In this document: piece after piece, positions 1 to 35,500 of the stretch | Numbering within the stretch: the first letter of the stretch is position 1 | How the letters are laid out: every line of letters starts with the position of its first letter | DNA from: Alienimonas chondri | GTDB taxonomy: Bacteria; Planctomycetota; Planctomycetia; Planctomycetales; Planctomycetaceae | DNA: 35,500 bases | NCBI RefSeq assembly: GCF_013036045.1 | Contig: NZ_WTPX01000038.1 | Span: 1 to 35,500 of the forward strand | Reading direction: 5' to 3' | Program-made: the position numbers and the translations under genes | Notes under the pieces: generated by a model | What the model saw: the letters and a program-made list of their open reading frames with translations, nothing else | The model's database searches: none | What the model was told of the DNA's origin: nothing

Positions 1-885
1 GTGCGGGCCGCGGCCGATCGTGTCGCCGCGGGGGCCGACCCGCGGGCGGCGCTGGGCGAGGTCGACGAGGATCTTCCCGCCTCGCTGAGGGGCATGCTGG
101 AGTTGCCGGTCGGCGACGGGTTGCCGGCGGTGCTGTCCTCGGCCGCCGCGGTCGCCGCGGATCGGGCCGAGGAACGTCGCCGCCTGTCTCGGGCGATTCT
201 CTGGCCGTTGGGCGTCGCGGGGGCGACGTTGCTGGTGGCCGGCGCCTCCCTCGCCCTGCTGGCGCCGGAGTTCCGCTCGTTCGTTGATGATTTCGGATCC
301 GAGACCCCCTGGTTCACCGAGGTCGTGCTGACGCTCGGCGAGTGGTTGGGGGCGTTGTGGTTCCTCGCGCTGCCGCTGGGAATCCTGGCGATCGTCCTGC
401 CGATGGTCCTGTTCGGACGCAGCGTGGGGAGCATCTGGCCGTTCTCCTCCGCCCTCCGGCCGGGGGAGCAGGCGCGGCTGTGCGAACAATTGGCCGTGCT
501 GATCGACGCCCGCGTACCCCTGCCGGAAGCGTTGCGAGCCGTCGGGTGGGCCTGCCCCGACGCCCGGGTGGGTCTGGACGTGGCTCGCACCGCGGACAGC
601 ATCGAACATGGCGCCGACGCCTCCTCAGCGGCCGCCCGTCGGCGGTATCTCCCCGTGCAGTTGCGGGCGGCGCTGCGGCGGGCGAACGACCCGGACTCCT
701 TTGCGGAGGCGCTCCGATTCGCCGCGGCGACCCTGCGGGCGCGGCTCGACGCCCGGCTCGGTCCCGCGGGGATGCTCGCCGCGGCCTTCCAACCGCTGTT
801 GATGGTGGGGCTGGGCGTCGTCGTGTTCCTGCTCGTCTACGCCCTGCTGCTTCCGTTGATCAGTTTGTTGAACTATCTGTCGTGA
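1..885 (+). CDS. GspF-family inner membrane secretion protein (5' end probably outside window)
   Basis: This is a platform protein of a type II secretion or type IV pilus-like system, which sits in the inner membrane and couples the assembly ATPase to pseudopilus growth. Three hydrophobic segments are visible, at about residues 63-87, 117-138 and 264-290. The stretch after residue 157 (LRPGEQARLCEQLAVLIDAR, then PLPEALRAV) matches the start of a second T2SSF domain. The frame is open from base 1, which happens to read GTG. Usual GspF proteins are about 400 residues and carry two T2SSF domains, so the 294 residues here probably lack the N-terminal part of domain one. The next gene, 66 bases downstream, is a second GspF-like protein and is followed by pseudopilins, which supports the assignment. 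The family call is firm; the true start is not visible. Confidence 0.8.
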   Translation: MRAAADRVAAGADPRAALGEVDEDLPASLRGMLELPVGDGLPAVLSSAAAVAADRAEERRRLSRAILWPLGVAGATLLVAGASLALLAPEFRSFVDDFGSETPWFTEVVLTLGEWLGALWFLALPLGILAIVLPMVLFGRSVGSIWPFSSALRPGEQARLCEQLAVLIDARVPLPEALRAVGWACPDARVGLDVARTADSIEHGADASSAAARRRYLPVQLRAALRRANDPDSFAEALRFAAATLRARLDARLGPAGMLAAAFQPLLMVGLGVVVFLLVYALLLPLISLLNYLS

Positions 886-951
886 ACGCCCCCGCAACAG
901 CCGCCGCCCGGTTCGTCCTCCTCGGCCCGACTCCGTATCGCGGGGGCGACG

Positions 952-2106
952 ATGATTGAGGGACTGTTTTTCGTATCGCCCGGCGCGTTGTCGTTGATCG
1001 CGATCGCGACGGCGTGGGCGTTGGTGCGCCGCGGCCGTCGCTTGCGGGCGGCGTCGCTGTTGGGGGAACTCGCCGTCGCCGCCCGTCGCAGGTTGCCGCT
1101 GGACGAAGAGCTGGAGGAACTGAGCGACACCCTCCTGCGGGGCGACCGCGTTCGAGCCAACCGGGCGGCGTCGGCGTTGCGGGAGGGAATCGACCTGCAA
1201 ACGGCGTTGCGTGAGGCTCGATTGATTCCGCCCTCCAGCGAGCCGGCCCTCGCCGCGGGGGAGGCGTCCGGCGCCCTGCCGCGGACTCTCTCCGACGAAG
1301 CCGACCGCCTGCGGGGACAGGCCGGCGGGGCGGCCGCGGCGTTCTGGAACGTCGGCTTTTATTTGCTGGTCACGCTGTGCGCGATCCAGGCGGTGCTGGG
1401 GTTCATCCTCTATTACATCGTCCCGAAATATAAAAAAATCTTCGAGGACTTCGGGATGTCGCCCGACGGCTTTATCGGCGAGTCTCGGCAATACCGCACG
1501 ATGAGCGAGGGATGGTTGGCCCCGCCCTGGTTCGAGGGGTTGCTGGGCGTCGGCTCGCTGTGGGTCAAGTACTTCTATCTCCCGTTCTTTCTGCTGTCGC
1601 TGATCGCGCTGGGGCTGCCGCTGCTCGCTGTAGCGAGCCAGAAGGGTCTGCGACTGCCGGGCGGGGGATGGCGGCGGCGTTGGTTCGGACGGAAACGGGC
1701 GCACGCCTCACGGGTGGCGCGGGCGCTGGCGAACGCGGCGGAGGCCAAGCGACCGTTCCCGGAGACGCTGACCGCCTATGCCGCGGCCGCCGATACGCGC
1801 AGCCCGGCCCTCCGAAAGCTGGCCCGGAACGTCGAACAGGGCGGCGACGTGTGGCCGGCGCTGCATCGAGCCGGGTTGTTCACCGCCGGCGAGGCGCGGC
1901 TTGCGGAGACCGGTACCGCCGCGGGGAACCTGCCCCGCGTGCTGCGGCTGATCGCCGATCGACTCGACGTCGCCGCCGACCGTCGCCGGGGGCGTTGGCT
2001 GGCGCTGCTGCATCCGGCCGCAACGCTGTTCATTGGGATGCTGGTGGCCTGGGTCGCCTTGGCGTTCTTCACGCCGCTGGTCCGCCTGCTCCACGATCTG
2101 GGATAA
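952..2106 (+). CDS. Second GspF-family secretion protein
   Basis: A 384-residue inner membrane protein of the GspF/PilC type. Hydrophobic segments lie near residues 4-22, 130-155, 205-230 and 355-378. After the second comes VPKYKKIFEDFG, the hallmark 'VP...F..FG' of the family's first domain. Two related helical halves, before and after the central membrane pair, both carry the pattern 'GEASGALPRTL' / 'AETGTAAGNLPRVL' typical of T2SSF domains. It follows another GspF-like gene and precedes three pseudopilin genes on the same strand, so it is part of one secretion or pseudopilus operon. No ATPase (GspE) or secretin (GspD) gene is in the window; these may lie upstream. Having two GspF paralogues in a row suggests a heteromeric platform, which is inference. 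Confidence 0.85.
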   Translation: MIEGLFFVSPGALSLIAIATAWALVRRGRRLRAASLLGELAVAARRRLPLDEELEELSDTLLRGDRVRANRAASALREGIDLQTALREARLIPPSSEPALAAGEASGALPRTLSDEADRLRGQAGGAAAAFWNVGFYLLVTLCAIQAVLGFILYYIVPKYKKIFEDFGMSPDGFIGESRQYRTMSEGWLAPPWFEGLLGVGSLWVKYFYLPFFLLSLIALGLPLLAVASQKGLRLPGGGWRRRWFGRKRAHASRVARALANAAEAKRPFPETLTAYAAAADTRSPALRKLARNVEQGGDVWPALHRAGLFTAGEARLAETGTAAGNLPRVLRLIADRLDVAADRRRGRWLALLHPAATLFIGMLVAWVALAFFTPLVRLLHDLG

Positions 2107-2113
2107 CGCCGTG

Positions 2114-2605
2114 ATGCACTTCCCCAGTCGCCCACCGTTCCCCGAATCCCGGCCTGCGCCGCGTCGCGGGGTGACGGCGATGGAGTTGATCGTCGCGGTC
2201 GCGTTGCTGCTGTCGGTGACGGCGATGCTGCTGCCCGCCGCCCGGCGGGTGGACGGGGTTCGCGTGGAAGCCGATCGTCGGCGCCGGGCGGTCGCGGAGC
2301 TGTCGAACCTACTGGAAGACCTCTCCCGCCTGCCGCCCGATCGCCTGTCGGGCGAGACGGAGGGCGGCCCGCTGCCGCCGGACCGCGCCGCGCTGCGGGA
2401 AGCGTTCGCCGCCTCGTTGCCCGGGGCGAGCGTGACGGTGGAAGCCGTCCCGATCGAGGCGCCGGGCGAACGGGATGCGGTGCGCTTGGACGGCTCCCTG
2501 ACGTGGACGACCGACGCCGGCGGCGCAGCTCGGCCGGTGCGACTGAGCGCGTGGTCGTTCGCTCCCTTTTCAACCGCTCCGAACGGCGGGGGGACGGACG
2601 AATGA
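2114..2605 (+). CDS. Pseudopilin with prepilin N-methylation signal
   Basis: A protein of 163 residues with a class III (prepilin peptidase) signal. The basic leader ends in Gly19, followed by VTAMELIVAVALLLSV, giving the required Glu at position +5 (Glu24) and a hydrophobic helix. The rest is a small, charged, proline-rich domain. It resembles a minor type II secretion pseudopilin (GspH/I/J group), but I cannot say which. The start is either GTG 2111 or the adjacent ATG 2114; ATG is chosen. The first bases lie 7 nt after the stop of the preceding GspF gene. Its own stop overlaps the next gene as ATGA, which indicates translational coupling. Confidence 0.75.
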   Translation: MHFPSRPPFPESRPAPRRGVTAMELIVAVALLLSVTAMLLPAARRVDGVRVEADRRRRAVAELSNLLEDLSRLPPDRLSGETEGGPLPPDRAALREAFAASLPGASVTVEAVPIEAPGERDAVRLDGSLTWTTDAGGAARPVRLSAWSFAPFSTAPNGGGTDE

Positions 2606-3132
2606 AGCGGATTCCCACACGAATCGGCGCCCCGACGCCGCCACGGTCGATCCGGCGACGGGCCGGCTACTCGCTGGTCGAGTTGATGGTGGTGATCTCC
2701 GGCACGGTGGCGTTGATCTCCGTGGGGGCGTCGACGATCGTCGCCGTGCGGCGGGTGGCGACGACCGCCCACACCGCGGCGGAGGCGGGAACGGCGCTCT
2801 CCCGATTGCACCGCAGCTTGCGGGAGGACGCCGCCGACGCCGTCGCCGCGACCGCCGACGAGACCGGCTTGACCCTCACCGCCGCCGACGGGGCCGCGAT
2901 TCGCTACGAAGCGGACGCCGCCTCCGTCCGCCGCACCGTGACCGGGCCGCGCGTCGGCCGCGATCGCTACCCGGTCGAGGGCACGGGCTTCACCTGGACG
3001 GCCGAGCCGGGGTCGGACGGCGTGCGGGCGGCGATCGGCTACGACCGCGTCGGCGGGTCGGACGCTCGATCGGACGGAATCGCGGTGGAACTGGCTGCAT
3101 GGTTGTCGAGCGACGAACGGGGGGCGGAATGA
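2602..3132 (+). CDS. Pseudopilin (GspJ/GspI-like) with N-methylation signal
   Basis: A 176-residue protein. After a basic leader (RRRAG) the mature part begins YSLVELMVVISG, so Gly22 would be the cleavage site and Glu27 is the conserved Glu at +5. Processing would be by PilD-type prepilin peptidase. The remaining domain is threonine- and alanine-rich and probably beta-rich. The chosen ATG forms a 4-base ATGA overlap with the previous gene; an in-frame upstream extension would run through the previous gene and is not supported. The next gene overlaps in the same way. Assignment as a pseudopilin is safe. A GspJ-like role is a guess from its place between a shorter pseudopilin and a GspK-like protein. 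Confidence 0.75.
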   Translation: MKRIPTRIGAPTPPRSIRRRAGYSLVELMVVISGTVALISVGASTIVAVRRVATTAHTAAEAGTALSRLHRSLREDAADAVAATADETGLTLTAADGAAIRYEADAASVRRTVTGPRVGRDRYPVEGTGFTWTAEPGSDGVRAAIGYDRVGGSDARSDGIAVELAAWLSSDERGAE

Positions 3133-3620
3133 ACGGCTTCAATAAGAGAACGCCTCGGACGGCCCGGCGGCGGGGGGTGTCGCTGATGGTGGCCGTCGTG
3201 CTGCTGGCGCTCACCACGTCGCTGTTGCTGGCCGCCGCGAGAACGGCGGCGCTGCATCGGCGGTCGCTCGGACCGAACCAGGCCGCGGTGCAGGCCGACC
3301 TATTGGCGGACGCCGCGGCCCGGCTGAACGCCTCCGGCGAAGCGTCCGCCCTGCCGTGGCGACCGGAACTGCCCGGCGGCACGGCCACGGTCTCGCTCGA
3401 GTCCTCGACCGCCGGCGACGGGCTGACGGCCGGCGACGGATCGTCGGCGGCCCCGCCCTCGCTGATCGCGGCGGTCGAACTCGACGGGGCGACGGCCCGA
3501 ACGCGACGGGCGTTTCGCCGCGTTGAACCGTCAAAAACCTCTCCCGCGAACCGCGCACCGCGACTCGCCCCGAAACCCGAACGACCGGCCGACGATGACG
3601 ACGCGTCCCGCCTCGAATAA
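3129..3620 (+). CDS. Pseudopilin-like protein lacking the +5 glutamate (possible GspK/PilX-like)
   Basis: A 163-residue protein with a prepilin-like leader (RTARRRG, then [20 protein letters not shown]). The usual Glu at position +5 is a Val here. Loss of that Glu is characteristic of the tip pseudopilin GspK and of some PilX proteins, but this protein is much shorter than typical GspK (about 300 residues). The tail is rich in Pro, Arg and Asp and looks disordered. The start overlaps the previous stop by ATGA. The C-terminal 26 bases overlap the start of the DUF1559 gene in another frame. GspK-like identity is inferred from operon position and the missing Glu; no GspK core domain is recognisable. 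Confidence 0.65.
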
Positions 3621-4509
3621 ATCCCCCGCCCCGTCCGGGTTCACGCTCATCGAGCTGCTGGTGGTGATCGCCATCATTGCGATCCTGGTCTCCATGCTGT
3701 TGCCGGCGGTGCAGCAGAGCCGGGAGACGGCCCGGCGGGCGGTGTGCTCCAATAACCTCATGCAACTCGCATTGGCGATGCAGAACTATGAGGTCTCGGA
3801 GGGCCGCTTCCCCCCCGGAACGATGGCCGAGAGCGGACCGGTCCGCACGTTCGTCAGCGCAGCGGATTATCTGGCGCTGGAACCGGTCCCGTATCATATG
3901 AACTGGATCACGCAGATCCTCCCGCAATTAGACGAGCGGCCGCTCTATACGCATCTCGACTTCAGCCAAAGCGTTTACGCGCCGGCGAACGACGCGGTGC
4001 GCACGACGGAGCCCGCGGGAATTTTCTGTCCGTCCTCGTCCAGCGGCGGGGGCTACGCCGGCTGCACCGGCGGGAAGGACGTTCCGATCGACGCCGACAA
4101 CGGCGGCGTATTGTTTTTGAACAGCGAGATCACGTACGCCGACATTTCGGACGGCGCCCATCACACGCTGATGATCGGCGAAAGCGGCGCGATGAGCGGG
4201 GCGGCGCTGAGTTGGGCGAGCGGCACCGCGGCCAGTCTGGCCCATTCCGGTCTGTCGCCGAACGATCCCGATGCCCTCGCTATCTTCCCCTTTGCCGGCG
4301 TGGCCCTCGGCGACGAGCCGATTGAGATTGCGGACGACGAAGACGACGGCTCGCTGATTGTCGGCGGCTTCTTCTCGTCCCACGTCGGCGGCGTGCAGGC
4401 GGCGATGTGCGACGGGGCGGTGCGGTTTTTCCCGGACACGATCGACGACGAGGTCTGGAGCCGGCTGGGCGAGCGGGCGGACGGCGAGTTACTGCCGCCG
4501 GGGTACTAA
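3595..4509 (+). CDS. DUF1559 (SBP_bac_10) protein with prepilin-type N-terminus
   Basis: A 304-residue member of the DUF1559 family, which is greatly expanded in planctomycetes. The N-terminus has the leader ending in Gly15, then [20 protein letters not shown] with Glu20 at +5. The following helix ([20 protein letters not shown]) is the standard DUF1559 continuation. The C-terminus shows the family's closing pattern, [20 protein letters not shown] and then a Trp-containing helix. These proteins are presumed pilin-like surface or secretion-associated proteins; their substrates are unknown. ATG 3595 is chosen because it places the leader at normal length. It lies 26 bases inside the previous gene. 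The gene ends the secretion operon, and a strong hairpin follows at 4590-4623. Confidence 0.9.
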
Positions 4510-4514
4510 AAGCG

Positions 4515-4682
4515 GGGCAAGGCGTGAGGCATAAGGGGAAAGCGCCTGGTAGACAGCTGAAGGTACGGTGACGACGAACCGCGTACAGAAAAGGCCCGGA
4601 CGCTCGAAAGCGACCGGGCCTTTAAATCGGATGGGCAGATGAGGCGATGGCGAACTTACGCCTTACGCCTCTCCCCTTGCCC
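4515..4682. repeat. Imperfect 22-nt inverted repeat flanking the convergent terminator
   Basis: The arms are 4515-4536 and 4661-4682 and match at 19 of 22 positions when one is reverse-complemented. They begin 6 bases after the DUF1559 stop and end 11 bases before the flagellin stop codon. The terminator hairpin lies almost exactly at their centre. This may be a remnant of a small palindromic element or an extended base to the terminator; its function is unknown. Confidence 0.5.
4590..4623. terminator. Bidirectional Rho-independent terminator between DUF1559 and flagellin genes
   Basis: A 10-bp perfect stem (AAAGGCCCGG at 4590-4599 with CCGGGCCTTT at 4614-4623) continues past an A-A mismatch into a 4-bp stem closed by a CGAA loop. 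On the minus strand the stem is followed by a run of four T, and on the plus strand by three T. It lies about 80 bases past the DUF1559 stop and about 70 bases past the flagellin stop, so it can serve both transcripts and fits the minus strand slightly better. Confidence 0.8.
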
Positions 4683-4693
4683 CCGTTTTAGTT

Positions 4694-6805
4694 CTACCCG
4701 AGCAGCGACAGCGCCCGCTGCGGCGACTGGTTCGCGATCGACAGCACCGAGGTGGCGGCCTGACCGAGAATCTGAGCCTTCTGCAGGTTGGCCGACTCGA
4801 CGGCGAAGTCGGTGTCGACGATCTGACTGCGGGCCTCGGAGATGTTCTCCAGCGCCACGCCCAACGTGTTGATGTTGGTGTCGATGACGTTCTTCTGAAC
4901 GGCGCCGATCCGGCCACGGAGGCTGGAGACTTCGTTCAGGGCGGTGTCGAGAATCCCGACGAGGTCGGCGCCGCTGGCGGAGCCGTTCTTGACGTCGTTC
5001 AAGCTCTTGCCGCCGCCGCTGGTCAGTTCGAACAACTTGCCGGCGGTGCCGCCCAGACGGGCGGTATTCACGGCGTCGATGCCGATGCCGACCTGCCCGG
5101 TGGTGGAGACGTCCTGGCCGATCTGGAAGGTCGCCCCGCCGCCGGTCACGTCGAGGGAGACGGTTTCGTCCTCGGTGTTGCTGGCCGAATCGAAGGTGAT
5201 CGAGGCGGACAGGCTGGAGGTGGTGATCGACGCCTCCAGGCCGCGGCCGATCGCCTTCTGACCGTTGATGGTGGCGACGACGTCGGCGCCGGTGTCGCGA
5301 CGAGCTTCCGTCGAGAAGTCGTCGATGCCGGTGGTCCCGAAGGTGCCGTCCAGCACGTTGACGGAGACGGATTCGTCCGAGCCGTAGCCGACGCTTTCGA
5401 GGGCGAGCGAGGTGCCGTTGGTCTCGTTCAGGGTGGACTGAGCCAATCCGTCGGCGAGGAGCGTCTCGTCGCCGTCGATCTCGATGTTGAGTGCTGCAGC
5501 GACGCTGGTGCCGTCGGAGAGCGTCAAACCGCTGGCGTCCAGCAGATCCTTGACGTCCTTGAGCGTGCTGGTGACGACGTCGTTGGCGTCGGTGGCGAGT
5601 TGGATGCTGATGTCGTCGCCGCTGACGGAGATGGCCAGCGCCTGGCTGGTGCCGGTGGCGCCGAAGGCGACGGAGACGCCGCCGCGGTTGTTCGGGCCAC
5701 GGACGTCGTCGATGCGGATGGCGCCCTTGTCCAGATCGGTCGCGGCGGTCGCAACGCCGATAGTGGTGGTAGTGGCGTCGGCGGCTGCGGCGACGTCGAA
5801 CAGTTTGTCGCCGTTCTCATCCGTGAGGGCGGTAAAGGCCGTCGCGATGTCGGCGATCGTGGTGGTCACGGCGCCGGTGGCGTAGGCCATTGTCATCGAC
5901 GCGGTGTAGCTGCCGTCGCCATTGTCGATCAGCGAGGTCGAGGCGGCCGAATCGGCGCCCGGATCGATCAGTTCGAAGGCGAGTCCGCCGCCGTCGACCG
6001 CCTTTCGGCCGGCTTCGGTCAGGGCGATCTCAAGGTCTTCGCCATTGACCGTGATCACCTGATTACCGGAGTCCGACGTGCCCTCCAGCACCCGAGCGGA
6101 GACGCCGGTCGCGTCCGTGACCGCATTGATGGCGGTGGCGGCGTCTTCGATGCTGGCCGAATCGCCCAGCTGGATCACCTCGTTCCCCTTCGAGCCGCCG
6201 ACTTCCAGCGTGGTCGCGGTGGTGAAGTCGCCGCCCTGATAGACGAGCGCGGCCTGTTCGGCGGCGCTGTCGATCGTGGCGTCCAGATCGAGCTTCGAGG
6301 CGCTGCCGAGCAACGCCTGATCGATGGAGAAGCTGCTGAGCTTGGCGTTGTCCGCGGAGCTGATCGAGGTGGTGAACGCCTTGGAGCCGTCCAGCAGCTT
6401 GTCGCCGGCGAAGCTCGTGTTGGAGCTGATCCGGTTGATGGCGGTCAGGGCGTTGTCGATCTGCAGCTGGTTCGCGTCGCGTTCTTCCTGCGACAGGGCG
6501 CCGTCGTTCAGGCCTTCCTGAACCAGACCCCGGACCTGCGTGAGCAGTCCGCCGATCTCGCCGAGGGCGCCGTCCGCCGTCGTGAGAACGTTGTTGGCCC
6601 GGTTCGAGTTGGAGATCGACTTTTCGATCGTGGAGATCTGCGACCGCAGCGTCTCGCCGGCGATCAGGCCGGAGGGATCGTCCTTACCGTTGTTGATCTT
6701 CACGCCGGTCGACAACCGCGTCATCGCGGAGGACAGCATCTTGTCGCTCTTCATCATCGAGCGTTGGCCACGCAGCGATGCGACGTTGGTATTGATGCGG
6801 GTCAT
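4694..6805 (-). CDS. fliC: Flagellin, large form with long variable region
   Basis: The filament subunit of the flagellum, exported by the flagellar type III apparatus. Residues 1-144 form the conserved D0/D1 N-terminal domain (TRINTNVASLRGQR; LSTGVKINNGKDDPSGL). Residues about 584-703 form the conserved C-terminal domain (NTLGVALENISEARSQIVDTD, LQKAQILGQA, SIANQSPQRALSLL). The roughly 440 residues between are variable, rich in Ala, Thr, Asp and Gly, and contain a Flagellin_IN-like segment near INAVTDATGVSARV. At 703 residues it is much longer than Bacillus flagellin and longer than the common 500-residue type, so the surface domains are large. The protein contains no cysteine, as usual for flagellins. 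A potential Shine-Dalgarno (AAGGA) lies 11 bases before the ATG. csrA lies 396 bases upstream on the same strand. A terminator follows at 4590-4623. Confidence 0.95.
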   Translation of the reverse strand: MTRINTNVASLRGQRSMMKSDKMLSSAMTRLSTGVKINNGKDDPSGLIAGETLRSQISTIEKSISNSNRANNVLTTADGALGEIGGLLTQVRGLVQEGLNDGALSQEERDANQLQIDNALTAINRISSNTSFAGDKLLDGSKAFTTSISSADNAKLSSFSIDQALLGSASKLDLDATIDSAAEQAALVYQGGDFTTATTLEVGGSKGNEVIQLGDSASIEDAATAINAVTDATGVSARVLEGTSDSGNQVITVNGEDLEIALTEAGRKAVDGGGLAFELIDPGADSAASTSLIDNGDGSYTASMTMAYATGAVTTTIADIATAFTALTDENGDKLFDVAAAADATTTTIGVATAATDLDKGAIRIDDVRGPNNRGGVSVAFGATGTSQALAISVSGDDISIQLATDANDVVTSTLKDVKDLLDASGLTLSDGTSVAAALNIEIDGDETLLADGLAQSTLNETNGTSLALESVGYGSDESVSVNVLDGTFGTTGIDDFSTEARRDTGADVVATINGQKAIGRGLEASITTSSLSASITFDSASNTEDETVSLDVTGGGATFQIGQDVSTTGQVGIGIDAVNTARLGGTAGKLFELTSGGGKSLNDVKNGSASGADLVGILDTALNEVSSLRGRIGAVQKNVIDTNINTLGVALENISEARSQIVDTDFAVESANLQKAQILGQAATSVLSIANQSPQRALSLLG

Positions 6806-7201
6806 GGGTCCCGGATTCCTTCAACAAGTTGTGGGAGGGGTGCCGCCGGGGAGCGGCGACCGGCGTTTTGCCGCCGTGCGTAGGGCACGGTGAGGTGGAG
6901 GACGACCGGCGGTGAGGGGGAACTCCCCGGCGGAGCGGGGACCCGCGACACGCGGCGTCATGCCGGCTCAACGGGCGGGGCGGAGTCGTCCTGACGGGCC
7001 CGTCAAAACCATCGGTCGGGATCAACGTCCGCATCGGACGCAATACGCCGATTCCGGTTTGAACCCGCCCGAAGACGCACAGCCTGCCGACGGTGCGGGT
7101 CCTGCGGCCGCGACTCCGGATCGCAACACGGCAGAACCCGCACAATGACCCCGTTCCGTCCGAGCTGATCCCGGCCGCCCGCAACAATGGCCTCAGCGGG
7201 G
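6806..7201. other. Intergenic region between csrA and flagellin
   Basis: A 396-base spacer without a credible gene. It must hold the flagellin leader and, unless csrA and flagellin are co-transcribed, the flagellin promoter. A small hairpin is present at 6874-6890 (CCGTGC, loop GTAGG, GCACGG). I looked for sigma-28 and sigma-54 type flagellar promoters on the minus strand and found no convincing match. Confidence 0.5.
6809..6821 (-). promoter_or_regulatory. Flagellin ribosome binding site with two GGA triplets (candidate CsrA target)
   Basis: On the minus strand the flagellin leader ends AAGGAATCCGGGACCC before ATG. One GGA lies in the Shine-Dalgarno sequence (6817-6819, positions -14 to -12) and another at 6809-6811 (-6 to -4). 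CsrA recognises GGA, commonly in pairs with one over the Shine-Dalgarno. The motif is seen; CsrA binding is inferred from the neighbouring csrA gene. Confidence 0.4.
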
Positions 7202-7387
7202 TCAAGCGGCCCGACGCTCCGGCTCGCCGGCGGCCAGCGCCAGGAACACCTCTTCACGGTGCACCGTGACGTTCCGCGGGGCGTCGATCCCGACCCGCAC
7301 CTTGTCGCCTTTAACATCCACGATCGTGATCCGGATATCGTCTCCGATAACGATCGTCTGTTCCTTCTGGCGGCTTAAAACCAACAT
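7202..7387 (-). CDS. csrA: Carbon storage regulator CsrA (RsmA)
   Basis: A 61-residue homodimeric RNA-binding protein that controls translation and stability of target mRNAs by binding GGA motifs. The sequence starts [18 protein letters not shown], and the second half has GIDAP followed by VTVHREEV. The residues known to contact RNA are present: Leu4, Arg6 and Arg44. Length is normal for the family. A strong Shine-Dalgarno, AAGGAG, ends 5 bases before ATG; it contains a GGA, so autoregulation is possible. The gene is upstream of flagellin on the same strand and divergent from cstA. In Bacillus CsrA represses flagellin translation, and in E. coli it represses cstA. FliW, the usual CsrA antagonist in flagellar systems, is not in the window. 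Confidence 0.95.
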
Positions 7388-7711
7388 GGCGTCTCCTTAC
7401 GGTGTGGTGTGCGGGGGGAAGGCTCGGCCGGCTCCTCCGGGCGAGTGAGACGGTCGCGTCGACCTGTCTGCCGAGACTACTTCGGCAACCCTGGCAACCT
7501 GGGGGGACGCCATCTGCCCGAATATCTTGCCGCGACGCCCCAGCCGGTCGATCCTGCCGAGTCGACCGACAGCGCCGTCTCGTCCGATGGTGCGGGCGAA
7601 ACGCGGAGCGGCCGGAGCCCCGGACGACGCCGCGGCGGTTGCGTCGGAGAGCCGGGCCGCTCACTCTGCCGCGGTTCGCCCAGTCATTTTTGATCAGTCA
7701 GGTCGCCGCCG
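7388..7711. other. Divergent intergenic region between csrA and cstA
   Basis: About 320 bases that must carry both promoters. I see no strong -35/-10 pair. There is a short hairpin at 7469-7487 (TGCCGA, 7-base loop, TCGGCA) and a small direct repeat GGCAACC just after it. The last 60 bases before the cstA start contain no GGA triplet; the nearest is at 7646-7648. Confidence 0.4.
7393..7398 (-). promoter_or_regulatory. Strong ribosome binding site of csrA
   Basis: AAGGAG on the minus strand, 5 bases before the ATG. Many starts in this window lack such a site, so this one stands out. It contains a GGA triplet (7394-7396), the core of CsrA recognition, which would permit autorepression. Confidence 0.6.
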
Positions 7712-9553
7712 ATGTCCGTGCTCTTGGTCTTGCTGGGGTCGGCGGCGGGACTCAGTCTGGCGTACGTCGTGCTCGGCCGCTGGCTGAGCGACGTGTTCGC
7801 CGTCGACGCCGACGCCGTCGTTCCCAGCATTGAGAAAGAGGACGGCCGCGACTTCGTCCCGACCCGTCGCTGGGTCGTGTTCGCCCATCACTTCACCAGC
7901 ATCGCCGGCACCGGCCCGATCGTGGGGCCGGCGGTCGCGGTGTTCTGGGGTTGGCTGCCGGCGTTGGTCTGGGTGCTGCTGGGCAGCGTGCTGGTCGGCG
8001 CCGTGCACGACTTCGGCTCGCTGGTGGTGAGCCTGAAGAACGGCGGGGCGACGGTGGGCGAGGCGGCCGGCCGCCTGATCTCCCCGCGGGCGCGCTGGCT
8101 GTTCCTCACGGTCCTCTGGCTGGCGCTGACGGTGGTGCTGGGGGTGTTCGGATTGGTGATCGCCAGCGTGTTCGGCACCTACCCGGAAAGCGTGCTTCCC
8201 GTCTGGGCGGCGATGCCGCTGGCGATTCTGCTGGGCCGCGTGATCAAAAGCGGGGGGAACCTCGCCGTGCCGGTCGCTCTCGGTCTGGCGACGCTGCTGG
8301 GATGCGTGTGGCTGGGGGCGCAATACGTGCCGGTGGACCTCGCGGTCATTCTGCCGAAGCTCGGTCTGGACGCGTTCAGCCCGGTGGTGGTCTGGACGGT
8401 TCTGCTGCTGGCCTATTGCTACGCGGCGAGCGTGATGCCGGTCGGCCTGTTGCTCCAACCGCGCGATCTGCTCAACAGCGGTTTGCTGTTCCTGACGATG
8501 GCCGCGCTGGTGATCGGCGCCGGCGTGGCCGGCGCCACGGGCGCCGCGGATCTCGCCAGCGCCCCGATGATCGCCGACACCGGCGCCCTGCCCGGCGGCG
8601 CCCCGGCGATTCTGCCGTTCCTGTTCGTCACGGTGGCCTGCGGTGCGTGCAGCGGGTTTCACTGCCTGGTCGCCAGCGGGACCAGCAGCAAGCAGGTGAA
8701 GTCTGAATTGGACGCCCGCCCTGTCGGCTATGGAGCGATGCTCGCCGAGGCGTTCCTGGCGGTGTTGGTCATCCTCGCCTGCACGGCCGGACTGGGAATG
8801 GGCCGAACCCTGGACATTCCCGAGGCCGCCGCGGGCGGGGTGGCCGCCACGAGTCCGACGACGCTGGTCGGCGGCGAGGCGTGGTCCTCGCTCTACCGTT
8901 CCGACGGCAACTGGAGCGACTTCTCCCTGAAGAGCAAGATCGCGGCGTTCGTCGACGGCGGGGCGAACTTCCTTCAGCAAGTCGGTATCCCGCTCTGGTT
9001 CGGCGTGGGGCTGATCGCGACGACGGTCGCCGGATTCGCCGCGACGACTTTGGACAGCGCCACCCGCTTGCAGCGGTATGTCGTGCAGGAACTCGCCGGG
9101 GGACTGGCGGAGAAGGCGCCGATCTTCGCCCCGCTCACGGGTCGACACCCCGCGACGTTCATCGCGGTGCTGGCCGGCGGGGCGATCGCCATGCTGCCGG
9201 CGGCGGGCAAGGGCTACGGCACCGGCGGCCTGATCCTCTGGCCGTTGTTCGGAGCGACGAACCAACTGCTGGCCGGGTTGGCGTTCCTCGTGATCGCCTT
9301 CTACCTCCACCGTCGCCGCAAGCCGGTGCTGTGGCTGGTGCCCGCGGCCCTGCTGATGGTCGCCGTCCCGGCCTGGGCGATGGCGGTGCAGGTGTTCGAT
9401 CCGGAGATCGGCTGGATCGCTCAGAAGAACTGGCTGCTGTCCGCGATGGGCGGCGCCGTGCTGCTGCTGGAGGGCTGGGTGCTGATCGAAGCGGTGAGGA
9501 TGTGGCCGCGGGTCTCCAGAAACGACGGCGTCCCGAACGCGACGCCGGCCTGA
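7712..9553 (+). CDS. cstA: Carbon starvation protein CstA-type transporter
   Basis: A 613-residue polytopic membrane protein of the CstA family, whose members import pyruvate and/or peptides during carbon limitation. Family patterns are clear: HHFTSIAGTGPIVGPAVAV near the N-terminus, GAVHDFGSLVVSLKNGG with a following GEAAGR, SVMPVGLLLQPRD in the middle, and CSGFHCLVASGTSSKQVKSE followed by DARPVGYGAMLAEAF. It is shorter than E. coli CstA (about 700 residues). There are many evenly spaced hydrophobic helices and the C-terminal part has further membrane segments. No two-component CstA regulator (BtsSR type) is adjacent; csrA lies divergently upstream. The ribosome binding site is weak. A 22-base tandem repeat overlaps the stop codon. 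The exact substrate cannot be read from sequence. Confidence 0.93.
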   Translation: MSVLLVLLGSAAGLSLAYVVLGRWLSDVFAVDADAVVPSIEKEDGRDFVPTRRWVVFAHHFTSIAGTGPIVGPAVAVFWGWLPALVWVLLGSVLVGAVHDFGSLVVSLKNGGATVGEAAGRLISPRARWLFLTVLWLALTVVLGVFGLVIASVFGTYPESVLPVWAAMPLAILLGRVIKSGGNLAVPVALGLATLLGCVWLGAQYVPVDLAVILPKLGLDAFSPVVVWTVLLLAYCYAASVMPVGLLLQPRDLLNSGLLFLTMAALVIGAGVAGATGAADLASAPMIADTGALPGGAPAILPFLFVTVACGACSGFHCLVASGTSSKQVKSELDARPVGYGAMLAEAFLAVLVILACTAGLGMGRTLDIPEAAAGGVAATSPTTLVGGEAWSSLYRSDGNWSDFSLKSKIAAFVDGGANFLQQVGIPLWFGVGLIATTVAGFAATTLDSATRLQRYVVQELAGGLAEKAPIFAPLTGRHPATFIAVLAGGAIAMLPAAGKGYGTGGLILWPLFGATNQLLAGLAFLVIAFYLHRRRKPVLWLVPAALLMVAVPAWAMAVQVFDPEIGWIAQKNWLLSAMGGAVLLLEGWVLIEAVRMWPRVSRNDGVPNATPA

Positions 9554-9597
9554 CCCGACCCTGTTCCCGGCCTGACCCGACCCTGATTCCGGCCTGA
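9547..9597 (+). repeat. 22-bp tandem repeat spanning the cstA stop codon
   Basis: The unit begins GGCCTGACCCGACCCTG and is 22 bases long. Copy one is 9547-9568, copy two 9569-9590, and a 7-base partial third copy ends at 9597. The cstA stop (9551-9553) lies in copy one, and each copy supplies a further TGA. It looks like a slippage-type duplication at a gene end. Confidence 0.8.
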
Positions 9598-9912
9598 AAA
9601 GACAGCGGGACGACTTCGGGGGCGAAGGAACCAAAGCGCGAATTTGCACGCGGTTGAAAAAATTCCTTCAAGTCGCCCTTGGGGCTTCGCGGCCGAAGCA
9701 CTACACCCCCGCCCGCACGGCAACGTCACTCTCCCACACGGTTCGACGCCCGCTGACGCCGCCCCCCGCGGCGGACAAAGCGGCCACGAACCGGACGTTC
9801 GCTTCGCTCCCTCGGCACAACCCATTCTCGTTCCTCCCCGGACTTCGTCGGTCCCCCTCCCTTCGTTTGGGATGAGGGTCGTCGGCGGCCGGACCACGCA
9901 AGGACTGCTCCC
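9554..9912. other. Intergenic region after cstA
   Basis: After the tandem repeat there is about 300 bases without a supportable gene. Short open frames near 9650-9940 have no recognisable domain and atypical composition, and I treat them as chance. The end of the region provides AAGGA about 10 bases before the start of the following gene. Confidence 0.4.
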
Positions 9913-10278
9913 ATGGCCCGGTTCACGACTTTGGCTCGTTCCCTGAAGCTGACCACCCTGAAGCGGGTCGTCCCGGCCGTCGCCGGCGCCGGCATCATCG
10001 CTTTGTCCACCGGCTGCTGCTGCGGCGCCAGCCAGGGCGGATACGGAAGCTACTACGGCGCCCCCGGCTTCGGCGGCGGCGGCTGCGAGAGCGGCCAATG
10101 CGGCGGCGGTTACGGCGCCGGCTACGGCGCCCCGATCTATCCGCAGGGCGCCATGGCCGCCCCGTCCGGCCCGACCGCCGCGGCGCCCGTTTACTATCAG
10201 ACCGCCGCCGCCCCGGTGTACTACGCCGCTCCCACCCAGACGGCCGCCGCCCCGGCCAACTGCGTGCCGACCTACTGA
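9913..10278 (+). CDS. Small Gly/Tyr/Ala-rich putative lipoprotein
   Basis: A 121-residue protein with a basic N-terminus and a hydrophobic stretch ending ALSTGCCCGAS, an approximate lipobox with three consecutive cysteines. The mature part is low-complexity: glycine-tyrosine repeats (GGYGSYYGAPGF, CGGGYGAGYGAP), then Ala/Pro/Tyr repeats (AAPVYYQTAAAPVYYAAP), ending in a short segment with another Cys. Composition suggests a secreted, surface-anchored or cell-wall-associated structural protein. No catalytic motif is visible. It stands alone, with its own AAGGA ribosome binding site and a perfect hairpin 25 bases after the stop. Function unknown. Confidence 0.7.
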   Translation: MARFTTLARSLKLTTLKRVVPAVAGAGIIALSTGCCCGASQGGYGSYYGAPGFGGGGCESGQCGGGYGAGYGAPIYPQGAMAAPSGPTAAAPVYYQTAAAPVYYAAPTQTAAAPANCVPTY

Positions 10279-10303
10279 GTCGGCCCCTGTGCCGGGGGAT
10301 TCC

Positions 10304-10336
10304 CGTTCGCCGCTCTCATGATGAGAGCGGCGAACG
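10304..10336. terminator. Perfect 15-bp stem-loop after the Gly-rich lipoprotein gene
   Basis: The arms 10304-10318 (starting CGTTCGCCGCTC) and 10322-10336 pair perfectly around a TGA loop. No T-run follows on either strand, so it may be a terminator of the non-U-tract type, an mRNA 3'-end stabiliser or a dispersed palindrome. It lies between the lipoprotein gene and def. Confidence 0.6.
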
Positions 10337-10400
10337 AAGTCGCCCGCGACGCTCGGCGGGCGTAGGATGCGAACCCGTTTCGCCCCCATTCCCCTGCCTG

Positions 10401-11042
10401 ATGTCTTCAACGATCGCCCCCCAGGACTTCCTCGAGCAGGGCGTCTCCGTCTCCTCCGGAGCGGATGCATTGAAGATCGTGCCGCACCCGCATCCCGCGT
10501 TGCGGCGGAAGGCGAAACCGGTCACCGAGATCAATGCCGCGCTTCGGCGTCACGTCTCGGAGATGTTTGAACTGATGTACGCCCACGAAGGCGTCGGACT
10601 GGCGGCCACGCAGGTGGCTCGTCCGTGGCGTTTGTTCGTCGCCAACCCCACCGGCGAAGCGGATCAAACCGACCAGCAGCAGGTCTTCATCAACCCGGAG
10701 ATCGTCCGTCAGACCGGCAGCGAAACGGCCGAAGAAGGCTGCTTGAGCCTGCCCCAGTTGTTCGGCGACGTCCGTCGCGCGAAGCAGATCACCGTGGAAG
10801 CGTTCGACCTGAACGGGGAGTTGTTCACCCTCGAACTGGACGAACTGCCCGCCCGCGTGGTGCTGCACGAGTTCGACCATTTGGAAGGGGTGATGTTCCC
10901 CGACCGCATGACGCCCGCGGAGAAAACGAAGGCCGACCCCAAACTGGCGGACTTCGAACATGCGTGGCGCAAAGCCCAGAAGTCCGGCGAGATCCCGGAC
11001 GACCGCACGCTGCTCAAAGCGTTCGAGACGTTCAAGCTGTAA
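10401..11042 (+). CDS. def: Peptide deformylase
   Basis: A metalloenzyme that removes the formyl group from the N-terminal methionine of nascent proteins. All three family motifs are present: GVGLAATQ (residues 64-71), EGCLS (112-116, with metal ligand Cys114) and HEFDH (156-160, with ligands His156 and His160 and catalytic Glu157). It has 213 residues, against about 170 in E. coli. The extra residues are an N-terminal extension of about 23 residues before LKIVPHPHPALRRKAKP and a longer C-terminal helix. The ATG is chosen as the only ATG in this frame near the domain. fmt follows 90 bases downstream, the usual pairing, but the two are separated by a large inverted repeat. Confidence 0.95.
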   Translation: MSSTIAPQDFLEQGVSVSSGADALKIVPHPHPALRRKAKPVTEINAALRRHVSEMFELMYAHEGVGLAATQVARPWRLFVANPTGEADQTDQQQVFINPEIVRQTGSETAEEGCLSLPQLFGDVRRAKQITVEAFDLNGELFTLELDELPARVVLHEFDHLEGVMFPDRMTPAEKTKADPKLADFEHAWRKAQKSGEIPDDRTLLKAFETFKL

Positions 11043-11046
11043 GCGC

Positions 11047-11123
11047 GGAACCGCGACCGTCAGGGAGCCGGCTCTCTGCGGATGCGGCGTTCCCGGAGCC
11101 GGCTCCCTGACGGTCGCGGTTCC
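11047..11123. repeat. Perfect 28-bp inverted repeat between def and fmt
   Basis: The arms 11047-11074 and 11096-11123 are exact reverse complements (the left arm begins GGAACCGCGACCGTCAGGGA), with a 21-base spacer. The element starts 4 bases after the def stop codon and ends 9 bases before the fmt ATG, filling nearly the whole gap. It would fold into a very stable hairpin in the def-fmt mRNA. It has the form of a REPIN or small palindromic dispersed element. There is no T-run, so simple termination is unlikely. Confidence 0.9.
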
Positions 11124-11132
11124 ACAGCACTC

Positions 11133-12074
11133 ATGCGCGTTCTCTTCCTCGGCACCGGCACGTTCGGCGAACCCGCGATGCGGGCGATCGCCGCGTCGCC
11201 GCACGATCTCGTCGGCCTCGTCACCCAACCGGATCGCGGGGGGAAGGGGAAGCACACCGCCGCCCCGCCGTTGAAAGCCGCCGCCGAGGAACTCGGCGTC
11301 CCCGTCTTCCAGCCGGCGAAGGTGAACGTCGCCGACAGCCTCGACCGACTGCGGGCCTTCGAGGCCGACGCCTTCATCGTCGCCGCGTACGGGCAGATCC
11401 TCAGCGAGACCCTGCTGAGCATCCCCCGGATCGGCGCGTTCAACCTGCACGCCTCGCTGCTGCCGAAGTTCCGCGGCGCCGCTCCGATCCACGCCGCGAT
11501 TCGGGGGGGAGAAGAGGAGACCGGCGTGACGATCTTCCGCATCGTCCGCCGACTGGACGCCGGCCCGATGCTGGGCACGGAGGCGACGGCGATCGGCCGC
11601 TCCGAAACCGCCGGCGAACTGCACGACCGTCTGGCCGTTCTCGCGGCGCCGCTCACGCTGGAGACGTTGGACGCCCTCGACGCCGGCACCGCGGTGCCGG
11701 TGCGGCAGGATCACGACCTCGCCACCTACGCCCCGCAGATGGAAAAGGCGGAGGGCCGGATCGACTGGACCCGCTCCGCCGCCGCCGTCAGCCGGCACGT
11801 CCGGGGGATGAGCCCGTGGCCGGGGGCGTTTTCGCTCTTCGAGCCCGGCGGATTGCAGACGAAGGGCGGCAAGCCGGCCCGGTGTCTATTCGAATCGGTG
11901 GAGGTCGTTGCGGGCGACGGTGGCGAGCCGGGCGAAGCGACGGAGCGAGCCGGCGACATGGTCGTCGCCTGCGGCTCCGGGGCGGTGCGGGTTCGTTCGA
12001 TCAAGCCCGCAGGCAAACGAGCGATGACGGGGGCGGAGTTCCTCCGCGGCCGGGGCGCCGGACGATTCGGTTAG
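11133..12074 (+). CDS. fmt: Methionyl-tRNA formyltransferase
   Basis: Formylates the methionine on initiator tRNA with 10-formyl-tetrahydrofolate, the step that peptide deformylase later reverses. The 313 residues match the family length. The catalytic triad is in place: Asn104 and His106 in NLHASLLPKFRGAAPI and Asp142 in RRLDAGPM. The N-terminal Rossmann part starts RVLFLGTGTFGEPAM. The C-terminal OB-like tRNA-binding domain begins near residue 205 (EKAEGRIDW) and ends with KPAGKRAMTGAEFLRG. The start is only 9 bases past the right arm of the 28-bp inverted repeat, and no Shine-Dalgarno is visible there, so translation may depend on coupling with def or on opening of the hairpin. Confidence 0.95.
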   Translation: MRVLFLGTGTFGEPAMRAIAASPHDLVGLVTQPDRGGKGKHTAAPPLKAAAEELGVPVFQPAKVNVADSLDRLRAFEADAFIVAAYGQILSETLLSIPRIGAFNLHASLLPKFRGAAPIHAAIRGGEEETGVTIFRIVRRLDAGPMLGTEATAIGRSETAGELHDRLAVLAAPLTLETLDALDAGTAVPVRQDHDLATYAPQMEKAEGRIDWTRSAAAVSRHVRGMSPWPGAFSLFEPGGLQTKGGKPARCLFESVEVVAGDGGEPGEATERAGDMVVACGSGAVRVRSIKPAGKRAMTGAEFLRGRGAGRFG

Positions 12075-12130
12075 TCGCTGCGTTCCGCGCGGCGTTCAAC
12101 GGCGCTGCGACCAGAACGCTCGTGTCCTGC

Positions 12131-12159
12131 TTGGCCGTCCCGCGGCCCCCCACTACACT
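12131..12159 (+). promoter_or_regulatory. Candidate sigma-70-type promoter of aceE
   Basis: TTGGCC (12131-12136), a 17-base spacer and TACACT (12154-12159) resemble -35 and -10 boxes, each matching the consensus at four of six positions. It lies about 90 bases before the aceE start in the 176-base gap after fmt. No other feature is visible in that gap. Confidence 0.35.
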
Positions 12160-12250
12160 GCGCGACCGGCCGCCCCGCCCTCGGCTCCCTCCGAGCACGG
12201 GGTCTGTCGGTTCCGGTTTGCGCTCCCGTCCCTGTTGCGAAACGACCCCG

Positions 12251-14989
12251 ATGGCCTCCGGCACCCTCGCCACGCCCGAAGCCCGCGCCGACGATGCGCC
12301 CCATTCGCGGAACGGCCAAGCGGGTGACCACACGCTCGACGCCGCCGAACTGCGCGATTGGTTCGAATCGCTCGAAGACGTGCTGCATCGCCACGGCTCC
12401 GCGGAGGCGACGCGGTTGCTCCGTCAGCTGGACGACTACGCCCGCAAGCACGGCGTCGAACTGCCGTTCGATCCGACCACCCCGTATGTCAACACGATCC
12501 CGCCGGAGCGTCAGCCGGAGTACCCCGGCGATCTGGAGGTTGAACGCAAGATTCGCAGCCTGATCCGCTGGAACGCGGCGGCGATGGTCGTGCGGGCCAA
12601 CAAGGGCAACACCGGCGTCGGCGGGCACATCAGCACCTACGCCAGTAGCTGCACGCTGTACGAAGTGGGCTTCAATCACTTCTTCCACGCCCGCACCGAA
12701 GACCACCCCGGCGACTTCATCTACTTCCAGGGCCACGCCGCCCCGGGGATGTACTCGCGGGCGTTCCTCGAAGGTCGGTTCGAGGAATCGCACCTCGATA
12801 ACTTCCGCCGCGAACTGCCCCGCGGTAGCGGCCTGTCCAGCTATCCGCACCCGTGGCTGATGCCGGACTTCTGGCAGTTCCCCACGGTGAGCATGGGCCT
12901 CGGCCCGATCACCAGCCTGTATCACGCCCGGTTCCTGCGGTATCTGAACAACCGCGGCCTGTTGCAAAACGATAAATCGACCGTCTGGGCCTTCCTGGGC
13001 GACGGCGAGATGGACGAGCCGGAATCGCTCGGCGCCATCACGCTGCCGGTCCGCGAGGGGCTGGACAACGTCGTGTGGGTCGTGAACTGCAACCTGCAAA
13101 GGCTCGACGGCCCGGTCCGCGGCAACGGCAAGATCGTTCAGGAACTGGAAGGCATCTTCCGCGGCGCCGGCTGGAACGTCGTGAAGTGCCTGTGGGGCAC
13201 CGGCTGGGACGAGCTGATCGCCAAAGACAAATCCGGCAAGCTCGCCGCGAAGCTCGAAGGCACCGTCGACGGCGAGTTCCAACGCCTCTCGACCGCCCCC
13301 GGCGCCGTTCTCCGCGAGGAGTTCTTCGGTCCCGACCCGGAATTGAAAGCCCTCGTCGCCGACTTGAAGGACGAGGAGATCGAGCGCCTGCGTCGCGGCG
13401 GGCACGATCCGCGGAAGGTCTACGCCGCCTATAAGACCGCCACGGAGCGGAACGGGCGTCCGACCGTCGTCTTGGCCCAGACCATCAAGGGCTACGGCAT
13501 GGGCGAAGCCGGCGAGGGCAAGATGGTCGCCCACAACACCAAGAAGATGTCCGCGGAGCAGTTGAAAGCGTTCCGCGATCGCTTCCATGTCCCCGTCAGC
13601 GACGAGGAATGCGAGACCGCCCCCTTCTATAAACCGGCCGCCGATTCGCCGGAGATGAGCTACCTCACCGAGCACCGCAAGAAGCTCGGCGGCTCGATGC
13701 CCCGCCGCCTCGCGGAGCACGAAAAGCTGGAGATCCCCCCGCTGGAGAAGTTCAAGAAGTTCTTCGAAGGCACCGGTGACAAGCAGGCGAGCACGACCTT
13801 CGTGCTGGGCCAGTTGATGCAAACGCTGCTGAAGGACAAGGGCGTCCGCGACCGCATCGTGCCGATTATTCCGGACGAAGCCCGCACCTTCGGCTTCGAG
13901 GGACTGTTCTCGCTGATCGGGATTTATTCGCCCAAGGGCCAGCTCTACGAGCCGGTCGATCGCGATTTCACGATGTATTACAAGGAGTCGAAGAACGGCC
14001 AGCTGCTGGAAGAGGGCATCAACGAAGCCGGCGCCATGAGCAGCTTCGTCGCCGCGGGCACCGCGTACGCCAACGTCGGCGTGCCGATGATCCCGTTCTA
14101 TGTTTACTACAGCATGTTCGGCTTCCAGCGGGTCGGCGATTTGATCTGGCTCGCCGGCGACTCCCGCGCCAAGGGCTTCCTGTGCGGCGGCACCAGCGGT
14201 CGCACCAGCCTCAACGGCGAAGGCCTCCAACACCAGGACGGCCACTCGCCGTTGATCGCTTCGACGGTTCCGAACCTGCGGGCCTACGACCCGGCTTATA
14301 ATTACGAACTGGCGATCATCGTGCAGGACGGCCTTCGCCGGATGTACGGCGAGGGCGAGGACTGCTTTTACTATCTCTCCGTCTATAACGACGGCGACTA
14401 CACCCATCCCGCCAAGCCGGACGGCTGCGAGGAAGGCGTCCTACGCGGGCTGTATAAGTTCAAGTCGGTCGACGGCGCCGGTTCCAAACAGGGGGGCCGC
14501 GTGCAATTGTTCGGCAGCGGACCGATCCTGCCGTACGTGCTGCGGGCGCAGGAGCTTCTCGCCGAGAACTACGGCGTCGGCAGCGACGTGTGGAGCGTCA
14601 CCAGCTATAGCGAACTGGCCCGCGACGCCCGTGCCGTCACCCGGCACAATCGCCTGCACCCGGCGGACGAGCCGCAGCAGAGCTACCTCGAACAGGTTCT
14701 GCCGACCGACGGCGGCCCGTTCATCGCCAGCAGCGACAACGTGCGACTGGTGCAGGACCAGATCCGCGAGTGGGTGCCCGGCCGCTACGTGGCCCTCGGC
14801 ACCGACGGCTTCGGCCGCAGCGAGACCCGCGACGCCCTGCGTCGGCACTTCGAGATCGACGCCGAGTGCGTCGCCTACGCCGCGCTCTCCGCTCTCGCCG
14901 CCGACGGCGACTTCGACGCGAAGAAACTCCCCGCCGTGCTCAAAGACCTCGGCATCGACCCGGACAAGGTCGACCCGATGGGCGCCTAA
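12251..14989 (+). CDS. aceE: Pyruvate dehydrogenase E1 component, homodimeric type
   Basis: Thiamine-diphosphate enzyme that decarboxylates pyruvate and passes the acetyl group to the lipoyl arm of E2. It has 912 residues, close to E. coli AceE (887) plus an N-terminal extension of about 25 residues. Visible landmarks are ANKGNTGVGGHISTYASS (115-132), FQGHAAPGMYSRAFLEGR (159-176), the ThDP/Mg motif GDGEMDEPE (250-258) with VVNCNLQRLDGPVRGNGK (277-294), and the transketolase-like central domain with FYVYYSMFGFQRVGD. The chosen ATG follows a gap with a promoter-like sequence; the long open frame upstream in this frame overlaps fmt and is not coding. E2 follows after a hairpin terminator, and lipoyl-bearing E3 lies further down. 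Cytoplasmic, links glycolysis to acetyl-CoA. Confidence 0.97.
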   Translation: MASGTLATPEARADDAPHSRNGQAGDHTLDAAELRDWFESLEDVLHRHGSAEATRLLRQLDDYARKHGVELPFDPTTPYVNTIPPERQPEYPGDLEVERKIRSLIRWNAAAMVVRANKGNTGVGGHISTYASSCTLYEVGFNHFFHARTEDHPGDFIYFQGHAAPGMYSRAFLEGRFEESHLDNFRRELPRGSGLSSYPHPWLMPDFWQFPTVSMGLGPITSLYHARFLRYLNNRGLLQNDKSTVWAFLGDGEMDEPESLGAITLPVREGLDNVVWVVNCNLQRLDGPVRGNGKIVQELEGIFRGAGWNVVKCLWGTGWDELIAKDKSGKLAAKLEGTVDGEFQRLSTAPGAVLREEFFGPDPELKALVADLKDEEIERLRRGGHDPRKVYAAYKTATERNGRPTVVLAQTIKGYGMGEAGEGKMVAHNTKKMSAEQLKAFRDRFHVPVSDEECETAPFYKPAADSPEMSYLTEHRKKLGGSMPRRLAEHEKLEIPPLEKFKKFFEGTGDKQASTTFVLGQLMQTLLKDKGVRDRIVPIIPDEARTFGFEGLFSLIGIYSPKGQLYEPVDRDFTMYYKESKNGQLLEEGINEAGAMSSFVAAGTAYANVGVPMIPFYVYYSMFGFQRVGDLIWLAGDSRAKGFLCGGTSGRTSLNGEGLQHQDGHSPLIASTVPNLRAYDPAYNYELAIIVQDGLRRMYGEGEDCFYYLSVYNDGDYTHPAKPDGCEEGVLRGLYKFKSVDGAGSKQGGRVQLFGSGPILPYVLRAQELLAENYGVGSDVWSVTSYSELARDARAVTRHNRLHPADEPQQSYLEQVLPTDGGPFIASSDNVRLVQDQIREWVPGRYVALGTDGFGRSETRDALRRHFEIDAECVAYAALSALAADGDFDAKKLPAVLKDLGIDPDKVDPMGA

Positions 14990-15014
14990 GTCTCTTCTCA
15001 AATCATCCATACCG

Positions 15015-15040
15015 CGGAGGCCCCGCCGGGCCTCCGTTTT
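15015..15040 (+). terminator. Intrinsic terminator or attenuator between aceE and aceF
   Basis: An 8-bp perfect GC-rich stem (CGGAGGCC at 15015-15022, GGCCTCCG at 15029-15036) with a 6-base loop, followed by TTTT on the plus strand. It lies 26 bases after the aceE stop and 30 bases before aceF. It could lower aceF expression relative to aceE or mark a transcript end; no separate aceF promoter was recognised. Confidence 0.65.
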
Positions 15041-15069
15041 GAAGACCTCAAAACGCTCCTCCGTCTCCT

Positions 15070-16401
15070 ATGGCGACCGCATTCAATCTGCCCGAAGTCT
15101 CCGAAGGGGTGGAGGCTGCGGATATCTCCGAGATCCTCGTCGCCGTCGGCGATAAGGTGGAGCAGGGTCAGATGGTGATGGAGGTGGAGACCGAAAAGGC
15201 CGTCGCCCCCGTCGAGATTCCCTTCTCCGGCACGATCACGGAGATCCTCGTCGGCGAGGGCGACACCGTGAAAATCGGCGCGCCGTTATTGAACGTCGAG
15301 CAGGGCGAATCCGCCGAGGCTCCGGCCGCGGAGAAAACCTCTGAGCCCGCTGAGGCGAAGCAGTCCTCCCCCGCTCCGGCCGCGTCGGCCCCCGCGAAGC
15401 AACCGGCGACCGTCTCGACGGCTCCCGCCGGCGATCGTCCGCCGGCCCCGGCGGCGCCCAGCGTGCGGCGGCTCGCCCGCGAAATGGGCGTCGACCTGTA
15501 CGCCGTCTCCGGCAGCGCCCGCGGCGGGCGGATTCTCGCTGAGGACGTGAAGGCGTTCGCCGAGGGCGGCGGAGCTTCGTCCGGCGGCGGAGCGAATCGG
15601 TTGATTCCCTCGGACCGCGGCGGGGTGGACTCCGCTCTGATCCCCGCCGGCGCCGGCGCGATGGCCGCTCCGGACCTCCCGGACTTCAGCCAGTACGGCG
15701 TGGTCCGACGGGAGCGGATGAACAAGATCGCCAAGACTTCCGCGGCGCATCTCTCCTACGCCTGGCAGACGATCCCGCACGTCACCCAGCATGACGAAGC
15801 GGACATCACCGCCCTCGAAGCCGCCCGCAAGGCGTACGGCGCCGGAGCCGGCAAGAACGGCCCGAAGGTCACGATGACGGCGATCCTCGCCAAGGCCGTC
15901 GCCGGGGTCTTGAAGGAGCACCCGATCTTTAATAGCTCGCTGGACCTGGGCAGCGGGGAGATCGTTTATAAAGAGTACGTCAATATCGGCATCGCCGTGG
16001 ACACCGAAGCCGGCCTCGTCGTGCCGGTCATTCGGGACGTGGATCAGAAATCCATCCTGGAGATCGCCGCGGACCTCACCGAGATCGCCGGCCGCGCCCG
16101 CGATCGCAAGCTGGGGCTGGAGGAGATGCGCGGCGGCACGTTCACCATCAGCAACCTCGGCGGCATCGGCGGCGGGCACTTCACCCCGATCGTGAACTTC
16201 CCCGAAGTGGCCATCCTCGGCGTCAGCCGCGGGAAGAAGGTCGTCGAGTTGGACGACGCCGGCAAACCGGTTCAAAAACTGATGGTGCCCCTCTCCCTGA
16301 GCTACGACCACCGCGTCGTCAACGGCGCCGACGGGGCGCGGTTCATTAAGAGCTTGAACGTCGCTCTCAGCGACTTCATGGCGCTGCTGGTCAGCGCGTA
16401 G
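15070..16401 (+). CDS. aceF: Dihydrolipoamide acetyltransferase (E2) of pyruvate dehydrogenase
   Basis: Core enzyme that carries the acetyl group on lipoyl-lysine and transfers it to CoA. There are 443 residues in the standard order: one lipoyl domain (1-77, with Lys43 in [11 protein letters not shown]), an Ala/Pro-rich swinging linker (80-128), a peripheral-subunit binding domain (about 129-164, [19 protein letters not shown]), a second flexible linker, and the catalytic domain (about 208-443). The catalytic His414 lies in [15 protein letters not shown]. The position four residues after it is Asn418, where many E2 proteins have Asp; I believe Asn occurs in some natural E2p enzymes. There is one lipoyl domain, where E. 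coli E2p has three. It is downstream of aceE with a hairpin between. Confidence 0.96.
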
Positions 16402-16514
16402 GCTGCGCGCCGCTGGGCGACGTCAAGGCGTTCGGCGCAAGGGTGCGGCGGAGCGAAGGTGCGGCTAGTTTCCGCAGGTCCGCCCCCTTTCGCCGCAAGC
16501 CCTGCTCCCGACCC

Positions 16515-17090
16515 ATGCCGATTCCGTCGTCCTGCCCGATGTGCGGCAGCCCCAGCAGTCAATTCAAGCGGTCGCAGAAGACCGGCCGGGCGAAGTGCAG
16601 CACCTGCGGCGAGATCATGGAGCCGGACGACGACTTCGCCGGCGGCTCCGCCATGGAGGCACCGCGTTCGTCCCGACGGTCCGGCGGCGGTCGGGCCACT
16701 GACCGAGCGAAAAACCCCGGCATCGCGCTGCTCGTCGTGGGCGGACTTTCGGCCCTCATTTCTCTCGGCTATTCTGGCCTAACGATCGTCGGAGCGATGC
16801 AGGGGCCGCCGCCGGAGCGTCCCGGCATGCCCGCCGCCGAAGCCGCCGGCCAGAAATTCGGCTTCTATGCGGCCGCATTCGGAATCCCGATCGGCACGTT
16901 CGTCCTGACGGGGACGATTTTGATGGGCGGTTATCAAATGCTGAACGCCCAAAGCTGGACGTGGTCGCTCATGGGGGCGCTCGCGGCCATGGTGCCCTGC
17001 TGTAACTTCACGTTTCTGATCGGGTTCCCGATCGGCATCTGGGCATTGGTGGTGCTGTTCGATCCGCAGGTCAAAACCGCGTTCCGCTGA
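16515..17090 (+). CDS. Zinc-ribbon membrane protein, first of a tandem pair
   Basis: A 191-residue protein of unknown function. The N-terminus is a four-cysteine zinc ribbon (Cys7, Cys10, Cys28, Cys31; CPMCGS and CSTCGE). A charged, Ser/Arg-rich linker follows to about residue 72, then hydrophobic segments: GIALLVVGGLSALISLGY, FGIPIGTFVLTGTILMGGYQ and a long C-terminal hydrophobic stretch containing MVPCCNFTFL and PIGIWALVVL. The last residues (DPQVKTAFR) would be cytoplasmic or periplasmic. The ATG was chosen because the zinc ribbon begins six residues later, exactly as in the next gene, its paralogue. Both lie between the E2 and E3 genes of pyruvate dehydrogenase. I do not recognise a named family. 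Confidence 0.8.
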   Translation: MPIPSSCPMCGSPSSQFKRSQKTGRAKCSTCGEIMEPDDDFAGGSAMEAPRSSRRSGGGRATDRAKNPGIALLVVGGLSALISLGYSGLTIVGAMQGPPPERPGMPAAEAAGQKFGFYAAAFGIPIGTFVLTGTILMGGYQMLNAQSWTWSLMGALAAMVPCCNFTFLIGFPIGIWALVVLFDPQVKTAFR

Positions 17091-17139
17091 CGCGGAGTCG
17101 GTTCGGACGCTCTCGCCTTTCCCGCAGGCCGCCCCCGCG

Positions 17140-17709
17140 ATGTCGATCCCCGAGACCTGCCCGATGTGCGGCAGTTCGCACAGCCACTTTCGGGTCTCCC
17201 GATCGACCGGCCGCACCCAGTGCAGCGTGTGCGGGGAAGCGATCGCGACCAGCGAAGCCCCCCGCGGGCGGGGCGCCCGATCGACCGAAGACGCCCGACG
17301 GCTCGGGCCGGGTTCCGATGCGGAACGCGCTAAGGGTCCGGCGATCGGTTTGTTGGTCGTAGGGGCCATGTCGGCGGCCGCGACGCTGTTCGTCATCCTG
17401 GCCTGCGTCATGGCTGCGGTGGAGAATCCGACGCCGCAGAATCTCGACCCCGCGGGGAACGTCGCCGCCCAGATGGTCGGGTATTACGCCGCCATGCTCA
17501 GCGGGCCGGTCTCCTCCCTGACGATGACCCTGATCATCCTGTTCGGCGGCTACCAGATGCTGACGGCCCGCTCCTGGGCGTGGGCGCTGGTCGGCACGAT
17601 CGCCGCGATGGTTCCCTGCTGTAATTTCACGTTTCTGTTCGGCATCCCGATCGGCATCTGGGCGCTGGTCGTCCTGCTGGATCCGCAGGTGAAGGCCGCA
17701 TTCCGCTGA
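17140..17709 (+). CDS. Zinc-ribbon membrane protein, second of a tandem pair
   Basis: A 189-residue paralogue of the preceding gene, 49 bases downstream. The four cysteines sit at identical positions (7, 10, 28, 31; CPMCGS and CSVCGE). The C-terminal third is almost the same: GGYQML, then MVPCCNFTFL, PIGIWALVVL and DPQVKAAFR. The linker and first membrane segment differ, so the duplication is not recent or the two halves evolve at different rates. The paired cysteines in PCCNF inside a membrane segment are unusual and conserved in both copies. The lpd gene follows after a promoter-like sequence. Function is unknown. Confidence 0.8.
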   Translation: MSIPETCPMCGSSHSHFRVSRSTGRTQCSVCGEAIATSEAPRGRGARSTEDARRLGPGSDAERAKGPAIGLLVVGAMSAAATLFVILACVMAAVENPTPQNLDPAGNVAAQMVGYYAAMLSGPVSSLTMTLIILFGGYQMLTARSWAWALVGTIAAMVPCCNFTFLFGIPIGIWALVVLLDPQVKAAFR

Positions 17710-17745
17710 GCGACGGGTTCAGCCCATGCGCGGCGATCGGTCCGG

Positions 17746-17774
17746 TTGGGGAGCCGGCGACGCCGACGTAGACT
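17746..17774 (+). promoter_or_regulatory. Candidate promoter of lpd
   Basis: TTGGGG (17746-17751), a 17-base spacer and TAGACT (17769-17774), about 44 bases before the lpd ATG. The same spacing and a similar -10 (TACACT) occur before aceE. This suggests lpd has its own start despite the clustered layout. Judged by eye only. Confidence 0.35.
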
Positions 17775-17817
17775 GCCCGTTCATCCCGCCTCGCTCCGTT
17801 CGACCGACCCCGCCCCG

Positions 17818-19662
17818 ATGGCCCGCGAATTTGTCCTCCCCGAAGTCTCCGAGGGCGTGACCGAGGCCGACGTCTCCGAAATCCTCGTCGCCGAGGGAGA
17901 CTCGGTGGAGGCGAATCAGGTCGTCGTCGAGGTCGAAACGGAGAAGGCCGTCGCCCCGGTCGAAATCCCCTTCGCCGGGACGATCACGAAGCTACACGTC
18001 GCCGCGGGGGACACCGTCGCGATCGGCGCCGTGCTGCTGACCGTCGAGCCGTCCGAGGGCGGCGGCGACGCGAAAGCCGCCGCGGACGCGGCCCCGCAGA
18101 AGAACGAAGTCCCCACCGCGGCGAACACCCCCGCCGAGACGGCCGCGCCCGCCGACGCCGACGGCGCCCGCACCGGCGACTACGACACGTCGGCCGACCC
18201 GTTCGACGGCGTTCGCCCCGAGGGTTCCCCCACCCCCATGAGCGACCTGCCCGAGGGCGCCTACGACGTGGTCGTCCTCGGCGGCGGCCCCGGCGGCTAC
18301 CCGGCCGCCTTCGACGCGGCCGATCGCGGGATGAAGGTCGCCCTGATCGACGAGAACCCCAAGCCCGGCGGCGTCTGCCTGCGGGTCGGCTGCATTCCCT
18401 CCAAAACCCTGCTGCACGTCGCCAAGCTGCTGCACGAGGTGGAAGAGGCCGAGCAGTGGGGCGTGCACTTCGAAAAGCCCACGATCGACCTCGCCCAGCT
18501 GCGGGAGTTCAAAAGCGGCGTCGTCAATCAGCTCACCGGCGGCGTCTCCCAACTCGGCAAGGGCCGCGGCGTGGAGATCATCGAGGGCCGCGGCACGCTG
18601 ACCGGCTCGAACAGCCTCACGATTAAAGGCCCGAAGGGGGACGAGCGGGAGCTGCACTTCGGCCGCTGCATCGTCGCCGTCGGCAGCCAGCCGGCGGTGC
18701 CGAAGATCTTCGACATCGGCGACGACCGCGTAATGGACAGCACCGGCGCCCTCGAATTAAAGGATGTCCCGGAGAAGTTCCTGGTCGTCGGCGGCGGATA
18801 TATCGGCTTGGAGATGGGCAGCGTTTATGCGGCCCTCGGCTCGAAAGTGACCGTGGTCGAGATGACCGACGGCCTGTTGCCCGGCGCCGACCGCGACCTC
18901 GTCAAACCGCTGCAGAAACGGATCGAGGCGAGTTTCGACCGCGTGTTGATGAACACGAAGGTGGAGTCCCTCAAAGCGACCGACGCCGGCATCGACGCCA
19001 CCCTGTCCAGCGCCGACGGCGAGACCACGGAGACGTTCGACCGCGTCTTAATTGCGATCGGCCGTCGTCCCAACGGCAAGACCTGCGGCGTCGAAACGAC
19101 GAAGGCGGAGGTCGACGACCGCGGCTTCGTCACCGTCAACCGCCGCATGGAAACCGCCGACCCGAATATCCTCGCCATCGGCGACGTCGCCGGGGAGCCG
19201 ATGCTCGCTCATAAAGCGACCCGCGAGGCGAAGATCGCCGTCGAGACGATCGCCGGCGAGGACGCCGTGTTCGATAACCGCGGGATCCCGGCCGTCGTCT
19301 TTACCGACCCCGAACTGGCGTGGGTCGGCCTGACGGAGACCGAAGCGAAGCGGGACGGCATCAAGGTGACGGTCTCGAAGTTCCCCTGGGCCGCCAGCGG
19401 CCGCGCCCAGACGATCGACCGCACCGAAGGCCTGACGAAGCTGATCTGCGATCCCGACACCGGCCGCGTGCTGGGCGTGGGCATCGTCGGCGCCAACGCC
19501 GGCGAACTGATCGCCGAGGGCACGCTCGCGGTCGAGATGGGCGCCGTCGCCGCCGACCTCGCCGAGACGATTCACGCTCACCCGACGCTCTCCGAAACGC
19601 TCATGGAAAGCGGCGAGGCGGTCTTCGGCCAAGCGACCCACTTCTTCAAGAAGAAGCGGTGA
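17818..19662 (+). CDS. lpd: Dihydrolipoamide dehydrogenase (E3) with N-terminal lipoyl domain
   Basis: FAD enzyme that reoxidises dihydrolipoamide with NAD+. The 614 residues comprise a lipoyl domain (1-77, Lys43 in [11 protein letters not shown]), an Ala/Pro/Asp-rich linker (78-145), and a complete E3: FAD-binding [10 protein letters not shown] (151-160), the redox disulfide Cys187/Cys192 in [13 protein letters not shown], the NAD-binding [15 protein letters not shown] (321-335), and the C-terminal HAHPTLSE with catalytic His588 and Glu593. Plain E3 is about 470 residues; E3 fused to a lipoyl domain is known from several proteobacterial PDH complexes that also use AceE-type E1. The lipoyl domain is very similar to that of the adjacent E2. 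ATG 17818 is chosen because the lipoyl domain begins at once, as in aceF; an in-frame upstream ATG adds only Arg-rich sequence. Confidence 0.96.
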
Positions 19663-19694
19663 GCGCCGCCCGTTCAAGCCGGTAAACTGTCTGA

Positions 19695-20486
19695 GTGTCC
19701 GAACCCGCCGCGACCGTCGACGACTGGACCCGCGTGGACGCCGGGACGTTTCACGACTTCCACCAGACGTGGATTCCACAGTTGAAACTTGCCCTCAACG
19801 GGGGGCTGCTGCCGCCCGGCTACTACGGGCACGTGGAACGGTCGTTCGGGGCGGTCTCCGCGGCGGAGAACGAAGCGGACCTGCTCGCGCTTGAAGATGG
19901 AACGACGGTCTACGGCGGCGATCAGGGCGGGGGAACGGCCGTGCTGGAAGCTCCGCCGCAGGTCTCCGAAGTGACGGATCTCGCGGAGGTCTCCGAGTCG
20001 GAATACTACGCCGCTCGCGCCAGTCGGCTGGCGATTCGCCGTGAAATCGATCACCGCGTTGTGGCGTTATTGGAACTCGCCTCGCCGGGCAACAAAGATC
20101 GTCCGGCGTCCGTCGATCGGTTCGTCTCCAAACTGACGGAGGCAATGGAGGACGGCGTGCATGTCGTGCTGATCGATTTGCTCCCGCCGGGACGTCCTGA
20201 CCCCGCCGGGCTGCACGGTGCGATGTTGGAAGCGCTGGGCCGCGGCTACGAGCCGCCTGCCGACAAGCCGTTGTGCGCCGTCGGCTATCAGGTCGGGCCG
20301 CGGTGGCGGGCCTACGCGGAGCCGTTGGCGGTCGGCGACCCGCTGCCGACCGTGCCGCTGTTCCTTACACCGGAGCGCTACGTCCCGCTCCCGCTCGGTT
20401 CGTCCTACAAGATCGCCCGGGGCGGCATCGGGCGTTTTTGGGAAGAGGTCTTGGACGGAACCCGCGATGCCCCCGGACGCTCCTAG
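19695..20486 (+). CDS. DUF4058 family protein
   Basis: A 263-residue cytoplasmic-looking protein of the DUF4058 family, common in planctomycetes and cyanobacteria and without a known function. The family's opening is seen as FHDFHQTWIPQLKLALNGGL followed by LPPGYYGHVERSFG. Further on, RREIDHRVVALLELASPGNK matches the conserved strand and helix pair, and HVVLIDLLPPGRPDP follows. The start is GTG. It lies 32 bases after lpd and only 3 bases before rarA. No catalytic motif is evident, although the central part has a nuclease-like alternation of strands and helices; that resemblance is too weak to use. Confidence 0.8.
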   Translation: MSEPAATVDDWTRVDAGTFHDFHQTWIPQLKLALNGGLLPPGYYGHVERSFGAVSAAENEADLLALEDGTTVYGGDQGGGTAVLEAPPQVSEVTDLAEVSESEYYAARASRLAIRREIDHRVVALLELASPGNKDRPASVDRFVSKLTEAMEDGVHVVLIDLLPPGRPDPAGLHGAMLEALGRGYEPPADKPLCAVGYQVGPRWRAYAEPLAVGDPLPTVPLFLTPERYVPLPLGSSYKIARGGIGRFWEEVLDGTRDAPGRS

Positions 20487-20489
20487 CTA

Positions 20490-21764
20490 ATGTCGTTATT
20501 TGCCGCCGCCGAAGCCGACCACGCGGAGGCGGCTCAACCGCTCGCCGCTCGGATGCGGCCGCGCACGCTCGAAGAGTTCGCCGGGCAATCGCACCTGTTG
20601 GGCGAAGGGAAGTTATTGCGGCGGATGCTCGCGGCGGATCGGGTGGGCAGCGTGATCCTGTTCGGCCCGCCGGGGACCGGTAAGACGACGCTTGCCCGCT
20701 TGATCGCAGGGCATTCAGACGCCCACTTTGAAAGCCTCAACGCCGCCGCGATCGGGGTGAAGGAGGTGCGGAGCGTGTTGACCGCGGCGACGGACCGGCT
20801 CGCCGCGGCGGGGCGGCGGACGGTTTTATTCCTCGATGAAATTCACCGGTTCAGCCGCTCCCAGCAGGATGTGCTGCTGCCGGACGTCGAGGCCGGCCGC
20901 GTGACGCTGGTCGGGGCGACGACGGCGAATCCGTACTTCGCGCTCGTCGGGCCGCTGTTAAGTCGGTCGACGATCTTTGAATTAAAACCGCTGTCGACGG
21001 AGGAAGTCGTCGCGGTGCTGGAGAGAGCGCTGGCCGACCGCGACCGCGGGCTGGGCGAGCTGCGGGTGCAGGCCGAACCGGCCGCAGTGCGGTTCCTGGC
21101 GGAGATCTGCGAGGGCGACGCCCGCCGGGCGTTGACCGGGCTGGAGGTGGCGGTGCGGAGCGTCGAACCGGGATCGACCGTCACGCTGGCCGACGCGGAG
21201 GAGAGCGTGCAGCGGAAGAGCCTGCACCACGACGCCGCGGGGGACGAACACTACGACGTGATTTCCGCGTTCATTAAAAGCATGCGGGGCTCCGACCCGG
21301 ACGCGACCATGTATTGGCTCGCCCGCATGCTGCACGCGGGCGAAGACCCGCGGTTCCTCGCCCGCCGCATCGTGATCTGCGCTTCGGAAGATGTGGGCAA
21401 CGCCGACCCTCAGGCGTTGGTGCTCGCCCAGAGCGCGGCGTCCGCGTTGGAGTTCGTCGGCATGCCGGAGGGTCGTATCCCGCTGGCCCAAGCCGCCGTG
21501 TACGTCGCCACGGCGCCGAAGTCGAACGCCTCTTATACGGCCATCAACGAGGCGTTAGAGGACGTCAAAACCAATCGCGTGTTGCCGGTGCCGTCGCATC
21601 TCAAAGATCCCCGCAGCGGCGGCAGTCGCCAGGAGAGCGGGCCACGCGGCTATCTCTATCCGCACGACTATCCCGACGGACGGATCGAGCAGGACTATCT
21701 GCCGGAGCCGCGATCCTTTTACGAACCGACCGGCCGCGGCGCCGACCGGCGCGATCGAGACTGA
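20490..21764 (+). CDS. rarA: Replication-associated recombination protein RarA (MgsA)
   Basis: AAA+ ATPase related to clamp loaders and the RuvB family, acting at stalled replication forks. The 424 residues show Walker A GPPGTGKTT (59-67), Walker B LFLDEIH (113-119), sensor region VGATTANPYFAL, and the arginine-finger region LLSRSTIFELKPLS. The C-terminal part carries the family's tetramerisation segment: HYDVISAFIKSMRGSDPDA, YWLARMLHAGEDPRFLARR, SEDVGNADPQAL, and SNASYTAINEALEDV. The closing region PSHLKDP, then GYLYPHDYP, is typical RarA. It starts 3 bases after the DUF4058 gene, so the two are probably co-transcribed, although no functional link is known. Confidence 0.96.
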   Translation: MSLFAAAEADHAEAAQPLAARMRPRTLEEFAGQSHLLGEGKLLRRMLAADRVGSVILFGPPGTGKTTLARLIAGHSDAHFESLNAAAIGVKEVRSVLTAATDRLAAAGRRTVLFLDEIHRFSRSQQDVLLPDVEAGRVTLVGATTANPYFALVGPLLSRSTIFELKPLSTEEVVAVLERALADRDRGLGELRVQAEPAAVRFLAEICEGDARRALTGLEVAVRSVEPGSTVTLADAEESVQRKSLHHDAAGDEHYDVISAFIKSMRGSDPDATMYWLARMLHAGEDPRFLARRIVICASEDVGNADPQALVLAQSAASALEFVGMPEGRIPLAQAAVYVATAPKSNASYTAINEALEDVKTNRVLPVPSHLKDPRSGGSRQESGPRGYLYPHDYPDGRIEQDYLPEPRSFYEPTGRGADRRDRD

Positions 21765-21836
21765 CCCGTTGCCTGCCGCAGACGCAGGGTCTGCCGGTAT
21801 GCTGGGGGCCGCTCACCGCACACCGCAGGTTTCGAG

Positions 21837-22751
21837 ATGACGGCTTCTTCCGCCTCCCCCGCCCCGAGTCGCGTGCTGCTGGCGACGGATCATTCGGCGG
21901 AATCGCAGCGGGCCGCGGAGCTGTTGGCCCGGCTGCCCTTTCCCGCGCCGCCGACGGTCACGCTGCTGCATGCCCTGGCGGTGCCGAGTCTCCACTCGGG
22001 TCTCGGCGCGACCGCGGTGTCCGACGGCGTGCTCGCTCGATTGGATGCCGAGGCGGAGGAGGCGCTGACCGCGGAGGCCGCCCGCTTGGCGAAGCGGGGG
22101 TTGCGGACGACGCCCGTCTTCCGCCGCGGCCGACCGGCGCCGACGATCCTCGCGGAGGCCGAGTCGATGGAGGCGGACCTCGTCGTCGCCGGCGCGGTGG
22201 GGCAGTCCGCATTGGAACGCCTGCTGCTGGGGTCCGTGTCGGATCGCGTGGCGTCGCAGGCGCCCTGCTCCTCGCTGGTCGTGCGGCCGACCGGTTGGCC
22301 GGAGGAGGACCGCCCGCCCCGTTTAGCGGTGGCGGTGGACGAGACGCCGGCCTCCCGCCGGGCGGTCGAGACGCTCGCGGCGATCGACTGGCCGGAGGGG
22401 ACGACGGTCGCGGTTCTCTCCGTGCTGCAGACGCTCGACAACTTCGTTCCGGACTTCACCGACACGATCCCCGACCTGTGGGACGACCTGCGGGCGACCG
22501 CGGAACGCCGGCTCGAGGAGGCCGCCGCTCCCTTTGAAGCCAAGGGGCTGACCGTCACGCGTGACTTGCAGACCGCCGCTCATGTCGGCGAGTCGATCTG
22601 CCGACAGGCCCGCGCGCATGAGGCCGACCTGATCGCGGTGGGCGACCACGGCGACAGCCGCGCGATGCGATTTCTGCTCGGCAGCGTGTCGCAGTACGTC
22701 CTGCGACACAGCGGCAGTTCGGTCTGGATCTGTCGCGGACCGGCCGACTGA
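21837..22751 (+). CDS. Tandem universal stress protein (two UspA domains)
   Basis: A 304-residue protein of two UspA folds in tandem, likely a cytoplasmic ATP-binding stress protein. Each half ends with the nucleotide motif G-x2-G-x9-G-S: GAVGQSALERLLLGS in domain one and GDHGDSRAMRFLLGS in domain two. The domains begin with SRVLLATDHSAESQRAAE and PRLAVAVDETPASRRAVE, so both keep the Asp that contacts adenine. ATP binding by both halves is therefore plausible. The start was chosen by the ATG nearest the first strand. It follows rarA by 72 bases and is probably an independent gene. Confidence 0.93.
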   Translation: MTASSASPAPSRVLLATDHSAESQRAAELLARLPFPAPPTVTLLHALAVPSLHSGLGATAVSDGVLARLDAEAEEALTAEAARLAKRGLRTTPVFRRGRPAPTILAEAESMEADLVVAGAVGQSALERLLLGSVSDRVASQAPCSSLVVRPTGWPEEDRPPRLAVAVDETPASRRAVETLAAIDWPEGTTVAVLSVLQTLDNFVPDFTDTIPDLWDDLRATAERRLEEAAAPFEAKGLTVTRDLQTAAHVGESICRQARAHEADLIAVGDHGDSRAMRFLLGSVSQYVLRHSGSSVWICRGPAD

Positions 22752-22787
22752 CGCCCCGCCCGTCCGACCGCTAATCTGCTCGGTTCG

Positions 22788-23630
22788 ATGAAGCCTCGCT
22801 CCCCCTCCGCGATCCCTCGCTCCGCCTCCGCCGCCCACGTGACGTGGGGTCTGCTGATCGCAGTCCTCGCTCCGGCCACGCTTGGTGCGTCGGCGTCCGC
22901 CCGGGAGATCCCGCTCGACCCGCCCGGTCCGCGGGAGTTCATCCTCGATACCGCCGACCTCCTGGACGAGGCGACCGAGGCGGAGATCCGCCAGCGGTGC
23001 GACGCGCTGCTCACCGCGACCGCGACGCCGATCGTGGTCGTGACGGTGCCCACGGTGCAGGCGGCGGGCGGAACCGGCAGCGGCAGCGGGGCCGTCGACC
23101 TTTTCGCCCGGCAGTTATTCGATCAGTGGGGCGTGGGGCAGGCTCGGGTGAACGGGCAGGACTGGAACACCGGCATTTTGCTGGTCGTCTCCCCCGGCGA
23201 TCGGGCGGCGAGGATCGAACTGGGCGCCGGCTGGGGGCGCCGCGAGGACGCGACGGCCCAGCAAATCATGGACGAGTACCTCGTCCCGAACTTCCGTCGC
23301 GAACGTTATGCGGAGGGGATCGTCGCGGGCGTGGACGCCCTCGATGCGATGGCCCGTCAGTTGGAATTGCCGGCCCGGCCGACGCCGTGGTGGGTCTGGC
23401 CGATGTGGGCGGCGATTGCCGGGCTGGCGATCTTCACCGTGGTCTCGCTGATCCGTCGCGGCTCCAGCGGTTGGGCGTGGGCGTTCTGGGCGGTCGTGTT
23501 CGCGGGCATCGGATGGGTTCTCTATACGATGTACCAGAACAGCAGCTCCAGCAGCGGCGGCGGATCGTTCGGCGGGGGTTCCTTCGGCGGCGGGTTCTCC
23601 GGCGGCGGCGGAGCGAGCGGGTCGTGGTGA
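22788..23630 (+). CDS. TPM-domain protein with signal peptide and Gly-rich tail
   Basis: A 280-residue protein of the TPM (DUF477, YgcG-like) family. The order is: signal peptide (1-38, cleavage near ASASA), TPM domain (about 48-195, REFILDTADLLDEATEAEI at the start, WNTGILLVVSPGDRAARIEL in the middle), two membrane helices (about 201-222 and 228-248), and a Ser/Gly-rich tail of repeated GGGSFGGG units. This is the standard layout of a membrane-anchored, extracytoplasmic TPM protein. In other systems TPM domains act in photosystem II repair or as phosphatases, but no bacterial role can be assigned here. The next gene is also TPM-like and starts 22 bases later, so they probably function together. 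Confidence 0.88.
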   Translation: MKPRSPSAIPRSASAAHVTWGLLIAVLAPATLGASASAREIPLDPPGPREFILDTADLLDEATEAEIRQRCDALLTATATPIVVVTVPTVQAAGGTGSGSGAVDLFARQLFDQWGVGQARVNGQDWNTGILLVVSPGDRAARIELGAGWGRREDATAQQIMDEYLVPNFRRERYAEGIVAGVDALDAMARQLELPARPTPWWVWPMWAAIAGLAIFTVVSLIRRGSSGWAWAFWAVVFAGIGWVLYTMYQNSSSSSGGGSFGGGSFGGGFSGGGGASGSW

Positions 23631-23652
23631 CGTCTCCCCAACGAATGATCTG

Positions 23653-24339
23653 ATGAAGCGCGCCGCAGACTTATTCGACGCCCCCGCCAAAGAGCGGGTG
23701 CGGGCCGCCGTCGCCGCGGCGGAGCAGACCACCAGTTGCGAGTTGGTCCCCGTGGTGGCGACCTCGTCCGGCCGCTACGACCGGGCGGAGGACGTCGTCG
23801 GTTTGTGGTTGGCCTGCGGAGCGGCGGTCGTGGTTTGGCTGCTGTGGCCGCACGCGGTCGCTTCGGGCGACTGGGACGCCCCGGCGGCGTGGGTCGGGCC
23901 GGCGGCGCTGGTCGCCGCGATCGCGGTTTCGTTCACCCTGGGGGCCTGGCTGGCGACGCGCATCGGTTGGTTGCGGCGACCGTTTATCCCGGCGGATCAA
24001 GCCGCGGACGAGGTGAATGCCGCCGCCCGCCGGGCGTTCTTCGATCGTCGCGTGCATCACACCGGCGGGGCGACCGGCGTGCTGTTCTACGTCAGCCTGT
24101 ACGAGCATCGCGCCGCCGTCCTGGCCGACCGGGCCGTGGTCGAGGCATTGGGCGAGGGCTTCACCTGTGAGGTCTGCGCCGTATTGACCAAGGGGTTGAA
24201 GGACGGCGCCCCCGCCGACGCCCTCTGCGCCGCGATCGCCGAGGCCGCCCGCCGCCTCGCCCCGGTCCTGCCGCGGGCCGAAGACGACCGCGACGAGCTG
24301 TCGAACGCCCTCGTCCTGCTGGAAGAGCCGGGGCGATGA
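23653..24339 (+). CDS. Second TPM-domain membrane protein
   Basis: A 228-residue protein in which two membrane helices (about 47-68 and 81-103) interrupt a TPM-like domain. The N-terminal part (AAVAAAEQTTSCELVPVVA) is the domain's first helix and strand, and the C-terminal part (RRAFFDRRVHHTGGATGVLFYVSLYEHRAAVLADRAV written in family order) is its core. No signal peptide is seen. This split-domain form commonly follows a YgcG-type TPM gene, as here. It overlaps the next gene by ATGA. Role unknown, probably at the membrane together with the preceding protein. Confidence 0.82.
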   Translation: MKRAADLFDAPAKERVRAAVAAAEQTTSCELVPVVATSSGRYDRAEDVVGLWLACGAAVVVWLLWPHAVASGDWDAPAAWVGPAALVAAIAVSFTLGAWLATRIGWLRRPFIPADQAADEVNAAARRAFFDRRVHHTGGATGVLFYVSLYEHRAAVLADRAVVEALGEGFTCEVCAVLTKGLKDGAPADALCAAIAEAARRLAPVLPRAEDDRDELSNALVLLEEPGR

Positions 24340-25094
24340 GCGACCGCCCTCCCGCCGTGGCGCCGCTGCCTCTCAGCCTCAGCGATCTGGCGGACGAAAC
24401 GACGCAGGACGCCATTTATGCTCGCGTCTGCCGCACCGGACTGGATCAGCCGGGGTGGTGCGTGCTGAACCTCGGCTCGGGAGCGGATGGGCTGGATTCG
24501 CTCGCCTTTCGTCGGGGGATGCTGCGACTCGTCGCCGGGCTGTCGCGGCGCCATCGGGTCGATCGTGGCGTCGATCTCGCGGCCGTGTCGGCGGGGCGGT
24601 TCGATCAGCAAACGTCCACCCGCCCGCATCTCGACGGCGGGCCGTCCGAGAGCCTGCTCGTGTTGGGATATGAACCGACCAAGGTGGACTCCCGCTTCTC
24701 CACGCATGACCTCGCGGGGTTCGCGGCGGACCGCGGCCTCACGCCGTCGGAGACGCTTCAGCAGCACAATCCCATGTTCCCTGCCGCAGACGATCTGTGG
24801 GCGGACTACGAGAACCCCACCGCCGCCTTCGACCCAGCGACGTGGCGGATCGCCGTGGTGAATAACTCATCTGCCGATCCAACGATCGACTCGGACGTTT
24901 GGCGGGGCGTGTTGCACACCGCGGCGGTGCCGACCCCGGACCCGGCGGCCCGTCGGGTGGTGAACTCCGTGATGCTCGCCCCCGCCCCGTTCGTGTCGAA
25001 CCCCCTGTCTGACGACGCGCTCGAGGGGTTCGCGACAACCGCTCCGGTCCTCCGCCGCGGCTACGACGCTCCGGATGCGGAAGACGATGTCTGA
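24336..25094 (+). CDS. Hypothetical protein with HxD...H...R pattern (possible Fe(II)/2-oxoglutarate-type oxygenase)
   Basis: A 252-residue protein I cannot name. It has no signal peptide or membrane helix. Residues 97-107 read PHLDGGPSESL, giving His98-x-Asp100. A second His (His194 in WRGVLHTAAVP) is followed 12 residues later by Arg206 in AARRVVNSVML. The HxD...H with a downstream Arg is the metal- and 2-oxoglutarate-binding signature of the cupin-fold dioxygenases, and the spacing (about 95 residues) fits. The rest is not diagnostic, so this is a hypothesis. It overlaps the preceding TPM gene by four bases and the following acetyltransferase gene by 8 to 20 bases, so it is in that operon. 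Confidence 0.6.
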   Translation: MSDRPPAVAPLPLSLSDLADETTQDAIYARVCRTGLDQPGWCVLNLGSGADGLDSLAFRRGMLRLVAGLSRRHRVDRGVDLAAVSAGRFDQQTSTRPHLDGGPSESLLVLGYEPTKVDSRFSTHDLAGFAADRGLTPSETLQQHNPMFPAADDLWADYENPTAAFDPATWRIAVVNNSSADPTIDSDVWRGVLHTAAVPTPDPAARRVVNSVMLAPAPFVSNPLSDDALEGFATTAPVLRRGYDAPDAEDDV

Positions 25095-25656
25095 CGCGCC
25101 GCCCTCCATGCGAGAGCGCATGCTCGCCGGCGAGCGCTATCTCGCGGACGACGCCGAACTGGTCGCGATGCGGCGGCGGGCGACGCGGCTCTGCGCCGAG
25201 CACGCCGCGACCGATCCGGAAGATGCGGACGGCCGCACGGCGATCCTGTCGGAACTGTTCGGGTCGATCGGCCCGGGGGCGGAGGTGACGGCGCCGTTTC
25301 GCTGCGACTACGGCGTTCACATCACCGCCGGCGAGCGGTTCTACGCGAACTTCAACTGCGTAATCCTCGACTGCGCCGCGGTCACGATCGGCGACCGCGT
25401 GCTGCTGGGGCCGGGGGTGCAGATCTACGCCGCGACGCACCCGCTGGATGCGAAGACGCGGGCGGAAGGGTGGGAGTCCGCGGCGCCGGTGACGATCGGC
25501 GACGACGTGTGGATCGGCGGCGGGGCGATCGTGTGCCCCGGGGTGACGATCGGCGCCGGCTCGGTGATCGGCGCCGGCAGCGTCGTCACCCGGGACGTCC
25601 CGTCCGGCATGATCGCCGTCGGCAATCCCTGCCGCGTGATTAAAGCCGCGACGTGA
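25087..25656 (+). CDS. Sugar O-acetyltransferase (maltose/galactoside acetyltransferase family)
   Basis: A 189-residue left-handed beta-helix enzyme that moves acetyl from acetyl-CoA to a sugar hydroxyl. The N-terminal helical part (MRERMLAGERYLADDAEL) is the Maa-type Mac domain. Hexapeptide repeats follow (VTIGDRVLLGPGVQIYA, VTIGDDVWIGGGAIVCPG, VTIGAGSVIGAGSVVTRDV). The catalytic His118 lies in YAATHPLD, and the C-terminus GNPCRVIK is standard. Start choice: ATG 25087 gives the usual short N-terminus; ATG 25075, in frame, adds four residues. Either start overlaps the previous gene. The substrate sugar cannot be determined. It converges on a glycosyltransferase gene, which may hint at polysaccharide modification. 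Confidence 0.9.
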   Translation: MSDAPPSMRERMLAGERYLADDAELVAMRRRATRLCAEHAATDPEDADGRTAILSELFGSIGPGAEVTAPFRCDYGVHITAGERFYANFNCVILDCAAVTIGDRVLLGPGVQIYAATHPLDAKTRAEGWESAAPVTIGDDVWIGGGAIVCPGVTIGAGSVIGAGSVVTRDVPSGMIAVGNPCRVIKAAT

Positions 25657-25719
25657 TGCGGGGATCGTCGCGGAGTCTCAAAGCGTTCACCCACGTCGAC
25701 TGAGGATCGCGGCCCCGGC

Positions 25720-26730
25720 TCAGTAAGGAAATTCCGTTTTCTCCGGCACCCAGCGGGCCTGCTCCGCGGCGGGATTTTCGAGTTTAAAGATCCGACCTTC
25801 GAATCGTTGGGCGTCGCGAAAGTAGCCCCGGAGATGGCGGTAGATTCGGCTGGGGCGGCGATGTCCTTTGACGCGATCCAGCAGCGGGACGCGATCCGTC
25901 AGCGGGGGCAGGCCCACCTTGGCACGCGCCTCGGCCAGCGCCTCGCGGAGTTCGTCCAGAGATCGCTCGATCAACCGCATGCTGCGCTGGCCCGGCTGCC
26001 GTCGGTTTCCTCCCAGAGGGGATTCCACCGTGTCTAACCGGGCGTGCTGCGCAAATCGCAACCATAAGTCGTAGTCCGCCGCCACTGAAAACCGCGGTCG
26101 CAGCGCCCCGCCTTTCGTTCCGGCCTCCTCGGCGTCGGTTTCCGCCGCGACCGTCTCCCACAATTCACGCCGCCAAAACGTCGACTCCTGCTGCACCCAA
26201 CCCAGAAACGGTCTGCCGCCTACCATGTGGCACCCGGCCAGCAACGACTTCACGCTATATCCGGGCGAGGCCATGAGCTCCGCGCACAACCCGGTGCGAG
26301 ACCAGATAATCGGTCGGGTGGTCGTCAGCCAGTCGACGTCGGGGTTCTGCGAGAAGATCGCCGCGACCGTCCGTAGCGCCCAGGGGCAATAACGGTCGTC
26401 GCTGTTCAGCCAGGCGAGCACATCGCCGCGAGCATGACCGAAGCCTTCGTTAATCGCCGCATAGTGCCCCTCGTCCGGGGCGCTGCGCCAGTAGGAAAGA
26501 TCGCCGGCGTATTCCTCGATGATCTCTTTGGACCCGTCCGTACTCCCGCCGTCGATGACGATATATTGAAGGTCGAATTCCTCGCCCTTCCCCTCCTGAT
26601 TCAAAACGCTGTCGAGCGTCGCCCTCAGGTACGGGGCCTGATTGAACGAGGCGGTGACGATGGAAATCGTCGGTCGGTCGGCGCTCAATTCAGGGGCGGG
26701 ATCGGAGCTTTCGTGGACGGCGTTCGACAT
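25720..26730 (-). CDS. Family 2 glycosyltransferase
   Basis: A 336-residue GT-A fold glycosyltransferase, probably soluble or peripherally membrane-bound. The nucleotide-sugar binding core begins TISIVTASFNQAPYLRATLD and continues with VIDGGSTDGSKEII. SAPDEGHYAAINEGFGHARG precedes the metal-binding LNSDDRY (Asp111/Asp112), and a later AADYDLWLRFAQH is typical of the acceptor side. The C-terminal 60 residues are basic and arginine-rich. ATG 26730 is preferred; a GTG at 26793 would add 21 residues before the domain, and neither has a clear ribosome binding site. It is transcribed towards the acetyltransferase gene. Likely substrates are cell-surface glycans, by family, not by direct evidence. 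Confidence 0.9.
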   Translation of the reverse strand: MSNAVHESSDPAPELSADRPTISIVTASFNQAPYLRATLDSVLNQEGKGEEFDLQYIVIDGGSTDGSKEIIEEYAGDLSYWRSAPDEGHYAAINEGFGHARGDVLAWLNSDDRYCPWALRTVAAIFSQNPDVDWLTTTRPIIWSRTGLCAELMASPGYSVKSLLAGCHMVGGRPFLGWVQQESTFWRRELWETVAAETDAEEAGTKGGALRPRFSVAADYDLWLRFAQHARLDTVESPLGGNRRQPGQRSMRLIERSLDELREALAEARAKVGLPPLTDRVPLLDRVKGHRRPSRIYRHLRGYFRDAQRFEGRIFKLENPAAEQARWVPEKTEFPY

Positions 26731-26957
26731 GGCATAACCAGCGTTCACGGGATTCGTCCAGTCTGCTGTCGAACGCACCGCGACGCGGCGCACTGTTCGC
26801 CCCGAGGAGACCGGGCGGGGGGCCTCATTTCAACGGAAGCGGAGGGCCTTTGCTCGCACGAATCGGCGCTCCTCTGAACATCGGATTTCGGGCGTCGGGC
26901 ACGATATTCCCGCGCCGGCGTCGGTGGTCCCGCGCGGGCGTCGGGTAATCGAGACGA

Positions 26958-27353
26958 TCAGTCATCGAGCGGCGGAACCTCCACGCCCGACGGACGCTCC
27001 ATCGTCACTTCAAACTCCGCCTCGGCCTTTTCGTCAAAAGCCCAGGGCAGATCGACTCGGCCGCGGATGCACCAGTAGAGCTGAACGAGTTCTCCCGCAA
27101 AGGAGCGAACGGCGTCCTCGGGAACGGCGACCGCGAACGGAACGCGAACGGTCTCCCCCGCGGCGACCGGGCCGGTGGCGCGATCCGCCGTTGCGATCAC
27201 GCCGCTCTCCGCGTCGCCGCGGCCGCGCGTGCCCCAGGCGAGTTCCAGCCGTACGTGCTTCGGCGTGACTTCCTTCTCCGCGGTGAACGTCGCCGTCCCG
27301 CGGACGGCCCCGCCCGGGTTCACCTCGGCGGTTTCGATGTCGATCGCGAACAT
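26958..27353 (-). CDS. Hypothetical protein, possibly arrestin/Spo0M-like beta-sandwich
   Basis: A 131-residue soluble protein that seems made of beta strands. The start, FAIDIETAEVNPGGAVRGTA, resembles the opening of arrestin-like and Spo0M-like domains, where a first strand is followed by 'PG..v.G.v'. Later strands (KHVRLELAWGTRG, VPFAVAVPEDA, VQLYWCIRGRVDLPWA) fit the same fold. There are no membrane segments or signal peptide. The gene upstream on the same strand (27424-28125) ends in strands that resemble these, so the two may be related partners. The fold call is by eye and needs a profile search; no function is proposed. Confidence 0.6.
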   Translation of the reverse strand: MFAIDIETAEVNPGGAVRGTATFTAEKEVTPKHVRLELAWGTRGRGDAESGVIATADRATGPVAAGETVRVPFAVAVPEDAVRSFAGELVQLYWCIRGRVDLPWAFDEKAEAEFEVTMERPSGVEVPPLDD

Positions 27354-27423
27354 GGGACTTCTCAGGCAGGCGTGGCGAAGGGGAGCGGGCGTCGATCGGC
27401 CTCGTGGAACAGGCGGCAGGCCG

Positions 27424-28125
27424 TCAGAGAACCCGAAGCGGAAAGTTCGTGCGGGCGTCCGGGTGCCGATCGATGTCGAGCGTCACCGCTAATTCCCAGT
27501 TCACGTCGCTGTTATGGGTATCCAGCGAAGGAGGAGCGTCGGCGGGGATCGTGATCTCCCAGACCGCCGTGACCGCCTGACGGGCCGGCTCGTATCGCCC
27601 GCCCTTGGAATCGAAGGTCACCGGGGGCAGGGAGATCCGGTAGCGTTCGTTCCGCTCCGTGCGGGTGTTCGTGCCGACGCGATAGCGGGCGACTTCGGTG
27701 CAGGTCAGTTCGGCCCGGAGTTCGTTCAGGGCGAGTCCCTTCTTCAAGCGTTGGGCGAACCGTACCTCGCCGGTCATGCCGGGCCGGAGCGGCCAGGGAG
27801 AGATCGCCGCTTCCCCCGGATGCACCGCCCAGCGAAGCATCAATCCGTAGCCCAGCACCGCCAGGAAGGTCGCCGCCCCCGGGACCAGAATCAGGCCCAG
27901 CGTCCAGTCCGGCCAGCCGAACTCCGGGAAGACCTGCGATGCGCCGAAGGTCAGGGCGCCGGTGACGATTACGATCGCGATCAGGCCGCAGCCCATCCCG
28001 CAGCCGGAGTTGCTGCCGGTGAGTTTGGCGCCGGCGTCCGGTCCCTCGCCCAAAAGTTCGGCATCGAACGTCCCGGAGGAAACGGACGAACCGGTCGATT
28101 CGAGGGTGAGGACGTCCGGGGACAT
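27424..28125 (-). CDS. Membrane protein with possible C-terminal arrestin-like domain
   Basis: A 233-residue protein. The N-terminal 40 residues are polar and Ser/Gly-rich, followed by two hydrophobic segments (about 46-66 containing GLIAIVIVTGALTFGA, and about 72-97 containing LGLILVPGAATFLAVLGYGL). The remaining part is a beta-rich soluble domain: GMTGEVRFAQRLKKG, ELRAELTCTEVARYRVG, YRISLPPVTF, AVWEITIPADAPPSLDTHNS and VNWELAVTLDIDRHPDA. The last strands resemble the single-domain protein encoded just downstream, 70 bases away on the same strand. ATG 28125 is chosen as the start; the open frame continues antisense through prs, but that part is non-coding. Function unknown. Confidence 0.65.
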   Translation of the reverse strand: MSPDVLTLESTGSSVSSGTFDAELLGEGPDAGAKLTGSNSGCGMGCGLIAIVIVTGALTFGASQVFPEFGWPDWTLGLILVPGAATFLAVLGYGLMLRWAVHPGEAAISPWPLRPGMTGEVRFAQRLKKGLALNELRAELTCTEVARYRVGTNTRTERNERYRISLPPVTFDSKGGRYEPARQAVTAVWEITIPADAPPSLDTHNSDVNWELAVTLDIDRHPDARTNFPLRVL

Positions 28126-28260
28126 GCGGCGAGAAGACGGTCGAGTCGGCCCGCAAGCCGGGTGAACCGACGGGCGAGCGGCGTTAGGCTGGACGGTCCG
28201 CTCGGCGTCCCCGCGGGGGGCCGGCGACCCGCATCCCTTGTTCTGACGATCCCGCCCGCC

Positions 28261-29319
28261 GTGCACAACTTCCGGCTGTTCGGGCTCGACGGCTCCAAGA
28301 CCTACGCCGACCGCGTCGCGGACCACCTCGACGTGCCCCGCAGCGCGCACGTCGAGACCTTTTTCGAAGATCGCGAGACCTACGCCCGCAGCGGCGTGAA
28401 CGTCCGCGGCTGCGACGTGTACGTCATCACCAGCCTGTGCGCCGACCCGCAGCAGAGCGTCCCGGAGAAGCTCGTCAAGCTGCTGTTTTTCGCCGGCAGC
28501 CTGAAGGACGCCAGCGCCAAGCGGGTCGCGGTGGTCTGCCCGTACCTCGGCTACGCTCGGCAGGATCGCAAGACGGAGAGCCGGGCGCCGATCTCCATCA
28601 AGTACCTCGCCCAATGCCTCGAAGGCGTGGGCGTGACGCGCATTCTGACGATGGACGTCCACAACCTCAGCGCGTTCCAAAACGCCTTCCGCATCCCGAC
28701 GGACAATCTCGAAGCGAAGAACCTGCTCGCGGATTATCTGTGCGGCGTGGACGCCGGCAAGAATCCGTCCGGCGCTCCCAAGCTGGTCACCGATCACATC
28801 CCCGAGCCGCTCCGGGACGCGGCCTGCGAGGAGGGTCAACTCGCGGTGCTGGCCCCGGACAGCGGCGGCATGGGCCGCGCCCGTCGGTTCCGCAACGCCC
28901 TCGAAATGCGGCTCCAAACGAAGAACGCGATCGGCGTCGCTTATCTGGATAAGGAACGTGTCGACGGCGGCACCGTCCGCGGCAACACCGTCGTGGGGGA
29001 CATCCAGGGCAAGCGGGTGATCATTCTGGACGACATGATCGCCAGCGGCGGCACGATTCGCCTGTGCGCCGAAGCGATCGAGCGGCACGGCGGCGAGGTC
29101 TTCGCGGCCTGCGCCACGCACGGCCTGTTCGTCGGCAAGGCGGCGGAGAACCTCGCCGAGGTGCCCCGCATCGTCGTCACGGACACGATCCGCCCGTTCC
29201 GGCTCGACGGCACCGACACCGCCGACCGTCTGCACGTCATCCCGACCGCCAAGATGTTCGGCTCCGCGCTACGCCGCACGCACGAAGAGGGCGGCTCCAT
29301 CAGCGATCTGCTGGAGTAG
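28261..29319 (+). CDS. prs: Ribose-phosphate pyrophosphokinase
   Basis: Makes PRPP from ribose 5-phosphate and ATP for nucleotide, His and Trp synthesis. Landmarks: the ATP-binding stretch VVCPYLGYARQDRKTESRAP (91-110, with YARQDRK), the His134-containing DVHNLSAFQNAF, SGGMGRARRF (201-210), the flexible-loop pair Lys231/Arg233 in YLDKERVDGG, and the PRPP-binding loop ILDDMIASGGT (255-265). The 352 residues exceed the usual 315; the extra length includes an insertion at about 161-190, and DVHN replaces the usual DLH(A) context, so this is a divergent form. The start is GTG 28261, which puts the first strand at the normal distance; there is no in-frame ATG nearby. Divergent from the preceding membrane protein. 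Confidence 0.9.
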   Translation: MHNFRLFGLDGSKTYADRVADHLDVPRSAHVETFFEDRETYARSGVNVRGCDVYVITSLCADPQQSVPEKLVKLLFFAGSLKDASAKRVAVVCPYLGYARQDRKTESRAPISIKYLAQCLEGVGVTRILTMDVHNLSAFQNAFRIPTDNLEAKNLLADYLCGVDAGKNPSGAPKLVTDHIPEPLRDAACEEGQLAVLAPDSGGMGRARRFRNALEMRLQTKNAIGVAYLDKERVDGGTVRGNTVVGDIQGKRVIILDDMIASGGTIRLCAEAIERHGGEVFAACATHGLFVGKAAENLAEVPRIVVTDTIRPFRLDGTDTADRLHVIPTAKMFGSALRRTHEEGGSISDLLE

Positions 29320-29326
29320 CGGACTC

Positions 29327-29593
29327 ATGGCAACTGCGAACGAAGCGGAACGATGCCGCAGGGAATTACGCGGGACGCTCCTGAGCGTCGCGGTCTATTC
29401 GCTCATTGCGTTCACCGTCTGCGTCTACGCGTTTCCGGCGCCGTACGGCATGATGGCCGGCGTCGGACTTGCCCTGTTTTACGGCGGCGCGATTCTCCTT
29501 TTCGGTCAAGGAGCCATCGTGGAGATGGGCGTCTTGGCTTATATCCTCTTGATTCACGCGCTCCTGCTCGGCCCCGTCTTTTATAAGGATTAA
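29327..29593 (+). CDS. Small three-helix membrane protein
   Basis: An 88-residue protein that starts 7 bases after prs. The N-terminal 17 residues are charged (NEAERCRRELRG). Three hydrophobic segments follow: SVAVYSLIAFTVCVYAF, MMAGVGLALFYGGAILLFG and MGVLAYILLIHALLLGPVFY. The C-terminus is short and charged. It has the look of a conserved planctomycete small membrane protein, but I do not recognise the family. Close spacing suggests co-transcription with prs. An inverted-repeat element begins 42 bases after its stop. Confidence 0.65.
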   Translation: MATANEAERCRRELRGTLLSVAVYSLIAFTVCVYAFPAPYGMMAGVGLALFYGGAILLFGQGAIVEMGVLAYILLIHALLLGPVFYKD

Positions 29594-30005
29594 ACAAATC
29601 CTAATGCGTCCGGCGGATCAGTGCAGCGTCCATCAGTGAGCCCGAAGCGCAAGCGAGGTGGGCGAGTCGCAATCCTCGCTTGCGCTTCGGGCTCACATCG
29701 CCTCCAGCAGACGCCAGGCTTTTCTGGCCGATGTACTTGATCGCTGCGGGTGGCCGACGCCTGCCCGCATCAATGCGGACGGGAACGTCGGTCCCTCACC
29801 CTATGGTGGATCGAGACCTATTTCGTCATAACCGTTTGCCGTGGAGCCCCTTACGGAAACGAACTGAACCCGCGGCAATCTATGAGCGGCGTGACTGACA
29901 GGAGTCGAGCAGCTCGAAGCGCCCGGACGCCGCTGGCGCCGGGGCCTCCGGGTTGAGGAGAGTTTGCTTCGGACCGTCGCCGCTTCCTCACCCGCAGATA
30001 TCCTC
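29594..30005. other. Gene-poor region with inverted repeat
   Basis: A 412-base gap between the small membrane protein and the SMI1/KNR4 gene. The inverted repeat at 29636-29696 takes up part. The rest, including an open stretch near 29680-29898, has no recognisable domain and no ribosome binding site, and I do not call a gene. It may be decayed coding sequence. Confidence 0.4.
29636..29696. repeat. Perfect 23-bp inverted repeat element
   Basis: The arms 29636-29658 and 29674-29696 are exact reverse complements (the left begins GTGAGCCCGAAGCGCAAGCG), with a 15-base spacer. It lies in a gene-free region. The right arm is not followed by a T-run. I have the impression that very similar sequences are dispersed through other planctomycete genomes, but I cannot verify that here. 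Confidence 0.9.
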
Positions 30006-30491
30006 ATGGCCAAGTGGAAGTCCGCGTTTCTTAATAGCCTCGTGCCTGAGTACGACGCGGAGGAGTCGTTCACGTTCGGTGCGCCGGCGACGGAGGCCGA
30101 ATTCTCGACGCTGGAAGCGGCGATCTCGGCCCCGGTCCCCGACGAACTGCGCGAGCTTCTCCGTGAGTTCAACGGCATCCGGGACGAGGACGGCCCCTAC
30201 TACTTCGCCACCACGCAGATGCCGACGGCGGCGGATTATTATCGGGAGTGGGATTGGCCGACCGATCTGCTGATGGAGCGCTCCGCCGACATTCTCTACG
30301 TCTGCCAAGAGAACGGGTACGCGAATATGTGGGGCGTCGTCGTTAGGCCGTTCGGCCCCTTCCAACCCGGGCAGATCGTCGCGTTCGACCACGACCTCAT
30401 CATGGATGCGGAAACGCCGGAGGAACTGTTCGCCTCTCCGTACGAGTCCCTTCTGGAACTGGTCGAGGCCCAATATAAAAGAACCGCCTGA
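30006..30491 (+). CDS. SMI1/KNR4 (SUKH) family protein
   Basis: A 161-residue soluble protein. The core signature is in order: FGAPATEAEFSTLEAAISAP, then VPDELRELLREFNGIRDEDG, which is the usual 'lP.dl..ll...NG' motif, then YANMWGVVVRPFG, GQIVAFDHDL and the C-terminal SPYESLLELVEAQ. SUKH proteins often act as immunity proteins against polymorphic toxins, but many are stand-alone with unknown partners. No toxin gene is adjacent here: upstream is a gene-poor stretch, downstream a small dimeric-barrel protein. ATG 30006 is chosen because it places the domain at a normal distance; an upstream in-frame start would add 14 residues with no sign of conservation. Confidence 0.85.
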   Translation: MAKWKSAFLNSLVPEYDAEESFTFGAPATEAEFSTLEAAISAPVPDELRELLREFNGIRDEDGPYYFATTQMPTAADYYREWDWPTDLLMERSADILYVCQENGYANMWGVVVRPFGPFQPGQIVAFDHDLIMDAETPEELFASPYESLLELVEAQYKRTA

Positions 30492-30714
30492 CGGCCCCGG
30501 CTGCTCGGGGACGGGCCGCCGCAGACGCGGGCGGGGAGCGACGCTTCGCACCGCTTTCCACCTCGTCTCTCCCGGGAACGTCGGAGCGATGTACAATGGA
30601 TCTCTTCGCTGATCCCAGGCCGTGGCCAGACGCCCGCCGACGACGGGTCTCTCGGGGTTCCGATCACGTCGGCGACGCGGCGATCGGTCCCGTCGTACCT
30701 CCGAGGCTCTTCCC

Positions 30715-30987
30715 ATGAAACACCTGCTTGTACGCCATCAGGTCGCGGACTTCGACGCCTGGAAGCCCGGCTATGACGAGCATCGCTCCGCTCGCCAGGC
30801 GAGCGGCCTTCGCGATCTTAAAGTAATGCAGGGCGCCAACGATCGAGGCGACGTCGTTCTGCTGTTCGAGGTCGTCGACGAATCGCGTGCGCGTGAGTTC
30901 ATCGCCTCGTCTGATTTGGCGTCGAAGATGCGCGAACTCGGCGTCGTCGGCGAGCCGACCGTTCTGTTCCTGGACGGACACGCCTAA
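30715..30987 (+). CDS. Small dimeric alpha-beta barrel (ABM-like) protein
   Basis: A 90-residue ferredoxin-fold protein of the dimeric alpha-beta barrel group. It opens KHLLVRHQVADFDAWKPGYD, with the characteristic strand then helix, followed by VVLLFEVVDESRAREFIASS and a final helix and strand (ELGVVGEPTVLFLD). Such proteins include antibiotic biosynthesis monooxygenases and stress-responsive enzymes, but many have no known activity. A possible -10 box (TACAAT, 30592-30597) lies about 118 bases upstream, without a convincing -35. The gene appears independent. Confidence 0.75.
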   Translation: MKHLLVRHQVADFDAWKPGYDEHRSARQASGLRDLKVMQGANDRGDVVLLFEVVDESRAREFIASSDLASKMRELGVVGEPTVLFLDGHA

Positions 30988-31082
30988 TTCGTCGCCGCGG
31001 TCGCCCCGCGACGGATCGGGGAGACCCGGCCTCATTGAACTCCTCACGGATCAATCCCCCCGCAGCGAGGTCGCACGCCCCC

Positions 31083-31841
31083 ATGCTCACCGCCACGGCC
31101 GTCGTCAAAGCGCTGATCATTCCGCTGACGTCGGCGATCGTCCTGGCAGTCTTATATCGACGGTCGGCGCCGCTCTGGCGCTCGGTGGCCGCGTTTTTGG
31201 TCGGTGGTTGGGGAGCGTTCGTCCTGCATGCTGCGATCCTGCGCAACCTGCCGTCCGTGCTGCCCGCGGATCAGCTCGATGCCGAGACGCCCGGTCAGGC
31301 GTTTTCCAGCGCGTTCGTGGAGGCGGCCATTCCCGAAGAGTTCGCCAAGGGAGTTTGGATCCTGCTGCTGCTCTCGTTGTGGCGGAACGGATTCTCGCGG
31401 CATGGGGCTTACGTCGGGGGACTGATCGGTTTGGGATTCTCGATGCGGGAGAATCTGGCGTACGCGGGGACCGTCGAGGAATGGCGCGGGTTCGCCGTGC
31501 TGTCTCACGGCGCGTGGGGCGCCATGACGGGCCACCTGCTGCAACGGGCGGTCGAGACGCCGCCCCGGCGGTTCTGGAAGGTTCTGGGGGCGTTCGTCCC
31601 GTCGATCCTGCTGCACGGACTCATGGACGCGATGATCTTTCTGGTAGACGTGCTGGAGCCGCCGACGGCCGGCGACTTTGCGGACGCTGATCTGGACGAG
31701 GACATCGACCCGACCTTGCTGCTGCCCATGCTGGGGGCCTGGGCGGCGGCGATGTGTTCGTGGATCTGGGCGATCCGGTGTCTCCGGCTCGGTCGACGAC
31801 AGACCCGAAAGAACACGGCTCCGATCTCGGCAATCGAATAA
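31083..31841 (+). CDS. PrsW-family intramembrane metalloprotease-like protein
   Basis: A 252-residue membrane protein with at least six hydrophobic segments. The PrsW catalytic motifs are visible: PEEFAKG (Glu85-Glu86, the EExxK motif), GLGFSMRENLAY (Glu123), SHGAWGAMTGHLL (His142) and LLHGLMDAMI (His178, Asp182). PrsW in Bacillus cleaves an anti-sigma factor; other relatives have unknown targets. No obvious anti-sigma gene is near. ATG 31083 is chosen; a TTG at 31035 would add 16 polar residues. The C-terminal 20 residues are basic. Function as a protease is inferred from the motifs. Confidence 0.82.
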   Translation: MLTATAVVKALIIPLTSAIVLAVLYRRSAPLWRSVAAFLVGGWGAFVLHAAILRNLPSVLPADQLDAETPGQAFSSAFVEAAIPEEFAKGVWILLLLSLWRNGFSRHGAYVGGLIGLGFSMRENLAYAGTVEEWRGFAVLSHGAWGAMTGHLLQRAVETPPRRFWKVLGAFVPSILLHGLMDAMIFLVDVLEPPTAGDFADADLDEDIDPTLLLPMLGAWAAAMCSWIWAIRCLRLGRRQTRKNTAPISAIE

Positions 31842-31975
31842 ATCAATGGTAGAAGCCGGCGGGAACCCGGATGCTCCAGCCCCGGAGGCGAACCCTTTCG
31901 GTCGATCCGCGCCCCGCGGACGCTCGGCGCGGCTTCCCGCCCCGCCCCCCGACGAACGATGCACGGCATGCCTGC

Positions 31976-32503
31976 ATGAAACCGTTCCACAGTCCCGACG
32001 AATCGCCGGGCGGTCTCGATGACGACGCAATGTCGGTCGACGACGGCACGACGGCGGCCGAGGACGGCACGACGGCGGCCGAGGACGAATCCGTCGCGGA
32101 CGATCCGATGGCCCCGGATTACCCCGTCGAGAAACTGACCCTCGAAGAGATCGACTTTGAGGCTCAGTATTGGTTTCGCAAATCGTTCCCGGCCGTCTGC
32201 ACGGCGGTTTGGATCGTGCTCGCGTTGGCGTCGCAGATCGTCTTCGAGTTCTCCTCGAACGTCCGCATTCTAATGCTCCTCGGAGGAACGTTTCTGGTCA
32301 TGGTCCTGAGCATCATGCTCTCCATGGTGTTGGAGATCGTCTTCCACACCTCGATCGATTTCTTCCTGCGGGTCTCGCTGCTTTGGACTCGCGTCTTCAA
32401 ATCCGAGAGTTTTATCAGCCACGCGCGATTGCGGGCGATTCGGCGACGGCGAAAGGATTTGCTCGCCGCGGACCGCGGGGGGTCGCATCGGCACGGCAAG
32501 TGA
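31976..32503 (+). CDS. Two-helix membrane protein with acidic N-terminal repeats
   Basis: A 175-residue protein of unknown function. The N-terminal 50 residues are acidic and contain a perfect two-copy repeat, DGTTAAE. Two hydrophobic helices follow (about 72-91 and 97-123). The C-terminus is basic (RLRAIRRRRKDLLAADRGG). This looks like a cytoplasmic-tailed membrane protein or a small anchoring partner. It follows the PrsW-like gene by 134 bases. No family is recognised. ATG 31976 is chosen as the first ATG before the acidic region; longer in-frame starts exist, but the extra sequence is Pro/Arg-rich and unconvincing. Confidence 0.6.
   Translation: MKPFHSPDESPGGLDDDAMSVDDGTTAAEDGTTAAEDESVADDPMAPDYPVEKLTLEEIDFEAQYWFRKSFPAVCTAVWIVLALASQIVFEFSSNVRILMLLGGTFLVMVLSIMLSMVLEIVFHTSIDFFLRVSLLWTRVFKSESFISHARLRAIRRRRKDLLAADRGGSHRHGK
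32042..32083 (+). repeat. 21-bp in-frame tandem duplication
   Basis: Two perfect copies of a 21-base unit beginning GACGGCACGACGGCGGCCGA (32042-32062 and 32063-32083) encode DGTTAAE twice in the acidic N-terminus of the surrounding gene. Identity at DNA level indicates recent slippage or a polymorphic site. Confidence 0.9.
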
Positions 32504-32650
32504 GCATGCGACGCCGACCAACGGCGGTCCTTCGCCGCCCCGTTCAGGTCGCCCCGGCGCAACGTCGTTCGAGTATGATGACTCGGCGAGGCCGCCGGCC
32601 CAGCCCGGCGCAGGCAGGCTCCGCCTCCCAGGCCCTTCGAAACGATCGTC

Positions 32651-33385
32651 ATGGCGAAGTTCAGCGATCTCCGAAACGTCTTCCCGTTGCTGGACAGCGT
32701 CAAAGCCAGGACGCGCGACTGCGTCAGCCTCGAAGAAGCCTCCGGCGAAGTGCTGGATCTGCTGATGGAACAATTCGGCGAGTCCATCGTGCTCACGCGG
32801 TTGTTCGCGACCGTGGCGTACGGACAACTCCCCAGCGAAAATCAGAGCTTCGTACGGCGGTTGACGACGAACAAACTGGCCGGCGCCCTGCTTACGGACG
32901 ACACGCCGATCCTGTCGTTAATGGCGTCCCGCGGCGTGAAGCCCGCCTGGAACGATCGACGTCAGTCGGCGGGACACCTCGGTATCCCGCTCGTTTCGGC
33001 GGATTTCGTGGACAGCATCCCCATGATCGCCCGCCTGCTTGCCGAGGTCGGCTTCGAAATGGATTGGCTGGCAGCCGACTCCGGAGGAATCGACGTCAAT
33101 ACGCTCTCCAAGATGTCCGGAGTTTTTTATGTGCGGGACGCCTCCTCGGCGGTCGACGATCAGGGCCGGAAAATTATCTCCGCCCAGGGCTTCGTCCGAG
33201 ACGCCGGCGTTCAAACGGTGTTCGGCCTGGCGGGCGGGTTCGCGATCGACAAGACCTTTCTGGCGATCCTGTTCTTTTGCAATGAAACGATCGAACGGCG
33301 GCAGGCCGATCAGTTTCTGCCGTTAATGAGTACCGTTAAAGCGTCGACCGTCACGGTCGTCGCCGATCGGGCGCTGTTCGCCTGA
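32651..33385 (+). CDS. Conserved-looking protein of unknown function
   Basis: A 244-residue protein I cannot assign. There is no signal peptide or membrane helix. The N-terminal 110 residues alternate helices and strands (SLEEASGEVLDLLMEQFGES, TRLFATVAYGQLP). The middle has SADFVDSIPMIARLLAEVG. The C-terminal half contains MSGVFYVRDASSAVDDQGRK, then ISAQGFVRDAGVQTVFGLAG and LAILFFCNETIERRQADQFL, a set of strands and helices that could be a GAF-like or sensory domain. This would make it a stand-alone sensor or a small-molecule-binding protein. The fold suggestion is speculative. It is between a two-helix membrane protein and a TolC gene on the other strand, with no clear operon partner. Confidence 0.7.
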   Translation: MAKFSDLRNVFPLLDSVKARTRDCVSLEEASGEVLDLLMEQFGESIVLTRLFATVAYGQLPSENQSFVRRLTTNKLAGALLTDDTPILSLMASRGVKPAWNDRRQSAGHLGIPLVSADFVDSIPMIARLLAEVGFEMDWLAADSGGIDVNTLSKMSGVFYVRDASSAVDDQGRKIISAQGFVRDAGVQTVFGLAGGFAIDKTFLAILFFCNETIERRQADQFLPLMSTVKASTVTVVADRALFA

Positions 33386-33441
33386 ATGACGATTCCCTTC
33401 CCCGAACGGTCCGGCCGCTCAGGCGAGGATCTGCCCGCCTG

Positions 33442-35070
33442 TTACTGCCCGCCAAGCGCCTGATCCCGCAGGCCCACGCCTTGCAGGTTGCCGCCGCCGG
33501 CGTCGGGGATGTCGTCCAACGCTCCGGAGAGCAGCAGGCCGTCGATCAGCGCGGCGGCCTGTCGGCGGTCGGCGGCCGCGGTGATCCGCGTCAGTTCCGC
33601 CTCGAATAGACTGCGGCGGGCGGTGACCACGCGGATCGCGTCGAATTCGCCCTGTTGATAGCCGCGTTCGGAGAGTTCAAGGTTCTCTCGGGCCGCCGGC
33701 AGCACATCGTCGGATAGGATCATCGCCTGATTGTCGGCGGACTCGTAATCCGCCAGCGCCGTCGCGAGGCGATCGCGGAGGTTCAATTCGAGGCGGGCGA
33801 GATCCGCGATCGCGCGATGCACGTCGGCGATCGCGGCGGCGACGTTGCCGCGGTTGTCGTTGAACTTCGGCAGCGGCGCCCCGAGTTGGAACCCGCCAAT
33901 CGGCTCGTCTCCGCCAAACCCGTAGGCGAGGCTCGCCTGAGCCGTGACGTTCGGAATCGGTTGCGCCTGCTGCCGGCAGACGGCCGCTCGGGCCTGTTCG
34001 ATCCGCGCCCGGGCGGCGGCGACCTCCGGGCTTCTCGCGAGGATTCCCGCGAGCAATTCTTCAAAGTCGCCGAGCAGCTGTTCCCCGTCCAACGTGCCGG
34101 CCACGGGCTGCACCGGGCGACCGGGGGTGCCGGTCGCGGCCATCAGCGAACGCCACGCGGCGTCCCGGGCGATCTCGGCGTTCCGCTGGATGATCCGCAC
34201 CTCGCCCACCTGCACCTGCGCCTGCAGCACGTCCGGTCGGGCGACTTCGCCGAGTTCCACCAGCTCCTCGGCCAACTCGACGCCCGTTTCGGCGAGCGTG
34301 ACGAGTTCCCCCGCGATTTCCGCCCGCCGCTGGGCCGCCAGCACGCGAACGAACCGTTGCCGGACGTCCGTCAGCGTCCGCAGGCGTTGGGTCTCGGCGG
34401 TGAGCTCCAGATTTCGCACCGCCCAACTCTCGACGGCCCGACTGAGTTCCAGCTTGTTCCCGCGGACGAACGTGCGGGAGGCGAACACGCCGTAGCGGCC
34501 CGCGGAGCCGTCCTCGCCGATGTCGTCCGCTGTAATACCGAGCGTGGGGTTCGCGGCGAGCCCGACCTGCACATATTGCCCGCGAGCCTTCTGCACCGCC
34601 GCCGCGGCGCCGGCGAGGGTCGGGTTGTTCGCCTCCGCGGTGGCCTCCGCCTCGGCCAGGGTGAACTGCCCCCTCGGCGCGGCGTCGACGGTCGTTGCGC
34701 TCCGTGTGTCCTCGTCGATCGCCAGCCCGGTCGGCATGGGGACGGAATGCGGTCGGCCCTCGTCCGATGCGTCGGGTTCGTTTCCCGCCGCGGCGCCCTC
34801 TTCCTGATAGGCCGCCGGCCGAACGGCGTCCGACGCCGGGGCGATCGCGGCGACGAACTCGATCGGTTCGGCGGGTGTAGGTTCAGCGGACGCTGGCCCG
34901 GCCGCGACTTCGGCCCCGGCGGTCACGGCCGTCGGCGGCAACGCGGCGCCGGGGGAATAGGTGACGAACGCCGGGGTCGTTCCGCACCCGGCCAGGGCCG
35001 CGCAACCGCAGGCCGCAGCCCATGCGCGCAGCGAGCCGGGGCGGGTGAGCGAGGTGGGGAAAGGCGTCAT
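33442..35070 (-). CDS. TolC-family outer membrane efflux lipoprotein
   Basis: A 542-residue outer membrane factor of tripartite efflux or secretion systems. The N-terminus is a lipoprotein signal (CAALAGCGTTP, lipid-bearing Cys29). A long Ala/Pro/Glu-rich stretch of about 100 residues (30-135) follows, atypical and presumably disordered. The outer membrane efflux domain begins GQFTLAEAEATAEANNPTLAG, and its two related halves show the helical repeats ARGQYVQVGLAANPTLGITADD and RAAVCRQQAQPIPNVTAQAS, with a second-half GAPLPKFNDNRGNVAAAIAD that matches the CzcC/TolC type. No adaptor or inner-membrane pump gene lies in the window on this strand. A purine-rich GGGAGG lies just before the ATG. Confidence 0.9.
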   Translation of the reverse strand: MTPFPTSLTRPGSLRAWAAACGCAALAGCGTTPAFVTYSPGAALPPTAVTAGAEVAAGPASAEPTPAEPIEFVAAIAPASDAVRPAAYQEEGAAAGNEPDASDEGRPHSVPMPTGLAIDEDTRSATTVDAAPRGQFTLAEAEATAEANNPTLAGAAAAVQKARGQYVQVGLAANPTLGITADDIGEDGSAGRYGVFASRTFVRGNKLELSRAVESWAVRNLELTAETQRLRTLTDVRQRFVRVLAAQRRAEIAGELVTLAETGVELAEELVELGEVARPDVLQAQVQVGEVRIIQRNAEIARDAAWRSLMAATGTPGRPVQPVAGTLDGEQLLGDFEELLAGILARSPEVAAARARIEQARAAVCRQQAQPIPNVTAQASLAYGFGGDEPIGGFQLGAPLPKFNDNRGNVAAAIADVHRAIADLARLELNLRDRLATALADYESADNQAMILSDDVLPAARENLELSERGYQQGEFDAIRVVTARRSLFEAELTRITAAADRRQAAALIDGLLLSGALDDIPDAGGGNLQGVGLRDQALGGQ

Positions 35071-35180
35071 ATCCTCCCGTTCGGCGCCCCCGGCAGGACC
35101 GGCGGCTTCCGATCAGCCCGCGAACGCCGCACGACCGCAATCCGGGCCGACTGGGCAATCTGCGAAAAGATTCCGCTCCG

Positions 35181-35500
35181 TCATTCCGGCAGGCTGGCGA
35201 CCTTCTCGCCGAACGAGTCGCCGAACCAAAGGACGCCCCCGACGACCGCCGCGTTCGTCAGTACGCACAGCCAGAACGTGATCCGGTAGCTCAGCTTCAC
35301 CGTTTTATGTCGGAACCAGTGGCGGGCGATCAGCGCCCCCGGCCAACCGCCGAGCAGTTCGACGATGTGCAACACGGTTTCCGGCACGCGGCGGCCGTTG
35401 CGGGTCGCCCGCCACTTGTCCCACCCGTGCAGGACGAAGCCGACGACGCTCAGTCCGAGCAGCGCCCACCCCGCCCACGCCGGCAACCGCTCCCAAAACA
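35181..35500 (-). CDS. DUF1294 membrane protein (5' end outside window)
   Basis: A small membrane protein of the DUF1294 family. The family signature is clear: DKWRATRNGRRVPETVLHIV, ELLGGWPGALIARHWFRHKT and KLSYRITFWLCVLT. Two or three hydrophobic segments are visible. The frame stays open to the window end, where FWERLPAWAGWALLGLS precedes; a TTG at 35486 could be a start, but the family often has more sequence or a cold-shock domain before this region, so the true start is probably outside. It is upstream of TolC, on the same strand, 111 bases apart. Function unknown. Confidence 0.8.
   Translation of the reverse strand, partial: FWERLPAWAGWALLGLSVVGFVLHGWDKWRATRNGRRVPETVLHIVELLGGWPGALIARHWFRHKTVKLSYRITFWLCVLTNAAVVGGVLWFGDSFGEKVASLPE

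What the first reader, a model, noticed from the sequence alone, without database searches (positions are those of the whole stretch)
4694..9553. csrA placed between flagellin and cstA, two classic CsrA targets
CsrA has Leu4, Arg6 and Arg44 intact. In Bacillus, CsrA represses flagellin translation, and in E. coli it represses cstA. Here csrA is adjacent to both. The flagellin leader has two GGA triplets, one in its Shine-Dalgarno and one 8 bases away. The csrA ribosome binding site also contains GGA. The cstA leader has no GGA in its last 60 bases, which argues against simple repression there. A compact motility and carbon-starvation switch is plausible.
Basis: partly seen in the sequence, partly recalled or inferred. 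Interest (0 to 1): 0.62.

Follow-up and report, generated by a model that had tools for sequence, protein, structure and literature searches.

The report
csrA wedged between flagellin and cstA
A small RNA-binding regulator gene sits between the gene for the swimming filament and a nutrient-transporter gene; this order recurs in many members of a planctomycete family in which the regulator's usual protein partner was not found, which hints at a modified way of controlling flagella.

Summary
In detail: flagellin (4694-6805 -), csrA (7202-7387 -) and cstA (7712-9553 +) are genuine, with CsrA's RNA-contact residues intact. The genome matches Alienimonas chondri LzC2 by exact size. The order is not unique: among Planctomycetaceae with the orthologous cstA, csrA lies divergently beside it in 19 of 29 testable genomes; flagellin follows csrA in 10 of the 19, and three of the 19 genomes have no flagellin match. 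FliW, the usual CsrA antagonist, was found in none of 61 family genomes, though csrA still abuts flagellin in 22; seven FliW-bearing relatives have fliW-csrA-flagellin. The FliW-contact residue N55 is kept in 7/7 of those but in 14/33 CsrAs here (E in the window). The CsrA core motif A(N)GGA ranks first of 256 similar motifs in the family's type-1 flagellin leaders (second after thinning close pairs), and 131st in cstA leaders. Best reading: a FliW-less CsrA-flagellin module with cstA as a conserved, possibly co-regulated neighbour, not a direct CsrA target. The flagellin 'two GGA' detail is shared only with A. californiensis. Many csrA upstreams share an undescribed element. No binding or expression data were available.

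The parts
4694..6805 (-). flagellin (703 aa, type-1: starts MTRINTNV)
   Evidence: PF00669 88.2 bits, PF00700 72.7 bits
7202..7387 (-). csrA (61 aa); L4, R6, V42-H43-R44 intact; L51 and E55 in place of I51 and N55
   Evidence: PF02599 85.9 bits; residues; best solved-structure matches 1y00, 5dmb, 2bti
7712..9553 (+). cstA (613 aa), the only CstA match in the genome
   Evidence: PF02554 394.6 bits; own-genome search
6817..6821 (-). AAGGA in the flagellin Shine-Dalgarno region (-16 to -12)
   Evidence: conserved in A. californiensis
6809..6812 (-). second flagellin GGA (GGGA, -7 to -4)
6902..7024 (-). block in the csrA-flagellin gap conserved between the two Alienimonas species; in the other 57 genomes searched only short weak matches (37-40 bits, 5 genomes)
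   Evidence: 57 used 6870-7040
7009..7016 (-). ACCGATGG, 92 nt (start to start) after 7087-7108, as in A. californiensis; resembles a sigma28 -10 box (weak lead)
7087..7108 (-). weak match to the 22-nt upstream element before flagellin (score 4.5 here, 10.3 in A. californiensis; cut-off used was 8)
7423..7445 (-). csrA leader hairpin with GGA in its loop (AGGAG); 4 + 4 pairs with one mismatch here, 9 pairs in A. californiensis
   Evidence: not more stable than shuffles of the leader (z 0.41); too short a continuous stem to count
7575..7596 (-). possible degenerate copy of the csrA upstream element (at -209; -208 in A. californiensis); score not above shuffles
7388..7711 (.). divergent csrA-cstA intergenic region, 324 nt (323 in A. 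californiensis)

Best explanation
This csrA is the flagellin-dedicated CsrA of a modified Hag-FliW-CsrA homeostasis module. In Planctomycetaceae FliW is gone (none found at Pfam-HMM sensitivity). CsrA still sits upstream of type-1 flagellin (shown) and most likely represses flagellin translation by binding A(N)GGA sites in the flagellin leader; in relatives that leader starts at flagellin's own sigma28-type promoter (motif enrichment and promoter-like sites shown by sequence; repression inferred). csrA is transcribed from the region it shares with divergent cstA. The pair is kept because the two promoters share regulation, so that the carbon or pyruvate state that sets cstA can also set the CsrA dose and hence filament production (inferred). 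CsrA does not act directly on cstA mRNA (inferred from absent sites). What relieves CsrA without FliW is unknown: other CsrA paralogs, an unknown sRNA, or control of its synthesis.
For: Gene order: csrA divergent to cstA in 19 of 29 testable family genomes of one cstA clade; flagellin next to csrA in 10 of the 19; apart from extra reading frames of these three genes, the next most shared neighbour family is in 5 of 19 of the fetched stretches. Named loci: 13 of 80, 6 of them the same contigs as above by length. FliW: 0 of 61 in the family, 23 of 38 outside it; fliW-csrA-flagellin order in 7 of the 10 FliW-bearing genomes with a Flagellin_N match. N55: 7/7 against 14/33, Fisher p 0.009. A(N)GGA in type-1 flagellin leaders: 102 against 67.3, z 4.4, rank 1 of 256; reverse strand 43 against 48.7. 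Sigma28-like site before 11 of 32 type-1 flagellins (expected about 0.2), 0 of 37 csrA, 0 of 59 cstA. cstA leaders: 86 against 86.6.
Against: The window's three leaders fail my coding of the published multi-site rule, and so do most relatives (type-1 flagellin passes in 3 of 32, csrA 4 of 33, csrA-linked cstA 1 of 19, controls 8 of 148). GGA in the last 20 nt is rarer in type-1 flagellin leaders than in control genes (14 of 32 against 103 of 148). No sigma28 match before the two Alienimonas flagellins. Type-2 flagellins, with no csrA neighbour, are also somewhat enriched (41 against 28.0, z 2.6, rank 11), as are type-1 flagellins not linked to csrA (24 against 16.0). Dropping one of each close pair lowers the flagellin signal to z 3.6, rank 2. 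No direct evidence of co-regulation of csrA and cstA. Ten of 29 genomes with the same cstA lack the neighbour. Three of ten FliW-bearing flagellates (G063, G068, G072) have no csrA at the flagellin locus fetched. Rows related by descent are not independent.
Confidence: 0.5

Rival explanations
1. Inherited gene order without function: an ancestral cstA-csrA-flagellin arrangement is simply decaying, and cstA and csrA are regulated separately.
For: All 19 cases lie in one cstA clade, consistent with one origin and several losses (quick tree, long-branch warnings). The best non-palindromic element in the intergenic regions is oriented with csrA, not cstA. Ten of 29 lack the pair.
Against: Other neighbours are less conserved (5 of 19 or fewer; def-fmt in 6 of 16 counting the window). 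The pair persists in three genomes without a Flagellin_N match. A 20-nt palindrome in the intergenic regions also beat its shuffled sets (52.1 against 32.6 to 37.8) and was not followed up.
Confidence: 0.35
2. E. coli-type switch: CsrA directly represses both flagellin and cstA translation.
For: Known for E. coli cstA and B. subtilis hag (PMC7652899, passages); the two are neighbours of csrA here. GGA at -80 to -50 is commoner in the 19 csrA-linked cstA leaders than in controls (13 of 19 against 60 of 148, p 0.027, one of many tests).
Against: No A(N)GGA in the 324-nt cstA upstream region of the window; no enrichment in 58 family cstA leaders (86 against 86.6) and little in the 19 csrA-linked ones (29 against 24.7, z 0.8).
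Confidence: 0.08
3. csrA is a member of the flagellar regulon through an upstream site shared with flagellin promoters, and cstA is a bystander. (Not exclusive of the best explanation's flagellin part.)
For: De novo element CCGTCACAnnCGGnACAGCCGG upstream of csrA with GACGAT 84 nt on; a like element before flagellins of G020, G027 and G039 (3 of 44, expected 0.2); composite in 10 of 44 flagellin upstreams against 1 of 52 csrA-free cstA upstreams and about 3% of random pieces.
Against: De novo searches on flagellin upstreams, and on csrA upstreams away from cstA, did not recover it; away from the core set other spacings also score; ten ORFs downstream of other genomic hits were not flagellar; very weak in the window.
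Confidence: 0.25

Closest known systems
Hag-FliW-CsrA flagellin homeostasis module (Bacillus subtilis; also Campylobacter, Clostridioides)
   Same: csrA gene next to flagellin (stated for B. subtilis in PMC6529632, passage), here upstream and co-oriented; CsrA RNA-contact residues intact; A(N)GGA-rich type-1 flagellin leaders in the family.
   Different: No FliW found in any of 61 family genomes; FliW-contact N55 replaced (E here); short 61-aa CsrA; cstA occupies the side where fliW lies in seven relatives, on the opposite strand; csrA-flagellin gap of 396 nt, with a sigma28-like site within 450 nt of the flagellin start in 8 of 23 csrA-linked rows.
E. coli Csr system acting on cstA
   Same: The same two gene families; CsrA represses cstA there (PMC7652899, passages).
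   Different: Here adjacency, not leader sites, links them; no CsrB match in the genome.
Planctomycetia with enriched csrA and predicted sigma54-driven csrA (PMC12316311, passages)
   Same: Planctomycetia with many csrA genes.
   Different: No sigma54 site excess before the csrA genes examined here (2 of 37, expected 4.0).

Membership tests
CsrA family | CsrA domain with conserved RNA-contact residues L4, R6, R44 | tested here: met
   PF02599 85.9 bits over cut-off 27; residues
Hag-FliW-CsrA module | csrA adjacent to and co-oriented with flagellin | tested here: met
Hag-FliW-CsrA module | FliW encoded in the genome | tested here: not met
   0 of 1 own genome, 0 of 61 in the family; controls B. 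subtilis and T. maritima positive; the own genome is a draft of 355 contigs
Hag-FliW-CsrA module | FliW-contact residues of CsrA (V/I51, N55; PMC7829508, abstract and passages) | tested here: not met
   window has L51, E55; N55 in 14 of 33 family rows against 7 of 7 with FliW
Hag-FliW-CsrA module | CsrA-binding sites in the flagellin leader | tested here: inconclusive
   family-level enrichment; the window's leader has one A(N)GGA within 150 nt of the ATG and fails the multi-site rule as coded
E. coli-type CsrA repression of cstA | Multiple GGA sites in the cstA leader, one at the Shine-Dalgarno sequence | tested here: not met
CsrB/CsrC-type sRNA control | CsrB-type sRNA | tested here: not met
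   RF00018: 0 of 1, E. coli control positive; other and unknown sRNA families not tested

The most novel reading that the evidence does not exclude
In Planctomycetaceae the flagellin checkpoint has been rewired. FliW was lost, CsrA no longer needs it, and the dose of a flagellin-dedicated CsrA is set from a bidirectional regulatory region shared with the carbon-starvation/pyruvate transporter cstA, through a new activator site with fixed helical spacing, so that nutrient state replaces filament assembly as the input that controls flagellin translation.
Probability: 0.15. Interest if true: 0.7.

Novelty: new variant of a known kind. Interest (0 to 1): 0.48.

Why it matters
FliW has been likened to the antitoxin of the CsrA-flagellin module (PMC6529632, abstract and passages), and planctomycetes were listed among groups that may use FliW (PMC4682653, passages). 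A family that keeps csrA-flagellin without a detectable FliW makes the question 'what antagonises CsrA when there is neither FliW nor CsrB' testable in a cultured motile strain such as A. californiensis. The conserved csrA-cstA pair gives a specific candidate input.

Tried and rejected
Direct CsrA control of cstA by leader sites: rejected for lack of sites. Sigma54 and sigma70 consensus promoters: no excess before csrA or flagellin. Known RNA families: nothing near a gathering score in window 4500-10500 or in six relatives' loci. RNA structure for the csrA upstream element: no consensus structure predicted. RNA structure in the Alienimonas csrA-flagellin gap: not more stable than shuffles. Other genomic copies of the element: most pattern matches with up to 2 mismatches lie elsewhere in the genomes, and the reversed control pattern also matches often; 20 hits were fetched, one downstream ORF of 10 of them was scanned and none was flagellar. 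PDH-cstA linkage: aceF and lpd found beside cstA in 1 of 20 loci, A. californiensis.

Flaws in my own steps: the type-2 flagellin row was spoiled by a slicing error, and the row labelled as excluding near duplicates only dropped the first two rows; one search replaces both. The CGAT listing used a faulty pattern and is not used. In one search the aceE query was out of frame, so aceE linkage was not tested there. The multi-site rule is my own coding from passages of PMC4066749. PWM-based counts on csrA loci that supplied the PWM are circular; only the other groups are informative. Expected values use mononucleotide shuffles; one search adds dinucleotide shuffles, reverse strand, other spacings and random pieces. 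Start codons in relatives were chosen automatically. Flagellin types were assigned by an N-terminal pattern. The cstA tree is a quick search with long-branch warnings. Of 47 family genomes with Flagellin_N, flagellin loci of 44 were fetched, usually one flagellin each; of 97 genomes with CstA, 76 cstA loci.
Full report
What is there. The three genes are as described: flagellin 4694-6805 (-), csrA 7202-7387 (-), cstA 7712-9553 (+), each with a strong Pfam match. csrA and flagellin are co-oriented with a 396-nt gap; csrA and cstA diverge from a 324-nt region. The window is a whole contig of a 5,295,625-bp genome. That size is exactly the one tabulated for Alienimonas chondri LzC2 in PMC10509075 (passages); G001 (5,475,215 bp) equals A. 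californiensis CA12, and G012 (5,228,745 bp) equals Stratiformator vulcanicus Pan189. A. californiensis is listed as motile, with a flagellated pole (PMC7716856, passages). The genome has five CsrA matches, one CstA, two Flagellin_N matches, of which the second is weaker and was not identified, no FliW and no CsrB match.

Gene order elsewhere. CsrA, Flagellin_N and CstA were sought in 99 genomes including this one: present in 99, 67 and 97. cstA loci of 76 genomes were fetched; 75 cstA proteins of at least 400 aa were compared (58 of the family, coded f1; 17 outside). csrA starts within 1.5 kb of cstA, divergently, in 19 (G000, G001, G007, G009, G011, G012, G016, G018, G019, G020, G029, G033, G035, G039, G040, G041, G047, G048, G052). 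All are f1, and all lie in one cstA clade of 37 rows, of which 32 are f1 (quick tree with long-branch warnings). Three of the 32 (G015, G017, G034) are cut by contig ends, so 19 of 29 are testable positives. Three further f1 genomes (G043, G049, G060) have csrA within 5 kb of a cstA of another clade in another arrangement. None of the 17 outside f1 has csrA in the fetched cstA stretch. In 10 of the 19 flagellin is next to csrA; in G007, G009 and G052 no Flagellin_N is found in the genome. Setting aside extra reading frames of these three genes, no other neighbour family is shared by more than 5 of the 19 fetched stretches, which mostly reach only some 3 to 6 kb to each side; def-fmt follow cstA in the window and in 5 of 15 other such loci checked over about 12 kb. 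In a named set, csrA is beside cstA in 13 of 80 loci: titled Planctomyces, Gimesia, Fuerstiella, Planctomycetaceae, Planctomycetota or just bacterium; none of those titled Pirellulaceae or Poribacteria.

FliW. FliW is found in 0 of 61 f1 genomes and in 23 of 38 others, although 47 of the 61 have Flagellin_N and in 22 csrA lies beside flagellin. Outside f1, ten FliW-bearing genomes have Flagellin_N; in seven (G064, G073, G081, G084, G087, G090, G093) fliW, csrA and flagellin lie in that order on one strand; in G063, G068 and G072 the flagellin locus fetched has no csrA. PMC7829508 (abstract and passages) maps FliW contacts to V51 and N55 of C. jejuni CsrA. N55 is kept in all seven FliW-bearing linked rows, in 14 of 33 f1 rows (Fisher p 0.009, relatedness not corrected) and in 5 of the 19 cstA-linked rows; the window has L51 and E55. 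PMC4682653 (passages) had suggested that planctomycetes may use FliW; this family looks like an exception.

CsrA sites. The window's flagellin upstream has A(N)GGA at -354, -298, -187 and -16, 4 against 1.3 expected in 396 nt (p 0.024); the GGA at -6 is of the secondary type. The csrA leader has AAGGA at the ribosome site and AGGA in a hairpin loop at about -50, kept in A. californiensis; the fold is not more stable than shuffles. The cstA upstream region has no A(N)GGA. None of the three passes the multi-site rule as I coded it. At family level, 31 type-1 flagellin leaders (-250 to -21; one of 32 was too short) hold 102 A(N)GGA against 67.3 in dinucleotide shuffles (z 4.4, rank 1 of 256 motifs of that form); the reverse strand gives 43 against 48.7. 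With G001, G024, G029 and G060 dropped: 87 against 59.0, rank 2. Type-2 flagellins: 41 against 28.0, rank 11. csrA leaders: 58 against 51.5, rank 67. cstA leaders: 86 against 86.6 for all 58 (rank 131), 29 against 24.7 for the 19 linked ones (rank 59). Loop-GGA hairpins occur in 12 of 33 csrA leaders against 16% of shuffles (the window's own stem has a mismatch and is not counted). So flagellin, and perhaps csrA itself, look like CsrA targets; cstA on balance does not.

Promoters. A sigma28-like site (TAA[AG], 15-17 nt, GNCGAT) precedes 11 of 32 type-1 flagellins (about 0.2 expected), starting 109 to 348 nt before the start codon, 0 of 14 type-2 flagellins, 0 of 37 csrA and 0 of 59 cstA genes. 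So in relatives flagellin probably has its own promoter and a long leader. No such site was found in either Alienimonas.

An unexpected element. De novo motif search on 17 csrA-cstA intergenic regions (G001 and G029 left out) gave CGTCACAATCGGnACA, log-likelihood 70.6 against 47.2 to 54.1 for four shuffled sets; a 20-nt palindrome, CGGnnnnnnCGnnnnnnCCG, also exceeded its sets (52.1 against 32.6 to 37.8) and was not followed up. The first is oriented with csrA, mostly 200 to 380 nt before its start. Its long form is followed by GACGAT[GT] at exactly 84 nt in G009, G019, G029, G048, G052 and L129 (L129 closely resembles G029, and G009 resembles G052), and at 83 nt in G040. The stretch between is poorly conserved and no RNA structure is predicted, which fits DNA-level phasing better than RNA. 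Similar elements precede flagellins in G020, G027 and G039, and a looser composite is found before 10 of 44 f1 flagellins against 1 of 52 csrA-free cstA upstreams and 32 of 1102 random strand-pieces. Against this: independent searches on flagellin upstreams and on csrA upstreams away from cstA did not recover it, control spacings also score in part, downstream ORFs of ten other genomic hits were not flagellar, and the copy in the window is degenerate and not above shuffles. It is a lead.

Interpretation. The most economical account is a FliW-less CsrA-flagellin module whose csrA shares a divergent regulatory region with cstA. CstA is a pyruvate transporter in E. coli (PMC7730263, abstract and passages), and in Alienimonas cstA is followed by def, fmt and genes of the pyruvate dehydrogenase complex, a linkage not seen for aceF and lpd in 19 other loci. 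That is compatible with a carbon-state input but is genus-level only.

Print. The searches 'CsrA + Planctomycetes', 'CsrA + cstA + flagell', 'Planctomycet + flagellin + FliW', 'csrA + fliW + synteny' and 'csrA + cstA + Planctomycet' showed, among the papers listed, no title or abstract start that describes this arrangement (one search listed 20 of 48); only open-licence PMC papers were searchable. csrA-hag adjacency itself is known (PMC6529632, passage).

Noticed in passing
window 9913-19662: Downstream of cstA: a small Gly/Cys-rich ORF without Pfam match, peptide deformylase, formyl transferase, PDH E1, E2 and a lipoyl-bearing pyridine nucleotide-disulphide oxidoreductase. E2 and E3 follow cstA also in A. 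californiensis but not in 19 other loci.
   Followed up: partly
family f2 genomes (G061, G066, G070, G074, G076, G079, G082, G085, G088, G091, G094, G097): All 12 f2 genomes searched have FliW but no Flagellin_N match, as does G078 of f5: a FliW without flagellin, the reverse of the window's family.
   Followed up: no
G000 C124, C24, C344, C312 (L001, L003, L004, L005): Four further CsrA matches; one canonical, three with a diverged region around residue 44. Family genomes carry 5 to 17 CsrA matches.
   Followed up: partly
upstream of csrA in G009, G019, G029, G048, G052, L129: Undescribed 22-nt element CCGTCACAnnCGGnACAGCCGG followed by GACGAT exactly 84 nt on; function unknown.
   Followed up: partly
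csrA-cstA intergenic regions and linked cstA leaders: A 20-nt palindrome CGGnnnnnnCGnnnnnnCCG beats shuffled sets, and A(N)CCT is the top motif in the 19 linked cstA leaders (53 sites, z 6.3). Neither is explained.
   Followed up: no
type-2 flagellin upstreams, L112, L117, L120: CAAGTTT-N11-TTCGATAA, close to the E. coli sigma28 consensus (recalled), about 440-530 nt before the start codon.
   Followed up: no
window 1-4509: Two T2SS F genes at the contig start and a DUF1559 protein with an N-methylation motif beside flagellin.
   Followed up: no
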